Assembly (NCBI RefSeq): GCF_028649455.1
Contig: NZ_JAQSIO010000002.1
Coordinates: forward strand, 62,001-126,000
Source: Curvibacter microcysteis
GTDB taxonomy: Bacteria > Pseudomonadota > Gammaproteobacteria > Burkholderiales > Burkholderiaceae_C
Length of the DNA: 64,000 bases
Direction: 5' to 3'
Of the stretch, positions 1-64,000 are shown piece after piece. A model generated the notes under the pieces. It searched no databases, was not told the DNA's origin, and saw only the letters and a list, made by a program, of their open reading frames with translations. The position numbers and the translations under genes are program-made. Every line of letters begins with the position of its first letter. Position 1 is the stretch's first letter.

Positions 1-321
1 GAGCTGGGCAATGTCATCGGCGCCGTGCACGGTGGCGTGGTCGTCACCCTGCTGGACGTGGCCATGGCCAGCGCGGCCGTGTCGCACCGGAACTTTGAAT
101 GCACCGCCGTCACCCTGAACCTGAACACCAGTTTTTTGGGGCCCGGCCGGGGCCGCCTGAGTTGCGATGGCGAGCTGCTGGCCTGCGACGCGCAAATCGC
201 CACCTGCCGCGCCGTGGTCACCGACGCCGAAGGGCGGGTGGTGGCCCGCGCGCAGGGCAGCTTTCGCTACCTGCCGCTGCCCAAGTCAAGCCAGCCGCCC
301 CAGCCGCTCACCCCGGGCTGA
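1..321 (+). CDS. PaaI-family hotdog thioesterase, 5' end outside the window
   Basis: The open frame enters from the left edge, so the N-terminus is missing and about 106 codons are visible. It carries the hotdog-fold signature of PaaI/YbgC-like acyl-CoA thioesterases: the HGG-x5-LLDVAM motif near the visible start (the D lies in the catalytic helix region), then beta strands of the type TAVTLNLNTSFL and a closing GRVVARAQGSFRYL strand. Family members hydrolyse acyl-CoA or aryl-CoA thioesters in the cytoplasm; the substrate cannot be read from the sequence. The next gene starts 48 bases downstream on the same strand, so the two may be cotranscribed. The proline-rich tail is not part of the domain. 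Confidence 0.8.
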   Translation, partial: ELGNVIGAVHGGVVVTLLDVAMASAAVSHRNFECTAVTLNLNTSFLGPGRGRLSCDGELLACDAQIATCRAVVTDAEGRVVARAQGSFRYLPLPKSSQPPQPLTPG

Positions 322-369
322 GGCACTTTCTTTTCGAGCCCCCAACCGACAAAAGACCCGGAGACCCGC

Positions 370-1386
370 ATGACCCAGCCCCCCCGCAAGCTGCACCAGC
401 CCCACCAACCCTGTCATCCCAACCGGCGCCAGTGCCTAGCCGGCCTGTCGGCCCTGGGCCTGGCCAGCCTGGTGGGCGCACCGGCCCAGGCGGCCGAGCG
501 CTTTCCGGTCAAGCCCATCCAGCTGGTGCTGCCCTTTCCGCCCGGGGGCTCGTTCGACCCCGTGTTCCGCAGCCTGGCCGAAGCCGCGTCGCGCGACCTG
601 GGCCAGCCCGTGGTGCTGATGCACCAGCCTGGCGCGGGCGGCGTGGCGGGCACGGCCAACCTGGCGCGCCTGAGTGAGGGTGACGGCTACACCCTGGCCG
701 TCATGCACAACTCGGTCATCCGGGCGCCCCTGGTGCAGCGCGTGAGCTGGGACCCGCTCAAGGACTTCACCTACCTGGGCAGCCTGTTTGGTTTGGTCAC
801 CGGCGTGAGCGTCGCGCGCGACGCGCCCTGGAAGACCTTTGCCGAGCTGATGGCCGACGCCAAGGCCCGCCCCGGCGCCATCAGCTGGGGCAATGTGGGC
901 GCCATCAGCATCAACCGCATCAGCGCCGAACGCGTGGCGCGCGGTGCGGGCACGTCCTTCAACATGGTGTCTTTCAAAGGCGGGGCCGAGGCCTTCCAGG
1001 CCCTGATCGGCCGCCACCTGGACGTGTATGGTGACCCCGGCTTTGGCCCCCAGGTGCAAGGCGGTCGGGCCCGCTTGCTGGCGGTGTTTTCAGACCAGCG
1101 CCTCAAAAGCTACCCCGAGGTGCCCACCACCAAGGAGCTGGGCTACGCCGTGTCCATCGACTCGCCCGTCGGCCTGGTCGCCCCCAAGCGCCTGCCGCCC
1201 GAGGTGCAGCAGCGCCTGCACGAAGCCTTCCGCAAAGCCGCCAGCGACCCGGCCTACCTGAAGCAGCTGGAGGCCTTTGACATGCTGCCGCAGCTGAGCA
1301 GCCCGCAGGAATACGCCGATTACGCGCGGGCCCAGTACGAGCGCGACCAGAAGATGCTGGCGGAGATTGGCTTCAAGTTGGATTGA
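370..1386 (+). CDS. Bug/TctC-type tripartite tricarboxylate transporter solute-binding protein
   Basis: 338 residues, the normal size for a Bug periplasmic binding protein. The N-terminus has an arginine pair (R19-R20), a hydrophobic stretch and an AQA-A type cleavage site near residue 41, so export is expected. The mature part starts with the typical P-I-Q-LVLPFPPGG loop followed by D63, then the QPGAGGVAGTANLAR segment that holds the carboxylate ligand in this family. Family members bind carboxylates for a TctAB membrane pair; no tctA or tctB lies nearby, so the partner permease is elsewhere or absent. A GGAG ribosome-binding site sits just before the ATG. The last 156 bases are repeated, degraded, at 4860-5015. 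Confidence 0.9.
   Translation: MTQPPRKLHQPHQPCHPNRRQCLAGLSALGLASLVGAPAQAAERFPVKPIQLVLPFPPGGSFDPVFRSLAEAASRDLGQPVVLMHQPGAGGVAGTANLARLSEGDGYTLAVMHNSVIRAPLVQRVSWDPLKDFTYLGSLFGLVTGVSVARDAPWKTFAELMADAKARPGAISWGNVGAISINRISAERVARGAGTSFNMVSFKGGAEAFQALIGRHLDVYGDPGFGPQVQGGRARLLAVFSDQRLKSYPEVPTTKELGYAVSIDSPVGLVAPKRLPPEVQQRLHEAFRKAASDPAYLKQLEAFDMLPQLSSPQEYADYARAQYERDQKMLAEIGFKLD
1231..1386 (+). repeat. Source copy of a 156-bp partial gene duplication
   Basis: This 3' end of the Bug gene recurs at 4860-5015 without any insertion or deletion. By hand count 139 of 156 bases match, including the stop codon. Confidence 0.85.
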
Positions 1387-1518
1387 GGGGCCAATCTGCC
1401 CTGTCGCCGCCTGAATTGGGCTGCGCATCGAGCTGGAGGCCAGCTCGCGGCTGGGGGGCGGCCGCTGGATTGGGGCGTCGGAGGCTTTCTCCATCCAAGG
1501 CAGGCCTTGGGCAAAGCC

Positions 1519-2313
1519 TCAGGCGTCCGATCTGGGGGTCCCTGCGTGAGCCATCAAACGCTCGCATTCGTGTTTGACGGCCAGGTAGCACTCACAGACG
1601 CGCTCTTCCAAGCGCGGGCGATCCACCAACTTGATGACCCCGCGCGTTCTTTCGATCATGCCGTCCTTTTGCAGCGCCCCGGCTGCCACGGTGATGCTTT
1701 CGCGGCGCACGCCCAGCATGAGCGAGATCCGCTCCTGGGTGATGGACATCTTGTGGCTGTGCAGCCGGTCCATGCTCATCAAAATCCAGCGGGCCAACCG
1801 CTGCTCAACGGCATGGTGCTGGTTGCAAACTGCCATTTGCGAGGTCTGCACAATCAGGGCTTGGGTGTAGAGCAGGGCCAGATGCTGCAACTGGCCGCCC
1901 AGGGCAAACTCACGCTTCATGACCTGGCGGCTCAGCCGATAGGCCTGGCCAGCACATTGCACCTCGGTGCTGCTGGGCAGGCTCTCACCCCCCATGTAGA
2001 TCGAAATGCCGATCAAGCCCTCGTTGCCGACCAGCGCGATCTCGCTGGAGGCGCCGTCCTCCAATGCGTAGACCAAAGACACAATGCCCGAGGTGGGAAA
2101 GTGGAGGTGCGTCACATGGTCACCGGATTCCGACATGGTCCAGCCGCGTGGCATCTCCACCAGTTCGAGCTCTGGCCGCAAGCGGGCGTAGTCTGCAGCG
2201 GGCAGTGCAGCGAGTATCTGGTTGAGGCGAGGGTCAGGCGTGGTGGTGGGATGGGATTTGGTCAAAGTGTCCTGGGGGCGTGGCAGGCCGCTGGTGTGCG
2301 AATGAATCTGCAT
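1519..2313 (-). CDS. Crp/Fnr family transcriptional regulator
   Basis: About 264 residues. The N-terminal two thirds form a cyclic-nucleotide-binding-like beta barrel (segments such as GWTMSESGDHVTHLHFPTSG and IALVGNEGLIGISIYMGG). The C-terminal part is a Crp-type winged helix (QERISLMLGVRRESITVAAG as recognition region, then IERTRGVIKLVDR as wing). Cysteines are not arranged as in Fnr, so oxygen sensing by an iron-sulfur cluster is unlikely; the ligand is unknown. The start is uncertain: ATG at 2313 is chosen because an in-frame GTG at 2337 lies inside a terminator-like hairpin of the upstream RRM gene. Similar short Crp-like proteins are common in Burkholderiales and often respond to stress. 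Confidence 0.85.
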   Translation of the reverse strand: MQIHSHTSGLPRPQDTLTKSHPTTTPDPRLNQILAALPAADYARLRPELELVEMPRGWTMSESGDHVTHLHFPTSGIVSLVYALEDGASSEIALVGNEGLIGISIYMGGESLPSSTEVQCAGQAYRLSRQVMKREFALGGQLQHLALLYTQALIVQTSQMAVCNQHHAVEQRLARWILMSMDRLHSHKMSITQERISLMLGVRRESITVAAGALQKDGMIERTRGVIKLVDRPRLEERVCECYLAVKHECERLMAHAGTPRSDA

Positions 2314-2318
2314 GGATG

Positions 2319-2351
2319 AAAAAAAAGGCCCACTCACATGAGCAGGCCTTT
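2319..2351 (-). terminator. Rho-independent terminator of the RRM gene
   Basis: On the minus strand AAAGGCC (2345-2351) pairs with GGCCTTT (2324-2330), with an inner CTCA/TGAG pairing, and the stem runs into a tract of eight T. It lies 19 bases after the RRM stop codon and just before, or over, the start of the Crp/Fnr gene. Confidence 0.75.
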
Positions 2352-2369
2352 GACTGGGGTGGACTGAGA

Positions 2370-2720
2370 TCAGTAGCGTCCGCCGCCGTACCCGCCCGTG
2401 CCGTAGCCCACGTCTTTGCGTTGGGTGGCGGTGTACCCCGCAGCGCCGTAGCCGCTGGACTTGTTGCTTTCTTCGCGAGGGCGGGCCAGGTTCACGACAA
2501 TCGATCGGCCATCGACCGACATGCCATTCAGGCCCGTGATGGCGGCCTGGGCCACCTCAAGGGAAGCCATTTCGACAAAGCCGAAGCCCTTGGAACGGCT
2601 CGTTTCGCGGTCCATCATGACCTTGGCGGATGAAACGCTGCCGAACTCGGAAAAATTGCTTTTCAGGCTGGCGTCGTCGACAGAGTAGGGCAGGTTGCCC
2701 ACGTAGATTTTGGTGCTCAT
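2370..2720 (-). CDS. RRM-domain RNA-binding protein (glycine-rich, cold-inducible type)
   Basis: 116 residues from the ATG at 2720, which has an AGAAAGG ribosome-binding site about 8 bases upstream. The longer open frame adds 42 residues that do not look like protein. The RRM fold covers residues 2-80: RNP2 is KIYVGNLPY and RNP1 is KGFGFVEM, both intact. The C-terminus is a Gly/Tyr-rich tail ending GYGTGGYGGGRY, as in bacterial Rbp proteins resembling cyanobacterial cold-induced RNA-binding proteins. Expected role: single-stranded RNA binding, possibly as an RNA chaperone. A small protein gene lies just upstream on the same strand and a terminator follows, so the two may form one unit. Confidence 0.9.
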   Translation of the reverse strand: MSTKIYVGNLPYSVDDASLKSNFSEFGSVSSAKVMMDRETSRSKGFGFVEMASLEVAQAAITGLNGMSVDGRSIVVNLARPREESNKSSGYGAAGYTATQRKDVGYGTGGYGGGRY

Positions 2721-2839
2721 GTTGGAGCCTTTCTGGGGTACGGTGCGCAGCTTGTGGCACCCATTCGGGATGCTGGCGGGCGCCGGTGAGGCGCGCTGCA
2801 GCTTGGGGGGATTGGTTCGGACCTGCCTGGAGCGAGTCG

Positions 2840-3079
2840 TCAGCAAACAGGCGGCGATGCCATGCAGGTCTGCAACCAGCCTTGCGTCACGGCGAAGAGC
2901 CGGGCCGCTTCACGGGAGGCGAAGGCCTGGTCGAAGCGGAAAACGCGGCAGTAGCTGCCGTTCCCCATGGAACGGTGGACCGAAAAAGAGGCGCGGAAGC
3001 GGCCGCAATCGGTCGGGTGTGTCGTGGGCGAAACGACGTACTTGCCCATGGAAATGGAGGTCTTTGAAATCTGATTCAT
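2840..3079 (-). CDS. Small basic protein of unknown function, conserved-looking
   Basis: 79 residues starting MNQISKTSISMGKYVV. It is coding-like and unrelated to the opposite frame. The pattern GKYVVSP...GRFRASFSVHR...CRVFRFDQAF.S...AARLFAVTQGW resembles a family of small Burkholderiales proteins of unknown function that have a V-x-P / GRF-A-S-v-S / R-V-x-R-F / A-A-x-x-A-x-x-Q-G pattern; this is from memory and unverified. It sits 119 bases upstream of the RRM gene on the same strand. A long AT-rich leader region lies upstream (3235-3300). Function unknown; a cold-shock or general stress role would fit the neighbourhood but is inference. Confidence 0.6.
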   Translation of the reverse strand: MNQISKTSISMGKYVVSPTTHPTDCGRFRASFSVHRSMGNGSYCRVFRFDQAFASREAARLFAVTQGWLQTCMASPPVC

Positions 3080-3469
3080 TCAGAAACGCAGGCTTGAAAC
3101 AAGCTGCGTGAGCATGGGAAACACGGTTGGCTGCAGCTCTACAGACCAACTGGACGGCCTGCCTCGCAGGAGGTGGCTCATTCTTTGGGGTGTGGTCCGT
3201 GGCCATTGCCTAGAGGGCGTTGATCTGGATTCCACGGCTCAAATATAACATTAATTTATATTTCTCACTGTTTTTATTTCATTTGGTTCTTAAAAATTCT
3301 GGCGGGGTGGCCGCTGAGGGGCCGCCGGCGTTGCATGTTCCCCTGCTGCTGGGGTTGGGCATCCGGCGGGGCCTGCGGCAAGCCTTCGTGGGCTTCAGCA
3401 CAGACCCTTTGGAAACAGTGCGATAGGGTGCATCAGCTGCTCCCCCACGCTGCCAAAGTTGGCAGTCAG
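3080..3469. other. 390-bp gap with an AT-rich promoter-like patch
   Basis: No convincing gene. Bases 3237-3300 are strikingly AT-rich for this genome (tracts such as AATATAACATTAATTTATAT), giving several possible -10 boxes on either strand. If transcription of the small gene at 2840-3079 starts there, its leader would be about 150 bases long, as in cold-shock mRNAs. The stretch 3300-3469 could hold the lost 5' part of the PRC-barrel fragment, but I see no recognisable coding there. Confidence 0.4.
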
Positions 3470-3757
3470 ATGAAGCTCGGCGACATCAAGGAGTTCATGG
3501 TCGTCCTGGCGACCGGCCAGATCGACTGGGCGGTGCTGTCTTTTGGTGGCTTGCTGGGCATGGGCGACAAACTGTTCGCCGTGCCTTGGGCGGCCCTGAC
3601 GCTGGACACCGAAAACAAGCGCTTCACGCTCAATACGCCAAAGGATGTTCTCAAGAATGCACCGGGCTTCGACAAGGGCCACTGGCCTGCCATTGCCGAC
3701 AAGGCCTGGGCCGGAAGCATCCACAAGTTCTACGGCGCGCCTTATGGCGAGGTGTGA
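3470..3757 (+). pseudogene. PRC-barrel domain protein, N-terminally truncated
   Basis: 95 codons from the in-frame ATG. The protein matches the second half of a PRC-barrel domain protein: LGDIKEFMVVLATGQIDWAVLSFGG is the core of the barrel, then GMGDKLFAVPWAALTLD, and a C-terminal NAPGFDKGHWPAI...WAGSIHKFYG tail that is typical of PRC-barrel proteins in proteobacteria. Intact relatives start some 30-40 residues earlier with a first beta strand that is missing here, and the sequence upstream (3335-3469) is not coding-like in this frame. I judge it a remnant, although a short translated protein is not excluded. It lies in a rearranged region. Confidence 0.6.
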
Positions 3758-3868
3758 AGGCCAGCCAGGTCAGATGGGCCCTGATGGGCCCGCCTGGACG
3801 CCAGTCCAACCCGAGGCGCCACACCTTGAATCACACAGAAATCCGAGTCTGACCATGAAGCCTGTGGC

Positions 3869-4909
3869 ATGAAAAAGCGCTTGCGCGCCGCGCGTTGGGC
3901 CAGGGCGTTCACCCGGGGCGCCATGACCCTCGCGCGCATGACCAGCGCATCAGCCGGCCGGGTGTTGAAGCAGGCACGGCGCGATGCCGTCACGCCACGG
4001 CCCGGCCTTGGCGTTGGCGCTGGCACCTGGAGGCAGGGCCTGGCCATTGGCATGGATGGCGCCCTTCGGTACCGTCTTTACTGTCCGCCGGACATCAAGA
4101 CGGGCGAACGCTTGGCGCTCATGGTGATGCTGCACGGCTGCGGGCAGGACGCTGAGGGTTTTGCGATGTGCACGGGCATGAACCGCATTGCGGCCGAGAA
4201 GCGATTCCTGGTGCTGTACCCAGAGCAGGACCCCCTGTCCAACCCGCAGCGGTGCTGGAACTGGTTTGAGACCCGCCACGGCCGCGCCCATGCCGAAGCT
4301 GAGCTCATCCTGAAGGCAATCGATCAGGTGTGCACACTGAACCCGGTGAACCCCCAGCAAATCGCCATCGCAGGCTTGTCTGCCGGCGCCAGCATGGCCG
4401 CGCTGTTGGTCACCCGCCACCCAAGTCAGTTCAAAGCACTGGTGATGCACTCGGGGGTGGCGCCCGGAACCGCACACTTCACTTTGACGGCGTTCAGCGC
4501 CATGCGAGGACGGCGCCCAACCCTGCCCTTGGACGCCACCCCGAACGACATGGCGACGGATTGGCCAGCGCTGATGGTCATTCATGGCGATGCGGACACG
4601 ACGGTTTCACCGACCAATGCCGAGGCGGCCGCCCAGAACTGGGCACAGGCGGCTGCGGCGCGCTCAGGTCAGGTTCACCGACGGCAGCGAGGCCAGCGCT
4701 ATGCCATGGCCGTGACGGACTTCAAGAACCGGGATCGCTTGGTGGCCAGGCTGGTGCTGGTGGCTGGCCTCGGTCACGCCTGGAGCGGGGGCGCTGCCAA
4801 CCAGCCGTTTGCCGATGGGCGGGGGCCTGATGCGTCGCGACTGGCCTGGACGTTTGCCGCGCAAAGGTTTCAGCGACCCGGCCTACCTGAAGCCGCTGGA
4901 GGCTTTTGA
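3869..4909 (+). CDS. PHB-depolymerase-family esterase (LpqC-like) with a fused tail
   Basis: 346 residues, alpha/beta hydrolase fold. MVMLHGCGQDAEGFA gives the oxyanion-hole strand, GLSAGAS is the nucleophile elbow (catalytic serine), IHGDADTTV supplies the acid-loop region, and GLGHAWSGG holds the likely catalytic histidine. This is the layout of poly(3-hydroxybutyrate) depolymerase/feruloyl esterase-type family 1 esterases. There is no clear signal peptide but a basic, helical N-terminus (residues 1-50), usual for intracellular relatives. The natural C-terminus should be near the TFAAQRF motif. From about residue 331 the DNA is a copy of the 3' end of the Bug gene at 370-1386 in another frame, so the last ten or so residues are a fusion artefact. 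Catalysis should survive. Confidence 0.8.
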   Translation: MKKRLRAARWARAFTRGAMTLARMTSASAGRVLKQARRDAVTPRPGLGVGAGTWRQGLAIGMDGALRYRLYCPPDIKTGERLALMVMLHGCGQDAEGFAMCTGMNRIAAEKRFLVLYPEQDPLSNPQRCWNWFETRHGRAHAEAELILKAIDQVCTLNPVNPQQIAIAGLSAGASMAALLVTRHPSQFKALVMHSGVAPGTAHFTLTAFSAMRGRRPTLPLDATPNDMATDWPALMVIHGDADTTVSPTNAEAAAQNWAQAAAARSGQVHRRQRGQRYAMAVTDFKNRDRLVARLVLVAGLGHAWSGGAANQPFADGRGPDASRLAWTFAAQRFQRPGLPEAAGGF

Positions 4910-5015
4910 CAGGCTGCCGCAGGTGAGCAGCCCGCAGGAAGACGCCGATGACGCGCGGGCCCAGCACGAGCGCCATCGGAAGGTGCTGGCGGAGATTGGG
5001 GTCAAGTTGGATTGA
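4860..5015 (+). pseudogene. Fragment of a Bug/TctC gene (3' end copy)
   Basis: In the frame ending with the TGA at 5013-5015 it reads SDPAYLKPLEAFDRLPQ and ends EIGVKLD, the C-terminus of the Bug protein at 370-1386 (SDPAYLKQLEAFDMLPQ, EIGFKLD). About 139 of 156 bases are identical with no gaps. It begins exactly where the esterase gene should end, so a recombination event joined the two. Substitutions such as Y to D and YD to HR suggest decay without selection. Confidence 0.85.
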
Positions 5016-5341
5016 AGGGGGGCTGGTCGGGCTTGCCGATGGGTGGATGCCGCCCAGCCCGTCTGCATGGCCAGGTGCGGCAAGAAGCCCGCCACCTCAG
5101 CTTGGCCCATCTCAGCCGGGTGCCGCAGACCGCTGAAAGCGGATGGACACCCGCGAACAGGGGTTAGGATCAGGTGCCCCAACGACCTGGGGCGAGGCGG
5201 GCCGGGCCGATTCGGCGACACTTGCCGTGTTGAGCGACAGACTGGCGTCCTCCATGACAGCTTGGGCCCCAGATTCGAATTCACCTGAGCGGCCTACCGG
5301 GGCCACCTGCACTGGCACCAAGACACACCTCTCCTTGAAAC
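5016..5341. other. Non-coding remainder after the duplicated fragment
   Basis: I see no gene, RNA or clear terminator here. Short open frames on both strands lack recognisable domains. The 3' end is the leader of the small membrane-protein gene. Confidence 0.3.
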
Positions 5342-5728
5342 ATGAGTCTTTTGTTCTTCCTTTACACGTTGGCTAGCCTTGCCCACTTCGCTCACAACGC
5401 GGAGTTCATCGCCTTCTATCCAGGCTTACCCGTGGCAATGACCTGTGAGACGGTCTACCTTGCATGGCTTGGTGTCGCATGCGTCGGCCTCATGTCCCTG
5501 GTCGCAGGTCGTATCGGCTGGGCTCGGGTCGCAGCAGCGCTTCTCGTGGTCTACGGCCTACTCGGCGTCGATGGTCTGCTCCACTACACCCTGGCACTTT
5601 GCTCAGAGCACACCTTGGCGACCAACGCCACCATCTGGGCCGAGGTGACCCTTGGCGTCATCTTGGCGTGCACGGCAGCAGTTCGGCTTCATCGCCTCAC
5701 TGGGCTGTCAAGCAGACGCCAACACTGA
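5342..5728 (+). CDS. Small membrane protein with four predicted helices, unknown family
   Basis: 128 residues. Hydrophobic segments lie at about 3-20, 32-55, 60-85 and 98-115, so four transmembrane helices are likely. The first helix carries SLAHFAHNAEF and the third ends GLLGVDGLLHYTLALCSEHT; the histidines and acidic residues within the membrane part could be functional, but I do not recognise the family. Base composition is slightly lower in GC than the neighbours, and the gene lies alone in a rearranged stretch, which hints at acquisition or relocation. Probably real because a soluble shadow frame would not give four evenly spaced helices. Function unknown. Confidence 0.55.
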   Translation: MSLLFFLYTLASLAHFAHNAEFIAFYPGLPVAMTCETVYLAWLGVACVGLMSLVAGRIGWARVAAALLVVYGLLGVDGLLHYTLALCSEHTLATNATIWAEVTLGVILACTAAVRLHRLTGLSSRRQH

Positions 5729-6286
5729 CCATGGCTTCGCCATTTTCATGGCCAGTGTCCGAGTCCGACGCCCTGTCGGGCTCCGGCGCCGCTGACCTCC
5801 AACCTTGAGCCGCTGGTTTCGGGCGCCGATTTCCTCCGCCGCTCGGACCGCCATGGTGCCGAAGCGGACACGCGAGATGCTGAGCGAGAACGGCCGCAGC
5901 CAGCCCCTGGCCGACCCAGAATATCCCTGAGCAAGGGCCCCTCTTTTTGATCGCCCGCACTCCTCGGATTCACATCCAGTCCGCTCCCTGCCGCAATCCG
6001 TCAGCCGAGAACCCCCTAGCACTAACCCTATTTCCGTCCACCAATCGCGCGTAGCGTTTACCCACCGCACGAATGGCCAGACCTCAGTCACCCGGCCTCG
6101 CCCCCGCTGCCTAAACTACGCCGCCAAGGGCCGATCAGGGCCGAAGGTGTGGCGCCCCGCAGGCAGCAAAGCAAAGGCCCAAGCCCCCGCTAGCGCCGCT
6201 GCCAGCAGTACGCCCCACCCCCGCCTTGATCAAGCGCCCGTGTTTTCCCTGCCAATAGGCTTTCGACCCCCCACATGGAGACCTAC
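5729..6286. other. 558-bp stretch without a recognisable gene
   Basis: Open frames on the minus strand here (up to about 127 codons) lack domains, ribosome-binding sites and plausible composition. Part of the region (5985-6090) is less GC-rich than the surroundings. The last 100 bases are the leader of the TRAP binding-protein gene. Nothing else is supported. Confidence 0.35.
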
Positions 6287-7306
6287 ATGATCGCTTTCCG
6301 CCGCACCCTCCTGGCCGCTTCTGTGGCTGCTGCTTCCTTGCTGTCTTTTGGCGTTTCGGCGCAAGACATCCAGGCCCGCACCATCAAATTCCCCTCGGCC
6401 AGCCAAAAGGGCCACCCCCAGGTCATGGGCGTGGAGCACTTTGCGGAGCTGGTGGCCAAGAAGAGCGGCGGCAAGATGGTGGTCAAGTCCTTCCCCGGCG
6501 GCTCCTTGGGCCCGGACGCCCAGGTGGTGTCGGCCATGCAAGGCGGCACGGTGGAGATGAACGTCATGAACGCCAGCCTGCTGGCCGGCAACATCAAGGA
6601 AATGGCGGTCTTTGACTACCCCTTCCTGTTCGCCAACGCGCAAGAAGCCGACGCCGTGGCCGACGGTACCGTGGGCCGCAAGCTGCTGGACAAGCTGCAA
6701 GAGCGCGGCCTGGTGGGCTTGGCCTACTGGGACCTGGGCTTCCGCCAAATGCACACCGCCAAGAAGCCGATTCGCAATGCGGATGAGCTCAAGGGCATGA
6801 AGATGCGCGTCATCCCCACCTCGCAGTACGTGGACTTCATGAACGCCATTGGCGCCAACGCCACGCCCATGCCCTACACCGAGACCTACAGCGCGCTGGA
6901 ACAGGGCGCCATCGACGGCATGACCAACCCGCTGCTCAACATCGTCAGCGAGAAGTTCTATGAGGTCAGCAAGCACCTGACGCTGAGCAACCACATGTAC
7001 ACCCCGCAGGCGGTGATCGTCAGCAAGAAGTTCTGGGACAAGCTCTCGGCCACCGAGCAAAAGATCCTGCAAGACGCCGCCAGCGAAACCGCCCTCTACC
7101 AGCGCAAGGTGGCGCGTGAAGAGGCCACCAAGGCCCTGGCCGAGCTCAAGAAGCAAGGCATGCAAGTGCACGAACTGACGGCCCAGGACATCGCCAAGCT
7201 GCGTGAACGCGCCAAGCCCGCCACCGACAAGCTGACCCAGCAAGTCGGCGAGCCGCTGGTCAAAGAGGTGTTTGCGGCGGTGGAGAAGGTGCGCTCGGGC
7301 AAGTAA
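6287..7306 (+). CDS. TRAP transporter solute-binding protein, DctP family
   Basis: 339 residues from the ATG at 6287, preferred over the ATG at 6275 because a GGAG site lies between them. Signal peptide: MIAFRRTLLAAS plus a hydrophobic stretch and a VSA-QD cleavage site near residue 25. The mature protein has the DctP/TAXI-type pattern: FPGGSLGPDAQVVSAMQGGTVEM, then LKGMKMRVIPTSQYVDFMNAIGANATPMPYTETYSALEQG in which the RVIP arginine binds the substrate carboxylate, then the IDGMTNPLLNI segment. Binds an organic acid in the periplasm. No dctQ or dctM membrane genes are adjacent, so it is an orphan in this window. Confidence 0.9.
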   Translation: MIAFRRTLLAASVAAASLLSFGVSAQDIQARTIKFPSASQKGHPQVMGVEHFAELVAKKSGGKMVVKSFPGGSLGPDAQVVSAMQGGTVEMNVMNASLLAGNIKEMAVFDYPFLFANAQEADAVADGTVGRKLLDKLQERGLVGLAYWDLGFRQMHTAKKPIRNADELKGMKMRVIPTSQYVDFMNAIGANATPMPYTETYSALEQGAIDGMTNPLLNIVSEKFYEVSKHLTLSNHMYTPQAVIVSKKFWDKLSATEQKILQDAASETALYQRKVAREEATKALAELKKQGMQVHELTAQDIAKLRERAKPATDKLTQQVGEPLVKEVFAAVEKVRSGK

Positions 7307-7541
7307 CCTTGCTGGCACCGGTGGCTGGGGCGGATTCACTTCAGTGGCGGGGCTGAACCTTTGTCACCATCGGCCATGAAACTTAACGAACTAATCCAGT
7401 TGATCGAAGTTATCATCAGGAGAGTCAAGTGACCTTGGGCTGAGAGCCTTGCCTGGCCAAGCGGGCTCAGCGTTCGCACACCGGCCTTTGCCGCCGGGGC
7501 GCCAGGGTCAATCCGCCTCCTAGATCATGAAAGGGGCCCCC
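7307..7541. promoter_or_regulatory. Probable promoter/operator region of the Xre/RES pair
   Basis: A 235-bp gap. The stretch 7380-7430 is comparatively AT-rich (AACTAATCCAGTTGATCGAAGTTATC) and contains a small TGAT/ATCA inverted repeat that could serve as operator for the autoregulating antitoxin. This is suggestive only; no -35/-10 pair stands out. Confidence 0.25.
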
Positions 7542-8018
7542 ATGAACACCCGCTCGGCCAGCACCCCTGCAGCAAGGGTTCGGCATCCCCGCCGGGTTGG
7601 CCCCCCGGCTGTTCAGCCTTCGCCCTATGTCTCCAACACACAGACCAAGGCCTTGGTGGCGGGCAGTTTGGCAGCCCGCATGGCCCGCCTGTTGGCCGAT
7701 GACATGCTCAGCACCGACATGGCAGCAAACCTGGTCGGCACGACCAGGGTCACGATCAACGCCTGGATCAGCAAAGGCCGCGCCATTGGGTTGACCCAAA
7801 CCCGGCGTGGCTTTCGGTTGCCCCGATGGCAATTTGAGCCCGCCCTGTGGGACGTCATGCCTCAGTTGTCTCAGGCCTTGGGCACCCGCGAGGGCTGGGC
7901 CTTGCTCAGCTTCCTCGAAACGCCCTTGGGCGCGCTGGGGGGGCAAACACCCCGTCAAGCCATCGAGCAAGGACAAACTGCCCGCGTGCTGGAACTGGCG
8001 GGTGTCGACGGTTCCTGA
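7542..8018 (+). CDS. Xre/MbcA/ParS-type antitoxin (DUF2384-like)
   Basis: 158 residues from the ATG at 7542, which has an AAGGGG site five bases upstream; an in-frame ATG at 7527 has none. A helix-turn-helix region (residues about 55-85: STDMAANLVGTTRVTINAWISKG) is followed by GFRLPRWQFEP and the C-terminal toxin-binding domain with W..L.FL..P...LGGQTP..AI..G....VLELAG, the classic MbcA/ParS/Xre pattern. Such proteins bind DNA and neutralise an adjacent RES-domain toxin. The toxin start codon follows after 14 bases, giving a two-gene operon in the usual antitoxin-first order. Family members repress their own promoter. Confidence 0.85.
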   Translation: MNTRSASTPAARVRHPRRVGPPAVQPSPYVSNTQTKALVAGSLAARMARLLADDMLSTDMAANLVGTTRVTINAWISKGRAIGLTQTRRGFRLPRWQFEPALWDVMPQLSQALGTREGWALLSFLETPLGALGGQTPRQAIEQGQTARVLELAGVDGS

Positions 8019-8032
8019 ACCGACAAGTCGCC

Positions 8033-8620
8033 ATGAAACTGGCCGACCTTCAGGTCCTTGCACAGTTCGATCTGCTCGCGCCGCAGCCTTTGTTTCGCGT
8101 CCAGCATGCGCGTGCCCGTGCGGGCACCGTCAAGATGGGCCGAGGCCTGTTGTTGCTACCGCCCTCGCATCTGATGGGTGGGCGGTTCGACCGGTATGGC
8201 GAGCCAGTGGCCTACTTTGCCGAGCGACCTGAAACAGCGCTCTACGAGGCGCTTTGCCGTCGTGAGGCCACCGGGGTCTCTTACACCTTGTTGGCCCAGC
8301 GCGCCTTGCTGAGCGTTCAAACCACCGCCCAGTTGAGCTTGCTTGATTTGCGTCCTCACACCCCCAGTTGGCCGGTGCTTCAGTCCTTGCGCTTTGACCA
8401 GACTCAGGGCTTGGCGGCTGAGGCCCACGCAGCCGGATTGGCGGGCATTGTTTACCGATCAGCCCAGCAGTACGGCATGGATTGCTATGCCTTATGGGGA
8501 CCGGCCCTGACCGCCTTGCACCGGGTGTCGCTGGAGGGATTGCTGGAGCCCCACACCGGGAACCTGCACGGCGCTCTGGCGACGGCTTTGCAGGGGTCGC
8601 AGGTGCCGCTGCTGCCTTAG
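8033..8620 (+). CDS. RES-domain toxin of a type II toxin-antitoxin system
   Basis: 195 residues from the ATG at 8033. The three residues that name the RES domain are recognisable: R51 in GGRFDRYG, E72 in ETALYE and S143 in IVYRSAQ, with Y61 in the substrate pocket position. Characterised RES toxins (for example MbcT of Mycobacterium tuberculosis and ParT/RES proteins) degrade or ADP-ribosylate NAD+-dependent targets, shutting down growth; this one is expected to act on NAD+. All key residues are present, so the toxin is probably active. The gene follows the antitoxin with a short spacer. No integrase or transposase flanks the pair. Confidence 0.85.
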   Translation: MKLADLQVLAQFDLLAPQPLFRVQHARARAGTVKMGRGLLLLPPSHLMGGRFDRYGEPVAYFAERPETALYEALCRREATGVSYTLLAQRALLSVQTTAQLSLLDLRPHTPSWPVLQSLRFDQTQGLAAEAHAAGLAGIVYRSAQQYGMDCYALWGPALTALHRVSLEGLLEPHTGNLHGALATALQGSQVPLLP

Positions 8621-8667
8621 CCCTCAAGCGGGGTGGTGTCACAGGCCCTTGCGAGGGTTGCAGCAGG

Positions 8668-10131
8668 TCAGGCCGTGAGTCCTACCCTCAACTCCAGCCC
8701 CGGCCCTGCATTGCGCACCTCCCAGCGCGCACCATGCGCCTGGGCCACCAGGCGGCACAGGTACAGGCCCAGGCCCACGCCGCCGGTGTCGCGGCCTCGG
8801 GCGGCGTCGGGGCGGTAAAAGGGCTCTTGGGCCAGGCGGGGCAACACGTCCTCCGGCACGCCGGGGCCAAAGTCGCGCACGGACAAGGTCCAGCCACCCT
8901 GCGCATCGGCCGCCAGGCGGACCACGGGGGCGGGCGCTCCTTGGACCTGCTCCTGGGCGCTGTGGCGCTGCGCATTGCTCAGCAGGTTGCGCAGCAGCAG
9001 GCGCATGCGGCTGCGGTCCAGCATCAGCCGGGGCGCGTGCTCGGCCAGGTCCAGGCTGACTGGGCTGCAGGGCGCGGGGCGGGCTGAGCCGGCGCTCGCT
9101 GGGTTGGCATTCAAGGCGGCAGGCGGTGCGCCGCCGTCCACGTCTGCGAGACCCCCGGCTTCTTCTGCCACCACCTCGCGCACCAGCGCGGCCAGGTCGG
9201 TGGGCTCCAGGTGCAGGGCGCTGTGGCCGCTGCCCAGGCGCTCACTTTCCAGCAGGTCGGTGATCAGGTCGCGCATGACGCCCAGGTCGCGCAGCAGGGC
9301 CTGGCGCAGGGGCTGGGCCTCGGGGCTGTCGGGCAGCAGTTCGGTGTGCAGGCGGGCCCGGGTCAGTGGGCTGCGCAGTTCGTGGCTGATGGCCAGCAGC
9401 AGGGCGCGCTTGGCTTCCAGCATCTGGTGTAGGGCGCGCGCCATGGTGTTGACGTCGGCGGCCAGGGTGCCCAGCTCGTCCTGGCGGCGCACGGGGATGG
9501 GCTGGGCAAAGTCGCCCCCACCAAAGCGCTGGGCGCCGGCGCGGATGTCGTCCAGCGGGCGCAGCAGGCGGCGCAGGTACAGGTAGGCGCCGGCGGTGAG
9601 CAGCAGCAGCACGGCCAGCGTGAACCAGCCGATGCGGCGCGGGTGGTGTTGGGCGCGCACCAGGTTCAGGCCCAGCTCGATGTGGTGGCCGTCGGTGGTG
9701 TCGCGCTGCAGCAAGGGAGTGTTGTTGTCGCTGTCGTTGGCTTCGTCGTGGCCGTGATCACGGTCGCGGTCCAGGCCCCAGGCGCGGCGCTGGCGCCAGG
9801 GGGCCTCGCGCGGTGGCGGGTCGGACTGCCAGTTGACCTGCGGGCCTCGGATGCTGATGGCAATGGGCAGGCGGTCCACCAGGGCTTGAGCCCGCTCGGC
9901 GCTGGGGGGGCTGCCCAGGTCGGCCACCAGGCGGTCCACGTAGTCGATCACCAAGGGGCGGGCGGCGTCGCGCCAGCCCACGCTCAGGGCGCGCTGCATG
10001 CCGCCCATGAAGGCGGTGCTCAAGGCCAGGGCCAGCAGCACAAACAACAGCACCAGGCGCAGGCGCAGCGACCGGCGCAGGGCTTGGCGGGCGCGGCGCC
10101 AGCGCGTGTTGGCGGGGGCGGTGTCAAGCAT
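8668..10131 (-). CDS. Sensor histidine kinase, CpxA/RstB-like
   Basis: 487 residues. Transmembrane helices at about 24-44 and 168-187 enclose a periplasmic sensor of some 120 residues. That sensor holds an unusual Asp/His-rich run at 121-136 (DRDRDHGHDEANDSDN), a candidate metal-binding site. A HAMP segment follows (RRLLRPLDDI), then the H-box AISHELRSPLTRAR with phosphorylated H250, N-box NLLSNAQRHS, and G-boxes RDFGPGVPE and GVGLGLYLC. Its start overlaps the end of the response regulator gene by 8 bases, so translation is coupled. Together with the Spy/CpxP-like gene it resembles an envelope-stress or metal-stress system. Confidence 0.9.
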   Translation of the reverse strand: MLDTAPANTRWRRARQALRRSLRLRLVLLFVLLALALSTAFMGGMQRALSVGWRDAARPLVIDYVDRLVADLGSPPSAERAQALVDRLPIAISIRGPQVNWQSDPPPREAPWRQRRAWGLDRDRDHGHDEANDSDNNTPLLQRDTTDGHHIELGLNLVRAQHHPRRIGWFTLAVLLLLTAGAYLYLRRLLRPLDDIRAGAQRFGGGDFAQPIPVRRQDELGTLAADVNTMARALHQMLEAKRALLLAISHELRSPLTRARLHTELLPDSPEAQPLRQALLRDLGVMRDLITDLLESERLGSGHSALHLEPTDLAALVREVVAEEAGGLADVDGGAPPAALNANPASAGSARPAPCSPVSLDLAEHAPRLMLDRSRMRLLLRNLLSNAQRHSAQEQVQGAPAPVVRLAADAQGGWTLSVRDFGPGVPEDVLPRLAQEPFYRPDAARGRDTGGVGLGLYLCRLVAQAHGARWEVRNAGPGLELRVGLTA

Positions 10132-10831
10132 GGGGCAAGCGGGCCAGGCCCAGGGCGTAGCCGGCGTTGCGCAGGGTCTTGATGCAGTCCAGCGGCTCCA
10201 GCTTTTTGCGCAGGCGGCTGACCACGATGTCCACCGCGCGGGTGTACAGCTCGGCCTCGTGGCCGCGCAGCTGGTTCAGGATGTCGTCGCGGCTGAACAC
10301 CCGGCCGGGCTCGCGTGCCAGCAGGTGCAGCAGGTCGAATTCGGTGCTGGTCAGCTCCAGCGGCTGACCCTGGCGTTGGGCGCTGCGGGTGACGGGGTCG
10401 ATCACCAGGCCCTCAAACTGCAGCGCGGCGCCCGCGGGCGGGCGCGCGGGCGCGCGGCGGCGCAGCACGGTTTGCAGCCGGGCCACGAGCTCGCGCGGCT
10501 CAAAGGGTTTGGGCAGGTAGTCGTCGGCGCCCAGCTCCAGGCCAACGATGCGGTCCATGACTTCGCCGCGCGCGGTCAGCATCAGCACGGGCAGGTCGCT
10601 GGTCTTGCGGATCTCGCGGCACAGGGCAAAGCCGTCCATCTCGGGCAGCATGACGTCGAGGATGGCCGCGTCCCAGCCGCCTTCGGCCAGCCGGGCCAGG
10701 CCGGCGCTGGGGCGCAGGGCCTGTTCCAGGCTCAACTCAAAGCGTTGGAAGTACGCCGCCAGGGGCGGGCCCAGGTCGGCGTCGTCGTCGATCAGCAAGA
10801 TGCGTGGCATGGGGCGGATTGTCCCATTCAT
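10124..10831 (-). CDS. OmpR/CpxR-family response regulator
   Basis: 235 residues from the first ATG; an ATG at 10810 (MPRILL) is equally possible. The receiver domain shows the acidic pocket DDD at 15-17, phospho-acceptor D59 in ILDVMLPEMDG, T in MLTARG and K in LPKPFEPREL. The C-terminal winged helix has the OmpR/PhoB pattern (LELTSTEFDLLHLLAREPGRVFSRDDIL and RAVDIVVSRLRKKLEP). It is expected to be phosphorylated by the kinase encoded immediately downstream and to regulate the upstream Spy/CpxP-like gene on the same strand, 17 bases away. Confidence 0.92.
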   Translation of the reverse strand: MNGTIRPMPRILLIDDDADLGPPLAAYFQRFELSLEQALRPSAGLARLAEGGWDAAILDVMLPEMDGFALCREIRKTSDLPVLMLTARGEVMDRIVGLELGADDYLPKPFEPRELVARLQTVLRRRAPARPPAGAALQFEGLVIDPVTRSAQRQGQPLELTSTEFDLLHLLAREPGRVFSRDDILNQLRGHEAELYTRAVDIVVSRLRKKLEPLDCIKTLRNAGYALGLARLPHA

Positions 10832-10848
10832 GCGCGCCAGGCTGCCGT

Positions 10849-11319
10849 TCAGAACGGGCCGTGGTGGCCGCGCTTTTGCATGAATTCGCGCACCTTCTGT
10901 TGCTGGGCGGGGTTCAGGCTGTCGTAGAAGTCACCCATGGCGGCGATCAAGGCCGGGCTTTGCTGCTGGATCTGGGTGGTTTTTTCGGTGACCAGGGCCT
11001 GGGCCTTGCTGCGGTCAAACTGGGTGCCAGCCATCAGGCCCAGCAACTGGCCGCGGGGCTGGGTGTTGCCCCCCATCAAGGCCAGGCGTTGCTGGTGCAT
11101 TTGCTCGGCCAGCGCGTTCAGGCGTTGCTTTTGCTCGGTGTTGAGGTCCAGGCGGTTGGCCACGCGCTCGACCATCTTGGCGCGGAACTCGGGCGAGCCC
11201 CGTTCGCCGTGGCCCCAGTGGCCTTCGCCGCTGTGGCTGTAGGCGCTCAGGCTGCCGGCCAGCAAGCCAGCGCCGAGCAGGCCGAACAAGACACGTTTGT
11301 TGATGAGGCGGAATTTCAT
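10849..11319 (-). CDS. Spy/CpxP-like periplasmic LTXXQ-motif protein
   Basis: 156 residues. Signal peptide of about 28 residues (KRVLFGLLGAGLLAGSLSAYS). The mature protein is helical and carries two LTXXQ-like motifs: LNTEQKQRLN near residue 60 and LNPAQQQKVREFM near residue 135. The N-terminal mature segment is His-rich (HSGEGHWGHGERG) and the C-terminus ends RGHHGPF, so metal binding is plausible. Spy and CpxP are periplasmic chaperones, and CpxP also inhibits its kinase; related CnrX/ZraP proteins bind metals. It is the first gene of a three-gene operon with the response regulator and kinase, which suggests feedback on the system. Confidence 0.85.
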   Translation of the reverse strand: MKFRLINKRVLFGLLGAGLLAGSLSAYSHSGEGHWGHGERGSPEFRAKMVERVANRLDLNTEQKQRLNALAEQMHQQRLALMGGNTQPRGQLLGLMAGTQFDRSKAQALVTEKTTQIQQQSPALIAAMGDFYDSLNPAQQQKVREFMQKRGHHGPF

Positions 11320-11418
11320 GGCAGGTCCTTCACAGACACGGGTTGAACATGGCTGTGATGGTGCCGCCCGGGGGCGCCGGCGTCCTGTCGGGCCGGTTTC
11401 GGTTTGTTTCGTTTTATG

Positions 11419-12621
11419 TCAGCCGGCCGGGGTTGGGCCGGGGGCCGGGTGGCGCAGGGTGATGGCGGTCAGCAGCGCGGCCAGGCCGGCGGCACCGGCA
11501 ATGCCCACCAGCATGGGGCGGGCGCTGCCGTCCACAAACAGGCCCACCACGGCCATCAGCACGGCGCCGGTGGCAAATTGCAGTGTGCCCATCAGGGCCG
11601 AGGCGGTGCCGGCCACGGCGCCGTGCGCGTCCAGCGCCAACACCGAGGTGGTGGGCACGACCAGGCCCAAAAAGCCATACCCAATGAACAGCAGCACCAG
11701 CATGGGGGCCAGCGCGTCGACACCGGCCAGGTTCAGCGCCAGCAGGGCGCCCATGGTCAGGGCGTAGCCGCTGACGGCCACCTTGACCACGGCCACCAGG
11801 CCAAAGCGCTGGGCCAGTCGGCCTGTGAACTGCGACACGCCGATGAAGGACGCGGCGTTGGCGGCAAAGGCGATGCTGTAGGCGCGCGGGCTCAGGCCGT
11901 AGTGGTCGATCAGCACAAAGGACGAATTGGCCAGGTAGGCAAAAAAGCTCGCAATGCCAAATGCTCCAATCATCACCAGGCCCATGAAGTGGCCGTCGCG
12001 CAGCAGGCTGCCATAGGCGCGGGCGGCGCCGCCCAGGCTGCTTTGCGCGCGCTCGGCGGGGGGGCGGGTTTCGGGCAGGCTGGTGGCGGTCAGCGCCAGG
12101 CCCAACACGGCGGCCAGGGTCACGGCCCAGAACACGCTGCGCCAGCCAGCCCATTCGATCAGCAGGCTGCCGGTCAGTGGCGCCAGGATGGGCGACACGC
12201 TGAACACCAGCATCAGCAGCGACATCAGCCGCGCCGCGTCGTGGCCGGTGTGCAGGTCGCGCACCACGGCGCGCGGGATCACCATGCCCGCGCAAGCGCC
12301 CAGGCCCTGGATGAAGCGCAGCACCACCAGGGTGTGGATGTCGGGGGCCAGCGCACAGCCCACGCTGCCCGCGCCAAACAACACCAGGCCGAAGTACAGC
12401 GGTACTTTGCGGCCCAGCATGTCCGACACCGGGCCGTAAATGATCTGGCCCAGGCCCATGGAGATGAAAAAGGCCATCAGGCTGGCCTGAACGGCGCTCA
12501 TGGAGGCACCCAGGCTCTGCCCAATGGAAGGCAGGGCGGGCAGGTACATGTCAATGGCAAACGGACCGATGGCCGACAGCAGGCCCAGCACCAGGGCGGT
12601 GCGCAAAAAAGAAGACTTCAT
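11419..12621 (-). CDS. Bcr/CflA-family multidrug efflux MFS transporter
   Basis: 400 residues with twelve hydrophobic helices. The first helix has the family hallmark FAIDMYLPALPSIGQ (D and P conserved in Bcr/CflA), and loop 2-3 has the MFS motif A as GPVSDMLGRKVPL. Motif C-like PRAVVRDLHTG lies in helix 4-5. Members export drugs such as bicyclomycin, chloramphenicol or sulphonamides, or small metabolites and cysteine, with proton antiport in the inner membrane. It stands alone between the stress-response operon and the LysR gene, all on the minus strand, with 97 bases to the next downstream start codon. Confidence 0.9.
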   Translation of the reverse strand: MKSSFLRTALVLGLLSAIGPFAIDMYLPALPSIGQSLGASMSAVQASLMAFFISMGLGQIIYGPVSDMLGRKVPLYFGLVLFGAGSVGCALAPDIHTLVVLRFIQGLGACAGMVIPRAVVRDLHTGHDAARLMSLLMLVFSVSPILAPLTGSLLIEWAGWRSVFWAVTLAAVLGLALTATSLPETRPPAERAQSSLGGAARAYGSLLRDGHFMGLVMIGAFGIASFFAYLANSSFVLIDHYGLSPRAYSIAFAANAASFIGVSQFTGRLAQRFGLVAVVKVAVSGYALTMGALLALNLAGVDALAPMLVLLFIGYGFLGLVVPTTSVLALDAHGAVAGTASALMGTLQFATGAVLMAVVGLFVDGSARPMLVGIAGAAGLAALLTAITLRHPAPGPTPAG

Positions 12622-12782
12622 TCAACAGCAGGAAAGAGGGCGGGGCAGGGCCGTTGGCCTGGTGGGCTCAGCACGCCAGCGCCACCCGGGACGCGGTGGC
12701 CCGCCAGGCCCGGCGGGGGCCGGGCAGCGGGGCAAGCGGCGCAGCATACCGCACCAGGGTTTACCCTGTGTGTCGGCCTGAT

Positions 12783-13724
12783 TTAACCCGGGTTCTGGGG
12801 GGCGGTGGCCTGCAGTTCCAGGGTGTCGGGGTCGCGCCGGTAATGGGCCAGCAAGGCCTCGACCAGGGCGCGGGCGTAGCTGGGCAGGGCTTCGGGGTCG
12901 CGCATCAGCACAAAGCGCTCGCGCACGCTCCAGGCGTCGGTCAGCTCGATCAAGGCCAGGTTCATGGCCTGCTGGTTGCGCCGCGCCGCGCTCACCGGCA
13001 CCACGCCAATGCCCACGCCCGCGCCAATCATGCGGCACATGGCGTCAAAGCTCGACAGTTGGATGCGCAAGCGCATCGGCTTGCCCAGCTTCTCGGTCAC
13101 GCCCGCCAGGAAGGTTTGCAGCGTGCTGCCGTGGTGCATGCCCACGGCGTCGTCGTCCAGGGTTTCGGCGAAGTCCACCGTGGCGCGCTGGGCCAGCCGG
13201 TGCTGGGCCGAGGTCACCAGCACCAGGCGGTCGGTGCTGAAGTGGATGGCTTGCAGGCCCAGGGTGTCGACTTGGCCGGCCACGATGCCCAGGTCGGCGC
13301 GGCCGTCGAGCACGCCGCGCGCGATCTCAGCATTCGGTTTTTCTTGAAGGTCCACGTTGACGCGCGGGTTGGCCGCCATGAAGGCGGGCAGCACCTCGGG
13401 CATGAAGTCGGTCACCGCCGTGGTGTTGGCCAGCACGCGCAGGTGGCCGCGCAGGCCGCCGCTGTACTCCTGCAGGTCGATGCGCAGCGCTTCGGTCTGG
13501 CGCAGCAGGGCGCGCGCGTGGTGCAAAAAGGCCTCGCCCGGCGGGGTCAGGCTCACGCCACGGGCCTGGCGGTAAAACAGCGGCAGGCCGGCCTGGGTCT
13601 CCAGCGCCTTGATGCGTGCGCTGGCCGCCGCCAGCGACAGGTGCTGGCTGGCGGCGGCGCGGGTCAGGTTCAGCGCCTCGGCGGTTTGCACAAAGAGGCG
13701 CAGGTCGGTGAGGTCGAACTGCAT
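12783..13724 (-). CDS. LysR-type regulator of the adjacent itaconate-type cluster (inferred)
   Basis: 313 residues. The N-terminal winged helix-turn-helix covers residues 4-62 (LRLFVQTAEALNLTRAAASQHLSLAAASARIKALE is the typical LysR pattern). The rest is a two-lobed effector domain with strands such as GHLRVLANTTAVTDFMPEVLP. It is divergent from the Bug gene at 13876, with 151 bases between the two start codons. LysR proteins usually control the divergent operon and repress themselves. In P. aeruginosa a LysR gene also flanks the itaconate genes, which supports regulation by itaconate or its CoA ester; this is inference. I could not pick out a convincing T-N11-A box in the gap. Confidence 0.88.
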   Translation of the reverse strand: MQFDLTDLRLFVQTAEALNLTRAAASQHLSLAAASARIKALETQAGLPLFYRQARGVSLTPPGEAFLHHARALLRQTEALRIDLQEYSGGLRGHLRVLANTTAVTDFMPEVLPAFMAANPRVNVDLQEKPNAEIARGVLDGRADLGIVAGQVDTLGLQAIHFSTDRLVLVTSAQHRLAQRATVDFAETLDDDAVGMHHGSTLQTFLAGVTEKLGKPMRLRIQLSSFDAMCRMIGAGVGIGVVPVSAARRNQQAMNLALIELTDAWSVRERFVLMRDPEALPSYARALVEALLAHYRRDPDTLELQATAPQNPG

Positions 13725-13875
13725 GGGCGGATGCTAGCCCAAGCCGGCGGGGCCGGGGGCTTGAGGGTTTTGTTTTTCTGAAGGCTTGGTCTTGAAATGC
13801 GTGATTGCGCAGCGGCCCGGGCGCGGCCACCATGCAGGGCTGAATCGACCAAGAACAAGCGCTGGAGACAAGCCC

Positions 13876-14925
13876 ATGCAAGCCCGCACCATTGCCCGCC
13901 AGGCCCTCAAGGCCTCCCACGCCCCATCCCGCTGGCCGCGCCGCCTCGTGTTGGCCGGTCTGAGCCTTTGGGCCAGCCTGACCCTGGCGCCCGCCGCGGC
14001 CCAAAGCCCCAGCTACCCCAGCCGCCCCATCGTGATGGTGGTGCCGCAAACGGCGGGCGGCACCAACGACATCGTGGGCCGCCTGGTCAGCCAAAAGCTG
14101 GGCGAGGTGCTGGGTGCGGCCAGCGTGGTGGTGGACAACCGCCCCGGCGCGGGCGGCAACATCGGCACCCAGCTGGTGGCCAAGGCACCCAAGGACGGCT
14201 ACACCCTCTTGATGACCATCAGCAGCAGCCAGGCCATCAACCCCGCGCTGTACAAGAACGCAGGCTTTGATCCGGTCAAGGACTTCCGCCCCATCAGCCT
14301 GATTGGCGCCGTGCCCAATGTGCTGTTGGTCAACCCGAGCTTTCAGGCCCGCACCGTGGCCGAGTTGCTGAGCTTGGCCAAGGCGCAGCCGGGCAAGCTG
14401 CAATACGCCTCGGCGGGCAATGGCACGCTCAACCACCTGCTGGGCGAAATGCTCAACAGCATGGCCGGCATCGAGCTGCAGCATGTGCCCTACAAAGGCG
14501 TGGCCCCGGCCATGAACGATGTGCTGGGCGGCCAGCTGCCCATGCTGTTTGCCAGCCTGCCGTCTGCGCTGGCCAACATCCGCGCCGGCAAGCTGCGCGC
14601 CCTGGCCGTCAGCGGCCCCAGCCGCTCGCCTGTGCTGCCCGAGGTGCCGACCCTGGGTGAGTCGGTGCCGGGCTACAGCGGCACGCTGTGGATCGGTCTG
14701 TTTGCCCCAGCCGGCGTGCCGGCGGACGTGGCCACCCGGTTGCAAGACGGCATGGCGCGCGCGCTGGCCAGCAAAGACCTGCGCGACAAGCTGGAGCAGC
14801 AAGGCGTGGAGCTGGCCAGCAGCCCCGACAAACCCGCCGGCCCCGAGGCCCTGGCCGCGCTGCTACAAGACGACCTGGCCAAGTGGGCACGCATCGTCAA
14901 GTCTTCCGGCGCCTCGGTGGACTGA
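13876..14925 (+). CDS. Bug/TctC solute-binding protein, first gene of the itaconate-type cluster
   Basis: 349 residues from the ATG at 13876 (a GGAG site precedes it). Signal peptide of about 40 residues with hydrophobic LVLAGLSLWASLTLAP and an AAA-Q cleavage site. The ligand loop is VPQTAGGTNDIVGRLV, and the second ligand segment is VDNRPGAGGNIGTQLVA, both standard for Bug proteins. Being first in a catabolic cluster it probably binds the substrate (itaconate or another C5 dicarboxylate) in the periplasm. In the P. aeruginosa cluster this place is taken by a TRAP-type system. No tctA/tctB genes are present in the window, so the translocating partner is unknown. Confidence 0.9.
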   Translation: MQARTIARQALKASHAPSRWPRRLVLAGLSLWASLTLAPAAAQSPSYPSRPIVMVVPQTAGGTNDIVGRLVSQKLGEVLGAASVVVDNRPGAGGNIGTQLVAKAPKDGYTLLMTISSSQAINPALYKNAGFDPVKDFRPISLIGAVPNVLLVNPSFQARTVAELLSLAKAQPGKLQYASAGNGTLNHLLGEMLNSMAGIELQHVPYKGVAPAMNDVLGGQLPMLFASLPSALANIRAGKLRALAVSGPSRSPVLPEVPTLGESVPGYSGTLWIGLFAPAGVPADVATRLQDGMARALASKDLRDKLEQQGVELASSPDKPAGPEALAALLQDDLAKWARIVKSSGASVD

Positions 14926-15032
14926 GCCGCGCCGGGCCGGGCCGGGCCTGGCGCTGCGCCTGGTCCGCTGGCCCAGGGGCGCCACGCGCTGCCTTTTTCT
15001 CATTCTTCAATTCACTTCCTCTCGCACCCGAC

Positions 15033-15920
15033 ATGACCGAAGAACTCCGCACCATCGATGCCGCCTTGCTGGCGCACCTGCAAACCTGGCAAGGCCGCGA
15101 GGAGACCTGGCACGACCAATTGGGCGCCACCCCCGTGAGCGCCTTGTCGGCCACGTTGGACCGGGACGACCCCGCGCCCGTCACCGGCCAAACCGAACTG
15201 CCGCCGCTGTGGCACTGGCTGTACTTTTTGCCCCAGGTCCGACAAAGCGGTTTGGGTCCGGACGGCCACGCGCTGCGCGGTGGCTTTCTGCCCCCGGTGC
15301 CGCTGCCGCGCCGCATGTGGGCGGGCGGGCGTCTGCGCTGGGAAGAGGGCAATCCGCTGAGCGTGGGGCAGGCTGTGCGCCGCACTTCGCGCATCGAGTC
15401 GGTCACCCACAAGGCCGGCCGCACCGGCGACCTGGTGTTTGTGCTGGTCAAGCACGAAGTCCACAACGATCACGGCCTGGCCCTGACCGAGGAGCACGAC
15501 ATCGTCTACCGTGCCGCGCCCCAGCCCGGCGACCCGGTGCCCCCGCCGGTGGCGGCCGAGGCGGGCGCGGCCTGGCAACGCGAGATCGTGCCGGACGACG
15601 TGCTGCTGTTCCGCTACTCGGCCTTGACCTTCAACGGCCACCGCATCCACTACGACCGCCGCTATGTCACCCAGGTCGAGGGCTACCCGGGCCTGATCGT
15701 GCACGGCCCGCTGATCGCCACTTTGCTGGTCGATCTGCTGCGCCGCGAGCAGCCGCAGGCGCGGCTCAAGTCCTTTGCCTTCAAGGCCGTGCGACCCACC
15801 TTTGATCTGCACCCCTTCCGCGTCCAGGGCACGCCCAGTGCGGACGGCCGCAGCGCGCGCCTGTGGGCCAGCGACCACGAAGGCTGGCTGACCATGCAGG
15901 CCACGGCCGAGTTGTTCTGA
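15033..15920 (+). CDS. ich: MaoC-like itaconyl-CoA/mesaconyl-CoA hydratase
   Basis: 295 residues, a double-hotdog protein. The N-terminal half is a FAS1-dehydratase-like hotdog (residues 20-165, with LPPLWHWLYFLPQ and GGFLPPVPLPRRMW). The C-terminal hotdog carries the hydratase signature FNGHRIHYDRRYVTQVEGYPGLIVHGPL (residues 200-227, H203, H206 and D208 region, then HG at 224-225). Length and order match mesaconyl-C4-CoA hydratase and the itaconyl-CoA hydratase Ich of P. aeruginosa, which turns itaconyl-CoA into citramalyl-CoA. The cluster context (CoA-transferase and CitE-type lyase) favours Ich. There is no Shine-Dalgarno before the ATG; instead a pyrimidine-rich tract lies at 14991-15028. 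Confidence 0.82.
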   Translation: MTEELRTIDAALLAHLQTWQGREETWHDQLGATPVSALSATLDRDDPAPVTGQTELPPLWHWLYFLPQVRQSGLGPDGHALRGGFLPPVPLPRRMWAGGRLRWEEGNPLSVGQAVRRTSRIESVTHKAGRTGDLVFVLVKHEVHNDHGLALTEEHDIVYRAAPQPGDPVPPPVAAEAGAAWQREIVPDDVLLFRYSALTFNGHRIHYDRRYVTQVEGYPGLIVHGPLIATLLVDLLRREQPQARLKSFAFKAVRPTFDLHPFRVQGTPSADGRSARLWASDHEGWLTMQATAELF

Positions 15921-15997
15921 GCGCCGCGCCATCGGCCTGCCTGCCTGTTTTCTTTCTTCTTTCTTCTTCTTTCATCCCCGAGCCGGACCTCTTCACC

Positions 15998-17161
15998 ATG
16001 ATCAAGCAAGCCCCCGACCAGTACCAGGAAATCCGCGATGCGGTGCGTGCCCTGTGCGCTCAGTTCCCGGACGAGTACCACCGCCAGATCGACCACGAGC
16101 GCGCCTACCCGGAGGCCTTTGTCGATGCCCTCACCCAAGCCGGCTGGCTGGCCGCCCTGATCCCGGCCGAGTACGGCGGCTCGGGCCTGGGCCTGGCCGA
16201 GGCTTCGGTGATCATGGAAGAGATCAACCGCAGCGGCGGCAACTCGGGGGCCTGCCATGGCCAGATGTACAACATGGGCACCTTGCTGCGCCATGGCTCG
16301 CAGGCGCAAAAAGAGCTGTACCTGCCCAAGATCGCCAGCGGCGAATGGCGTCTGCAGTCCATGGGCGTGACCGAGCCCACCACGGGCACGGACACCACCA
16401 AGATCAAGACCACCGCCGTGAAGAAGGGCGACCGCTATGTGATCAATGGCCAGAAGGTGTGGATCAGCCGGGTGCAGCACAGCGAGTGGATGATCTTGCT
16501 GGCGCGCACCACGCCGCTGGCCGAGGTCAGCAAGAAGAGCGAGGGCATGTCGATCTTCATGGTGGACCTGCGCGAGGCCGAGAAGTCGGGCATGGTGGTG
16601 CGCCCGATCCAGAACATGGTCAACCACGAGACCAATGAGTTGTTCTTCGACAACCTGGAGATCCCGGCCGAGAACCTGATCGGCCAGGAGGGCCAGGGCT
16701 TCAAGTACATCCTTGACGGGCTGAATGCCGAGCGCACGCTGATCGCGGCGGAGTGCATTGGCGACGGCTACTGGTTCCTGGACCGGGTCACCAAGTACGT
16801 CAGCGAGCGGGTGGTGTTTGGCCGGCCGATTGGCCAGAACCAGGGGGTTCAGTTCCCGATTGCGGACGCCTACATCGAGGTGGAAGCAGCCAACCTGATG
16901 CGCTACAAGGCCTGTGAGTTGTTCGACGCCAACCAGCCGTGCGGGGCCCAGGCCAACATGGCCAAGTACCTGGCGGCCAAGGCGAGCTGGGAGGCGGCGA
17001 ATGCGTGCATCCAGTTCCATGGGGGCTTTGGGTTCGCGCATGAATACGACGTGGAGCGCAAGTTCCGCGAAACGCGTCTGTACCAGGTGGCGCCGATTTC
17101 GACCAACTTGATTTATTCCTATGTGGCCGAGCATTTGCTGGGGCTGCCGCGGTCGTTTTGA
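15998..17161 (+). CDS. Acyl-CoA dehydrogenase of the itaconate-type cluster
   Basis: 387 residues from the ATG at 15998. FAD/substrate motifs are present: EYGGSGLGL (59-66), GVTEPTTGTDTT (123-134), and the C-terminal AANACIQFHGGFGFAHEYDVER. The position of the usual catalytic glutamate in the YEGT motif of medium-chain enzymes reads VAPISTN, so that residue is missing. However, E245 in LDGLNAERTL sits where isovaleryl-CoA dehydrogenase has its catalytic Glu254, so activity through that position is plausible. An acyl-CoA dehydrogenase gene also lies in the P. aeruginosa itaconate cluster, with no settled role as far as I know; methylsuccinyl-CoA would be a logical substrate. A pyrimidine tract (15946-15977) and no clear Shine-Dalgarno precede it. 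Confidence 0.88.
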   Translation: MIKQAPDQYQEIRDAVRALCAQFPDEYHRQIDHERAYPEAFVDALTQAGWLAALIPAEYGGSGLGLAEASVIMEEINRSGGNSGACHGQMYNMGTLLRHGSQAQKELYLPKIASGEWRLQSMGVTEPTTGTDTTKIKTTAVKKGDRYVINGQKVWISRVQHSEWMILLARTTPLAEVSKKSEGMSIFMVDLREAEKSGMVVRPIQNMVNHETNELFFDNLEIPAENLIGQEGQGFKYILDGLNAERTLIAAECIGDGYWFLDRVTKYVSERVVFGRPIGQNQGVQFPIADAYIEVEAANLMRYKACELFDANQPCGAQANMAKYLAAKASWEAANACIQFHGGFGFAHEYDVERKFRETRLYQVAPISTNLIYSYVAEHLLGLPRSF

Positions 17162-17189
17162 GTTTTGTCGTGGCAACTGTGGTGATTCG

Positions 17190-17862
17190 CCCTTCGCTTC
17201 GCTCTGTGGTTGAGGTGTTTCTGCTGAGGGCGGAGGCCGGGAGTGCGCCCCGGCAGGCGCCTCACTTTCTTTGCTTCGCCAAAGAAAGTAAGCCAAGAAA
17301 GGCGACCCGAAGTCAGGGCCGCTGCGCGGTTCCCTGCGCTGCTCACACCAGGGGGGGCCCCGCGAAACTCGCTTCGCTCAAACAGTCGCGGGTCCTGATC
17401 CCCCTGGTGCTGCGCTGCTCGGCCCTGCCCCACGGGACAAGCGGGATCGGACGGGCTCACCACCGCACTGCAGAAAACCTTTGGGATGGGGCGGTTGACC
17501 TTGGCGCGCCAATCAAGCCAGCGCCTGGCCATGTCGGTCCCGTGCGTCGCACAACCCTGCCAGGCGCCGCTGCGCAGCAGCAGGCGTTGGGGCCCGTGTT
17601 CGACCTCCCGTGTCACCCGGCGAGCAGCGCAGGCCGGGGCGGAAAAAGGGCTCGCGACTGTTTGAGCGAAGCGAGTTTCGCGAGACCCCGCCCTGGCCGA
17701 GCAGCGCAGCGGACCCTGCGCAGCAGGGCGGGTGAGTCGGGTCGCTTTTCTTTGCTTACTTTCTTTGGCGAGACAAAGAAAGTGAGTCGGCCGCCGGGCC
17801 GAGATCCCGGCCTCCGCCCTCAACCAGGGCACCGCCCGTTCAGAGCGAAGCGAAGGGCACAC
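17190..17862. repeat. Long imperfect inverted repeat between two catabolic genes
   Basis: Left arm about 17190-17400, right arm about 17655-17862, spacer about 255 bp. Matching blocks include CCCTTCGCTTCGCTCTG, GAGGGCGGAGGCCGGGA, GCGAAACTCGCTTCGCTCAA plus ACAGTCGCG, and AAGAAAGTAAGC. Each arm holds its own small palindrome, ACTTTCTTTG - 6 nt - CAAAGAAAGT, at 17264-17289 and 17759-17784. Open frames of about 255 codons exist on both strands and translate to near-identical openings because of the symmetry; they are not genes. Similar CTTTCTTTG-type intergenic elements are common in Comamonadaceae genomes (from memory). The transcript could fold into a very long hairpin separating the upstream and downstream genes. 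Confidence 0.9.
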
Positions 17863-17921
17863 CAAGCCACCAAAAACAACCATCCCCTTCAGGTCCCCAA
17901 CCTTTTCAGTGAGTCCACACC

Positions 17922-19106
17922 ATGACCACCCGCCCCCTCGACGGCATCACCGTCATCTCGCTTGAACACGCCATCGCCGCCCCTTTCTGCACCCGCCAAC
18001 TGGCCGACCTTGGCGCCCGCGTCATCAAGATCGAACGCCCTGGCGCCGGTGACTTCGCACGCGCCTACGACCAGCGCGTCAACGGCGAGGCCTCGCACTT
18101 TGTCTGGGTCAACCGCTCCAAGGAAAGCCTCACCCTCGACCTCAAACAGCCCGCCGCCCTGCAAGTGCTCCAGCAGCTGCTGCAAGACGCCGACGTGCTG
18201 GTGCAAAACCTGGCGCCCGGCGCCGCCGCCCGCATGGGCCTGGGCTACGAACAGCTCAAGGACCGCCACCCGAAACTCGTGGTCTGCGACATCTCCGGCT
18301 ACGGCGACGACGGCCCCTACCGCGACAAGAAGGCCTACGACCTGCTGATCCAAAGCGAGGCCGGCTTCCTGTCGGTCACCGGCACGCCCGAGGACCCCTG
18401 CAAAGCTGGCAATTCCGTGGCCGACATCGCCGCCGGCATGTACGCCTACACCAGCGTGCTCGCCGCCCTGCTGCAACGCGGCAAGACCGGGCGCGGCGGC
18501 CACATCGACGTGTCCATGCTCGAAGCCCTGGGCGAGTGGATGGGCTACCCCATGTACTACGCCTTTGACGGCGCCACCCCACCGCCGCGCAGCGCTGCGG
18601 CCCACGCCACCATTTACCCCTATGGCCCCTTCAAGGCGGGCGACGGCGGCACCGTCATGCTGGGCCTGCAAAACGAACGCGAATGGAAGCTGTTTTGCGA
18701 GCATGTGCTGCTCGCGCCCGAGCTGGCCGTGGACCCGCGCTTTGACAGCAACGCCCGCCGCAACCAGCACCGCGACACCCTCAAGGCCCTGATCCTGGAC
18801 ACGTTTGGCGCCCTCAGCAGCGCCGAGGTGCTGGCCCGCCTGGACCAGGCCCAGATCGCCAACGCCCGCATGAACGACATGGCCGGCCTGTGGGCCCACC
18901 CGCAGTTGCAGGCGCGCGAGCGCTGGCGCCAGGTGGGTTCGCCCGTCGGCCCCATCCCGGCCCTGCTGCCGCCAGGCCGACACAGCAGCTTTGACTACCG
19001 CATGGACCCGGTGCCCACCGTGGGGCAACACACCGAAGCGATCCTGCACAGCCTGGGCCGCAGCGCCGCCGACATCGCCGCCCTGCGCGCCCAGGGCGCG
19101 GTCTGA
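17922..19106 (+). CDS. ict: CaiB/BaiF family CoA-transferase, probable itaconate CoA-transferase
   Basis: 394 residues, class III (formyl-CoA-transferase type) CoA-transferase. Starts LDGITVISLEHAIAAPFCTRQLADLGARVIKIERP, the family's CoA-binding opening. The catalytic aspartate is D140 in KAYDLLIQSEAG, and the conserved SGYGDDGPY motif precedes it. The GRGGHIDVSMLEA segment is also intact. Such enzymes move CoA from a donor such as succinyl-CoA to a carboxylic acid. Between an Ich-type hydratase and a CitE-type lyase the substrate is most likely itaconate (or mesaconate/methylsuccinate). In P. aeruginosa the corresponding gene is ict. The preceding inverted repeat means it may need its own promoter. 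Confidence 0.85.
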   Translation: MTTRPLDGITVISLEHAIAAPFCTRQLADLGARVIKIERPGAGDFARAYDQRVNGEASHFVWVNRSKESLTLDLKQPAALQVLQQLLQDADVLVQNLAPGAAARMGLGYEQLKDRHPKLVVCDISGYGDDGPYRDKKAYDLLIQSEAGFLSVTGTPEDPCKAGNSVADIAAGMYAYTSVLAALLQRGKTGRGGHIDVSMLEALGEWMGYPMYYAFDGATPPPRSAAAHATIYPYGPFKAGDGGTVMLGLQNEREWKLFCEHVLLAPELAVDPRFDSNARRNQHRDTLKALILDTFGALSSAEVLARLDQAQIANARMNDMAGLWAHPQLQARERWRQVGSPVGPIPALLPPGRHSSFDYRMDPVPTVGQHTEAILHSLGRSAADIAALRAQGAV

Positions 19107-19168
19107 GCGGCCCCCGCCGCGCCCCGCGCCCATCCCCCATCCCCAACAACGACGGAGACCGATTCACC

Positions 19169-20566
19169 ATGCTGACCCCCACCGCCACCCTGGCGCGCTT
19201 TGCCGCCGAGCTGCGCTATGAACACATCCCCGAGGCCGTGCTGCGCAAGACCGAAGACCTGCTGGTCGACTGGTTCGGTTCGGCCGTGGCCGGCCATGGC
19301 GCGCGCCCGGTGGAAAGCATCACCCGCTTTGCCGCGCAGATGATGGGCGGGCCCGCCGCTCACGCTGCCGCGCTGGGCCAGGGCGGGGCCGAGGTGCTGG
19401 TCTCGCGGCAACGCGCCAGCGCCTATCTGGCCGCCATGGCCAACGCCGCTGCCTCGCATGTGGCCGAGCAGGACGATGTGCACAACGGCTCGGTGTTCCA
19501 CCCGGCCACCGTGGTGTTCCCGCCCGCCGTGGCCGTGGCCCAGGCGCTGGGGCGCAGCGGGCAGGACCTGCTGGCGGCTTCGGTGGTGGGCTACGAGGTG
19601 GGCATCCGCGTGGGCGAATTTCTGGGGCGCTCGCACTACAAGGTGTTCCACACCACGGGCACCGTCGGCACCTTGGCCGCGGCCGCGGCCGTGGGCCATT
19701 TGCTGCGCCTGGACGCGGCGCAGATGCAGCACGCGCTGGGCTCGGCCGGCACCCAGGCCGCCGGGCTGTGGGAGTTCCTGCGCACCGCGGCCGATTCCAA
19801 GCAGCTGCACACCGCGCACGCGGCGGCCGCGGGCTTGATGTCGGCCTACCTGGCGCAGGATGGCTTCACCGGCGCGGCGGAGATCTTGGCCGGCCCGCAA
19901 GGCATGGCCGCCGGCATGTCCAGCGATGCGGACGCCACGCGCCTGACGGATGGCCTGGGCACGCGCTGGGCCACGGTGGAGACCTCGTTCAAATACCACG
20001 CCAGCTGCCGCCACACCCACCCGGCCGCCGACGCGTTGCTGCAGGTGATGCGCGAGCACGGCCTGAAGCCCGCCGACCTGCAAAGCGTCGAGACCCAGGT
20101 GCACCAGGGCGCCCTCGACGTGCTGGGCCCGGTCACCTCGCCGAGCACGGTGCACCAGAGCAAGTTCTCCATGGGCACGGTGCTGGCCCTGGTGGCGCAG
20201 TACGGCCATGCCGGCCTGACCGAGTTTGACCAGCACTTCCTCAGCGAGGCGACGCGCGCCCTGCGCGACCGCGTCAGCATGCGCCTGGACCCCGAGGTGG
20301 ACGGCGCCTACCCGCGCCGCTGGATTGGCAAGGTCACGGTCCACACCACCGATGGCCGCGTGCTGCACGGCCGCGTCGACGAACCCAAGGGCGACCCGGG
20401 CAACACCTTGAGCCGCGACGAAGTCACCGCCAAGGCCCTGCGCCTGGCCGCCTTCAGCCAGGGCGCCACCGCGGCCGAGATGCAGCAGGCGGTGGACGCC
20501 CTGTGGCAGGTGGCGCAGTGGCCCGTGGTCGGCGCTTTGCTGCCCAGCCAGGTGGGCGCGGCATGA
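19169..20566 (+). CDS. MmgE/PrpD-family protein of the itaconate-type cluster
   Basis: 465 residues, the usual size for the family. The N-terminal all-helical domain shows LLVDWFGSAVAGHG, ANAAASHVAEQDD-x-HNGSVFHPATVVFP and VGYEVGIRVGEFLG; the conserved H and D residues in the ASHVAEQDDVH segment line the active site. The C-terminal domain includes FKYHASCRHTHPAADALL and the KFSMGTVLAL segment. Family members include 2-methylcitrate dehydratase PrpD and cis-aconitate decarboxylase, which makes itaconate. The homologue in the P. aeruginosa itaconate cluster has, to my knowledge, no proven reaction. Its stop overlaps the next start as ATGA. Confidence 0.88.
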   Translation: MLTPTATLARFAAELRYEHIPEAVLRKTEDLLVDWFGSAVAGHGARPVESITRFAAQMMGGPAAHAAALGQGGAEVLVSRQRASAYLAAMANAAASHVAEQDDVHNGSVFHPATVVFPPAVAVAQALGRSGQDLLAASVVGYEVGIRVGEFLGRSHYKVFHTTGTVGTLAAAAAVGHLLRLDAAQMQHALGSAGTQAAGLWEFLRTAADSKQLHTAHAAAAGLMSAYLAQDGFTGAAEILAGPQGMAAGMSSDADATRLTDGLGTRWATVETSFKYHASCRHTHPAADALLQVMREHGLKPADLQSVETQVHQGALDVLGPVTSPSTVHQSKFSMGTVLALVAQYGHAGLTEFDQHFLSEATRALRDRVSMRLDPEVDGAYPRRWIGKVTVHTTDGRVLHGRVDEPKGDPGNTLSRDEVTAKALRLAAFSQGATAAEMQQAVDALWQVAQWPVVGALLPSQVGAA

Positions 20567-21447
20567 GCGAAGCCCCGGCTGTGAACGCCGCCGACGCGCC
20601 CCTGGCCCGGGCGCGCAGCTTCTTGTTCGTGCCCGCCGACCGGCTGGAGCGACTGCCCAAGGCGCTGGCCAGTGGGGCCGATGCGGTCATCGTGGACCTC
20701 GAGGACGCGGTGGCCCCCGCGGCCAAGGCGGGCGCCCGTGGGGCGCTGGCGTCGGCCTGGGGCGGGCTGGACGCGGCCCAGCGGGCCCGCCTGGTGCTGC
20801 GCGTCAACGCGGCGCCCACACCCTGGCACGCAGACGACCTGGCCTTGCTGGCGCAGCTGCCCGGTTTGGCGGGTGTCATGCTCGCCAAGGCCGAGTCGGC
20901 GGCCGCCCTGAGCACCGTGGCCGCCGCCGCGCCGGGCCTGGCCCTGCTGCCCCTGATCGAAAGCGCAGACGGCTTGCTGAACCTGAGCGCCATCGCCGCC
21001 GCGCCCCAGGTGCTGCGCCTGGTGCTGGGCCACATGGATTTGCAGGCCGATCTGGGCATGGCCTGCAGCCCGGACGAACACGAGCTGCTGCCCGCGCGCT
21101 GGCAACTGGTGCTGGTGTCGCGCGGGGCCCGCCTGGCGCCGCCCGTGGACGGCGTGACCGTCGCGCTGGACCAGCCCGAGCTGACCGAGGCCGACACCCG
21201 GCGCTGCCGCCGCCTGGGCTTTGGCGCCAAGCTGTGCATCCACCCGGCCCAGGTCCAGGCCGTGCACCGGGGCTTCTGCCCCAGCGGCGAGGAACTGGCC
21301 TGGGCCCAGCGCGTACTGGCGGCGGCTCAAGCCGCGGGCGACGGCCCAGGCGCCGGGGCGCTGCGCGTGGACGGCCGCATGGTCGACGCCCCCGTGCTGG
21401 CGCTGGCGCGCCGACTGCAAAGCCTGGCGGGCGCAGCCCCGCCCTGA
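20563..21447 (+). CDS. ccl: HpcH/HpaI-CitE family lyase, probable citramalyl-CoA lyase
   Basis: 294 residues, TIM-barrel CoA-ester lyase. Opening RSFLFVPADRLERLPKAL is the CitE signature; the metal/acid motif VDLEDAV holds D45, E47 and D48; the LVLRVNAAPT strand carries the CoA/keto-acid binding arginine; the lid region ends FGAKLCIHPAQVQAVHRGF, the family C-terminal signature. Citramalyl-CoA lyase cleaves citramalyl-CoA to acetyl-CoA and pyruvate, the last step of itaconate breakdown. The ATG overlaps the preceding stop (ATGA), indicating translational coupling to the MmgE/PrpD gene. Beta-methylmalyl-CoA or malyl-CoA lyase are alternatives. Confidence 0.85.
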   Translation: MSEAPAVNAADAPLARARSFLFVPADRLERLPKALASGADAVIVDLEDAVAPAAKAGARGALASAWGGLDAAQRARLVLRVNAAPTPWHADDLALLAQLPGLAGVMLAKAESAAALSTVAAAAPGLALLPLIESADGLLNLSAIAAAPQVLRLVLGHMDLQADLGMACSPDEHELLPARWQLVLVSRGARLAPPVDGVTVALDQPELTEADTRRCRRLGFGAKLCIHPAQVQAVHRGFCPSGEELAWAQRVLAAAQAAGDGPGAGALRVDGRMVDAPVLALARRLQSLAGAAPP

Positions 21448-21712
21448 GCCACCGCCCAACCTGACCCGTGGCGCACTGCCCCATGAAGCCCGCCTTCCGT
21501 CTGCCTCCTTGGAGCGGCCCCGCCACGCTAGGGAATGTGCCAAGTGCAATGCCCGCCCAAGCTGCGCACCATGGGCCCTGGAGAGGGGAGTGCGCCTTGG
21601 GCCGCGGCGCCGCAGCAGCCCAACACCGGGCCCAGGCACAACGTCATCCCACAAAGCCTGGTCTGGTTTGAAAAACGAAACCTGAAACCCTACAACCCGA
21701 AAGAGACAAAGC

Positions 21713-22699
21713 ATGACCTCCCTCAAAACCCTGAAGCGCCTTGCCTTGGGCACCCTGGCTGCCGCCTGCCTGTTGGGCACGGCCCAGGCCCAGACCTTCC
21801 CCGACAAGCCCATCACCATGCTGGTGCCCTTTGCCGCTGGGGGGCCCACCGACGTGGTGGCGCGCATGATTGCCATCCCCATGGGCAAGGCCTTGGGCCA
21901 GACCGTGCTGGTCGAAAACGCCGCCGGGGCAGGGGGCACCATCGCGGCCACCAAGACCGCGCGCTCGGCGCCCAATGGCTACACCATCTTCCTGCACCAC
22001 ATGGGCATGTCCACGGCGCCAGCGCTGTACAAGAAGCTCACCTTTGATCCGCTCAAGGACTTCGATTACATCGGTCAGGTGGTTGACGTGCCCATGACCC
22101 TGCTGGCGCGCAAGGACCTGCCGGCCAACACCCTGCCCGAGCTGCTCAGCTACATCAAGGCCAACCGCGAGAAGGTCACCCTGGCCAATGCCGGCCTGGG
22201 GGCGGTGTCCCACCTGTGTGGCCTGCTGTTCATGAGCGCCATCGACACCGACCTCAACACCATCCCCTACAAGGGCACGGGCCCGGCCATGAACGACTTG
22301 CTGGGCGGCCAGGTCGACCTGCTGTGCGACCAGACCACGCAGACCGTGCCCATGATCAAGGAAGGCCGCGTCAAGGTCTTTGGTGTCACCACGCTCAAGC
22401 GCCTGGGCGCGCTGCCCAATGTGCCCACGCTGGATGAGCAAGGCCTCAAGGGCTTTGAGGTCAAGGTCTGGCACGGCATGTACGCGCCCAAGGGCACGCC
22501 GCCTGAGGTGCTCAAGCAGCTCAACGCCGCGCTGCGCACCGCCCTGGCCGACCCGGCCGTGGTCAAGCGCCTGAACGAGCTGAGCTCGGACGTGCCGCCG
22601 CAAGACAAGATCACGCCCGAAGGTCTGCGCACCCACCTGGAGGCCGAGATCAACAAATGGGGTCCGGTGATCCGAAAGGCCGGGATTTACGCAGACTGA
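21713..22699 (+). CDS. Bug/TctC solute-binding protein
   Basis: 328 residues. Signal peptide with RLALGTLAAACLLGTAQA, cleavage near residue 26. Ligand loop LVPFAAGGPTDVVARM and second loop ENAAGAGGTIAATKTA. The LGGQVDLLCDQTTQTVPMIKEG segment with its cysteine is typical of the subgroup. It follows the citramalyl-CoA lyase gene after 265 bases that hold no gene, and ends at a strong terminator, so it may be the last gene of the itaconate-type cluster or a separate unit. A carboxylate ligand is expected; its identity is unknown. Confidence 0.9.
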   Translation: MTSLKTLKRLALGTLAAACLLGTAQAQTFPDKPITMLVPFAAGGPTDVVARMIAIPMGKALGQTVLVENAAGAGGTIAATKTARSAPNGYTIFLHHMGMSTAPALYKKLTFDPLKDFDYIGQVVDVPMTLLARKDLPANTLPELLSYIKANREKVTLANAGLGAVSHLCGLLFMSAIDTDLNTIPYKGTGPAMNDLLGGQVDLLCDQTTQTVPMIKEGRVKVFGVTTLKRLGALPNVPTLDEQGLKGFEVKVWHGMYAPKGTPPEVLKQLNAALRTALADPAVVKRLNELSSDVPPQDKITPEGLRTHLEAEINKWGPVIRKAGIYAD

Positions 22700-22741
22700 A
22701 GCCCGTCTCCTGGCCCGCCTTTGACGCGGGCCCAGCGCCCA

Positions 22742-22781
22742 CAAAAAGGGCGCCACCTTTTGGGGGTGGCGCCTTTTTTTT
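22742..22781 (+). terminator. Rho-independent terminator between convergent Bug genes
   Basis: GGCGCCACC (22749-22757) pairs with GGTGGCGCC (22765-22773), followed by eight T; A-rich bases on the left side extend the stem, so it should also stop the opposite operon ending at 22800. Confidence 0.92.
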
Positions 22782-22799
22782 GGGTGGGCTGCTGGGGGA

Positions 22800-23858
22800 C
22801 TATTCGATGCGGATCCCCGCTGCCTTGACCACCTGGCCGTAGCGGGCCAGGTCGCGCCGGATTTCATCGCGGAACTGGTCGGCGCTGCCCGGTGTGGCTT
22901 CGATGCCCATGGCGATCAGTTTTTCGCGCACGGCGGGGTCGTTGAGCACGGCGTTGAGCTCAGTGTTCAGCCGGGCCAGCACGGCTGGCGGTGTCTTGGC
23001 CGGGGCCAGCAGGCCGACCCAGGAATTGACCACGAAGTCGCTGACCCCGCTCTCGATGAAGGTGGGCACATCGGGCAGCGCCGCCGAGCGCTGGGCACTG
23101 GACACCGCGATCGCGCGCAGCTTGCCCGACTTGACGTGGCCCGAGGCCCCCGCCACCGCGGTGTAGACCAGCGGAATGCTGCCGCCCAGCACATCGCTCA
23201 TGGCCTGGCCGCCGCCCTTGTAGGGGATGTGGGTGAGCTGCGCGCCGGTGCGCTGGCGCAGCAACTCGCCGCCAATGTGCGGCGTGCCGCCCGTGCCCGA
23301 GGTGCCGTAGGACAGGCCGTCGGCCTGGCCCTTGGACAGCGCAATCACCTCGCCCAGGGTCTTGGCGGGCACGCCCGGGTGGGCCACCAGGATGAGCACG
23401 GCGTCGCCGATCTTGCCCACGGGCGCCAGGTCCTTGAGGGTGTCAAAAGGCACTTTGGCAAACACATGGGGGTTGATGACCAGGGTGCCGTCAAAGCCCA
23501 GCACCAGGGTGTAGCCGTCGGGCGCCGCGGTGGCCACGGCGGCGGTGCCGATGTTGCCCGAGGCGCCGGGCCGGTTGTCCACGATCACCGACTGGCCCAG
23601 GCGCCGGCCCAGCTGTTCGGCGATCAGGCGGCCGCTGGTGTCGGTCACGCCGCCGGGCGTGAAGGGCACGACCAGCCGGATCGGGCGGTTGGGCCAGGCG
23701 TCCTGGGCCTGGGCGGGGCGCAGCGCGCTCAGGCCCGCCAGGGCCGTCAGCAGGGCCAGGCCTGTGGTGAGCAGGCGGCCGCGCCGTGTCAGGCGTCCGA
23801 CAGCGCTGCCTGGGGCGTGGGCACGCAGGGCGTGCCCCGGGTCGCGTGGGGGGGTCAT
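22800..23858 (-). CDS. Bug/TctC solute-binding protein, third gene of the sigma-54 operon
   Basis: 352 residues from the ATG at 23858, which has a clean AGGAGA site; the longer frame to 23894 overlaps the neighbour's end and is not needed. The N-terminus has a long basic leader then a hydrophobic stretch (LLTTGLALLTALAGLSAL) and an AQA cleavage site. Ligand loops VVPFTPGGVTDTSGRLI and VDNRPGASGNIGTAAVA are typical. It follows the isocitrate-lyase-family gene by 32 bases and probably shares its promoter. It is the second binding protein in the same operon, so the two may differ in ligand or one may be a sensor subunit. Confidence 0.9.
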   Translation of the reverse strand: MTPPRDPGHALRAHAPGSAVGRLTRRGRLLTTGLALLTALAGLSALRPAQAQDAWPNRPIRLVVPFTPGGVTDTSGRLIAEQLGRRLGQSVIVDNRPGASGNIGTAAVATAAPDGYTLVLGFDGTLVINPHVFAKVPFDTLKDLAPVGKIGDAVLILVAHPGVPAKTLGEVIALSKGQADGLSYGTSGTGGTPHIGGELLRQRTGAQLTHIPYKGGGQAMSDVLGGSIPLVYTAVAGASGHVKSGKLRAIAVSSAQRSAALPDVPTFIESGVSDFVVNSWVGLLAPAKTPPAVLARLNTELNAVLNDPAVREKLIAMGIEATPGSADQFRDEIRRDLARYGQVVKAAGIRIE

Positions 23859-23890
23859 GCTTTGTCTCCTGTTGTTGGGGTCGCGCCGGT

Positions 23891-24763
23891 TCACTCGGTC
23901 TCAGCGTAGCGCTTGTCGAAGTCCCAGACCTCCTGGAAACCCATGAGCTGGGTCAGCTCGCTGAAGGCCAGCAGGGGCGTGGGCACCTGGGTGGACGAGC
24001 CCTGGTCGCGCAGGGCCTGGTAGACGCTTTTCATGGCGGCCGTGGCGGCCAGCAGCGAGGTGACCGGGAAGATCGCCAGCTTGTAGCCAATGGCCTCCAG
24101 CTCGGCCTGGCTCAGCACGGGGGTGCGGCCCCCTTCGACCATGTTGGCCAGCAGGGGCTGGTCAAAGCTGCGGCCGATCTGGCGCATCTCGTCCACGCTC
24201 TCGGGCGACTCGACAAACAGGATGTCGGCCCCGGCCTTGGCGTAGGCCTCGGCGCGGCGCAGCGCCTCGTCCAGGCCCAGCGCGCTGCGCGCGTCGGTGC
24301 GGGCAATGATCAAAAAGTCTTCGGATCGGCGCGACTCGGCCGCCACCTGGATCTTGCGCACCATGTCCGCCGTGGGGATGACGCGGCGACCCGGCGTGTG
24401 ACCGCATTTTTTGGGGAATTCCTGGTCTTCAAGCTGGATGGCGGCCGCCCCCGCTGCCTCGTAGCCGCGCACCGTGTGGCGCACATTGAGCAGGCCGCCG
24501 TAGCCGGTGTCGCCGTCGGCGATCAGGGGGGTGCGCGCCATGCCCGCCATGGCGGTGACGCGGCCCAGCATGTCCGAATAGGTGGCCAGGCCCGCGTCGG
24601 GCAGGCCGGTCAGCGAGGCCACGCTGCCAAAGCCGGTCATGTACAGCGCGTCAAAGCCAAAGGTGTCGGCCAGGCGCAGCGAGACCATGTCGTGCACGCC
24701 GGGCGCGATCACCAGGCCGGGTTGTTGCAGGCGCTGGCGCAGCTTGGGGGAAGTGGTGCTCAT
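23891..24763 (-). CDS. Isocitrate lyase/PEP mutase superfamily lyase
   Basis: 290 residues, TIM barrel. Metal and catalytic motifs are intact: ADGDTGYGG (82-90, D83 and D85), QLEDQEFPKKCGH (110-122, with E112, D113 and catalytic C120 in the KKCGH loop), and IARTDAR. The cysteine loop indicates a lyase of the 2-methylisocitrate/isocitrate/2,3-dimethylmalate lyase group, not a PEP mutase. Products would be pyruvate or glyoxylate plus a dicarboxylate. No prpC, prpD/acnD or prpF lies next to it, although a PrpR-like activator gene lies upstream, so I leave the substrate open and do not call it prpB. Middle gene of a three-gene minus-strand operon. Confidence 0.87.
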   Translation of the reverse strand: MSTTSPKLRQRLQQPGLVIAPGVHDMVSLRLADTFGFDALYMTGFGSVASLTGLPDAGLATYSDMLGRVTAMAGMARTPLIADGDTGYGGLLNVRHTVRGYEAAGAAAIQLEDQEFPKKCGHTPGRRVIPTADMVRKIQVAAESRRSEDFLIIARTDARSALGLDEALRRAEAYAKAGADILFVESPESVDEMRQIGRSFDQPLLANMVEGGRTPVLSQAELEAIGYKLAIFPVTSLLAATAAMKSVYQALRDQGSSTQVPTPLLAFSELTQLMGFQEVWDFDKRYAETE

Positions 24764-24827
24764 GAGGTTCCTTCAAAGGGGAGGGGGGGGTGTTTTGACG
24801 GGTGTGGTGTGGGGGCAGGCCAGGGCC

Positions 24828-25808
24828 TCACTCGGGCTGGATGCCGCCTTGCTGGGCCACGCGGGCCCACTTGCTTTGCTCCTGCTGCAGGAACTTGGCG
24901 AATTCAGCCGGCGGGGTCAGGACCACTTTGGCGCCCTGGTCGTTCATCTGGCGCTGCAGGGCGGGCTCGCTGGTGACCTTCTTCAGGTCTTCATTGATCT
25001 GGCTGACCAGTTCGGGGCTCAGGCCGGCCGGGCCAAACAGGCCGTACCAGCTCAGGGACTCGACCTGGGGCAGGCCCGCTTCGCGGAAGGTCATGGCGTC
25101 GGGGAAGATGGCCAGGCGCTCGGCCGCCGCCACCCCGATCACACGCAGCTTGCCCGACTGCACATGGGGCAGGGCGGTCAGCACGCTGGTGACGCCCATG
25201 GGCAGGTGGCCGCCAATGATGTCCACCATGATGGGCGCGCCGCCTTTGTAGGGCACACCCTCGGTCTTGAGGCCGCCGGCCTGGCGCATCAGCTCGCCGG
25301 TGAGCCGGGTCTGGCCCTCGGAGTAGCCCACGCCCAGGGGCTCTTTGCGCGCCACGGCCAGCAGCTCGTTCAAGGTTTTGTAAGGCCCCTGGGCCGACAC
25401 CACCAGCACCATGGGCGAGTCGGCCAGTCGGGTGACCGGGGTGAAGGCGCGGCCCGTGTCGTAGGGCAGCGACTTCATCAAGACCGGGTTGATGGCGTGT
25501 GAGCCCACCACCATCAGCAGGCTGTAGCCGTCGGGCGCGGCCTTGGCCACGTAGGCCGAGCCGATCACGCCATTGGCCCCGGTGCGGTTGTCCACCACCA
25601 CCGACACACCCCAGAGCTCGGACAGGCGCTGCGCCACGGTGCGCGCCACGATGTCGGTGCCGCCGCCAGGTGAGTAGGGCACCACGATGGTCACCGGCTT
25701 GTTGCCGGGCCAGCGAGCCGCGTTGCCCTGGGCGTGCAGCAGGGGGCTGGCCAGACCGGCCGCCAGGGCCAGGCCCAGCGCGCGCCGCGTGGGGTGAAAA
25801 ACAGTCAT
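24828..25808 (-). CDS. Bug/TctC solute-binding protein, first gene of the sigma-54 operon
   Basis: 326 residues. Signal peptide RRALGLALAAGLASPLLHAQG, cleavage near residue 27. Ligand loop VVPYSPGGGTDIVARTVAQ and VDNRTGANGVIGSAYVA are complete. It starts 40 bases downstream of a near-consensus sigma-54 promoter (25848-25863, minus strand), so its expression should depend on the PrpR-like activator encoded divergently. It is followed by the lyase gene after 64 bases. A role in uptake or sensing of the lyase substrate, or its precursor, is inferred. Confidence 0.9.
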   Translation of the reverse strand: MTVFHPTRRALGLALAAGLASPLLHAQGNAARWPGNKPVTIVVPYSPGGGTDIVARTVAQRLSELWGVSVVVDNRTGANGVIGSAYVAKAAPDGYSLLMVVGSHAINPVLMKSLPYDTGRAFTPVTRLADSPMVLVVSAQGPYKTLNELLAVARKEPLGVGYSEGQTRLTGELMRQAGGLKTEGVPYKGGAPIMVDIIGGHLPMGVTSVLTALPHVQSGKLRVIGVAAAERLAIFPDAMTFREAGLPQVESLSWYGLFGPAGLSPELVSQINEDLKKVTSEPALQRQMNDQGAKVVLTPPAEFAKFLQQEQSKWARVAQQGGIQPE

Positions 25809-25847
25809 GCTTGTCTCCAGTTTTTGAGGCAGTCCTGCGGGGTGTTT

Positions 25848-25863
25848 TGCAGGCTTTGTGCCA
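25848..25863 (-). promoter_or_regulatory. Sigma-54 (-24/-12) promoter of the Bug-lyase-Bug operon
   Basis: Read on the minus strand: TGGCAC-AAAGC-CTGCA, against the consensus TGGCAC-N5-TTGCW. Only one base differs; the essential GG (-24) and GC (-12) are present with exact spacing. The start point would be near 25837, about 30 bases before the ATG at 25808. Confidence 0.85.
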
Positions 25864-25926
25864 GCGCGGGCTGCGCATCCAAGTCCTTGATTTCAAAGGG
25901 ATGTGACCGTGAGGTGATGCCAAATC

Positions 25927-25974
25927 CATGTTTCACGCAACAATGGATGAAACATGAGTTGTTGCATTTGAAAC
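25927..25974. promoter_or_regulatory. Palindromic upstream activator site for the PrpR-like protein
   Basis: CATGTTTCA (25927-25935) and TGAAACATG (25948-25956) form a perfect 9-bp inverted repeat with a 12-base spacer. A further TGAAAC lies at 25969-25974, 21 bases (two helical turns) from the second arm. GCAACAA/TTGTTGC (25937-25943 and 25959-25965) is a second interleaved repeat. The site is centred about 105 bases upstream of the sigma-54 start, a normal enhancer distance, and 34 bases before the prpR-like ATG, so it could also mediate autoregulation. Confidence 0.7.
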
Positions 25975-25989
25975 GCCTGGAGTCCTGCC

Positions 25990-27894
25990 ATGCCTTTGCC
26001 CCGCCTGTGCTTTTTGAGTTACCGCGAGATCCGCCAGCGCGCCCAGCCCATCGTCGAGGCCTACCTCGACCGCGCCCTGATCGAGGTGGTGGATGGCAGC
26101 TTTGAACAGGCCCTGAGCCTGGCGCGTGAGCGCCTGGCCCGGGGTACGGTGGATGTGTTTGTCAGCGCCGGCTCCAATGCCAGCCTGCTGCGCCGCCATT
26201 TGCAGGCGCCGGTGGCCACCATCCAGCTGGGCGGCTTTGACATCTTGCAGGCCCTGATCGAGGCGCGTGGGCTGAGCCAGCGCGTGGGCATCGTCATGTA
26301 CGGCCAGACCATTCCCGAGCTGGAGTCGGTCAAGGCCTTGCTCAACATCGAGATCCACCAGCATGCCTACCAAACCCCTGACGATGCGCGCGACTGCATG
26401 GCGCGGCTGCGCGAGCACGGGGTGCAGGTGGTGGTGGGCTCCAGCCTGGTGGTGGACCTGGCGCGGCAAGACGGCCTGACGGGCATCCTGGCCTACTCCC
26501 TGGCCAGCATCCGCCAGGGCTTTGAGGACGCGCTGGAGCTGGCCCGCGTGGCCCGCCTGGAGGCCGACCGCTACGCCCAGCTCGACGGCGTGCTGCGCCA
26601 TTTGCAGGACGCGGTGCTGGCGGTGGACCCCGCCGGGCGCATCACGGCGGCCAACCCCGCCATGCTGGCCGTGCTGCAGCGCCCGCAGGCCGCTGTGCTG
26701 GGCCAGGCCCTGGCGCTGCTGTGCCCGGAGCTGTCGCTGGACAGCACCTTGCGCAGCGGGCAAGAGCAGGGCGGCGATGTGCTGCGCCTGGGCGGGCGTG
26801 ACTGGCTGGTGCACCGCACCCCCATCCTGGCGCAAGACGCGGTGGTGGGCGCGGCGCTGACCTTGTACGACGCGCACAGCATCCACGAAGGCGACAACCG
26901 CCTGCGCATGCAGCAGCGGCAAAACCAGCGCGGCGCGCGCTACCGCTTTGCGGACTTGGGCGGTGCCAGCCCGGCCTGGCTGGCCGCGCTGGACGAGGCG
27001 CGCCGCTTTGCCAGCACCGGGCTGAGCGTCTTGCTGCAAGGCGAGACCGGCACCGGCAAAGAGCTGGTGGCCCAGGCCATGCACCACGCCAGCGAGCGCG
27101 CCCACCGGCCTTTTGTGGCGGTCAACTGCTCGGCCTTTGCCGAGGGCCTGCTCGAAAGCGAGTTGTTTGGCCACGAAGAAGGCGCCTTCACCGGCGCGCG
27201 CCGGGGCGGGCGGCGCGGCCTGTTTGAGGCGGCCCACACTGGCACGCTGTTCCTGGATGAGATTGGCGACATGCCCTTGGGCCTGCAGACCCGTCTGCTG
27301 CGCGTGCTGCAGGAGCGCGAGATCCACCGCCTGGGGGCCAGCCACCCGCTGCCCGTGGACGTGCGTGTCATCGCCGCCACCCACCAGCCGCTGGCGCAGC
27401 GGGTGCAGCAAGGCCTGTTCCGCGAAGACCTGTTCTACCGGCTCAACACCTTGTGCCTGAACCTGCCACCGCTGCGCCAGCGCCCGGACGACCTGCTGCC
27501 CCTGGCCCAGCAACTGCTGGCCCAGCGCCTGCGGGCCCTGAAGCTGCCGGCCCAGGCCGCCGAACTGCTGGCGGGCTGGGGCGAGGCCTTGCGCGCCCAC
27601 CCCTGGCCCGGCAATGTGCGCGAGTTGGAAAACGTGATGGACCGGCTGGCCGTCAGCCAACTGCCGCCGCGCCGCACCGTGCCGTGGCCTGAGCAGCTGA
27701 TCCACGCGGCGGGCACCCCGGTGCCGGGGGCTGCCGTGTCGACCGGGGCGGCCCCCTCCGCCCCTCACCCAGACACCCGCCCGGCCCAGCGCGCGGCCGA
27801 GGCGCTGGCGCGCTGCGGCCAGCACCATGGCCGCGCCGCGGAGGCCCTGGGCATCAGCCGATCCACGCTGTGGCGTTGGCTGCGCTCGGCTTGA
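25990..27894 (+). CDS. PrpR-like sigma-54-dependent transcriptional activator
   Basis: 634 residues. Residues about 10-185 match the PrpR N-terminal sensor domain (SYREIRQRAQPIVEAYLDRA and the VDVFVSAGSNASLLR segment). A PAS-like domain follows at about 200-300. The AAA+ domain has Walker A GETGTGKE (351-358), the sigma-54 contact loop GAFTGA (398-403) and Walker B LFLDEIGD (D423, E424). The C-terminus is a Fis-type helix-turn-helix (HHGRAAEALGISRSTLWRWL). PrpR senses 2-methylcitrate in enteric bacteria; here the regulated lyase operon lacks the methylcitrate genes, so the ligand may differ. The gene faces that operon across a 181-bp gap holding the promoter and palindrome. Confidence 0.9.
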   Translation: MPLPRLCFLSYREIRQRAQPIVEAYLDRALIEVVDGSFEQALSLARERLARGTVDVFVSAGSNASLLRRHLQAPVATIQLGGFDILQALIEARGLSQRVGIVMYGQTIPELESVKALLNIEIHQHAYQTPDDARDCMARLREHGVQVVVGSSLVVDLARQDGLTGILAYSLASIRQGFEDALELARVARLEADRYAQLDGVLRHLQDAVLAVDPAGRITAANPAMLAVLQRPQAAVLGQALALLCPELSLDSTLRSGQEQGGDVLRLGGRDWLVHRTPILAQDAVVGAALTLYDAHSIHEGDNRLRMQQRQNQRGARYRFADLGGASPAWLAALDEARRFASTGLSVLLQGETGTGKELVAQAMHHASERAHRPFVAVNCSAFAEGLLESELFGHEEGAFTGARRGGRRGLFEAAHTGTLFLDEIGDMPLGLQTRLLRVLQEREIHRLGASHPLPVDVRVIAATHQPLAQRVQQGLFREDLFYRLNTLCLNLPPLRQRPDDLLPLAQQLLAQRLRALKLPAQAAELLAGWGEALRAHPWPGNVRELENVMDRLAVSQLPPRRTVPWPEQLIHAAGTPVPGAAVSTGAAPSAPHPDTRPAQRAAEALARCGQHHGRAAEALGISRSTLWRWLRSA

Positions 27895-28036
27895 CGCGGT
27901 TGGACGGGGCGGCAAGCCTTGGGCTGGGCGGGCTAAGGCTTCACCTGCCGTTACGCTTTCATGAAAAAAGGCCTGCTGCACGGGGCAACAGGCCTGGGGG
28001 CGGGCAGGGTCACCGGGGCGAAAGGCCCCGGGGGCC

Positions 28037-30181
28037 TCAGGCCTGCTTCAGCGCGTCGGCGGTGATGGGCAGGCGGCGCACGCGTTTGCCGGTCAGGCGG
28101 GCCACGGCGTTGGCAATGGCCGGGCCAATCACGGCGGTGGCGGGCTCGCCGATGCCGCCGGGCTTCTCGGTGCTCTTGACCAGCACGATGTCCACCTTGG
28201 GCGCTTCGTACATGCGCACCGGGGCGAAGGTGTTGTAGTTGGCTTCTTGCACGCGGCCCTTGTCCAGCGTGATCTGGTGCTTGAGCGCGGCGCCCATGCC
28301 AAACACGATGCTGGACTGGATCTGGGCTTCCACCGTGTCGGGGTTGACCATGTGGCCTGGGTCCACGGCCACGGTCACGCGGTGCACGCGCACCTCGCCC
28401 TGGGCGTCCACGCTGACCTCGGCCACCTGGGCCATGTAGGTGTCGTAGCCTTCCATCAGCGCGATGCCGCGCGCGCGGCCCTTGGCCACGGGTTGGTCCC
28501 AGCCGGCTTTTTCAGCGGCCAGTTGCAGCACTTTGGCAAAGCGGGGCTTGCCCTCCAGCAAGGCCAGTCGGTAGCGGTAGGGGTCTTGCCCGGCGGCCAG
28601 GGCCAGCTCGTCGATGAAGCTCTCGTTGGCGAAAGCGTTCATGTTGTGGCTGACGGCGCGCCAGTAGCCCGCGCGCAGGCCGGTGTCGTGGATCACCAGG
28701 TCGTGCTGGGCGTTGGCAATGTTGTAGCCGGCCACCGAGGCTTCGGCCATGAAGGGGTCCAGGGTGTCTTTGGGCAGGCCGAAGGCGCGTTGGGTCACCG
28801 ATTGCGAGGCCACCTTGAAGTGCAGCGCCACTGGCTTGCCGCTGGCGTCCAGACCCGCCTTGAGCTGGTTGACTGCCGCCGGGCGGTAGTAGTCGTGGGC
28901 GAAGTCGTCTTCACGGGTCCAGACCAGCTTCACGGGCTTGTTCACGGCCTTGGAGATTTGCGCGGCCTGCACGATGAAGTCCAGCTCGAGCCGGCGACCA
29001 AAGCCGCCCCCCAGGTAAGTGGTCTTGAGGGTGATGGCCTCGGGCTTGACGCCCAGGGCCGCCGCGACCGCGCCCTGGGCGCCTTGCTGGAACTGGGTGG
29101 GGCCGATCAGCAGCACCTGGTCACCCTGGACATGGGCTGTGAAGTTCATGGGCTCGAGCGGGGCATGGGCCTGCAGGGGCTGCACGTACTCGGCCTCGAC
29201 CACCTTGGCGGCGGTCTTGAAGGCGGCTGCGAGGTCGCCTTGCGGCTTGGTGATCTCGATCACCTTGCCCGACTTGGCCGCTTCGCGCAGGCCGGCAATG
29301 ATGCTGCCGTCGCTGAGCGCGGCCACCGCGCCTTCGTCCCACTGAATGCTGATGGTGTCGCGCGCCTTGCGGGCCCGCCACCAGCTGTCGGCCACCACGG
29401 CCACGCCGTCAGGGATCTGCACCACGTCGATCACGCCTGGCATGCGCTTGGCTTGGCTGGCGTCAAAGCTTTTGACCGTGCCACCAATGACGGGGCACTG
29501 GGCCAGCGCGGCGTACACCATGCCGGGCAGCTTGACGTCGATGCCGAACTCGGCCGTTCCATTGACCTTGGCCGGGGTGTCGAGGCGCTTGGCGCGCTGG
29601 CCGATCAGCACAAAGTCCTTCGGGTCTTTGAGCTGGGGCTTGGCCGGCACAGGCAGCTTGGAGGCCGCCTCGGCCAACTGGCCGTAACTGGCCTTCTTGC
29701 CGCCCGGGCCCGTGACCATGGCTTTGTGGGCCTTGAGTTGGCCGGCGTCCACACCCCATTGGGCAGCCGCCGCAGCAACCAGCATTTCACGCACCTGGGC
29801 GCCGGCCACGCGCAGCTTTTCCCAGCCGTCGCGCACCGAGGTCGAGCCGCCGGTGATTTGCGCGCCCAGCAAGGCGTTGACGTAGACCGCTGCCGGTGGG
29901 GCGGAGGTCACTTTGACCTGGGCCAGGTCGACGTTGAGTTCTTCGGCGATCAGCATCGACATCGAGGTGTAGACGCCCTGGCCCATTTCGGAGCGGGCGG
30001 CCATCAGGGTGATGGTGTTGTCGTCGGCGATGTGCACCCAGGCATTGGGTGTGTGCACGGTACCAGCGGCTTGGGCGCCGCCTTGCAGCAGCGGCAGGCT
30101 GACGCCCAGCATCAGGCCGCCCGAGCTGAGGGCGGTGGATTTCAGAAAGGAACGGCGCGAGGAGGAGGCTGTGTGGGTCAT
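28037..30181 (-). CDS. Molybdopterin-binding subunit, IorB-like aldehyde/isoquinoline oxidoreductase
   Basis: 714 residues from the ATG at 30181 (GGAG site seven bases upstream). The N-terminus is a twin-arginine signal, SSSRRSFLKSTALSSGG, so the folded cofactor enzyme is exported to the periplasm. The xanthine-oxidase-family large subunit pattern is visible: AARSEMGQGVYTSM (Mo-cofactor contact), GGGFGRR near residue 390, the GYWRAVSHNMNAFANESF loop, and a C-terminal GIGEPATAVIGPAIANA segment holding the catalytic glutamate in GIGEP. It is coupled to the 2Fe-2S subunit gene upstream. Substrate unknown: N-heterocycles or aldehydes are both possible. The usual cytochrome c subunit is not encoded here. 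Confidence 0.9.
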   Translation of the reverse strand: MTHTASSSRRSFLKSTALSSGGLMLGVSLPLLQGGAQAAGTVHTPNAWVHIADDNTITLMAARSEMGQGVYTSMSMLIAEELNVDLAQVKVTSAPPAAVYVNALLGAQITGGSTSVRDGWEKLRVAGAQVREMLVAAAAAQWGVDAGQLKAHKAMVTGPGGKKASYGQLAEAASKLPVPAKPQLKDPKDFVLIGQRAKRLDTPAKVNGTAEFGIDVKLPGMVYAALAQCPVIGGTVKSFDASQAKRMPGVIDVVQIPDGVAVVADSWWRARKARDTISIQWDEGAVAALSDGSIIAGLREAAKSGKVIEITKPQGDLAAAFKTAAKVVEAEYVQPLQAHAPLEPMNFTAHVQGDQVLLIGPTQFQQGAQGAVAAALGVKPEAITLKTTYLGGGFGRRLELDFIVQAAQISKAVNKPVKLVWTREDDFAHDYYRPAAVNQLKAGLDASGKPVALHFKVASQSVTQRAFGLPKDTLDPFMAEASVAGYNIANAQHDLVIHDTGLRAGYWRAVSHNMNAFANESFIDELALAAGQDPYRYRLALLEGKPRFAKVLQLAAEKAGWDQPVAKGRARGIALMEGYDTYMAQVAEVSVDAQGEVRVHRVTVAVDPGHMVNPDTVEAQIQSSIVFGMGAALKHQITLDKGRVQEANYNTFAPVRMYEAPKVDIVLVKSTEKPGGIGEPATAVIGPAIANAVARLTGKRVRRLPITADALKQA

Positions 30182-30198
30182 GGTGGGCTCCGTTCGTT

Positions 30199-30666
30199 TC
30201 AGGCCTTGGCACGCATCATGGCGCCGGCGTCCTTGATGGCGGCGCGCATGCGGTTGTAGGTGCCGCAGCGGCACAGGTTGCCGCTCATCGCGGTGTCGAT
30301 GTCGGTGTCGCTGGGGTTGTTGTTCTTGGCCAGCAGGGCGGCCGCGCTCATCAGCTGACCGGACTGGCAGTAGCCGCACTGCGGCACTTCATGCTTGATC
30401 CAGGCCACTTGCAGCGGGTGCTGGCTGGACTTGGACAGGCCTTCGACCGTGGTCACGTTTTTGCCCGCCACGCTGGCCAGCGGGGTCTGGCAGGAGCGCA
30501 CTGGCTGGCCGTTCACATGCACGGTGCAGGCGCCACACAGGGCCGCGCCGCAGCCGAATTTGGTGCCGGTGAGGCCCAGTTCGTCTCGGATCACCCACAG
30601 CAGCGGGGTGTCGGTTTCGGCCTGGGCCGAGGCAGGTTTGCCATTGATTTTGAAGTTGATGCTCAT
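30199..30666 (-). CDS. 2Fe-2S subunit, IorA-like
   Basis: 155 residues, the small electron-transfer subunit of a molybdenum hydroxylase. The first cluster has C39, C44, C47 and C59 ([22 protein letters not shown]), the second has C97, C100, C132 and C134 (CGYCQSGQ and [13 protein letters not shown]). All eight cysteines are present. No signal peptide; the complex is presumably exported by hitchhiking on the twin-arginine signal of the large subunit, whose start codon lies 17 bases downstream. The order small-large is typical of the IorAB type. A 254-bp gap with the divergent cation transporter lies upstream. Confidence 0.92.
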
Positions 30667-30920
30667 CGCGCACTCCTGTTGTGCTTTGTTCGAGGGGGTG
30701 GGTGGGCCGAGCTTAGTCAGCGGGGGGCAGGCGGGCAGCGGGAATACCCTTGAGCCTGGGACAGCGCCTCAGCTTTTCTCAAATTGAGACGGCCTGGTGG
30801 CGCTGAGCTACCGTGGGCTGGGTCCCGTTGTCCAATGGGTGACACCCGAAACCGCTAAAGTGCGGGCTGTCAAAGCACCGTTTGCAGGCATGCAGGACGC
30901 GGCACCGCGAAGCCCTCACC

Positions 30921-31907
30921 ATGAATTACCAAGAAAACCCCCAAGACCACGAAGACACCGAATTCAGCCAGGCCGAGCGCGCGGCGGCGGCTTCGCGCAG
31001 CACCTGGGTGAGCGTGGTGGTGAACGTGGTGCTGAGCACGCTGCAGATCATGGTCGGGGTGCTGACCAAATCGCAGGCTTTGGTGGCCGATGGCATTCAC
31101 TCCTTGTCCGACCTGGTGTCCGACGCCGTGGTGCTGCTGGCAGGCCACCACAGCCAAAAAGAGGCCGACGAGAACCACCCTTACGGCCACCACCGTTTTG
31201 AGACCGCCGCTTCGCTGGTGCTGGGCCTGCTGCTGCTGGGCGTGGGCGTGGGCATGCTGTGGTCGGCCGCGCTCAAGTTGGAGGACCACGCCAGCATCCC
31301 GCGCGTGCATGCCAGCGCACTGTGGGTGGCGGGGGCGGCCCTGGTCTGCAAGGAGCTGCTGTTTCGCTACATGCTGAAGGTGGCCAAGCGGGTGCGCTCC
31401 AGCATGCTGGTGGCCAATGCCTGGCATGCGCGCTCGGACGCGGCCTCGTCCCTGGTGGTGGGCATCGGCATCTTGGGCAACTTGGCGGGGTACCCCTTGC
31501 TGGACCCGATCGCAGCCTTGATCGTGGGCTTCATGGTCGCGCGCATGGGCTGGACCTTTGGCTGGGACGCGCTGCACGACCTGATGGACCGCGCGGTGGA
31601 TGAAAAGGAAGTCGAGGCCATTCGCCAGACCCTGCGCGACACCCCGGGCGTGAGCGGCGTGCACGATGTGCGCACCCGCCGCATGGGCGACATGATTGTG
31701 GTGGACGCCCACATCGAGGTGGATGCCCAGCTCACCGTGGAGGCGGGCCACGACATTGCCGTGGCGGCCCAGCAGCGGGTCTTGCAGCACCACCGAGTGC
31801 TGACCCTGATGACCCACGTTGACCCCTGGAAGCGGCCCGACCTGGACCACGCCCCCAGTCCGGTGGAGGCTTCTTTGCCTGCCACCCTGAACCCGCGCCA
31901 GGGTTGA
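30921..31907 (+). CDS. Cation diffusion facilitator family transporter
   Basis: 328 residues from the ATG at 30921. Six transmembrane helices are expected in the first 210 residues. The metal site uses the HSLSD motif (H60, D64) of helix 2 and WHARSDA of helix 5 (H and D four apart), i.e. an H/D pattern close to the FieF/MamB group. The C-terminal cytoplasmic domain (residues 225-310, with DTPGVSGVHDVRTRRMG and VVDAHIEVDAQLTVEAGHDIA) is the dimerising regulatory fold. It exports divalent metals such as Zn, Fe or Co by proton antiport. Divergent from the molybdenum-enzyme genes; no shared role is evident. Confidence 0.9.
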   Translation: MNYQENPQDHEDTEFSQAERAAAASRSTWVSVVVNVVLSTLQIMVGVLTKSQALVADGIHSLSDLVSDAVVLLAGHHSQKEADENHPYGHHRFETAASLVLGLLLLGVGVGMLWSAALKLEDHASIPRVHASALWVAGAALVCKELLFRYMLKVAKRVRSSMLVANAWHARSDAASSLVVGIGILGNLAGYPLLDPIAALIVGFMVARMGWTFGWDALHDLMDRAVDEKEVEAIRQTLRDTPGVSGVHDVRTRRMGDMIVVDAHIEVDAQLTVEAGHDIAVAAQQRVLQHHRVLTLMTHVDPWKRPDLDHAPSPVEASLPATLNPRQG

Positions 31908-32038
31908 ACCTGGGGTTGGCCTGCCGCACAGGGCGGGTGTGATGCGCGTGCTCCGTGAGCTGGCGCACAGACCGGCTTGGCGGCACAGGCGTAACATGCC
32001 GAGCTGGGGTTCAGGCGTGTTTCTTGCCTGTCCCCCGC

Positions 32039-32063
32039 AGGCCCGCCTGGGGCGGGCCTTTTC
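32039..32063 (+). terminator. Rho-independent terminator after the cation transporter
   Basis: AGGCCCGCC (32039-32047) pairs with GGCGGGCCT (32051-32059) around a 3-base loop, followed by TTTTC. It lies 131 bases after the stop codon. Confidence 0.8.
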
Positions 32064-32133
32064 TTACATTTGCAGGGATTTCATGTCATTTTTCACCCTC
32101 GGCCCCCGCCTCGTCCCTGGCAGGGCCTGAGCC

Positions 32134-33024
32134 ATGGTCCGCATCGAACTGGCCATCGCGCTGAACTACATGGTGTCCGCACCGGGCGCCGACTTCATCT
32201 TCAACATCCAGGCTGCCCATACCCGCCGTCAGTGGGTGGTGCATGAGCAACTGGGCATCAGCCAGCCGGTGCCCCTGCTGATGCACACCGACCCCGCCAC
32301 CCAGGCGCGCAGCCTGCGCCTGAGCGCTGCGGCCGGGGCGCTGAGCGTGCAGTACCGCGCCACCCTGGACCTGGACCACCTGATCGCGCCGGGCGCGAGC
32401 ATCCCGGAAATCCCGGTCTCACAGTTGCCGCCCGAGGTGCTGACTTACCTGTACCCCAGCCGCTACTGCCAGTCCGACCAGCTCAATGCGTTGGCCATGG
32501 CTGAATTTGGCTCGCTGCGTCAGGGCTACTTCCGCGTGCAGGCGATCCAGGAGTGGGTGCAGCGCCGCGTGGCCTTCACGCCGCGCAGCAGCAATTCGAC
32601 CACCTCGGCCATGGAGACCCTGGCCGACGGCGCGGGCGTCTGCCGCGACTTTGCCCACTTGATGATCGCGCTGTGCCGGGCCATCAACATCCCGGCGCGT
32701 TTCACCACGGGCATCGACTACGGTGCCGATCCGTCCTTGGGGCCGACCGACTTCCATGCCTATGTGGAGGTCTACCTGGGCCACCGCTGGTACATCTTCG
32801 ACCCGTCGGGCACGGCCATTCCCATGGGCTTTGTGCGCATTGGCACGGGGCATGATGCGGCGGACGCCTCGTTCGCCACCATCTTTGGCCCGGTCTCGTC
32901 GGAGCCGCCGCGCATCGAGATCGCCGCCGTGCTCAGCGCCCACCCGGGCGCCGTGTTGCCTTACCGCCGCACCGAAGGGGTGAGCACCGACGGGGGCCTG
33001 GTGGCGGGCGCCTGGGTCAACTGA
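32134..33024 (+). CDS. Transglutaminase-like cysteine peptidase family protein
   Basis: 296 residues. An N-terminal beta domain (residues 1-95, with VSAPGADFIFNIQAAHT) precedes the transglutaminase core. The catalytic triad is readable: C170 in GAGVCRDFAHLMIALCRA, H208 in TDFHAYVEVYL and D223 in WYIFDPSGT. The PARFTTGIDYG strand is also typical. Family members are often encoded with circularly permuted ATP-grasp and alpha-E proteins, which are absent here, so this is a stand-alone copy. No signal peptide, so it is cytoplasmic. Function unknown beyond likely peptidase or amidase chemistry. A GC hairpin without a T tract lies just after it (33041-33061). Confidence 0.85.
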   Translation: MVRIELAIALNYMVSAPGADFIFNIQAAHTRRQWVVHEQLGISQPVPLLMHTDPATQARSLRLSAAAGALSVQYRATLDLDHLIAPGASIPEIPVSQLPPEVLTYLYPSRYCQSDQLNALAMAEFGSLRQGYFRVQAIQEWVQRRVAFTPRSSNSTTSAMETLADGAGVCRDFAHLMIALCRAINIPARFTTGIDYGADPSLGPTDFHAYVEVYLGHRWYIFDPSGTAIPMGFVRIGTGHDAADASFATIFGPVSSEPPRIEIAAVLSAHPGAVLPYRRTEGVSTDGGLVAGAWVN

Positions 33025-33103
33025 GGCGCCAGGCCCGAAACCCCGGGCTTGCAACCCGGGGCCTGAACGCCCTGAACTGAGGCGAGGCCGTCGCCGCGCG
33101 GCC

Positions 33104-33538
33104 TCAGCCCACGCGGTACAGCGGCGTCCAGGGTTCGAGCACGGGCGTGAAAGCCAGCATGAACCCGCCCAGGTTGATCAGCACCGTCAACCAAAAGCTG
33201 CGCCGGAACTGCACCTTGGCCGACTTGTGGCGCAGCACTTCTTGCGCCAGCACCCCACCGGGCCAACCGCAGGCCAGGCCCAGCCACAGCAAACGGCTTT
33301 CGCTGGTGCGCCACTGCCCGCTCTGGGCGGCTGCCTTGTCGCCCATGTAGGCCAAATAGCAGAAGGTGCTCATCAGCGCATACACCAGCCCGACGGCCCA
33401 AGGCACTTCCCAGCGCAGGCTGGCGGCCACGTACAGCGCGATACCGGCTGACAGCGAGGCCAGGCTGGCGGTTCGCCAGCGCGGTCGATTCGGCCGGCGC
33501 GGGCGTTGGGGCGGCCGGCCACCGGCGCGGCGCGGCAT
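33104..33538 (-). CDS. DUF1294 membrane protein
   Basis: 144 residues from the ATG at 33538; a longer frame to 33685 adds a proline-rich leader that nearly meets the divergent gene and is less likely. The basic start (MPRRAGGRPPQRPRRP) leads to helices at about 25-45, 50-68 and 115-135. The DUF1294 core is clear: CYLAYMGDKAAAQSGQWRTSE, LLWLGLACGWPGGVLAQEVLRHKSAKVQFRRSFWL. Many relatives carry an N-terminal cold-shock domain; this one does not. Function unknown; inner-membrane location expected. Confidence 0.8.
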   Translation of the reverse strand: MPRRAGGRPPQRPRRPNRPRWRTASLASLSAGIALYVAASLRWEVPWAVGLVYALMSTFCYLAYMGDKAAAQSGQWRTSESRLLWLGLACGWPGGVLAQEVLRHKSAKVQFRRSFWLTVLINLGGFMLAFTPVLEPWTPLYRVG

Positions 33539-33699
33539 CGATGGGTGCGGGCTGGCGGCGTGGCGCTGGGGTGCGGTGGGGCGGGCAGGGCGGTTCACGT
33601 GGGGTGCGGGCTGAGGTGATGGCGCGATGGTAAGCGTGCCAGCCGGGCCCAGGCCCGCTACAGTGGCAGCACCCTTGATTTTCACGAGCCCATCCCGCC

Positions 33700-34794
33700 A
33701 TGCCTTACAGCCAGACCCTGTCGCGTCACTTCTCGCTCACCTATGCCCAGGCGCGCACCCAGTTCCTGGCGGCGGCCGAGGGGCGCGGGGCGTTGCAGTC
33801 CTGGGTGCACCCGCAGCAGCTGGGGGCCTCGGGCGAGGTCTTGGCCATGGACGTGCTGCGCTTGGGGCCGGCTTCGGCTCAGCGTCTGTTGGTGGTCACC
33901 TCTGGGTTGCATGGTGTCGAGGGCTTTTGCGGTTCGGGCTGCCAGCTGGCGCTGCTGCACGACAGCGACTTGCTGGCCCGGGCCGAGCGCGCCGGCGTGG
34001 CCTTGCTGCTGGTGCACGCGGTCAATCCCTATGGGTTCTCGCACCGCTGCCGGGTCAACGAAGACGGCATCGACCTGAACCGCAACTTCCTGGATTTCAG
34101 CCAACCGCTGCCAGTCAATGCCGGCTATGCCGAGCTGCACCCCCACCTGCTGCCCGAAGCCTGGCCCCCGTCGCTGGCCCAGGAGGAGGCCCTGGCCTTG
34201 GCCGAGGTGCGCCTGGGCTCTGCCGGCTGGCGCGACGCCTTGTCCAGCGGCCAAAGCAGCCACCCTGACGGGGTGTTCTATTCGGGCCTGGGCCCGGCCT
34301 GGAGCAACACCACATTGCGCCAGGTGCTGCGCGAGCACGGGGCGGGCTGCGACCAAGTGGGCTGGATCGATGTGCACACCGGCCTGGGCCCGGAGGGCCA
34401 TGGCGAAAAGATCTTTGCCGGGCGCAACCAGGCCGCCGACCTGGCGCGGGCTCGCGCTTGCTGGGGGGCGGATGTGTTCTCCCCTTTTGAGGGCGACTCC
34501 TGCACGACGGTGGTGCGCGGCAGCGCGGCGCAAATCCTGGACCAGGAATGCCCCCAGGCGCTGCCCTTGTCGCTGGGCCTGGAGTTTGGCACCCGGCCAT
34601 TCGACGAGGTGCTGTGGGCCATGCGCCTGGACCAGTGGCTCAACCGCCACCCCGACGCGCCGGCCAGCGAGCGCGAAGCTGGGCGCCAACGCGTGCGCTC
34701 GGCTTTTTACATCGACACGCCCGAATGGCGCGGCATGGTCACTGGCCAGACCCGGGTGGCGGTCTTGCAGGCCTTGGCCGCCTTGGCGCTGTGA
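33700..34794 (+). CDS. DUF2817 zinc carboxypeptidase-like (M14-type) protein
   Basis: 364 residues. The metallopeptidase pattern is visible: HGVE with H71 and E74 as the HxxE zinc site in VTSGLHGVEGFCGSG; VNPYGFSHRCRVNEDGIDLNRNF, which carries the substrate-binding Asn-Arg pair (DLNRNF) of M14 peptidases; and GWIDVHTGLG, providing a third zinc histidine. LGLEFGT near the end holds a candidate catalytic glutamate. No signal peptide, so it is cytoplasmic. Substrate unknown; relatives act on small peptides or N-acylated amino acids. Divergent from the DUF1294 gene and convergent with nth (6-base gap). Confidence 0.82.
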   Translation: MPYSQTLSRHFSLTYAQARTQFLAAAEGRGALQSWVHPQQLGASGEVLAMDVLRLGPASAQRLLVVTSGLHGVEGFCGSGCQLALLHDSDLLARAERAGVALLLVHAVNPYGFSHRCRVNEDGIDLNRNFLDFSQPLPVNAGYAELHPHLLPEAWPPSLAQEEALALAEVRLGSAGWRDALSSGQSSHPDGVFYSGLGPAWSNTTLRQVLREHGAGCDQVGWIDVHTGLGPEGHGEKIFAGRNQAADLARARACWGADVFSPFEGDSCTTVVRGSAAQILDQECPQALPLSLGLEFGTRPFDEVLWAMRLDQWLNRHPDAPASEREAGRQRVRSAFYIDTPEWRGMVTGQTRVAVLQALAALAL

Positions 34795-34800
34795 GGCGGT

Positions 34801-35439
34801 TCAGGGCGCGGGCGTCTTGCCCTTGAAATCGCACCAGGTCGCCACACTGCATTGCCAGCACTGCGGCTTGCGCGCCTGGCACACATAGCGCCCGTGCAGG
34901 ATCAGCCAGTGGTGTGAGTCCACGGCATAGGCCGCTGGCACGCGCTTGATCAGTTGCAGCTCCACCGCCAGCGGGTTCTTGCCGGGCGCCAGGCCGGTGC
35001 GGTTGCTGACGCGGAAGATGTGCGTGTCCACCGCCATGGTGGGCTGGCCAAAGGCCACGTTGAGCACCACATTGGCGGTCTTGCGCCCCACGCCGGGCAG
35101 GGCCTCCAGCGCCTCGCGCGTGCGTGGCACCTGGCTGTTGTGCTGCTCCACCAGGATGCGGCAGGTCTCCAGCAGGTGGCGCGCCTTGCTGCGGTACAGG
35201 CCAATGGTCTTGATGTGCTCCTCCAGGCCTTCCAGCCCGAGGTCCAGGATTTTTTGCGGGGTGCCCGCCACCGGGAACAGGCGGCGGGTGGCCTTGTTCA
35301 CGCCCACATCGGTGGCCTGGGCGGACAACAGCACGGCCGCCAGCAGCTCGAACACCGTGGTGTATTCGAGCTCGGTGTTGGGCATCGGGTTGGCTGCCTT
35401 GAGGGTGGCGAAAAAGGGTTCGATGTCGGATTTTTTCAT
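34801..35439 (-). CDS. nth: Endonuclease III
   Basis: 212 residues, normal length for Nth. The helix-hairpin-helix LPGVGRKTANVVLN includes catalytic K120; the catalytic aspartate is D138 in AVDTHIFRVSNR. The C-terminal [4Fe-4S] loop has C187, C194, C197 and C203 in the C-X6-C-X2-C-X5-C spacing. It excises oxidised pyrimidines from DNA and nicks the abasic site by beta-elimination in base excision repair. Downstream of the HDOD gene direction-wise is unrelated: the HDOD gene begins further right on the same strand, with 88 bases between that gene's stop and this start. Confidence 0.95.
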   Translation of the reverse strand: MKKSDIEPFFATLKAANPMPNTELEYTTVFELLAAVLLSAQATDVGVNKATRRLFPVAGTPQKILDLGLEGLEEHIKTIGLYRSKARHLLETCRILVEQHNSQVPRTREALEALPGVGRKTANVVLNVAFGQPTMAVDTHIFRVSNRTGLAPGKNPLAVELQLIKRVPAAYAVDSHHWLILHGRYVCQARKPQCWQCSVATWCDFKGKTPAP

Positions 35440-35527
35440 GCGGGGTGCGGCACTGGGGCAGGGTGGGTGGCCGCATTGTGGCTTGGAATGGCGCCCGCCG
35501 TCGCGCCGCCCCCGCGCGCCCCTGGCC

Positions 35528-36355
35528 TCAGTGCAGCACGCTCATGTCGATGAACGAGTCCACCGCAGGCAGGTGCTCGGCCATCCAGACCGGGTCCAGC
35601 TGCAAGGCCACCATCACGTCATGGGGCAAGGCCTCGATCGCCTCCCGGATGGCGGTGGTGTCGCCCGCTTTCGGCGCGGTCTCGGCCAACAGTTCCGCCA
35701 GGTGCAGCAAGCCGCCCAGGCGGCAGAAGGGGCGGGCTGCCATGGGGTCGGAGGCATGGTCCAGGCCATCGCTGATCAGGGTGGGGAAGTTCCAGCGCCG
35801 GGCCATTTCTGCGCTGACTTGGCTTTCAGTGAAGCCCAGCAGCAGGTTTTCACGCTCCCAGCGCCCGCCAGGCAGGTGGGGTTGGCGTTCGATTTCCGTC
35901 AGGGCCTGGGGCAGGCGCTGGCCAATGACCAGCTCTCCCAGGCGCAGCATCATGCCCGCCAGCCAGGCGGCCTGCGGGTCCACCTCCAGACGCCGTGCCA
36001 GCCAGTCGGCATAGCCGGCGCACGCCATGCTTTGTTCCCAGAATTCCTTCCGATCCAGGCCCGAGATGACGGGGAAGGCCCCATTGAGACAGGCCGACAG
36101 CGCGAGGGTGCGGACCTGGCCCAGGCCGGTCATGAGGATGGCGTCGTCCAGGCTGGCCACGGTGCGCGGCAGGCCAAAGCGGGCACAGTTGGCCAAGCGG
36201 ATCAGCTTCACGGTCAGGGCGGGATCACGCGCCAAGATGTCACGCACGGTGCGCGGCGAGCTGTCTTCATCGTGCAGGGTTCGGATCAAGGTTTGCGCCA
36301 CCTCAGGCATGGTGGGCAATTGAGCGTTCTGGAAAAACTCGGCAAGCTGGGGCAT
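35528..36355 (-). CDS. HDOD-domain signalling protein
   Basis: 275 residues. The HDOD domain covers about residues 10-205: LPTMPEVAQTLIRTLHDEDSS, LARDPALTVKLIRLANCARFGLPRTVASLDDAILMTGLGQVRTLAL and the central AGYADWLARRLEVDP region, where the HD pair of true phosphohydrolases is replaced. HDOD proteins are regulatory, often linked to cyclic-di-GMP, motility or stress. No GGDEF or EAL domain is fused. The upstream gap of 289 bp (36356-36644) is AT-rich near 36400-36480 and shared with the divergent aminotransferase gene, so promoters for both probably lie there. Confidence 0.85.
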   Translation of the reverse strand: MPQLAEFFQNAQLPTMPEVAQTLIRTLHDEDSSPRTVRDILARDPALTVKLIRLANCARFGLPRTVASLDDAILMTGLGQVRTLALSACLNGAFPVISGLDRKEFWEQSMACAGYADWLARRLEVDPQAAWLAGMMLRLGELVIGQRLPQALTEIERQPHLPGGRWERENLLLGFTESQVSAEMARRWNFPTLISDGLDHASDPMAARPFCRLGGLLHLAELLAETAPKAGDTTAIREAIEALPHDVMVALQLDPVWMAEHLPAVDSFIDMSVLH

Positions 36356-36644
36356 GGGCGGCTCCTTGGAACAGAGGGGTTGGAGGTCTCTGTTATGCCG
36401 CTGATTGGCCTGTTTGTATATAGATGTTTTGCCGATTAAATGATTGTTTCAGTGATAAAAACGATTGCCATATCAAAACAAGCCGCAGGAATGCGGTGAT
36501 CTTTGGGGCGGGGACGCCTCACTTTTCCAGTCCACCCAGCGCCCTCGCTGCCCGCGTTGAGGGGGAGCGCCTGAGCCGTTGGCGGGACCAACCCGAAGGG
36601 GGTGCGAATTAGCGACAATGGCGGACAGAAAGTGAGAACGTGCC

Positions 36645-37841
36645 ATGCCTTTGCAATTCGCTGACCGACTGAACAACGTTGAAACCTCCGCCATCCGCGA
36701 ACTCTTCAAGCTGCTGGGCAAGCCCGGCATCATCAGCTTTGCCGGGGGCTTTCCCGACAGTGCCATGTTCGACGTGGACGGCATTCGGGAAGCCGTCAAC
36801 GCGGCGCTGACCGAAGAAGCCGGCGGTGCCCTGCAGTACGGGGCCACCGAGGGCTACAACCCCCTGCGCGAACAACTGGCCCAGTTCATGACCCACAAGG
36901 GCGCCCAGGACGTGGCCGCCGACAAGCTGATCGTCACCACCGGCAGCCAGCAAGGCCTGGACTTGCTGGGCAAGACCTTGATCAGCCCGGGCGACAAGGT
37001 GATCGTCGAAGGCCCGACCTTCCTGGCCACCATCCAGTGTTTCCGCCTGTATGGCGCCGAGCTGATCAGCGCCCCGGTCGACGGCGACGGCGTGAAGGTC
37101 GATGAGCTCGAAAAGCTGATCGCCGAGCACAAGCCCAAGTTTGTTTACCTGATCCCCACCTTTGGCAACCCCAGCGGTGCCATGCTGACCCAGGCGCGGC
37201 GCCAGAAGGTGCTGGAGCTGGCCGTCAAGTACCAAACCCTGGTGGTCGAAGACGACCCCTACGGCGACCTGTACTTTGGCGAGGCCCCGCCGCCCAGCCT
37301 GCTCAACCTCAGCGCCAGTGTGCCGGGCAGCCGTGAGTTGCTGGCGCACTGCGGCTCGCTGAGCAAGGTGCTGTCGCCGGGCCTGCGCGTAGGCTGGATG
37401 ATCGCCCCGCCCGAGCTGCTGGCCAAGGCCACCATGTGCAAGCAATTCAGCGACGCCCACACCAGCACTTTTGCGCAGGCCACGGCCGCCCAGTACCTGA
37501 AGGCGGGCCGCATGCCGGCCACGCTGGCCCATGTTCGTGCCGTCTATGCCGAGCGCGCCCAGGCCATGGGCGACGCGCTGCGCAGCGATCTGGGGGACGC
37601 TATTGAGTTCGTGCAGCCGCAAGGCGGCTTGTTCGTGTGGGCCCGCCTGACCGGTGCCGGCGGCAAGTTGGCCGATGGCAACGAGCTGGCCAAGCGCGCG
37701 ATCGAAAAGGGCGTGGCCTTTGTACCGGGCACCCCCTTCTTCTGCGCCAACCCGGACCATGCCACGCTGCGCCTGAGCTTTGCCACCGCCGATGTGGCCA
37801 AGATCCGCGAAGGCGTGGCGCGCCTGGCCCAGGCGCTGTAA
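36645..37841 (+). CDS. PLP-dependent aminotransferase, class I (2-aminoadipate/MocR-like)
   Basis: 398 residues, fold type I. The Schiff-base lysine is K241 in CGSLSKVLSPGLRVGWM. Other marks: ISFAGGFPDSAMF near the start, LQYGATEGYNPLREQLAQF, TTGSQQGLDLLGKTL (cofactor phosphate region), PTFGNPSGAML and EDDPYGDLYF (aspartate and tyrosine contacts with PLP). This set is characteristic of the LysN/2-aminoadipate transaminase group and of MocR effector domains; there is no DNA-binding domain. Substrate range is usually broad (2-oxoadipate, aromatic and branched amino acids). A terminator follows directly. Confidence 0.88.
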   Translation: MPLQFADRLNNVETSAIRELFKLLGKPGIISFAGGFPDSAMFDVDGIREAVNAALTEEAGGALQYGATEGYNPLREQLAQFMTHKGAQDVAADKLIVTTGSQQGLDLLGKTLISPGDKVIVEGPTFLATIQCFRLYGAELISAPVDGDGVKVDELEKLIAEHKPKFVYLIPTFGNPSGAMLTQARRQKVLELAVKYQTLVVEDDPYGDLYFGEAPPPSLLNLSASVPGSRELLAHCGSLSKVLSPGLRVGWMIAPPELLAKATMCKQFSDAHTSTFAQATAAQYLKAGRMPATLAHVRAVYAERAQAMGDALRSDLGDAIEFVQPQGGLFVWARLTGAGGKLADGNELAKRAIEKGVAFVPGTPFFCANPDHATLRLSFATADVAKIREGVARLAQAL

Positions 37842-37854
37842 ACCGCTTCACCGC

Positions 37855-37875
37855 AGGGCCTTCGGGCCCTTTTTT
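37855..37875 (+). terminator. Rho-independent terminator after the aminotransferase
   Basis: AGGGCC (37855-37860), loop TTCG, GGCCCT (37865-37870), then a T tract. The UUCG loop makes the hairpin especially stable. Confidence 0.88.
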
Positions 37876-37901
37876 GTTCCCCATTTCTGGCAGGAGACGC
37901 C

Positions 37902-38906
37902 ATGCAGTACCGTTGTTTGGGCAAGAGCCCCTTGCAAGTATCAGCCTTGTGCCTGGGCACCATGATGTTTGGTGACCAGACAGGTCTGGACGAGGCCCGT
38001 GCCATCGTGGCGCGGGCACGGGAGCAGGGCGTCAACTACATCGACACCGCCGACGTCTACACCTCGGGCGCCTCCGAGACCCTGGTCGGCCAAATCCTGC
38101 AGGGCCAGCGCCACGATTGGGTGCTGGCCACCAAGCTGGGCAACAAGATGTCGGAGCGGGTCAATGAAAGCCATTACTCGCGCAGCTGGATGCTGCGTGA
38201 GGTGGAGGCCAGTCTGCAGCGCCTGCAGACGGACTTTGTGGACATTCTTTACCTGCACCGTGACTTCAACGGCATGGACCTGGAAGAGCCGCTGCGCGCC
38301 CTCGACCAGCTGCTGCGCCAGGGCAAGATCCGTTACTGGGGCGTGTCGAACTTCCGCGGCTGGCGCATCGCTGAAGTGATGCGCGTGGCCGGTCAACTGG
38401 GCATGCCAGGCCCGGTGGTCTGCCAGCCTTATTACAACCTGCTCAACCGCATGCCGGAGGTCGAGGTCCTGCCGGCCTGCGCCCACTACGGCATTGGCGT
38501 CACGCCTTACAGCCCGGTGGCGCGCGGCGTGCTGACGGGCAAATACCTGCCCGGCCAGGCGCCTGCCGAGGGCAGCCGGGCCGCCCGTGGGGACAAGCGC
38601 ATCGCCGAGACCGAGTTCCGCGAAGAGTCGCTGCGGATCGCGCAGCAGCTCAAAGCCCACGCCGAGGCGCGGGGCTGCACCTTGGCCCAATGGGCCACCG
38701 CCTGGGTGTTGGCCAACCGCGCGGTCAGCTCGGTGATTGCCGGTCCGCGCACTTTGCAGCAGTGGGAGGATTACCGACCCGCGCTCGACGTGGTGATCAC
38801 CCCCGAGGACGAGGCTTTGGTGAACAGCCTGGTGGCCCCGGGCCACCCCTCCACGCCCGGCTACACCGACCCGGCTTACCCGCTCAACGGACGCTTGCCG
38901 CGCTGA
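37902..38906 (+). CDS. Aldo/keto reductase
   Basis: 334 residues, TIM barrel. Catalytic tetrad: D and Y in FIDTADVYTSGASE-like segment (NYIDTADVYTSG), K in VLATKLGNK, and H in ILYLHRDF. The IRYWGVSNF strand is the family signature and the C-terminal VIAGPRTLQQWEDYRPAL forms the NADP(H)-binding end. It belongs to the YajO/Tas-like group that reduces aldehydes, ketones or protein-derived carbonyls. An AGGAGA ribosome-binding site precedes the ATG. Independent unit between terminator and the next small gene; substrate unknown. Confidence 0.9.
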   Translation: MQYRCLGKSPLQVSALCLGTMMFGDQTGLDEARAIVARAREQGVNYIDTADVYTSGASETLVGQILQGQRHDWVLATKLGNKMSERVNESHYSRSWMLREVEASLQRLQTDFVDILYLHRDFNGMDLEEPLRALDQLLRQGKIRYWGVSNFRGWRIAEVMRVAGQLGMPGPVVCQPYYNLLNRMPEVEVLPACAHYGIGVTPYSPVARGVLTGKYLPGQAPAEGSRAARGDKRIAETEFREESLRIAQQLKAHAEARGCTLAQWATAWVLANRAVSSVIAGPRTLQQWEDYRPALDVVITPEDEALVNSLVAPGHPSTPGYTDPAYPLNGRLPR

Positions 38907-38968
38907 GGGTGTTCGGTGCTGCGGGGGGTGATGCTTGCAAAGCGAGCCTCCATCCCCAATTGGATGGC

Positions 38969-39346
38969 ATGAACACAGCACGAACCGACTTCACTCCGCT
39001 GGCCGTTCTGGCGCAACTGCTGGACCGGCTGGACGCATCCTCCACCTCGGCCGACCCGCTGCAGTACCGCCTGCTGGCCCAGCGCGTGACGCAGCTCCTG
39101 CATGATTTGCAATTCAAGGCCGAGGCCCAGGACGGGCTGCAGGGCCTGCTGCGCAGCAGCCCCGCCCTGACCCTGTTGTACGAAAACCTGCATTACGCCG
39201 AGGCCGGCCTGTGCCGTGCGCCCTTGGCGCAGTCGGTGGCCGCCGAGGTGCAGACCCGGCAGCTGCTGGGCCGCTTGGCCCAGGGCCGTGCGGCCCCTGG
39301 CGCCCACCAGCCCGACGCCAGCCCGGAACCCGGCACGCCCGCATGA
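38969..39346 (+). CDS. Hypothetical protein translationally coupled to trxC
   Basis: 125 residues, mostly helical (for example LAVLAQLLDRLDAS and QYRLLAQRVTQLLHDLQFKAEAQDGLQGLLRSSPALTLLYENLHYAEAGLCRAPLA). I do not recognise the family. No signal peptide or membrane helix. Its stop overlaps the trxC start as ATGA, a strong sign that the frame is translated. It could be a small regulatory or chaperone-like partner, but nothing in the sequence decides this. Confidence 0.6.
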   Translation: MNTARTDFTPLAVLAQLLDRLDASSTSADPLQYRLLAQRVTQLLHDLQFKAEAQDGLQGLLRSSPALTLLYENLHYAEAGLCRAPLAQSVAAEVQTRQLLGRLAQGRAAPGAHQPDASPEPGTPA

Positions 39347-39798
39347 GCACCGTGGACACCCCCGAGGCCCTGCATGTGGTCTGCCCCCATTGCCAGACCA
39401 CCAACCGGGTGCGCGTGGCTCAACTCGGGCAGGCGCCTGACTGTGGCCAATGCAAAAAGCCGTTGTTCAGTGGCCAGTCCCTGGCGCTGGACGATGTCGC
39501 CTTGTTCGACCGCCACCTGAGCCGCAGCCAGCTGCCGCTGTTGGTGGATTTTTGGGCGCCTTGGTGTGGCCCCTGCCGCATGATGGCGCCGGCTTTCGAG
39601 CAGGCAGCCCAGCAGCTGGAGCCCCAGTTCCGCCTGGCCAAGGTCAACACCGAGGCCGTGCCGGCCTTGGGCGCGCGCTTTCAGATCCGCAGCATCCCGA
39701 CCCTGGCCTTGTTGGTCGGTGGCCGGGAGGTGGCGCGTCAGGCCGGCGCCATGGGGGCGGCGGACATCGTGCGCTGGGCCCGGTCGCAGCGCTTTTGA
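39343..39798 (+). CDS. trxC: Thioredoxin TrxC (thioredoxin 2)
   Basis: 151 residues. The N-terminal zinc finger has C14, C17, C34 and C37 (VCPHC and CGQC), which distinguishes TrxC from TrxA. The active site is WCGPC at 74-78, and the cis-proline is in IPTLALL. Cytoplasmic disulfide reductase, linked to oxidative stress in many bacteria. Coupled by ATGA overlap to the small gene upstream. Confidence 0.95.
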   Translation: MSTVDTPEALHVVCPHCQTTNRVRVAQLGQAPDCGQCKKPLFSGQSLALDDVALFDRHLSRSQLPLLVDFWAPWCGPCRMMAPAFEQAAQQLEPQFRLAKVNTEAVPALGARFQIRSIPTLALLVGGREVARQAGAMGAADIVRWARSQRF

Positions 39799-39812
39799 GC
39801 GCTGGCTGAGAC

Positions 39813-41066
39813 TCAGCGCAGGGCCGGCGCGGGCAGCACGCGGAACAACAGCGCGCCCACCAGCAGCATCAGCAGCACGGTCAGGTTGACGGCCTGGTAA
39901 ACCTCCCAACCATGGGCTTGCGCCCAGGTGGCGCTCCAGCCGGTGACCCACTGCATCAGCGCAATGCCCAGGAACATGGCCATGGTGTAGAGCGCCATGG
40001 CGCGCCCCGTGTGCTCGGGCGCGTAGGCGGCGCGCACATCGGCGTACTGCAAGATGATGAAGCCGCAGCCAAAGCCGATCAGCAGGCTGGTCACCACCGT
40101 CAACCCGGCCCAGGGCGACCAGGCACACAGGCCAAACAAGGCGGCCAGTGCCCAGGTGAAGGCCACGATCCAGCGCCGCCGCTGCGCCCCCTGCACGGTC
40201 AGCCGCCCGAACAAGGGCGGTCCAAACAGCCCCACCACCGACACCGCCAAGGCCACATGGCCGCTCTGCACCAGCGAGTAGCCATGCCGGTCCATCAACA
40301 TCGGTCCGAGCCACAGCCCGCGCAAGGTGATGAACGCCGCATAGTTGACCGAGGCCAGGGCCAGGATGCCCGCGGTATGGGGCAGGCGCAGCAGCTGACC
40401 GACGCCCCGCAGGGCCTGCAACACAGAGTCACCCGAGCGCGGCGCGTTCTCCAGCGGCTCGCGCACCCAGATCCAGACCGCCAGGTAGGCCAGGGCGCTG
40501 CCAGCGCCCAGCACGCCAAAGCCGACCCGCCAGGAGCTTTGCTCGATCAACCAGGCCAACGGTGAACCCGTGAGCAGCAGGCCCACGCCCCCCAGACCCA
40601 TGACCAGGCCGGACAAGGACGCAAAGCGGGCGGCCGGAAACTGCCGCGCAATGAACACGGTGCAGACCAGGAAAGCCGGGGCGCAGCCCGCGCCCACCAG
40701 GGCCTGGCCCAGCAGCAACCAGCCATAACCCGGTGCCAGGGCCGAGATCAGCGCCCCGGCCAGGGTCAATGGCCAGGCACACAACAGGGTGCGGCGGATC
40801 CCATACAGGTCAATGCCCACCCCCATGAAGATTTGCAGCGCCCCAAACGCCAGGTGGAAGGTGCCGGCAAACAGGCCCAGTTGGCTGGCCGTCAATCCCA
40901 GGCTTTGCTGCAGCGGAACGGCCATCATGGCCGCCACCGTGCGGAACGCTTGGCTGATGATGAAGCCCAGGCACAGGGCCAGCAGCGTGGCCCACAGCCA
41001 AGAGGGGGACGCAGGCGGGGACGGGGGCGCAGCGCTGAGTGGCTGCCGGGGCAAGGGGGCGGACAT
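39813..41066 (-). CDS. MFS transporter
   Basis: 417 residues from the ATG at 41066 (an alternative start at 41093 adds nine residues). Twelve hydrophobic helices. Motif A-like MGVGIDLYGIRRTLL lies in loop 2-3, and VFIARQFPAARFASLSGLVMGLGGVG covers helix 4-5. The overall pattern is that of metabolite or aromatic-acid/cyanate-type MFS carriers, but no substrate-specific residue set is recognisable. Stands alone, minus strand, convergent with trxC (14 bases between stops). Confidence 0.85.
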   Translation of the reverse strand: MSAPLPRQPLSAAPPSPPASPSWLWATLLALCLGFIISQAFRTVAAMMAVPLQQSLGLTASQLGLFAGTFHLAFGALQIFMGVGIDLYGIRRTLLCAWPLTLAGALISALAPGYGWLLLGQALVGAGCAPAFLVCTVFIARQFPAARFASLSGLVMGLGGVGLLLTGSPLAWLIEQSSWRVGFGVLGAGSALAYLAVWIWVREPLENAPRSGDSVLQALRGVGQLLRLPHTAGILALASVNYAAFITLRGLWLGPMLMDRHGYSLVQSGHVALAVSVVGLFGPPLFGRLTVQGAQRRRWIVAFTWALAALFGLCAWSPWAGLTVVTSLLIGFGCGFIILQYADVRAAYAPEHTGRAMALYTMAMFLGIALMQWVTGWSATWAQAHGWEVYQAVNLTVLLMLLVGALLFRVLPAPALR

Positions 41067-41158
41067 GGCGCCGATTGTGCGGTGGGGCCGCACCGCGCCC
41101 GCGTCGCCTGCGCGGCAGCTCAGTGCAGAACGTGCCAGGCCAAGCCTGCTGGACGCGC

Positions 41159-41866
41159 TCAGGCCCGCAGTTCGAGCAGGCGGTCCAGGCCGCCTTGGTT
41201 GATGGCCACCTGGGCCTGGGCACGCACGCGCGGCTTGGCGTGGTAGGCCACGGACAGGCCGGCCACGCCCATCATCGGCAGGTCGTTGGCGCCGTCGCCC
41301 ATGGCAATGGTCTGGCTGGCCGGGATGCCCATCAAGGTGCTCACTTCGAGCAGGGTGCGGCGCTTTTCTTCGCCGTCGCAGATGTCACCCCAGGGCTGGT
41401 CGACCATGCGGCCGGTCAGCACACCGTCGACCACTTCGAGCACGTTGGAGCGCGCAAAGTCAATCCCCAGGCGGGCGCGGATGCGGTCGGTGAAGAAGGT
41501 GAAACCACCGCTGACCAGCAGCACCTTGAGGCCGGCTTCCTTGCAGGCCGCCACCAACTCGGCGGCACCAGGGTTGAGCTGCAGGCGCTCGTTGTAGACC
41601 TGCTCCATGTGGGCCATGGTCACGCCCTTGAGCAGGGCCACGCGCTGGCGCAGGCTGTCTTTGTAGTCGGTGATTTCGCCGCGCATGGCGGCTTCGGTGA
41701 TGGCCGCGACTTCGGCCTTGCGGCCAGCGGCGTCGGCGATCTCGTCCACGCACTCGATGTTGATCAGGGTGGAGTCCATGTCAAAGGCGATCAGCTTGTA
41801 CTGGCTCAGGTCCAGCGGGGGCGTGAAGTCTTGGATGACGAGGCCGGGGGCGAATTCTTGGGGCAT
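41159..41866 (-). CDS. serB: Phosphoserine phosphatase
   Basis: 235 residues, HAD superfamily. Catalytic motif DMDST with nucleophile D29 and acid D31 (AFDMDSTLINIECVDEIAD), motif II serine in LLVSGGFTFF, motif III lysine region and motif IV GDGANDLPMMG. Final step of serine biosynthesis: O-phosphoserine to serine. Shorter than E. coli SerB because the N-terminal ACT-like domain is absent, as usual in Betaproteobacteria. Located next to mfd in the same orientation, a common arrangement in the order. Confidence 0.93.
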   Translation of the reverse strand: MPQEFAPGLVIQDFTPPLDLSQYKLIAFDMDSTLINIECVDEIADAAGRKAEVAAITEAAMRGEITDYKDSLRQRVALLKGVTMAHMEQVYNERLQLNPGAAELVAACKEAGLKVLLVSGGFTFFTDRIRARLGIDFARSNVLEVVDGVLTGRMVDQPWGDICDGEEKRRTLLEVSTLMGIPASQTIAMGDGANDLPMMGVAGLSVAYHAKPRVRAQAQVAINQGGLDRLLELRA

Positions 41867-42002
41867 GGGGTGAACAGGGCGCTGAGGAAGGGGCAGAGGG
41901 GCCGGTCAGGCCCCGGTTTCCACGCTCGGGCCCGGCCCAGCCAGGGCCTGGCCGGGGCGGGCGAAGTGTTGCGGCCGATTATAGGGAGGGCGCTGCGCTC
42001 GC

Positions 42003-42653
42003 TCAGGGCTTGGGCAGGTACAGGCCATCGGACCAGGTGGCCAGCCACTGCGGTCGAAATGCCACCAGGATGGCAGCCAGCATGCCAGTCATGAAGCCGT
42101 CGCCCCAGGCCATCAGCCAGTGCGCGACCAAGGACAGGCCCTCGTCCACGCCTGGCAGGGCGTGTCCCGCCCACTGGGCCAAGGCCGTGGCCACAAAGTG
42201 GCACGCCACGGTGCCCAAAAAGGCCCGGCCCAGCACATAGACAAACAGGTGCGGCCCGACCCAGCGGCGGATGGCCGCGCCCAGCAGCAGGGCCAGGGTG
42301 GCGGGAACCAGCCCTTGCCAGAACGCCTGGTCCAGCATGGCCAGCGGGCCTTGGCCTGCCAACAGGCCGGCGCTGAGCGCCACGCCCAGCAGGCACGGGG
42401 CGGCCAGGGGCCAGCCCAGCATCAGCACGGCCAGGCAGGCGCCCGACCACTGCAGTTGCAGCGGCATCGCGTGCAGCCAGGGCAAGGCCCACAGCCAGGG
42501 CAGCAGCACGCTGAAGCCCAGCAGGGTGGACAGGCGTTGCGAGCCCTGCGGCCCGCTGAGCAGGCGCCAGGGCCGCATCAGGGCCGACAGCAGCAGGGCG
42601 AGCCCCCAGGCCAGCGCCTGGAGCAGCGGGAGGGCGTCAGCGTTGGCGTCCAT
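42003..42653 (-). CDS. Energy-coupling factor (CbiM-like) membrane permease component
   Basis: 216 residues with about seven hydrophobic segments. The pattern WVGPHLFVYVLGRAFLGTVACHFVATALAQW followed by LMAWGDGFMTGMLAAILVAFRPQWLATWSDGLYL matches the CbiM-like/COG3235 family of predicted ECF transporter permease components. Members usually lie alone in proteobacterial genomes, without the CbiQ and CbiO partners, as here. Transport of a metal or vitamin is inferred only from the family. It starts 13 bases after the mfd stop on the same strand. I found no cobalamin riboswitch nearby. Confidence 0.8.
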   Translation of the reverse strand: MDANADALPLLQALAWGLALLLSALMRPWRLLSGPQGSQRLSTLLGFSVLLPWLWALPWLHAMPLQLQWSGACLAVLMLGWPLAAPCLLGVALSAGLLAGQGPLAMLDQAFWQGLVPATLALLLGAAIRRWVGPHLFVYVLGRAFLGTVACHFVATALAQWAGHALPGVDEGLSLVAHWLMAWGDGFMTGMLAAILVAFRPQWLATWSDGLYLPKP

Positions 42654-42665
42654 GCGCAGGCCAGG

Positions 42666-45600
42666 TCAGGCCACGGCCAGGGGCTGGCCCAGTTGGCGCA
42701 GCACGTCGCGCACGGCCTGGGCGCGGTCCTTGGGCTCTTTGACTTCGCGCTCGATGCGCAGCTTTTCGTTGCCCGCCAGCTTGATGTGGCGCTGCTTCTG
42801 GATCAGCTCAATGATGCGCATCGGGTCCACTGGCGGGTTGGCCTTGAAGGTGATGGTGATCACGCCGGGCGCGGCATCGACCTTGACCACGCCATAGGGC
42901 GCGCTGAGCACGCGCAGGCGGTGCACATCGATGAGGGTCTGGGCCTGGGGCGGGAGCTTGCCGAAGCGGTCCACGATCTCCTCGAGCAGGGTGTCGATCT
43001 GGTCGGCGGTGCGCGCGGTGGCCAGCTTCTTGTAGAAGGACAGGCGCAGGTGAACGTCGCCGCAGTAGTCGTCGGGCAGCAGGGCTGGCGCGTGCAAGTT
43101 GATGTCGGTGGTGACCGACAGGGGGCTGAGCAGGTCGGGCTCTTTGCCCGCTTTGAGGCTGCGCACGGCTTCGGACAGCATTTCGTTGTAAAGCTGGAAG
43201 CCCACTTCGAGCATGTTGCCGCTTTGGTTCTCGCCCAGCACCTCACCGGCGCCTCGGATCTCCAGGTCGTGCATGGCCAGGTAAAAGCCGCTGCCCAGTT
43301 CTTCCATGGCCTGGATGGCTTCCAGGCGCTGCGCCGCTTGCTTGGTCAGGCCCTCGGTGTCGGGCACCATGAGGTAGGCATAGGCTTGGTGGTGGCTGCG
43401 CCCCACGCGGCCGCGCAGCTGGTGCAGCTGGGCCAGGCCGAACTTGTCGGCGCGGCTCATCACGATGGTGTTGGCGCTGGGCACGTCGATGCCGGTTTCG
43501 ATGATGGTCGAGCACAGCAGCAGGTTGAAGCGCTGGGCCACAAAGTCGCGCATCACGCGCTCGAGTTCGCGTTCGGGCATCTGGCCGTGGGCGATGGCGA
43601 TGCGCGCCTCGGGCAGGATTTCTTCGAGCTTCTGGCGCCGGTTCTCGATGGTCTCCACCTCGTTGTGCAGAAAGTACACCTGGCCGCCGCGCTTCAGTTC
43701 GCGCAGCACGGCTTCGCGGATCACGCCCGTGCCCTCGTTGCGCACAAAGGTTTTGATGGCCAGGCGGCGTTGTGGCGCGGTGGCAATCACGCTCAGGTCG
43801 CGCAGGCCCTCGAGCGCCATGCCCAGGGTGCGGGGGATGGGCGTGGCGGTGAGGGTCAGCACGTCGACTTCGGCGCGCATGGCTTTCATGGCCTCTTTGT
43901 GGCGCACGCCAAAGCGGTGCTCCTCGTCGATGATGAGCAGGCCCAGGTTCTTGAACTGCACGCTTTCGCTGAGCAGCTTGTGCGTGCCCACCACGATGTC
44001 CACCGTGCCGTCGGACAGGCCTTTGGCGGCGGCGTTGATCTCTTTGGTGGAGCGAAAGCGGCTCATCTCGGCGATCTTCACCGGCCACTTGCTGAAGCGG
44101 TCCACCAGGGTCTGGTAGTGCTGCTCGGCCAGCAAGGTGGTCGGGGCCAGGAAGGCCACCTGGCGCCCGCCGGTGACGGCCACGAAGGCGGCGCGCAGCG
44201 CCACCTCGGTCTTGCCAAAGCCCACATCGCCGCAGACCAGGCGGTCCATGGGGCGCGGGCTGATCATGTCCTGGATCACGGCGTGGATGGCGGCGCGCTG
44301 GTCGGCCGTTTCTTCAAAACCAAAGTCGTTGGCAAAGGTTTCGTAGTCGCTCGGCGAGTAGCGGAAGGCATGGCCTTCGCGGGCGGCGCGGCGCGCATAG
44401 ATGTTGAGCAGCTCGGCGGCCGCGTCGCGCACTTGCTCGGCGGCGCGTCGCTTGGCCTTTTCCCACTGGCCGCTGCCCAGCTTGTGCAGCGGTGCCTCGT
44501 CGGCGCTGACGCCGGTGTAGCGGCTGATCAGCTGCAACTGGCTGACGGGCACGTAGAGCACGGCCTTGTCGGCGTATTCGAGGTGCAGGAACTCCTGCAT
44601 GGCTGGGCTGCCATCGGCGTTCTTGCCCTGGCCCAGGTCCATGTGAACCAGGCCTCGGTAGCGGCCAATGCCATGCTGCGAGTGCACCACGGGGTCGCCG
44701 ACATTGAGTTCGGACAGGTCCTTGATCAGGGCTTCGACGTCGCTGACCTGCTCTTGCTTCTTGCGGCGGCGCGTGGTGGCGCCGGTGGCGAACAGCTCGG
44801 TCTCGGTGACGAAGTCGATGCCCTGGTCCAGCCAGCTGAAGCCCACGGTCAGGGCGGCGGTGGCGATGCCGATCTTCTCGTCGGGGTCGGCCTCGAAGGC
44901 GGCCAGCGACTCGAAGGCGGGCGGGCTGACCCCGCCTGCGCGCAGGAAGTCGAGCAGGCTTTCGCGCCGGCCGTCGCTTTCGGCCAGCAGCAGCACGCGC
45001 TGGGGCGTGTTGCGGATGTGGGCCTGCAGTCGGGCCAGGGGCTCGTCAGCGCCACGCAGCACCGACAGGTCGCCCAGGGCCTGCAAGCTGGCGCCGTCCT
45101 GCACCTCGGGCTCGCGCGGGCGCAGCGACAGTTGCGCGTGTTCGCTGGCACGGCCATAGAACTGCTCGATGTTGAGGAACAGGCTTTCGGGCGGCAGGGC
45201 CGGGCGGTCCGGGTCGCCCTGGATCAGGCGGTAGCGTTCACGCGTGTCTTGCCAGAAGCGCTGGAAAGCAGGCTCCAGCTCGCCATGCAGCACGACGGTG
45301 GCGTCCGTGCCCAGGTAATCGAACACGGTGGCGGTGTCGTCAAAGAACAGCGGCAGGTAGTACTCGATGCCCGCGGTGGCGACGCCATTGCCCATGTCCT
45401 TGTAGACGCGGCTCTTGGTCGGGTCGCCCTCCAGCAGCTCGCGCCAGCGGCTGCGGAATTTGGCGCGCGCTGCGTCGTCCATGGGGAACTCGCGCCCAGG
45501 CAGCAGGCGCACCTCGGGCACGGGGTAGAGGCTGCGCTGGCTGTCGGGGTCGAAGGTGCGGATGGAGTCGATCTCGTCGTCAAACAGATCGACCCGGAAC

Positions 45601-46145
45601 GGCATCGCTGCCCCCATGGGGAACAAGTCGATCAAGCCGCCGCGCACCGCGTATTCGCCTGGGCTGACCACCTGCGTGACGTGGCTGTAGCCCGCCAGCG
45701 TGAGCTGGCTCTTGAGCCGCGCTTCGTCGAGCTTTTGCTTGACCTTGAACTGGAAGGTGTAGCCCGCCATGAAGGATGGCGGGGCCAGCCGGTACAGCGC
45801 CGTGGTGGCCGGCACGATGACCACGTCAGCCCCGGTGTCCTTGTCTCGCTGCTGGATGCGCCACAGCGTGGCCAGGCGCTCGGAGATCAGGTCCTGGTGC
45901 GGCGAGAAGGTGTCGTAGGGCAGGGTTTCCCAGTCCGGGAACAAGGCGCAGCGCAGTTCGGGGGCAAAGAAAGCGATTTCGTCCAGCAGGCGCTGGGCGT
46001 CGCTGGCGTCCGCACAGACGATGGCGGTGGGTTTGCCTGCGGCCTTTTCGCGCAGGCCCAGGCGGGCCAGCAACAAGGCATCGGCAGAGCCGACGGGGCG
46101 GGGCAGGGTGTAGCGTTTTCCGACAGAAAGTTTGGGCAGTTCCAT
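42666..46145 (-). CDS. mfd: Transcription-repair coupling factor Mfd
   Basis: 1159 residues from the ATG at 46145 (a TTG at 46163 is in frame). Domains in order: UvrB-like N-terminal region (1-330), the RNA-polymerase-interaction Tudor-like domain with DPVVHSQHGIGRYRGLV (about 480-540), the RecG-like helicase with Walker A GDVGFGKTEVALRAAF and Walker B IDEEHRFGV, motif III TLTATPIPRTLGMAL and motif VI LHQLRGRVGRSHHQAYAYL, then the C-terminal regulatory domain. It removes RNA polymerase stalled at lesions and recruits UvrA. All motifs intact. Confidence 0.97.
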   Translation of the reverse strand: MELPKLSVGKRYTLPRPVGSADALLLARLGLREKAAGKPTAIVCADASDAQRLLDEIAFFAPELRCALFPDWETLPYDTFSPHQDLISERLATLWRIQQRDKDTGADVVIVPATTALYRLAPPSFMAGYTFQFKVKQKLDEARLKSQLTLAGYSHVTQVVSPGEYAVRGGLIDLFPMGAAMPFRVDLFDDEIDSIRTFDPDSQRSLYPVPEVRLLPGREFPMDDAARAKFRSRWRELLEGDPTKSRVYKDMGNGVATAGIEYYLPLFFDDTATVFDYLGTDATVVLHGELEPAFQRFWQDTRERYRLIQGDPDRPALPPESLFLNIEQFYGRASEHAQLSLRPREPEVQDGASLQALGDLSVLRGADEPLARLQAHIRNTPQRVLLLAESDGRRESLLDFLRAGGVSPPAFESLAAFEADPDEKIGIATAALTVGFSWLDQGIDFVTETELFATGATTRRRKKQEQVSDVEALIKDLSELNVGDPVVHSQHGIGRYRGLVHMDLGQGKNADGSPAMQEFLHLEYADKAVLYVPVSQLQLISRYTGVSADEAPLHKLGSGQWEKAKRRAAEQVRDAAAELLNIYARRAAREGHAFRYSPSDYETFANDFGFEETADQRAAIHAVIQDMISPRPMDRLVCGDVGFGKTEVALRAAFVAVTGGRQVAFLAPTTLLAEQHYQTLVDRFSKWPVKIAEMSRFRSTKEINAAAKGLSDGTVDIVVGTHKLLSESVQFKNLGLLIIDEEHRFGVRHKEAMKAMRAEVDVLTLTATPIPRTLGMALEGLRDLSVIATAPQRRLAIKTFVRNEGTGVIREAVLRELKRGGQVYFLHNEVETIENRRQKLEEILPEARIAIAHGQMPERELERVMRDFVAQRFNLLLCSTIIETGIDVPSANTIVMSRADKFGLAQLHQLRGRVGRSHHQAYAYLMVPDTEGLTKQAAQRLEAIQAMEELGSGFYLAMHDLEIRGAGEVLGENQSGNMLEVGFQLYNEMLSEAVRSLKAGKEPDLLSPLSVTTDINLHAPALLPDDYCGDVHLRLSFYKKLATARTADQIDTLLEEIVDRFGKLPPQAQTLIDVHRLRVLSAPYGVVKVDAAPGVITITFKANPPVDPMRIIELIQKQRHIKLAGNEKLRIEREVKEPKDRAQAVRDVLRQLGQPLAVA

Positions 46146-46163
46146 GGCGTCCAGCAATGGCAA

Positions 46164-46193
46164 ACACCCCCCGTGGCAAAAGACGGGGGGTGT
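46164..46193. promoter_or_regulatory. G-rich inverted repeat between mfd and ispD
   Basis: ACACCCCCCG (46164-46173) and CGGGGGGTGT (46184-46193) form a perfect 10-bp inverted repeat with a 10-base spacer in the 79-base divergent gap. On the minus strand it would be a strong hairpin in the mfd leader. A TAGAAT -10-like box at 46207-46212 points toward ispD. Confidence 0.5.
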
Positions 46194-46224
46194 GCTGCCG
46201 GGATTTTAGAATGGGTGACTTCTT

Positions 46225-46974
46225 ATGACCGACTCAGCCCTGCATCAACCCCACATTTCCTCCACCGCACCGCGCTACTGGGCCCTGATCCCCTGCGCGG
46301 GTTCCGGCGCCCGCGCCGGCGCGGACGGCCCCAAACAGTACCAAGCCCTGGCAGGCCGCCCCCTGGTAGCCCACACCCTGGCGGCTTTTGCCGCCACGCC
46401 GGGACTGGCCGGCATCCTGGTCGTGGTGGCGCCGGGCGACACCACGCTGGAGGCCCAGGGCCTGGCCGAAGCGGTCCATGTGGCCGACTGCGGTGGTGCC
46501 AGCCGCGCCGCCAGCGTGAGCGCTGGCCTGGCCGTGCTGCACACCCTGGGCGCCCAGCCGCAAGACTGGGTGCTGGTGCACGACGCCGCGCGTTGCCTGA
46601 TCACCCCAGCCCAGATCCAGCGCCTGATGGCCGCCTGCGCCGACGACGCTGTGGGTGGCCTGCTGGCGCAACCGCTGGCCGATACGCTCAAGGTCGGGGC
46701 CGAAGGTCGCGTCAGCGCCACCCTGGAACGCGGCGACAAATGGCTGGCCCAAACACCGCAGATGTTCCGCCTGGCGCCCTTGCAGCAGGCCTTGCAGGCC
46801 AGCGGCCCCACCGTGACTGACGAGGCCAGCGCCATCGAAGCGCAAGGCCAGCGGCCCCGCCTGGTGGCGCCTGAAGGGGCCAACTTCAAGGTTACCTACC
46901 CGGACGACTTTGCCTTGGCCGAGGCGGTGCTCAAGGCCCGCCTGGCCTCGACCCCTGCGACGGAGGCGGTATGA
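46225..46974 (+). CDS. ispD: 2-C-methyl-D-erythritol 4-phosphate cytidylyltransferase
   Basis: 249 residues. Nucleotide-binding opening [23 protein letters not shown] (the G-rich loop with K and R contacts), then [13 protein letters not shown] with the metal-binding Asp, and [13 protein letters not shown] near the end. It adds CMP to methylerythritol phosphate in the non-mevalonate isoprenoid pathway. The usual GSGSRxG loop reads GSGARAG here, a mild variation. The stop overlaps the ispF start (ATGA). Confidence 0.95.
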
Positions 46975-47450
46975 AGCTGCGTGTCGGAGAGGGTTGGGAT
47001 GTGCACGCCTTGGTGCCCGGGCGCAAGTTGATTCTGGGGGGTGTCGAGGTGCCGCACAGCCTGGGGCTGTTGGGCCACTCGGATGCTGATGTGCTGCTGC
47101 ACGCGATCACCGATGCCTTGCTGGGCGCTGCGGGGCTGGGCGACATCGGCCGGCACTTTCCGGACACCGATGCGCAGTTCAAGGGCGCCGACTCGGGCGT
47201 GCTGCTGGCGGAGGCCGCGCGCCGCGTGCAGGCCCAGGGCTGGCGCATCAACAACATCGACAGCACGGTGGTGGCGCAGGCGCCCAAGCTGGCGCCCCAC
47301 ATTCCCCTGATGTGCGAGCGCATCGCGGCCCTGCTGGGGCTGGCGCGTGATCAGGTCAATGTGAAGGCCAAAACCGCCGAAAAAATGGGTCCGGTCGGCG
47401 AAGGCCTGAGCATGGAGGCCCGGGCGGTCGTCTTGCTGTTGGCCGATTGA
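46971..47450 (+). CDS. ispF: 2-C-methyl-D-erythritol 2,4-cyclodiphosphate synthase
   Basis: 159 residues, full length. Zinc ligands are in GWDVHAL (D and H) and [20 protein letters not shown]; the [11 protein letters not shown] segment binds the cytidine. Converts CDP-methylerythritol phosphate to the cyclodiphosphate. Overlaps ispD by four bases, the conserved ispDF arrangement. Convergent with the sensor-kinase gene; the 50-base gap contains a GGCCTCA/TGAGGCC hairpin without a T tract. Confidence 0.96.
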
Positions 47451-47500
47451 TGCTGGACTGACCCTGGCCTCAGGCGTGAGGCCGGCGCTGCGCCGGGCCC

Positions 47501-48907
47501 TCAGGCGCGCTGCAGCTTGATGTGCGCGGCCAACCCCCCCGTGCTGCTGTTGGCCAGCATGAACATGCCGCCCATGCGTTGCACGGTTTTGTTGACGATG
47601 GACAGGCCCAGGCCGGCGCCGGTGGCGTGGGTGCGGGCCGCATCGCCTCGGAAGAAAGGCTTGACCAGGTCGGCCAGGATGTCGGGTGGTACGCCAGGGC
47701 CATGGTCGCGCACCTTGAGCAGCACCCACTCTTCACGCGTGCGGGCCGCGATCTCGACCACCGCGATCGGGGTGTTGGGCGTCTTGCCGTAGCGGCGCGC
47801 GTTTTCTATCAGGTTGGACAGTACGCGCGCCAGTTCGACCTCATCGGCCAGCACATGGGGGTCGTCTTGCAGCGAGACGTGGATCTTCAATTCAGGGTCG
47901 TCTTGCACGCCGTACAGGCAGGACTCCACGACGTCTGCCAGGCGCACGGTCTTGAGCTGCACATGGTCGGGACGCGCGTAGTCGAGGAATTTGTCGATGA
48001 TGGCGTCCAATTGCACGATGTCGGCCACCATGTGGTCGCGCGCGTCGATATCGGCCACGCTCATTTCTGTTTCCAGGCGCAGGCGCGCCAGCGGCGTGCG
48101 CAGGTCGTGCGAGATGCCGGCCAGCATCACCGCCCGGTCCTGCTCGACCTTGGCCAGTTTTTGTGCCATGCGGTTGAAGCCGATGTTGACTTCCCGGATC
48201 TCACTGGTGGCCACTTGCTCGTCCAGGTGGCTGGCGGCAAAGTCGCCATCGCGCACCCGGTTGGCGGCAAAGGAGAGTTGTTGCAAGGGCTTGTTGATCA
48301 GTCGCGCAATGGCCGCTGCGCCCGCCAGGGACAGCACGGCGGCGGTGATCATCCAGATCAGCCAGGTGCGGCCACTGGCTGGGCTGAAGCGGGCCCGGTC
48401 CATCAGCAGCCAGTTGGCGTCGCCATTGATTTCAAAACCGACCCACAGTCCGGGCTCCTGGTTGACGCGCTGGGCCACCACGGTGCCGGGGCCGAGCCGC
48501 TCGGACACTTCGAGTGCGACGCGTTGGCCCAAGGTGTTGTCGGCCTCGAACAGATCGAACTGGTCACCGGGCTCGCGCGGCAGGATGCGCAGGCCCTCCT
48601 GGTCGGCCATGGTCTTGATCAGGGACATGCGGGCAATGCCATCGGCGTGCAGCAGGGCCGCACGGCTGAGGTTGACCAGGGAGGCGATTTGGTGCGCGGT
48701 GTGCAGCGCACGCGGCTCCAATTCGAGGGCGCGCAGGGTTTGCAGCCAGGCCAGGATGCTGCCGACCAGCAAAATGGCCAGCAGGAAGAAGGTGCGCCAG
48801 AACAGGTTCAGGCCCATTTTCGAGCGGCTGCGCGCCTGCCGCGTCAATTCGAGCGGGGCAGGGCTGGTGGCTTCAACCTGAGGATCACTCGATTTCTTTT
48901 TTTTCAC
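47501..48907 (-). CDS. EnvZ-like sensor histidine kinase
   Basis: About 468 residues from a GTG at 48907; the true start is uncertain (a TTG at 48958 or ATG at 48820 are alternatives). Two transmembrane helices (near residues 35-55 and 195-215) flank a periplasmic sensor. HAMP segment RLINKPLQQLSFAANRVRDGDF, H-box MLAGISHDLRTPLARLRLETEMS, N-box LSNLIENARRYG, G-boxes VRDHGPGVPPDI and GAGLGLSIVNKTV. The MADQEGLRILPREPGD sensor segment is typical of the Burkholderiales EnvZ/RisS family, linked to osmotic or acid-related outer-membrane control. Downstream partner of the adjacent OmpR-type regulator. Confidence 0.88.
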   Translation of the reverse strand: MKKKKSSDPQVEATSPAPLELTRQARSRSKMGLNLFWRTFFLLAILLVGSILAWLQTLRALELEPRALHTAHQIASLVNLSRAALLHADGIARMSLIKTMADQEGLRILPREPGDQFDLFEADNTLGQRVALEVSERLGPGTVVAQRVNQEPGLWVGFEINGDANWLLMDRARFSPASGRTWLIWMITAAVLSLAGAAAIARLINKPLQQLSFAANRVRDGDFAASHLDEQVATSEIREVNIGFNRMAQKLAKVEQDRAVMLAGISHDLRTPLARLRLETEMSVADIDARDHMVADIVQLDAIIDKFLDYARPDHVQLKTVRLADVVESCLYGVQDDPELKIHVSLQDDPHVLADEVELARVLSNLIENARRYGKTPNTPIAVVEIAARTREEWVLLKVRDHGPGVPPDILADLVKPFFRGDAARTHATGAGLGLSIVNKTVQRMGGMFMLANSSTGGLAAHIKLQRA

Positions 48908-48996
48908 ATGAAATTCAGCGAGGCCCCCGGGGCGCTGTGCTGGGCCTGGTGATCTCAAAGGGGCCCTCGGGTGCCGAATGAACAGGGCGGTTTGGC

Positions 48997-49728
48997 TCAG
49001 TTCCCGCCATCCGGGACAAACACGTATCCGACGCCCCAGACGGTTTGAATATAACGCGGCGCCGCAGCATCCACCTCGATCAATTTACGCAGGCGTGACA
49101 CTTGTACGTCCAGGCTGCGGTCAAAAGGCTCGAACTCACGCCCGCGTGCCAACAGGGCCAGCTTTTCACGCGACAGGGGTTGGCGGGGGTGGCGCACCAA
49201 GGCCTTGAGCATGGCGAACTCGCCCGTGGTCAAGGGCAGTTCCTCGCCGTTGCGTTGCAGGGCCCGGGTGCCCAGGTCAAAGGTGAAGGGGCCGAACAGA
49301 ACCTGTTCGTTGTCGCCCGAGGGCGCCCCTGGCGCCTCTTGGGGGGGGCGGCGCCGCAGCACGGCGTGGATGCGCGCCAGCAGTTCACGCGGGTTGAAGG
49401 GCTTGCCCAGGTAGTCGTCGGCACCCACTTCCAGGCCGACGATGCGGTCCACGTCTTCGCCCTTGGCGGTCAGCATGATGATGGGGGTGCGGTCGTTGGC
49501 CGCGCGCAGGCGGCGGCAGATGGACAGACCGTCTTCACCCGGCATCATCAGGTCCAGCACAATCATGTCGACCGACTCGCGCAGCAGGATGCGGTTGAGG
49601 GCTTTGCCGTCTTCGGCCACCATGACCTCAAAGCCTTCTTGGCTCAGGTAGCGGCGCAGCAGGTCGCGGATGCGGGCGTCGTCGTCAACGACCAGGATCT
49701 TGTCGGTGCGGGTGCTGGATTGGTTCAT
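48997..49728 (-). CDS. ompR: OmpR family response regulator
   Basis: 243 residues from the ATG at 49728 with an AGGT site eight bases upstream. Receiver domain with DDDARI (15-20), phospho-acceptor D59 in IVLDLMMPGEDG, T in MLTAKG and K in LGKPFNPREL. The winged helix (LTTGEFAMLKALVRHPRQPLSREKL and FDRSLDVQVSRLRKLIE) is OmpR-like. Upstream partner of the EnvZ-like kinase, 89 bases apart, probably cotranscribed. The upstream gap to 49999 (270 bp, unusually AT-rich around 49735-49870) should hold the promoter. Confidence 0.9.
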   Translation of the reverse strand: MNQSSTRTDKILVVDDDARIRDLLRRYLSQEGFEVMVAEDGKALNRILLRESVDMIVLDLMMPGEDGLSICRRLRAANDRTPIIMLTAKGEDVDRIVGLEVGADDYLGKPFNPRELLARIHAVLRRRPPQEAPGAPSGDNEQVLFGPFTFDLGTRALQRNGEELPLTTGEFAMLKALVRHPRQPLSREKLALLARGREFEPFDRSLDVQVSRLRKLIEVDAAAPRYIQTVWGVGYVFVPDGGN

Positions 49729-49998
49729 TTTTATTGACCTAATTTGTAACAGCACCGATTCTGAGACTTGTTACAGCTGATTGACCAGCCTTTTGAAGGC
49801 GTTATCACACACTGTTACACAACTTGCGATCATGAGTAGGCATCGTCTGACATCGTTGCCGGAACTTGTCCTATTCATCTGATTCAACGGGGCTTGGCGT
49901 CTTTTGAGAGGCCGTTGTTTGCCGCCTGCGCGCGGCAATTTTGAGGCCACCGGGTAGCCGGTGAGTCGCTTTTGTTTCAATCCTTGGGAGGCTGAAAA

Positions 49999-50751
49999 AT
50001 GGTTTTGTCAGTACGTGGAGATCGGGCTTGCTGGAGCAGCATCGCAGCGCTCGTCTGGGCCTTGGCATGGGGTGTCAGCGCCAGCAACCGGGTTCATGCC
50101 GAGCCGGTGTCATGGGCGCAGCCACAAAATGTGTTGCAACTGTCCAGCAGCGGCTCGGTTGAGGTGGTGCAGGACTGGCTGAGCCTCACTTTGAGCGCGA
50201 CACGGGACGGCGCCGATCCTGCCCTGGTGCAGTCCCAATTGCGCACCGCCTTGGATGTGGCGTTGCTGGAGGCCCGAAAAGCGGTTCAAGCCGGTCAGGT
50301 GGAGACCCGCACCGGGGCCTTCACCCTGTACCCGCGCTACAACCGCGACGGCAAGATCAGTGGCTGGCAAGGCAGCGCTGAGTTGGTGTTGGAGGGCCGT
50401 GACATCCCGCGCCTGACGGCCACGGCGGGACGCATTCAAAGCCTCAACGTGACCCAGGTCCAGTTTTCACTGAGTCGCGAACAGCGGGCCCGGGTTGAAG
50501 GCGAGGCCCAGGCCCTGGCCGTGGAGAAGTTCAAGGCCCGGGCCAGCGAACTCAGCCGTCAGTTCGGCTTCTCTAACTATGTGCTGCGAGAAGTGAATGT
50601 CAGTGCGTCGGACAGCGGCAGCATGCCGCGCCCCCGCATGATGGCGATGGAGGCCAAAGTGGCGTCCGCTCCGATGTCGGCTGACCTGCCCGTGGAGGCA
50701 GGTCGCAGCACGGTGAGCGTGAACGTCTCGGGCTCGGTGCAAATGCGCTGA
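49999..50751 (+). CDS. SIMPL-domain (DUF541) periplasmic protein
   Basis: 250 residues. Signal peptide SIAALVWALAWGVSA with a cleavage site near residue 34 (VHA-EP). The SIMPL domain follows: LQLSSSGSVEVVQDWLSLTLSATRDGADPALVQSQL, then GWQGSAELVLEGRD and the ARASELSRQFGFSNYVLREVNVS segment, ending with STVSVNVSGSVQMR. Relatives such as BP26/OMP28 form ring-shaped periplasmic assemblies. Function unknown. A GGGAGG site lies 7 bases before the ATG. Divergent from ompR. Confidence 0.88.
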   Translation: MVLSVRGDRACWSSIAALVWALAWGVSASNRVHAEPVSWAQPQNVLQLSSSGSVEVVQDWLSLTLSATRDGADPALVQSQLRTALDVALLEARKAVQAGQVETRTGAFTLYPRYNRDGKISGWQGSAELVLEGRDIPRLTATAGRIQSLNVTQVQFSLSREQRARVEGEAQALAVEKFKARASELSRQFGFSNYVLREVNVSASDSGSMPRPRMMAMEAKVASAPMSADLPVEAGRSTVSVNVSGSVQMR

Positions 50752-50833
50752 GCTCGCCGCCGGCCGCTTCAGACAAGCCAGGCCGGCTTCTGATCGCCCG
50801 CCCCATCCAGCAGGCGGGGCATGGGAGCGCTTC

Positions 50834-51616
50834 TTACTGGGCGGTCCAGCCGCCGTCCATGTTCCAGGCCACGCCGCGCACGTTGTTGCCGGCGGGCGAG
50901 CAGAAGAACACGGCCAGTTCACCCAATTCTTCGGGCGTGGTGAATTGCATTGAGGGCTCTTTTTCACCCAGCAGTTCGCGCGTTGCCTGCTCGTTGGTCC
51001 ATTGGTTGGCTGCGGCGCGGGCGTCCACCTGCTTTTGCACCAGGGGGGTCAGCACCCAGCCGGGGCAGATGGCGTTGCAGGTGATGCCGGTGGTGGCGTT
51101 CTCCAGGGCCGTGACCTTGGTCAGGCCCACGATGCCATGCTTGGCAGCCACATACGCGGACTTCTCAGCCGAACCCACCAGGCCGTGCACCGAGGCCACG
51201 TTGATGATGCGGCCCCAGTTGGCGGCCTTCATGCCCGGCAAGGCCAGGCGTGTGGCGTGGAAGGCGCTGGACAGGTTGATGGCCAGGATGGCATCCCACT
51301 TCTCGACCGGAAAGTCTTCGACCCGCGCCACATGTTGGATGCCGGCGTTGTTGACCAGGATGTCGACGCCACCAAAACGGGTCTTGGCGAACTCGATCAT
51401 GTCGGCGATCTCGGCCGGCTTGCTCATATCGGCGCCGTGGTAAGCCACTTGCACGCCATGGGCCTGGCCGGCGGCAGCCACCTCGGCTTGCGGGGCTGTG
51501 GCATCACCAAAGCCATTCAGGATGACGTTGGCGCCTTGGCGAGCGAGGGACTTGGCAATGCCCAAGCCGATGCCGCTGGTGGAGCCCGTCACAAGAGCTG
51601 TCTTACCGTTCAACAT
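50834..51616 (-). CDS. bdhA: 3-hydroxybutyrate dehydrogenase
   Basis: 260 residues, short-chain dehydrogenase. Cofactor loop TGSTSGIGLGIA, NNAGIQH, catalytic S in NVASVHG and Y-x3-K in YVAAKHG. The NAICPGWVLTPLVQKQVDARA stretch with Q and the C-terminal MDGGWTAQ are the marks that set 3-hydroxybutyrate dehydrogenases apart from other SDR proteins. Oxidises (R)-3-hydroxybutyrate to acetoacetate with NAD, the exit route from polyhydroxybutyrate. PhaR and a PHB-depolymerase-like gene in the same window fit this. Confidence 0.92.
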   Translation of the reverse strand: MLNGKTALVTGSTSGIGLGIAKSLARQGANVILNGFGDATAPQAEVAAAGQAHGVQVAYHGADMSKPAEIADMIEFAKTRFGGVDILVNNAGIQHVARVEDFPVEKWDAILAINLSSAFHATRLALPGMKAANWGRIINVASVHGLVGSAEKSAYVAAKHGIVGLTKVTALENATTGITCNAICPGWVLTPLVQKQVDARAAANQWTNEQATRELLGEKEPSMQFTTPEELGELAVFFCSPAGNNVRGVAWNMDGGWTAQ

Positions 51617-51688
51617 GCGTATTCTCCAGATGATTTAGGATGCCAGTGAACTTGATTATCAAGCCGTCCCGCGGGGCGGCCGGACGCC

Positions 51689-52600
51689 ATGAGCCATCCT
51701 ACGCTGAACTACGTACCTTGCCCGGACGCGACGGGCAGTCACCGCATGGCTTACTGGGCTTGGGGTGATCCTGCTGCGGCCCACGTCCTGGTCTACGTCC
51801 ATGGATTGGCCCGCCAGGGGCGCGACTTTGATGTGTTGGCAGCCGACTTCGTGGCCCGCACGCCCCACCCGATCCGCATCATCTGCCCCGATGTGGTGGG
51901 GCGTGGTCAAAGCGATTGGCTGAGCGATCCCCAGGCCTACCAAATCCCCACCTACGCTGCCGACATGCTGGCCTTGCTGGCGCAACTGCAGGCCCAGGCG
52001 CCCATCCAGACCCTGGACTGGTTGGGCACCAGCATGGGGGGGCTGATCGGTCTGGCGCTGGCGGGCCAGCCGGGCTTGCCTTTGCCCGTGCCGTTGCGGC
52101 GCCTGGTGCTCAATGATGTGGGGCCGGTGATTGAGTGGGCCGCGTTGCAGCGCATCGGGGCGTATGTGGGTCAACCCGTTCGCTTTGCCGACGAGGCCCA
52201 GGCGGCTGCGGCTTTGTGGCTGATCTCCAGCAGTTTCGGTCCGCACACACCGGAGCAATGGTTGGCACTGAGTCGGCCCATGCTCAAGCCCTTGCCTGAG
52301 GGGGGGCTGGGTCTGCACTACGACCCGGCGATTGCGGTGCCCTTCCGGGCCTTGACGCAGGCCGCAGCGCAGGCGGGTGAAGCCGCACTGTGGCAACTGT
52401 ACGATCAGGTGAACGCCCAAACCTTGGTCTTGCGTGGCGCGCAATCGGACTTGCTGTCTGCCGCCACCGCGGCCGCCATGGCGCAGCGAGGACCGCGTGG
52501 CCGGGTGGTGGAGTTACCTGGCGTAGGGCATGCGCCCACGCTTGTGGCGCAAGACCAGCGTGATACGCTCTTTGGCTTTTATTTTGGATCAGAGGCCTAG
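51689..52600 (+). CDS. Alpha/beta hydrolase
   Basis: 303 residues. Strand and oxyanion region VYVHGLARQGRDFD, nucleophile elbow in LDWLGTSMGGLIGLALAG (serine of GTSMGG), acid region LRGAQSDLL and catalytic histidine in LPGVGHAPTLV. No signal peptide. Substrate unknown; carboxylesterase or haloperoxidase-like family. Only 8 bases separate its stop from relA, so it is probably cotranscribed with it, an arrangement seen in related genomes. Confidence 0.87.
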   Translation: MSHPTLNYVPCPDATGSHRMAYWAWGDPAAAHVLVYVHGLARQGRDFDVLAADFVARTPHPIRIICPDVVGRGQSDWLSDPQAYQIPTYAADMLALLAQLQAQAPIQTLDWLGTSMGGLIGLALAGQPGLPLPVPLRRLVLNDVGPVIEWAALQRIGAYVGQPVRFADEAQAAAALWLISSSFGPHTPEQWLALSRPMLKPLPEGGLGLHYDPAIAVPFRALTQAAAQAGEAALWQLYDQVNAQTLVLRGAQSDLLSAATAAAMAQRGPRGRVVELPGVGHAPTLVAQDQRDTLFGFYFGSEA

Positions 52601-52608
52601 TTTTCCTG

Positions 52609-54822
52609 ATGAATAGTCTCCCGGTGGCGCCTTCAGGCTCACCTTCACGCTCTGCTCCCGTTCCTCAGCTGATTGCCGCGACGGCCCATGACCTTTCGGG
52701 TCAGGTCGATGTGCTGGCCCGTGCGCGCGCTTTTGCCGAGCCTTTCTTGGTCGACCAAGCCCTGCTGTCGGGTGAAAACACCCTGGCCCACGCCGATGCT
52801 GAGTCGGCCATCCTGCAGCTCATTGGGGGCTCGGAGGCCATGCAGGCTGCGTGTTACTTGGTCTACACCTGCGAACACCTGAGCAAGCCCCAAGAGGTCA
52901 TTGCCAAGGTCTTTGGCAATAACTTCGCCACCTTGGCCGTTGAGACCACCAAGCTGATCCGCATCCAGCAGCAGGCGCGTGCGGCCGAGCAGCGCCTGGA
53001 CGACCCGGCAGTTCAGAACGAGAACGTGCGCAAGATGCTGCTGGCCTTCTCGCGTGACCTGCGCGTGGTGCTGCTGCGGCTGGCCTCCCGGTTGCAGACC
53101 TTGCGTTACTACGCGGCCACCAAGAAGCCCATTCCGCCCAGCTTGGCGCGGGAGTCCCTGCATGTGTTCGCTCCCTTGGCCAACCGCTTGGGCATCTGGC
53201 AGATCAAATGGGAGTTGGAGGACTTGGCATTCCGTTTTCTGGAGCCAGAGACCTACCGCGACGTTGCCCGACTGCTGGACCAAAAGCGCACCGAGCGCGA
53301 GCTGTCCATGGCCGCACTGCGGCAGGAGCTGGAGACCGAATTGCGGGCCCAGGGCATGGTGGCCAGCGTGCAGGGGCGGCCCAAGCACATCTTCAGCATC
53401 GTGAAGAAGATGCGCGGCAAGTCACTGGACTTTGACCAGGTGTTTGACATCCGTGCGCTGCGCGTGATCGTGGGCAGCGTGAAGGACTGCTACGCGGCTC
53501 TGAGCTGGGTGCATGAGCGCTTTGCGCCCATCCATGCCGAGTTTGATGACTACATCGCCCGCCCCAAGCCCAACGGCTATCAGTCGTTGCACACCGTGGT
53601 GCGCGACGCTGCGGGCAAGCCGATCGAGATCCAGATTCGCACCCAGGCCATGCACGACCACGCCGAGCATGGTGTGGCGGCGCACTGGGCCTACAAGGAG
53701 GCCGGGACCAAAGGCTATGCAGGGGTGTCGGCCAGCAGTGAGTACGACGCCAAGATCGCCGTGCTGCGCCAATTGCTGGCCTGGGAGCGCGACCTGTCCG
53801 GGCCCCAGCACAAGCAAGGGCTTTTTGAAGACCGCATTTATGTGCTGACGCCGAATGCCGCCATCGTCGAGCTGCCCCAAGGGGCGACGCCGGTGGACTT
53901 TGCCTACACACTGCACACCGACGTGGGCCACCGCTGCCGTGGCGCGCGGGTCGATGGCGCCATGGTGCCGCTCAACACCCCGCTGCAAAATGGCCAGACA
54001 GTGGAGATCACCATCGCCAAGGAGGGCGGGCCCTCGCGTGATTGGCTCAATGCCGAGTTGGGCTTTTTGACCAGCCACCGCGCCAAGGCCAAGGTGCGTG
54101 CCTGGTTCAATGCCTTGATCACCCACGAGACGGTGGCACGCGGCCGCGAGTCGGTCGAGAAATTGCTTCAGCGCGAGGGCAAGACAGCCATCAAGCTGGA
54201 AGAACTGGCTTCGCAACTGGGTTTCAAATCAGCCGATGCCTTGTTTGAGGTGGTTGGCAAGGACGAGTTTTCGCTGCGCAACATCGAGAACCTGCTGCGC
54301 CCACCCGAGCCCATCCTCGAGCCTGACGACTACCTGCTCTTGCGCAAGTCGCGCCATGTGGAAAAGACCCCCAAGGGTGGCGTGCTGGTGGTGGGCATCG
54401 ATTCCTTGATGACCCAGCTGGCCAAGTGTTGCAAGCCGGCGCCACCCGACGCCATTGGGGGATTTGTCACCCGGGGCAAGGGCGTCAGCATCCATCGCCG
54501 CGATTGCAGCAACTTCCGCGAGATGGCCGCCCGCAGCGGCGAGCGCGTCATCGAAGTCGAGTGGAGCCGCACCAAGGGGGCCGACGTGGCGGTCTACCCT
54601 GTGGATGTGGCGGTGGAGGCGGCCGATCGCCAAGGCTTGCTGCGCGACATCTCGGAAGTGTTTGCGCGTGAGAAGACCAATGTCATCGGAGTGCAGACGC
54701 AGTCGGTCAAGGGCACGGCTTGGATGACGTTCACGGTGGAGGTTTCGGATTCAGCCCGACTTGGTAAAGTGCTGGGACTGGTCGCCGCGGTGAGTGGCGT
54801 GCGCTGGGCGCGGCGGCGCTGA
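52609..54822 (+). CDS. relA: GTP pyrophosphokinase RelA (synthetase with degenerate hydrolase domain)
   Basis: 737 residues. The N-terminal HD-like domain lacks the HDxxED motif: where hydrolases have it, this reads YTCEHLSKPQEV, so ppGpp hydrolysis is not expected. The synthetase domain has RGKSLDFDQVFDIRALRVIV and PKPNGYQSLHTVV, with EFDD at 311-314, the acidic ExDD motif that marks RelA rather than SpoT. TGS domain from about 404 (FEDRIYVLTPNAAIVELPQGATPVDFAYTLH), a zinc-finger region with CCKPAPPDAIGG, and a C-terminal ACT domain. Makes (p)ppGpp on stalled ribosomes during amino-acid starvation. Confidence 0.95.
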   Translation: MNSLPVAPSGSPSRSAPVPQLIAATAHDLSGQVDVLARARAFAEPFLVDQALLSGENTLAHADAESAILQLIGGSEAMQAACYLVYTCEHLSKPQEVIAKVFGNNFATLAVETTKLIRIQQQARAAEQRLDDPAVQNENVRKMLLAFSRDLRVVLLRLASRLQTLRYYAATKKPIPPSLARESLHVFAPLANRLGIWQIKWELEDLAFRFLEPETYRDVARLLDQKRTERELSMAALRQELETELRAQGMVASVQGRPKHIFSIVKKMRGKSLDFDQVFDIRALRVIVGSVKDCYAALSWVHERFAPIHAEFDDYIARPKPNGYQSLHTVVRDAAGKPIEIQIRTQAMHDHAEHGVAAHWAYKEAGTKGYAGVSASSEYDAKIAVLRQLLAWERDLSGPQHKQGLFEDRIYVLTPNAAIVELPQGATPVDFAYTLHTDVGHRCRGARVDGAMVPLNTPLQNGQTVEITIAKEGGPSRDWLNAELGFLTSHRAKAKVRAWFNALITHETVARGRESVEKLLQREGKTAIKLEELASQLGFKSADALFEVVGKDEFSLRNIENLLRPPEPILEPDDYLLLRKSRHVEKTPKGGVLVVGIDSLMTQLAKCCKPAPPDAIGGFVTRGKGVSIHRRDCSNFREMAARSGERVIEVEWSRTKGADVAVYPVDVAVEAADRQGLLRDISEVFAREKTNVIGVQTQSVKGTAWMTFTVEVSDSARLGKVLGLVAAVSGVRWARRR

Positions 54823-54896
54823 GTCGTTGGCTGGGCTTTGGCTGCGAGAAAAGTGAGTTTTTTTGGGTTTCTTTCAAAGGCGTGAAAAAACCGTGC

Positions 54897-54902
54897 TAGA
54901 AT
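54897..54902 (+). promoter_or_regulatory. -10 box of the tRNA-Val promoter
   Basis: TAGAAT, with a TTTCAA candidate -35 at 54872-54877 (19-base spacing, slightly long). Transcription would begin near 54909, about 20 bases before the tRNA. Confidence 0.5.
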
Positions 54903-54927
54903 CGAATTCTCGAATGCAAACAGACAC

Positions 54928-55004
54928 AGGCGCGTAGCTCAGCTGGTTAGAGCACCACCTTGACATGGTGGGGGTCGTTGGTTCGAGTCCAATCGCGCCT
55001 ACCA
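54928..55004 (+). tRNA. tRNA-Val (anticodon GAC)
   Basis: 77 bases including an encoded CCA. Acceptor stem AGGCGCG/CGCGCCT, D-arm GCTCAGCTGGTTAGAGC, anticodon stem-loop CCACCTTGACATGGTGG with anticodon GAC, and T-arm GGTTCGAGTCC. All four arms pair. Confidence 0.97.
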
Positions 55005-55079
55005 GTTTATCTGCTGAAGTAAACCAGACTTCAGACATCACAGAAAACTGAAAACAAAGCCCCCGGGCTTCTGTTGATC

Positions 55080-55105
55080 AAGCCACCCACCGGGTGGCTT
55101 TTTCT
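55080..55105 (+). terminator. Terminator after tRNA-Val
   Basis: AAGCCACCC (55080-55088) pairs with GGGTGGCTT (55092-55100) around ACC, then a T-rich tail. Confidence 0.85.
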
Positions 55106-55340
55106 TTTTCCGAATTGCTTTTTGATCTCGACCAAGCTCCGACTTGCCCGGATTGCCGGATTGCCGGATTGATTTTTGGCCCGGGCTGGGCTGGCACCTG
55201 GCTTGCTTGTCCGGCTTGGGTGGCCCAGTGGGGCGCACAATGGCTGGTCAGGGTAAACCTTGGCCGTTGGCCTGGGGCTGCTCCCTAAAATGTAACGATT
55301 CAACGATATTTCGATCCCAGCAGATCGAGGAGCCTCATTC
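55106..55340. other. Leader and promoter region of phaR
   Basis: No gene seen. A tandem GATTGCCG repeat (around 55151-55170) is the only repetitive feature. AT-richer bases at 55285-55315 (AATGTAACGATTCAACGATATTTCG) are a likely promoter position. Confidence 0.35.
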
Positions 55341-55874
55341 GTGCAAAGCAAGAAAACCGCTGCCGGTAAGCCGGCCCAGCGTGTCATCAAAAAGTACCCC
55401 AATCGGCGCCTCTACGACACGGATACCTCCACCTACATCACCTTGACCGAGGTGCGTCAGCTGGTCATGGACAGCGAGTCCTTTGTGGTGCGCGACGCCA
55501 AAACCAATGATGACCTGACCCGCAGCATCCTGCTGCAGATCATCCTGGAGGAGGAGGCTGGTGGTGCGCCAATGTTCACCGAGGCGGTGCTGGCCAGCAT
55601 CATTCGCTTCTATGGCCATGCCATGCAGGGTTTCATGGGGTCTTACATCGAGAAGAACATCCAGGCTTTCTCAGACATGCAGACCCAGTTGACGGCGCAG
55701 TCCAAGAGTGTGTCGCCTGAGATGTGGGCGCAGTTCATGAGCATGCAGTCCCCCGTGCTGCAAGGCATGATGGGCAATTACGGCGAGCAGTCCAAAACGC
55801 TGTTGAGCCAGATGCAAGAGCAGATGCAAAAGCAGACCGAGCAGATGCTGGGCGCTTTTGGCTTAAAGCGCTGA
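55341..55874 (+). CDS. phaR: Polyhydroxyalkanoate synthesis repressor PhaR
   Basis: 177 residues, starting with GTG after a GAGGAG site. The N-terminal PHB accumulation regulator DNA-binding domain is clear: RVIKKYPNRRLYDTDTSTYITLTEVRQLV, then FVVRDAKTNDDLTRSILLQIILEEE. The C-terminal part is Met/Gln-rich (MQEQMQKQTEQMLGAF), the coiled segment that contacts PHB granules. It represses phasin genes and itself until bound by PHB. The genome therefore makes PHB, matching the 3-hydroxybutyrate dehydrogenase gene. Confidence 0.95.
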   Translation: MQSKKTAAGKPAQRVIKKYPNRRLYDTDTSTYITLTEVRQLVMDSESFVVRDAKTNDDLTRSILLQIILEEEAGGAPMFTEAVLASIIRFYGHAMQGFMGSYIEKNIQAFSDMQTQLTAQSKSVSPEMWAQFMSMQSPVLQGMMGNYGEQSKTLLSQMQEQMQKQTEQMLGAFGLKR

Positions 55875-55943
55875 GGCGTCTGATTTTTGGGTCTTGCCGG
55901 GCTTGCATGACCCTGGGGGCGTCAGAACTGGGACAATGGCGGG

Positions 55944-57353
55944 ATGAGTGAAGTACTTGCCCCCCCTGTTGTTGGTTCCGGTCAGCCGGCCCCCCGTGTT
56001 GGTTTTGTCAGTCTTGGTTGCCCCAAGGCCTTGACCGACTCTGAGTTGATCCTCACCCAGCTCAGTGCTGAGGGTTACCAAACCTCCAAGACCTTTGAAG
56101 GCGCCGATCTGGTGATCGTCAACACCTGCGGCTTCATTGATGATGCCGTGAAAGAAAGTCTGGACACCATCGGCGAGGCCCTGGCCGAAAACGGCAAGGT
56201 CATCGTCACCGGTTGCCTGGGAGCCAAGCAAGGGCAGGGTGGTGAAAACCTCGTGCGTCAGATGCACCCCAGTGTGCTGGCGGTGACTGGTCCGCATGCG
56301 ACTCAAGAGGTGATGGATTCGGTGCACAAGTACCTGCCCAAGCCTCATGACCCCTTCATTGATCTGGTGCCCAATGCTTTTGGCGAGGCGGGTATCAAGC
56401 TCACGCCGCGCCACTATGCCTACCTGAAGATCAGCGAAGGTTGCAATCACCGCTGTACCTTCTGCATCATTCCGTCCATGCGGGGTGATTTGGTGTCCCG
56501 CCCCATTGGTGATGTGCTCAAAGAGGCCAAGGCCTTGTTTGAGGGGGGCGTCAAAGAATTGCTGGTGATCAGTCAAGACACCTCGGCCTATGGCGTGGAT
56601 GTCAAATACCGCACCGGTTTTTGGGATGGCAAACCGGTCAAGACCCGCATGCTCGAATTGGTTCAGGCCCTGAGCGAGTTGGCTGAGCCCCATGGCGCCT
56701 GGGTGCGCTTGCACTATGTCTACCCGTATCCCAGTGTGGATGAGATCCTGCCCTTGATGGCTTCGGGTCGTGTGCTGCCTTACCTGGATGTGCCCTTCCA
56801 GCACAGCCACCCTGATGTGCTGCGCCGCATGAAGCGCCCTGCCAGTGGCGAGAAGAACCTGGAGCGCATTCAACGCTGGCGTGAAATCTGCCCCGAACTG
56901 GTGATTCGCAGTACGTTCATTGCGGGATTCCCGGGTGAGACAGAAGAAGAATTCCAGCACTTGCTTGATTTTGTGCGTGAAGCGCAAATCGATCGGGCGG
57001 GTTGCTTTGCCTACAGCCCTGTTGAAGGCGCCGCTGCCAACGAACTCGAAGGCATGCTGCCGGCCGAAGTGCGTGAAGAGCGCCGGGCCCGTTTCATGGC
57101 TGTGGCCGAAGAGGTGTCGACTCAACGCCTGCAGCGCCGCGTCGGCGCCACCATGCAGGTGCTGGTGGATTCGGCCCCGGCCCTGGGTCGCAAGGGTGGC
57201 GTGGGTCGCAGCTATGCCGATGCGCCTGAGATTGATGGTGTGGTGCGATTGCTGCCACCTGAGAAGATCAGCAAAACCCTCAAAGTGGGTGAATTCACCC
57301 GGGCCCGCATTGTGGCGACCGAGGGTCATGACCTGGTGGCGTTGCCAATTTGA
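55944..57353 (+). CDS. rimO: Ribosomal protein S12 methylthiotransferase RimO
   Basis: 469 residues. The N-terminal UPF0004 domain has cluster ligands C26 ([12 protein letters not shown]), C62 (NTCGFIDDA) and C91 (TGCLGAK). The radical SAM motif is C167-x3-C171-x2-C174 (CNHRCTFC). A TRAM domain closes the protein ([16 protein letters not shown]). [11 protein letters not shown] is the signature that separates RimO from MiaB. It methylthiolates the conserved aspartate of ribosomal protein S12. A terminator follows. Confidence 0.96.
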
Positions 57354-57419
57354 GTATTGCCTGCTCTCTTGGCGTGTGGAGGTCGCACGCGGAGCCTGCT
57401 GAATTGGCCTGAGCCCGAG

Positions 57420-57451
57420 CCCTGGGGTGCGCAAGCACCCTGGGGTTTTTT
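57420..57451 (+). terminator. Rho-independent terminator after rimO
   Basis: CCCTGGGGTGC (57420-57430), loop GCAA, GCACCCTGGGG (57435-57445) with two G-U pairs, then six T. Confidence 0.85.
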
Positions 57452-57520
57452 GATGGGGTGGGGGTATTTGTTGGCGTTTCGGGGGTGGAGCGGGATTTAG
57501 TGGTGTGTCTGTCGCGCGCC

Positions 57521-57551
57521 CAAAACAAAAAAGCCGCTGAAACAGCGGCTT
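57521..57551 (-). terminator. Rho-independent terminator of the tRNA-Leu genes
   Basis: On the minus strand AGCCGCTG, loop TTT, CAGCGGCT (57532-57550) followed by a T-rich run. It lies 25 bases after the first tRNA-Leu in transcription direction. Confidence 0.88.
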
Positions 57552-57575
57552 GGTTGCGTATGAATGATTACAGAC

Positions 57576-57660
<85 letters not shown>

Positions 57661-57735
57661 AGTCTTGTAACCTAATCAACTTCCTAAAATTTAGTTGTCT
57701 TGAAAGCGGATTGTGTAACCCGTTTTCATTAAACT
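57661..57735. promoter_or_regulatory. Spacer between tandem tRNA-Leu genes
   Basis: 75 AT-rich bases. On the minus strand TTACAC and TAAATT, 19 bases apart, could be a promoter for the downstream tRNA-Leu copy; the same spacer must also contribute to any promoter of rnr on the plus strand (TTGAAA at 57700-57705). Neither is certain. Confidence 0.35.
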
Positions 57736-57820
<85 letters not shown>

Positions 57821-57838
57821 ATCTCAGGAAGATTTAGA

Positions 57839-60166
57839 TTGTATATCAAAAATTTAAGCCAAAGCAAGTCGCCGAGCAATTTGTTAGAAGAATTTGAAGG
57901 AATCATCCAGGGCCACCGTGATGGCCATGGCTTTGTGGTCCGTGACAGCGGCGATCCCGATGTGTATTTGCCCCCCAATGAAATGCGGGCTGTGCTGCAC
58001 AAAGACCGGGTCAAAATCCGCATCGTGCGCTCCGACCGGCGCGGCCGCCCCGAGGGGCGTGTGCTGGAAATCATTGAGCGCTCCCAGCAACCCATCATCG
58101 GCCGCCTCTTGCAAGAGAGTGGCGTCTGGCTGGTGGCGCCAGAGGACAAGCGCTACGGCCAAGATGTGTTGATCCCCAAGGGCGCCACAGGCACGGCCAA
58201 GACCGGGCAGGTGGTGGTGGTCGAGTTGACCGAGCCGCCCGCGCTGTTCGGTCAACCCGTGGGTCGCGTGACCGAGGTGTTGGGTGAGGTGGACGACCCC
58301 GGCATGGAAATCGAAATCGCTGTGCGCAAGTACGGCGTGCCGCATGAATTTTCCGAGGCCTGTCTCAGCGAAGCCAAGGCGCTGCCCGACAAGGTGCGAC
58401 CTGCTGACAAGCGTGCCCGGGTGGATTTGACCGACATTCCTTTGGTCACCATCGACGGTGAAGACGCCCGCGACTTCGATGACGCCGTGTATTGCGAACC
58501 CGCGCGAGTGGGGCGTGGCAAAGGTTGGCGTTTGCTGGTGGCGATTGCGGATGTGAGCGCCTATGTGCAAACCGGTTCGGGCATCGACATCGACGCCTAC
58601 GACCGCGCCACCAGCGTGTACTTCCCGCGCCGGGTGATCCCCATGCTGCCCGAGAAGCTGTCCAACGGCCTGTGCTCGCTCAACCCCGAGGTCGAGCGCC
58701 TGTGCATGGTCTGCGACATGATGATCAACGCCAAGGGCGAGATCCATGCCTACCAGTTCTACCCGGCGGTGATGTGGAGCCATGCGCGCTTCACGTACAC
58801 CGAGGTGGCGGCCATCTTGGCCAATACACGCGGCCCGGAGGCTGCGCGGCGCAAGGACTTGGTGCCGCACCTGCTGGACTTGCACGATGTGTACCGCGCT
58901 CTGCTGGCCTCGCGCCACACCCGTGGTGCGGTCGACTTCGAGACCACGGAGACCCAGATTGTTTGCGACGACAGCGGTCGCATCGAGAAGATCGTGCCGC
59001 GCACCCGCAACGATGCCCACCGCCTGATTGAAGAGGCCATGCTGGCGGCCAACGTCTGCAGTGCTGATTTCATCGCGCAAGGCAAGCACCCGGGTCTGTT
59101 TCGGGTGCACGAAGGCCCGACGCCTGAGAAGCGTGAGTTGCTGGCCAATTACCTCAAGGCCATGGGGGTGGGCTTGTCGATCAGCGACGAACCCAGTCCT
59201 GGTGAATTCCAGGCCATTGCCGAGGCGACCAAGGAGCGCCCGGACTCGCAGCAAATCCACACCATGTTGCTGCGCTCCATGCAGCAGGCCATTTACACGC
59301 CGATCAACAGTGGTCACTTTGGTTTGGCGTTCGAGGCCTACACCCACTTCACCAGCCCGATCCGCCGCTACCCCGACTTGTTGGTGCACCGGGTGATCAA
59401 GGCCATCCTCGGCCAGTCGCGCTACCAACTGCCAGCGTTGCCGACGCCGGGCGAGGCGCATACCAAGTTGGCGCGCCGACTCGCGTCGCGGGTCAAGGAG
59501 CCGACCGACAAGCCGCGCAAGGCCTCGGCCGAAACCCAGGCCTGGGAGGCTGCCGGCCTGCACTGCAGTGCCAACGAGCGCCGTGCCGACGAGGCCAGCC
59601 GCGACGTGGAGGCTTGGCTCAAGTGCAAGTACATGCGCGAACACCTGGGTGAGGAGTTTGGCGGTGTGGTCTCGTCGGTGACCAGCTTCGGCATATTCGT
59701 GACCTTGGATGCGATGTACGTTGAGGGCCTGGTGCACATCACCGAGCTGGGGGGTGAATACTTCAAGTTCGACGAGTCGCGCCAAGAGTTGCGCGGCGAG
59801 CGCACAGGCATTCGCTACGCCATCGGCTCGCGGGTGCGGGTGCAGGTCAGCCGGGTGGACCTGGATGGTCGCAAGATCGACTTCCGTTTGGTGACCGAGG
59901 GCGAAGACCTCATGGTCCGTCCGCCGCGCGAGAAATCCTCGGCTGGAGGTCCTGCAGGCAGGACCTCGGGCAAATCCTCGGGGCAGGCTGGCCGTGCTGA
60001 GCGTTCATCTGGCCCCGGGAGCAAGGGCGCCAAGAACCCGGAGCGCGGTGCGCGCGCACCGGAGTCGGTGCCTCGTTCGCCCATCCAGGCCTTGAAGGCC
60101 TCGGTCAAAAAGGTGACGGCGGCGGCCAAAAAGAAAACCAGCAAGGGGCGCAAGACCCACCGCTGA
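57839..60166 (+). CDS. rnr: Ribonuclease R, short N-terminus, TTG start
   Basis: 775 residues. TTG at 57839 is chosen because AGGAAG lies seven bases upstream (57826-57831); no ATG exists before the first domain. Cold-shock domain ([25 protein letters not shown]), second OB fold, RNB catalytic domain with [14 protein letters not shown] (the metal-binding aspartates), the [20 protein letters not shown] motif, S1 domain ([27 protein letters not shown]) and a basic low-complexity tail ending [12 protein letters not shown]. The helix-turn-helix domain that opens many RNase R proteins is absent. Degrades structured RNA 3' to 5' and helps in quality control and cold survival. Confidence 0.93.
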
Positions 60167-60263
60167 AATCTGGAGCGGCGCAGGCTGGCCTGGGTGGCGT
60201 CAGTCACCGGGCTGGGCTTGTGCTCGATCGGTTTTGTCACAACATATCAAGGAGACAGATTCA

Positions 60264-61028
60264 ATGGATACAGCTTCTGCATGCGCCCCGGTGGCCATCG
60301 TCACCGGCGCCGGCTCGGGCGTGGGCAAGGCCACGGCCTTGACCCTGCTGAAGGCCGGCTACCGGGTGGTCTTGGCAGGACGCCGCAGCGAGCCCCTGCA
60401 AGCCGTGGCCGCTGAGTCGGGCTCGGGGGAGCGGGTGCTGGCGGTGCCCGCCGACGTGGCGGATGAGGCCTCGGTGGCGCAGTTGTTTGCGCGAACTGTT
60501 GAGGTGTTTGGTCGGGTGGATCTGTTGTTCAACAACGCAGGCGTCAGTGCGCAAGGGGCGCTGCTTGAAGACCTCTCGCTTGAGCAGTGGCGCAACGTGG
60601 TGGACATCAACCTGACGGGCATGTTCTTGTGTGTGCGTGAGGCCTTCCGGGTCATGAAGGCGCAAGACCCCATGGGGGGGCGCATCATCAACAACGGCTC
60701 GATTTCGGCCCACACGCCGCGTCCCAATTCGGTGGCCTACACGGCGACCAAGCACGGTGTCATGGGCTTGACCAAGACAGCTTCACTGGATGGCCGCAAG
60801 TACAACATTGCGGTGGGCCAGATTGACATTGGCAATGCCGCCACCGACATGGCAGCGCGCATGGCCAAGGGGGTGCCCCAGGCCAATGGCGAAATCGCCA
60901 TTGAGCCGCTGATGGACGTCAACATCGTGGGCCAGTCGGTGCTGTACATGGCCAGCCTGCCTCTGGAGGCTAATGTGATGTTCCACACGGTGATGGCCAC
61001 CAAGATGCCCTTCGCCGGCCGCGGCTGA
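60264..61028 (+). CDS. Short-chain dehydrogenase/reductase
   Basis: 254 residues from the ATG at 60264, after an AAGGAG site. Cofactor loop [21 protein letters not shown], catalytic serine region [11 protein letters not shown]-x3-K in YTATKHG. The usual PG motif after the active site reads [16 protein letters not shown]. Classical SDR of unknown substrate. Probably cotranscribed with rnr (97 bases between the genes), but a functional link is not evident. Confidence 0.88.
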
Positions 61029-61095
61029 AGACGGCCCTTTGGGGCGGCGAGACGGGCGACGTCGTCAAAGGCGTTGCCCGTGTTGCTTTGGGTGA

Positions 61096-62631
61096 TCAGA
61101 ACCCGGTGTTGATGGGCCTCAGGGCGGCGGCCAGGCGGCTCGCCGTCAGGCTGTGGGTGCCTTCCCAGTGATCGGCCACCTGGCCGTGCAAGTACACGGC
61201 CGAGCAGGCTGCTAGAAACCCGGCCAGCGTGGTGTGCGCGTCTGGCTGGGCCGCCCAAAGCGCGCCCAGCAAGCCTGCCAGCACGTCGCCAGTGCCGCCG
61301 CTGGCCAGTCGGGCATTGCCCGTGGGGTTGATGCGGGGTGTCTGCCCGGGGGCGGCCACCACCGTGCCTGAACCCTTGAGCACCACCACCACGCCAAAGC
61401 GCTGCGCCAGCGTCTGGGCTGCGTGCTGCCGGTCGCTTTGCACGGTGGTGGTGTCCTGGCCCAACAGGCGGGCTGCTTCCAGGGGGTGGGGTGTCAGAAC
61501 GGTGGGGAGGTGGCGACTGGCGCGGGCTTGCAGCTGCGCTTGCAGATCGGCTTCCGCTGCGATGTGGTTCAGTGCGTCGGCATCCAGCACCAGTTGCGGA
61601 GCCTCACTCAGCACTCGGGGCAACCAGGCGCGCACAGCCTCGCCGCCACCACAGCCACACACCACGGTGGCTTGCGTCAGGGTCATGGCCTCTGGCCGGC
61701 GCAGCATCAGTTCAGGCTGCAGGGGGTCCAGGGTCAGCGCGTGATCGGCTTCGTCCAGCAGGGCGACCAAGACGCGCCCTGCGCCGGCGTGCAGCGCCGC
61801 ACGGGCGGCCAGCAAGGCCGCGCCCGTCATGCCCAGGCCTCGTCGGCTCAAGCTTTCTCCACCCAAGACCAAGACATCGCCAAAACTGCCTTTGTGGCTG
61901 CTGTGCGTGCGCCTGGGCGCTTGGGGTGGGCTGCTCAGCCAGGCGTCGGCTGGCTGCTCGTGCGCGGGCAGGTCCAGGCCATCCAGCCAGACCTGACCGC
62001 ACAGGTCGCGTCCCTGGGCGGTGAACAGGCCGGGCTTGAGGCTCAGCAGGCTCAGTGTGTGCTGCGCGCGGACCTGGCCCGAGGCGAGCACGGGCACGCC
62101 TTGGTCGGCGCTCAGGCCTGAGGGCAGGTCCAGGGCCAGCACGGTGGCAGGGCTGTCGTTGAGGTGTTGGATCCATGCGCTCAGGCGCGGATCGCTGTCG
62201 TGTGCGGGGTCTCTGGCAGGGCTGGGCTGGAGTCCAATGCCGAGCAAGGCGTCGATGGCCAAGTCGCCCGCCTGCAAGGTCGGGGGCTGGGCCAGCAGGG
62301 GCACCCCAGCGGCCAGGGCTCGATGCAGGCTGTTCAAAGTGTCGGTGCTGGCCTGCTTGGGTTGGCCCAGCCAGCTGGCACTGACCGGGTAGCCCAGGCC
62401 CTTGAGTTGCGCGGCAGCCTCCAGGCCATCACCGCCATTGTTGCCGGCGCCGCAGGCCACCCAAATTTGCGCCGCGTGCGGAGCGATGGCTTGGGCCAGC
62501 CGCGCGGCGGCCAGTCCTGCGCGCTGCATCAAGGTGTGCGGGGGCAGGGCTGCGAGCCAGCGCCGCTCCAGGGCTCGGGTGCTGGCCACGCTGTGCAGGG
62601 CGTGCGCTTGGTCGGGTCGGATGCGTTGCAT
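61096..62631 (-). CDS. nnr: Bifunctional NAD(P)HX epimerase/dehydratase
   Basis: 511 residues from the ATG at 62631; the longer frame adds 22 unlikely residues. The N-terminal YjeF_N epimerase domain has QIWVACGAGNNGGDGLEAAAQLKGLGYPV and ALDLPSGLSADQG. The C-terminal ADP-dependent dehydratase (ribokinase-like) domain has SHKGSFGDVLVLGG, PTVLTPHPLEAARLLG and GNARLASGGTGDVLAGLLGAL, whose GTGD loop holds the catalytic aspartate. It repairs hydrated NAD(P)H. Divergent orientation from the SDR gene (67 bases between stops, i.e. convergent). Confidence 0.93.
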   Translation of the reverse strand: MQRIRPDQAHALHSVASTRALERRWLAALPPHTLMQRAGLAAARLAQAIAPHAAQIWVACGAGNNGGDGLEAAAQLKGLGYPVSASWLGQPKQASTDTLNSLHRALAAGVPLLAQPPTLQAGDLAIDALLGIGLQPSPARDPAHDSDPRLSAWIQHLNDSPATVLALDLPSGLSADQGVPVLASGQVRAQHTLSLLSLKPGLFTAQGRDLCGQVWLDGLDLPAHEQPADAWLSSPPQAPRRTHSSHKGSFGDVLVLGGESLSRRGLGMTGAALLAARAALHAGAGRVLVALLDEADHALTLDPLQPELMLRRPEAMTLTQATVVCGCGGGEAVRAWLPRVLSEAPQLVLDADALNHIAAEADLQAQLQARASRHLPTVLTPHPLEAARLLGQDTTTVQSDRQHAAQTLAQRFGVVVVLKGSGTVVAAPGQTPRINPTGNARLASGGTGDVLAGLLGALWAAQPDAHTTLAGFLAACSAVYLHGQVADHWEGTHSLTASRLAAALRPINTGF

Positions 62632-62763
62632 GGGAGGGCCTTCTGTCGGGAGGCGTCCCGCCACTGGGTCGCTGGGCACGAACGATAGCCGAAGCACACC
62701 AGGTCTGTCTTGCGTTGGCGCAGTTGGCTAGGCTTGAGTTCAGTCTTCTGCGCGGCTGGCGCG

Positions 62764-64000
62764 TCAGGCGTAGCGCTCCATCGCGTGGCCGCTGAGGTCA
62801 ATGGCTGCGGAGCGCCCGCTCATGGTGTCTGCCAGCGCCCGAGCACTGCCGCAGCTCAGCGCCCAGCCGCTGGCGCCATGGCCCAGGTTGAGCCAGACCC
62901 CCGGCAGACCGCTGGCGCCGATCAAGGGAGGGCCATCGGGCAACATGGCTTGACTTCCCTTCCACTCTTGGACACCGCTGGACAGGGTGGCGGCGCCAGG
63001 GAACCAGTCCTGCAGAACCTGGTAGAGCTCGCGCAACGGGGCACTGCGCTTGTCCTGGGCGTTGTGGCCCAGTTCAAAGCCGCCCGCCACCCGCACCCGT
63101 TGGCCCAGTCGGGTGATGCTGACCTGCCGTTGTGCATCCCACACGGCGCTGCGTGGGGTGTTGAGCGGCTCGCGCACTTGGGCGCTGACGGAGTAGCCGT
63201 GCACACCCAGCAGGGGGATCTTGAGCCCCAGCGGGCGCAGCAGATCGGCGGAGGCGGAGCCTGCGCACACCACGCATGCGTCAAAGGAGCGCTGTTGGGG
63301 CTGGCTGCTGGCGCTGCGGGTTTGCAGTGTGGGTCGCTGGCCGGCCTCCAATCCCAGCACCGACGTTTGGAACTCGAACTTCACGCCCAGGCGCAGGGCT
63401 TCGTTGCGCAACAGCATGGCGAACTGGCGGCAATTGCCGGCCTCGTCTTCGGGCAGCAGCAGGGCGCCAGCAAAAGTGGTGTCGGGATTCAGTCCGGGTT
63501 CCAGGCGTCGGGTTTGCTCGGGGCTGAGTTCGTGGAAGGGCAGTCCGACCTCGCGCCACCAGGATTGGGTGGCTTGGACGCGGGCCAGGTCCTGGGCATC
63601 GCGCAGCATCACCAGGCAGCCCGTGCTGTGCTCGTAGTCCAGAGCGAGATCGGTCCGCAGATGTTGCAGGCGCTGGCGGCTGTAGAGCGCCAGTTGCAGC
63701 AAGCGATCGCGGTTCAGGGTTTGCGACTCTGGGCGGCCGGCGCGCCACCAGCGCCACATCCAGCTCACTTGGCGTGGACCGATGTGCGGGCCCAGGTGTT
63801 GGGGGTTGAGGGGGCTCCACCACTGGCGCAGCACACGGCTGGCGGTGTGGGTGTCGGCCCAGGGGGTGAGGCAGGTGGGAGATATGAGGCCGCCGCTGGC
63901 AAAGCTGGCTTCTTCGGCCACGGCGCCGCAGCGCTCGAATACGGTGACTTGGTGGCCGTCGGCAGCCAATTCGTAGGCAGTCGTGACGCCGACGATGCCG
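62764..64000 (-). CDS. dadA: D-amino acid dehydrogenase small subunit-like flavoprotein, 5' end outside the window
   Basis: The frame runs to the right edge, so the first residues are missing. Visible part: GIVGVTTAYELAADGHQVTVFER, the FAD-binding Rossmann segment, then EEASFASGGLISPTCLTPWA, the DadA-type FAD loop, and near the end GVQEWKGSQAMLPDGPPLIGASGLPGVWLNLGHGASGWALSCGSARALAD, the DAO-family C-terminus. DadA oxidises D-amino acids to keto acids and passes electrons to the respiratory chain at the inner membrane. The order of domains and length (over 410 residues) fit DadA well; glycine/sarcosine-type oxidases are a less likely alternative. Confidence 0.85.
   Translation of the reverse strand, partial: GIVGVTTAYELAADGHQVTVFERCGAVAEEASFASGGLISPTCLTPWADTHTASRVLRQWWSPLNPQHLGPHIGPRQVSWMWRWWRAGRPESQTLNRDRLLQLALYSRQRLQHLRTDLALDYEHSTGCLVMLRDAQDLARVQATQSWWREVGLPFHELSPEQTRRLEPGLNPDTTFAGALLLPEDEAGNCRQFAMLLRNEALRLGVKFEFQTSVLGLEAGQRPTLQTRSASSQPQQRSFDACVVCAGSASADLLRPLGLKIPLLGVHGYSVSAQVREPLNTPRSAVWDAQRQVSITRLGQRVRVAGGFELGHNAQDKRSAPLRELYQVLQDWFPGAATLSSGVQEWKGSQAMLPDGPPLIGASGLPGVWLNLGHGASGWALSCGSARALADTMSGRSAAIDLSGHAMERYA

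Follow-up and report, generated by a model that had tools for sequence, protein, structure and literature searches.

A probable itaconate and methylsuccinate degradation operon with a recurring palindromic element at one gene junction in a Curvibacter-like betaproteobacterium

The stretch of Curvibacter microcysteis DNA analyzed here (64,000 nucleotides, referred to as the window) contains, at positions 12783–21447 and in a further Bug gene downstream, what its sequence indicates is very probably an itaconate and methylsuccinate degradation operon of the Pseudomonas aeruginosa/Cupriavidus necator type in a Curvibacter-like betaproteobacterium. The gene cluster is of an already described type, by which bacteria can feed on itaconate and methylsuccinate, and its enzymes are ordinary. 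Among the papers listed in a literature search for Curvibacter and itaconate, none had both terms in the title or abstract. The gene content was observed directly, as the LysR regulator, Bug protein, hydratase, dehydrogenase, class III CoA-transferase, MmgE/PrpD protein and CitE-type lyase listed in a preliminary description of positions 12783–21447 are all present there as intact open frames. Its extent and content needed amending, as the cluster continues to a second Bug gene (21713–22699), positions 17162–17921 hold a palindromic element and no recognized gene, and the Pfam match of the hydratase is to FAS1_DH_region (PF13452). The features are as follows, with BLASTP identities to the proteins of the P. 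aeruginosa cluster (locus L047):

12783–13724, minus strand: LysR-type regulator (PF00126/PF03466), 54.6% identity to its divergently oriented P. aeruginosa counterpart
13761–13812, plus strand: likely LysR operator/promoter region, from an alignment of 24 LysR-operon intergenic regions
13876–14925, plus strand: Bug1, TctC-family periplasmic binding protein (PF03401), preceding ich
15033–15920, plus strand: ich, putative itaconyl-CoA/mesaconyl-C4-CoA hydratase, PDB matches 8khg/8huc (255/252 bits), 49.8% identity
15998–17161, plus strand: mcd, putative methylsuccinyl-C4-CoA dehydrogenase, 79.0% identity
17189–17858, no strand: imperfect palindromic repeat element of about 670 bp, between mcd and ict
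17922–19106, plus strand: ict, putative succinyl-CoA:itaconate/(R)-methylsuccinate CoA-transferase, class III (PF02515), 70.0% identity
19169–20566, plus strand: msi, putative (S)-(R)-methylsuccinate isomerase of the MmgE/PrpD family (PF03972/PF19305), 60.6% identity
20563–21447, plus strand: ccl, putative (S)-citramalyl-CoA lyase, CitE-like, PDB matches 9nzb/8khl (202/201 bits), 50.4% identity; its start lies within the msi stop
21713–22699, plus strand: Bug2, second TctC-family binding protein (PF03401), beyond the range of the preliminary description

In 2025, Gonner et al. reported measured functions of these enzymes from C. necator and P. aeruginosa and demonstrated both a methylsuccinyl-C4-CoA dehydrogenase and a methylsuccinate isomerase (PMC12290011). 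The acyl-CoA dehydrogenase and MmgE/PrpD genes, whose role had been described as unsettled, can thus both be read as acting on methylsuccinate, and because of these two roles we read the window genes as an itaconate/methylsuccinate cluster. Each reaction would be that of the published counterpart. In the proposed pathway, a C5-dicarboxylate would be bound in the periplasm by the Bug proteins and passed to a TctAB permease presumably encoded elsewhere. With succinyl-CoA as the donor, Ict would then activate itaconate or (R)-methylsuccinate to the CoA ester, the latter acid also being formed from (S)-methylsuccinate by Msi, and Mcd would oxidize methylsuccinyl-C4-CoA to mesaconyl-C4-CoA. Ich would convert itaconyl-CoA or mesaconyl-C4-CoA to (S)-citramalyl-CoA, which Ccl would cleave to acetyl-CoA and pyruvate.

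Kinship to the P. aeruginosa itaconate cluster, as had been suggested, was supported by sequence and by reciprocal search, in which orthology could be observed directly, and relatives of the cluster share an operator-like motif. Ict, Mcd and Msi were each the best match in their own genome by a wide margin, and Ich and Ccl were the best among the copies compared. The runner-up to Mcd was at 33–34%, and the six own-genome paralogues of Ict, which classes as a class III itaconate CoA-transferase, were at 30–40%. The mcd and msi genes lie in one cluster on the same strand, with ict between them. When the genome was searched with P. aeruginosa Msi, the window Msi was the sole match at E<=1e-10; its 562 bits come from a single-sequence search with that protein, a different measure from the published HMM score of at least 550 bits for methylsuccinate isomerases (PMC12290011). 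All seven active-site residues proposed for P. aeruginosa Msi, the acid-base pair His102/Tyr148 together with H88, E91, H152, K202 and K266 (PMC12290011), are kept in the window protein, where H97, E100, H111, Y157, H161, K211 and K275 correspond to H88, E91, H102, Y148, H152, K202 and K266. Polynucleobacter-type clusters, which have ich-msi-ccl-bug2 without mcd and ict, were considered as a sign of another role for Msi; this idea is weakened because all 11 such genomes searched encode an 80–82% Mcd outside the fetched locus.

The best solved relatives of both the window Ich and the window Ccl are the P. aeruginosa enzymes: PDB 8khg is identical to the Ich of L047, and 9nzb/8khl differ by one residue from its Ccl, placing the window Ccl with the PA0883-type lyases. 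Ccl scored below the cut-off of the NCBIfam RipC_Ccl model NF038242 (137–138 versus 375 bits). This says nothing about Ccl, because P. aeruginosa Ccl also misses the cut-off, at 158 bits; we set the model aside as a test, and it probably represents the Yersinia-type RipC. The Yersinia pestis RipABC pathway, with the same net route as that proposed for the window, is described as a product of convergence, its enzymes being non-homologous or distantly related (PMC12290011), and the window Ccl is far below the RipC cut-off.

The P. aeruginosa cluster (PA0876–PA0886, ich-mcd-VOC-msi-ict-ccl with IctPQM) resembles the window in its LysR gene divergent to ich and its five enzymes at 50–79% identity. 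It differs in that the order of msi and ict is swapped, it has a VOC gene, it carries the IctPQM TRAP genes where the window has two Bug genes, and it lacks the palindrome between mcd and ict. The earlier remark that no dioxygenase/glyoxalase-like gene is present holds within the cluster only: elsewhere in the genome, contig C8 encodes a PA0880-like homologue with 59–60% identity to the VOC protein of P. aeruginosa. The C. necator cluster (E6A55_22575–22600) has the same five enzyme families and a nearby TTT-type binding-protein gene, a likeness of described content rather than of compared sequences or gene order (PMC12290011). Clusters of Comamonadaceae such as Curvibacter gracilis, OTU4NAUVB1 and Variovorax CF079 (loci L053, L041 and L126) are laid out much like the window. 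Judged by Msi, the closest named relative is C. gracilis ATCC BAA-807. The C. gracilis cluster shows 76–97% identity for LysR, Bug2 and each of the five enzymes, and contains the palindrome but, unlike the window, no Bug1, while in OTU4NAUVB1 msi lies behind Bug2.

A Bug gene in place of TRAP genes had been highlighted as a difference from P. aeruginosa, and Bug1 does precede ich (its frame opens at TTG 13786, with ATG 13876 the likelier start). The arrangement is not new, because a TTT binding-protein gene adjoining the C. necator cluster had already been reported, its function being called unknown (PMC12290011). Moreover, the downstream Bug2 is more widely kept with the cluster, with homologues (>=57%) in 47 of 93 loci versus 7 of the 93, the window included, for Bug1 (>=65%). 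Bug2 is also 67% identical to the Bug adjoining mcd in Cupriavidus campinensis. Among the flanking genes scanned there were no TctA, TctB or TRAP permease genes, and so no complete TTT (TctABC) system with permease genes beside the binding protein; two TctA genes lie elsewhere in the genome, on contigs C3 and C9.

By its position and identity we take the LysR protein to be ItcR-like; it probably responds to itaconate and would drive the divergent operon. An operator-like TTC-N9-GAA motif was directly observed in 17 of 24 LysR-operon gaps, against a shuffle mean of 0.6, and it is present in the P. aeruginosa LysR-ich gap, as it is in many of the window's relatives. In the window there is no exact match to this motif: the right half GAAGGC (right arm from 13778) and the downstream TTGAAAT..GATTGCGC are kept, and the left half is degenerate or lost.

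Another reading is that a related dicarboxylate (e.g., mesaconate, citramalate or a branched acid of greater length) is the true substrate and itaconate a side substrate. By identity and PDB score, Ich belongs with the hydratases of P. aeruginosa-type clusters, a placement to be read with its tree, in which the sister of the window clade was not the P. aeruginosa enzyme but a group of nine hydratases, six of them encoded near an adenylosuccinate-lyase-family gene. Hydratases linked to that gene have been suggested to serve another pathway (PMC12290011). The hydratases of clusters with both Mcd and Msi did not form a single clade, and five of them, besides those of P. aeruginosa and Marinobacter, fell outside the clade of the window. 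The preliminary description had made the hydratase tree a test of its proposal; it was not cleanly passed, the nearest relatives of Ich being mostly adenylosuccinate-lyase-linked, and the long branches make the placement of the P. aeruginosa sequence uncertain. In addition, the efficiency of C. necator Ict with (R)-methylsuccinate is seven times that with itaconate (PMC12290011), and because of this preference itaconate does not have to be the principal substrate. Against a different dicarboxylate are the identities of Ict and Mcd to the P. aeruginosa enzymes and the retained Msi active site. The window Ict is also nearer to P. aeruginosa Ict than is the measured C. necator Ict, which is 60% identical to PA0882 (PMC12290011). 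We consider a different true substrate improbable, and itaconate and methylsuccinate the preferred reading.

The palindrome has inverted arms of 122 nt at 81% and 69 nt at 83%, and the RNA predicted from it has a minimum free energy of -496 kcal/mol (z -26.9 versus 20 shuffles). A 255-residue open frame at 17158–17925 was rejected as a gene because it had no Pfam or NCBIfam match and its DNA is one palindrome. The element has at least one further copy in its own genome. Of 105 other cluster loci, 10 had homologous sequence, always directly upstream of ict; among the 59 other loci in which mcd and ict lie no more than 2 kb apart, 6 had the element. Other genera, too, have homologous elements at this junction and retain the genes that flank it. 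The palindrome is a member of a family of dispersed repeats that has either persisted at the mcd-ict junction or come back to it. A betaproteobacterial repeat element (BRE) of about 90 bp has been described (PMC3110155). For a RAYT-type transposase as a possible mobilizer there was one Y1_Tnp match (27.5 bits, cut-off 23). Rfam gave nothing at gathering score in 11000–23000, and a promoter/terminator scan was not above shuffles. The palindrome might be a working intercistronic element, a giant RNA hairpin at which some transcripts are cut or terminated so that ict, encoding the entry enzyme, and the isomerase gene are expressed apart from ich-mcd, the junction being held across Comamonadaceae since position matters and not only through descent or insertion preference; we think this unlikely.

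Slightly less probable than a different substrate, in our view, is that the palindrome splits the cluster functionally, such that ich-mcd and ict-msi-ccl-bug2 have ceased to work together as a single operon, leaving a weak pathway or none. The very strong predicted hairpin, the degenerate operator half-site and the lack of a sigma-70-like consensus between mcd and ict (in a weak scan, which detected no such consensus anywhere in the region) are consistent with such a split. However, the frames on both sides of the palindrome are intact, and the other genera with a homologous element at this junction keep the flanking genes.

A chance neighborhood of unrelated acyl-CoA metabolism genes, conceivable in that most of the families are large, is refuted, its probability being negligible, by the high identity to characterized relatives and by conservation of gene set and order: of the 106 loci compared, 37 have ich-mcd-ict-msi-ccl on a single strand in the order given, and 41 have all five genes on a single strand in any order (the window included in both counts), many of the loci outside these counts having contig-end cuts or a missing gene.

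For macrophages or fungi, the relevance hoped for in the preliminary description, the cluster adds little, because its presence would be explained just as well by methylsuccinate. The recently explained itaconate/methylsuccinate cluster is now extended to a Curvibacter-like organism, and the two-Bug layout seen in some Comamonadaceae raises a concrete question of transport, that is, which Bug and which TctAB would serve itaconate or methylsuccinate.

Open reading frames, translations and Pfam scans bore out the gene set that the preliminary description had given as an itaconate-type degradation cluster with a Bug protein, and the frames of all cluster genes were intact. The features of the locus, which apart from the palindrome come from the ORF list, translation and Pfam scan, are as follows.

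12783-13724, minus strand: LysR regulator gene
13786-14925 (ORF; ATG at 13876): Bug1, a TctC-family Bug protein
15033-15920: hydratase, ich (Pfam FAS1_DH_region)
15998-17161: acyl-CoA dehydrogenase, mcd
17189-17858: imperfect palindrome between mcd and ict (arms of 122 nt at 81% and 69 nt at 83%, plus shorter ones)
17922-19106: class III CoA-transferase, ict
19169-20566: MmgE/PrpD protein, msi
20563-21447: CitE-like lyase, ccl
21713-22699: Bug2, a second Bug protein, beyond the range of the preliminary description

The cluster is a real, complete and conserved itaconate/methylsuccinate operon, one more of an already described type and of low surprise. The five enzyme genes were all on one strand in 41 of 106 loci, and in the window's order in 37 of those 41 (window counted). 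Out of 80 named GTDB loci retained for comparison, Curvibacter gracilis had the Msi closest to that of the window (86%). An MFS transporter gene (11419-12621) lies behind the LysR gene on the same strand; homologues (E<=1e-20) were found in two of the 105 other cluster loci, both Curvibacter (L053, 81%; L054, 76%).

A plasmid record (strain 2014S05-249) supplied the P. aeruginosa reference cluster, L047. The order of its genes and their products, rather than PAO1 locus tags, are the grounds for equating it with PA0876-PA0886. The Ich of L047 has the same sequence as PDB 8khg ("itaconyl-CoA hydratase"), and its Ccl is one residue away from 8khl/9nzb; among solved structures, the same entries gave the best matches to the window Ich (255 bits) and Ccl (201-202 bits). 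BLASTP identities between window and reference were 54.6% for LysR, 49.8% for Ich, 79.0% for Mcd, 70.0% for Ict, 60.6% for Msi and 50.4% for Ccl. Searched against the window's own 4.8-Mb genome, P. aeruginosa Msi had the window gene as its sole match at E<=1e-10, and Mcd had it as the best of 20 matches (79%; runner-up 33%). P. aeruginosa Ict, Ich and Ccl each preferred the window gene over the own-genome copies compared. The genome has six paralogues of the window Ict (30-40%) and one of the window Ich (31%); for Ccl the comparison is less complete, its paralogue having been obtained with a RipC model. At C1:240645-242626 a remote paralogue of Ict (30%) adjoins one of Ich (31%), with a Bug homologue close by; this is a different CoA-transferase/hydratase pair.

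The role of the dehydrogenase and MmgE/PrpD genes had been called unsettled, which no longer holds. Gonner et al. 2025 (PMC12290011) assayed the enzymes of C. necator and P. aeruginosa: the dehydrogenase is an (RS)-methylsuccinyl-C4-CoA dehydrogenase, the MmgE/PrpD protein is an (S)-(R)-methylsuccinate isomerase, and (R)-methylsuccinate is a more efficient substrate of the CoA-transferase than itaconate. These measurements settle both roles and make the window one more such cluster. The same paper reports that 1767 species have the isomerase; Betaproteobacteria make up 69.9% of these, and in 36.4% it lies in a cluster with all five genes. All seven active-site residues named there for P. aeruginosa Msi are kept in the window Msi at a constant offset of 9. 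Sixteen Polynucleobacter-type loci (L096, L102-L105, L111, L114-L116, L119, L123-L125, L130, L131, L147) read ich-msi-ccl-bug2 without mcd or ict between, with ccl undetected in L102. An Mcd of 80-82% lay outside the fetched locus in all 11 such genomes searched. These loci depart from the statement in PMC12290011 that msi invariably adjoins mcd.

Placing the hydratase by phylogeny, a check proposed in the preliminary description, gave a divided answer. On the side of the claim, the window Ich grouped with those of C. gracilis, Simplicispira and Curvibacter clusters (IQ-TREE, 97 rows; bootstrap not fully settled), inside a 65-row clade (99/96) whose every member has msi within 7 kb. Against it, the sister clade of nine rows (100/99) had an adenylosuccinate-lyase-family gene nearby in six, the others being two 3.8-kb loci and one 19-kb locus without such a gene, and the P. 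aeruginosa Ich fell outside the window's clade, as did Marinobacter and loci with Mcd and Msi (L048, L050, L052, L112, L117), several on long branches. Gonner et al. (PMC12290011) supposed that the second C. necator Ich homologue, which adjoins an adenylosuccinate-lyase-family gene, serves another pathway. The tree is the one result against plainly reading the window Ich as the same enzyme as PA0878. The genes around it and the four remaining enzymes of the cluster nevertheless argue that its function would be the same.

ItcR is an itaconate-responsive regulator known from the biosensor literature. Alignment of 24 LysR-to-operon gaps revealed a dyad with consensus AGCCTTCGGnAAnnCnGAAGGCT, followed by TTGAAAT and GATTGCGC, in which some letters reach just 60% of rows. 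TTC-N9-GAA occurred in 17 of the 24 gaps, P. aeruginosa included (200 single-base shuffles averaged 0.6), although the rows are related and the 17 occurrences are therefore not independent events. The exact motif was absent from the window, C. gracilis (L053) and five others of the 24; the left half of the window's dyad is degenerate.

P. aeruginosa uses a linked TRAP system, IctPQM (PMC12599236), whereas the window's cluster has a pair of Bug genes whose products share 36% identity; the two TctA genes of the genome are both away from the cluster. Among 93 loci with Msi above 60% (window counted), a Bug2 homologue (>=57%) was present in 47, some of the remaining 46 being cut by contig ends, versus a Bug1 homologue (>=65%) in seven, all with both. 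In Cupriavidus campinensis, a 67% Bug2 homologue adjoins mcd. Bug2, not Bug1, is therefore the more widely kept cluster partner. The C. campinensis arrangement agrees by position with the TTT binding-protein gene that PMC12290011 reports next to the C. necator cluster. The Bug proteins may bind itaconate or methylsuccinate.

Two further Bug genes lie on the minus strand (22800-23894 and 24828-25808), with a PEP-mutase/isocitrate-lyase-family gene (23891-24763) between them. Elsewhere in the genome (C8, ~89.8-94.2 kb; L190 5819-10193), a possible second operon comprises a MarR regulator, a class III CoA-transferase, a Bug protein, an HMGL-like lyase and a VOC protein that shares 59% identity with the one encoded in the P. 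aeruginosa cluster; we speculate that it could be a route for 2-hydroxyparaconate/itatartarate. In Paracidovorax wautersii (L100 13046-13441), a VOC gene (60% to the P. aeruginosa one) directly follows the Bug2 homologue.

The mcd-ict palindrome, treated as RNA, has a computed folding energy of -496 kcal/mol, with z -26.9 relative to 20 shuffled sequences. A literature search found no clear description of this repeat family. Matches (E<=1e-10) were present in 21 of 60 genomes, own genome counted. The own genome has at least one further copy (C1:591662-592273; L148 6664-7273), 92-97% alike by direct segment, between two genes of RND-efflux type as judged from sequence; the long copies of genomes G305 and G304 also adjoin an RND-type gene. 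Two same-genus genomes had at least 29 and at least 31 matching pieces, and in some the element is dispersed away from clusters. In the same-genus genome G301, genes for Mcd (97%) and Ict (90%) flank the match at C5:305360-306022; in the C. gracilis genome (G345), mcd is at C5:306180-307340. G301 is therefore probably C. gracilis, and the window's organism would belong to its GTDB genus.

Homologues of the element (E<=1e-8) occurred in 10 of 105 fetched cluster loci, some possibly near-duplicates, and in all ten directly upstream of ict (L053, L072, L073, L079, L081, L085, L088, L098, L127, L129). Across the element mcd was visible in six, the contig ending first in L072, L081, L085 and L129. 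A scan of the window, the fetched loci and the own-genome copy found large palindromes in the window, that copy and five of the ten carriers (L053, L085, L088, L098, L127), and did not bring out a full one in the other five. A further large one precedes msi in L065, close to where the contig ends, and small ones (~80 nt) separate ict from msi in two loci, L064 and L076. Excluding the window, mcd and ict lie within 2 kb on one strand in 59 loci; in 39 of these they are 60 nt or less apart, and six carry the element. In its 3' flank the window's copy is similar to the copies of L053 and L072, so shared descent explains part of the recurrence; carriers present on the Ich tree fall in three separate places. 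Either one old insertion has been lost many times, or the mcd-ict junction is a preferred site. This palindrome and the question of Bug transport are the two points of remaining interest in the cluster.
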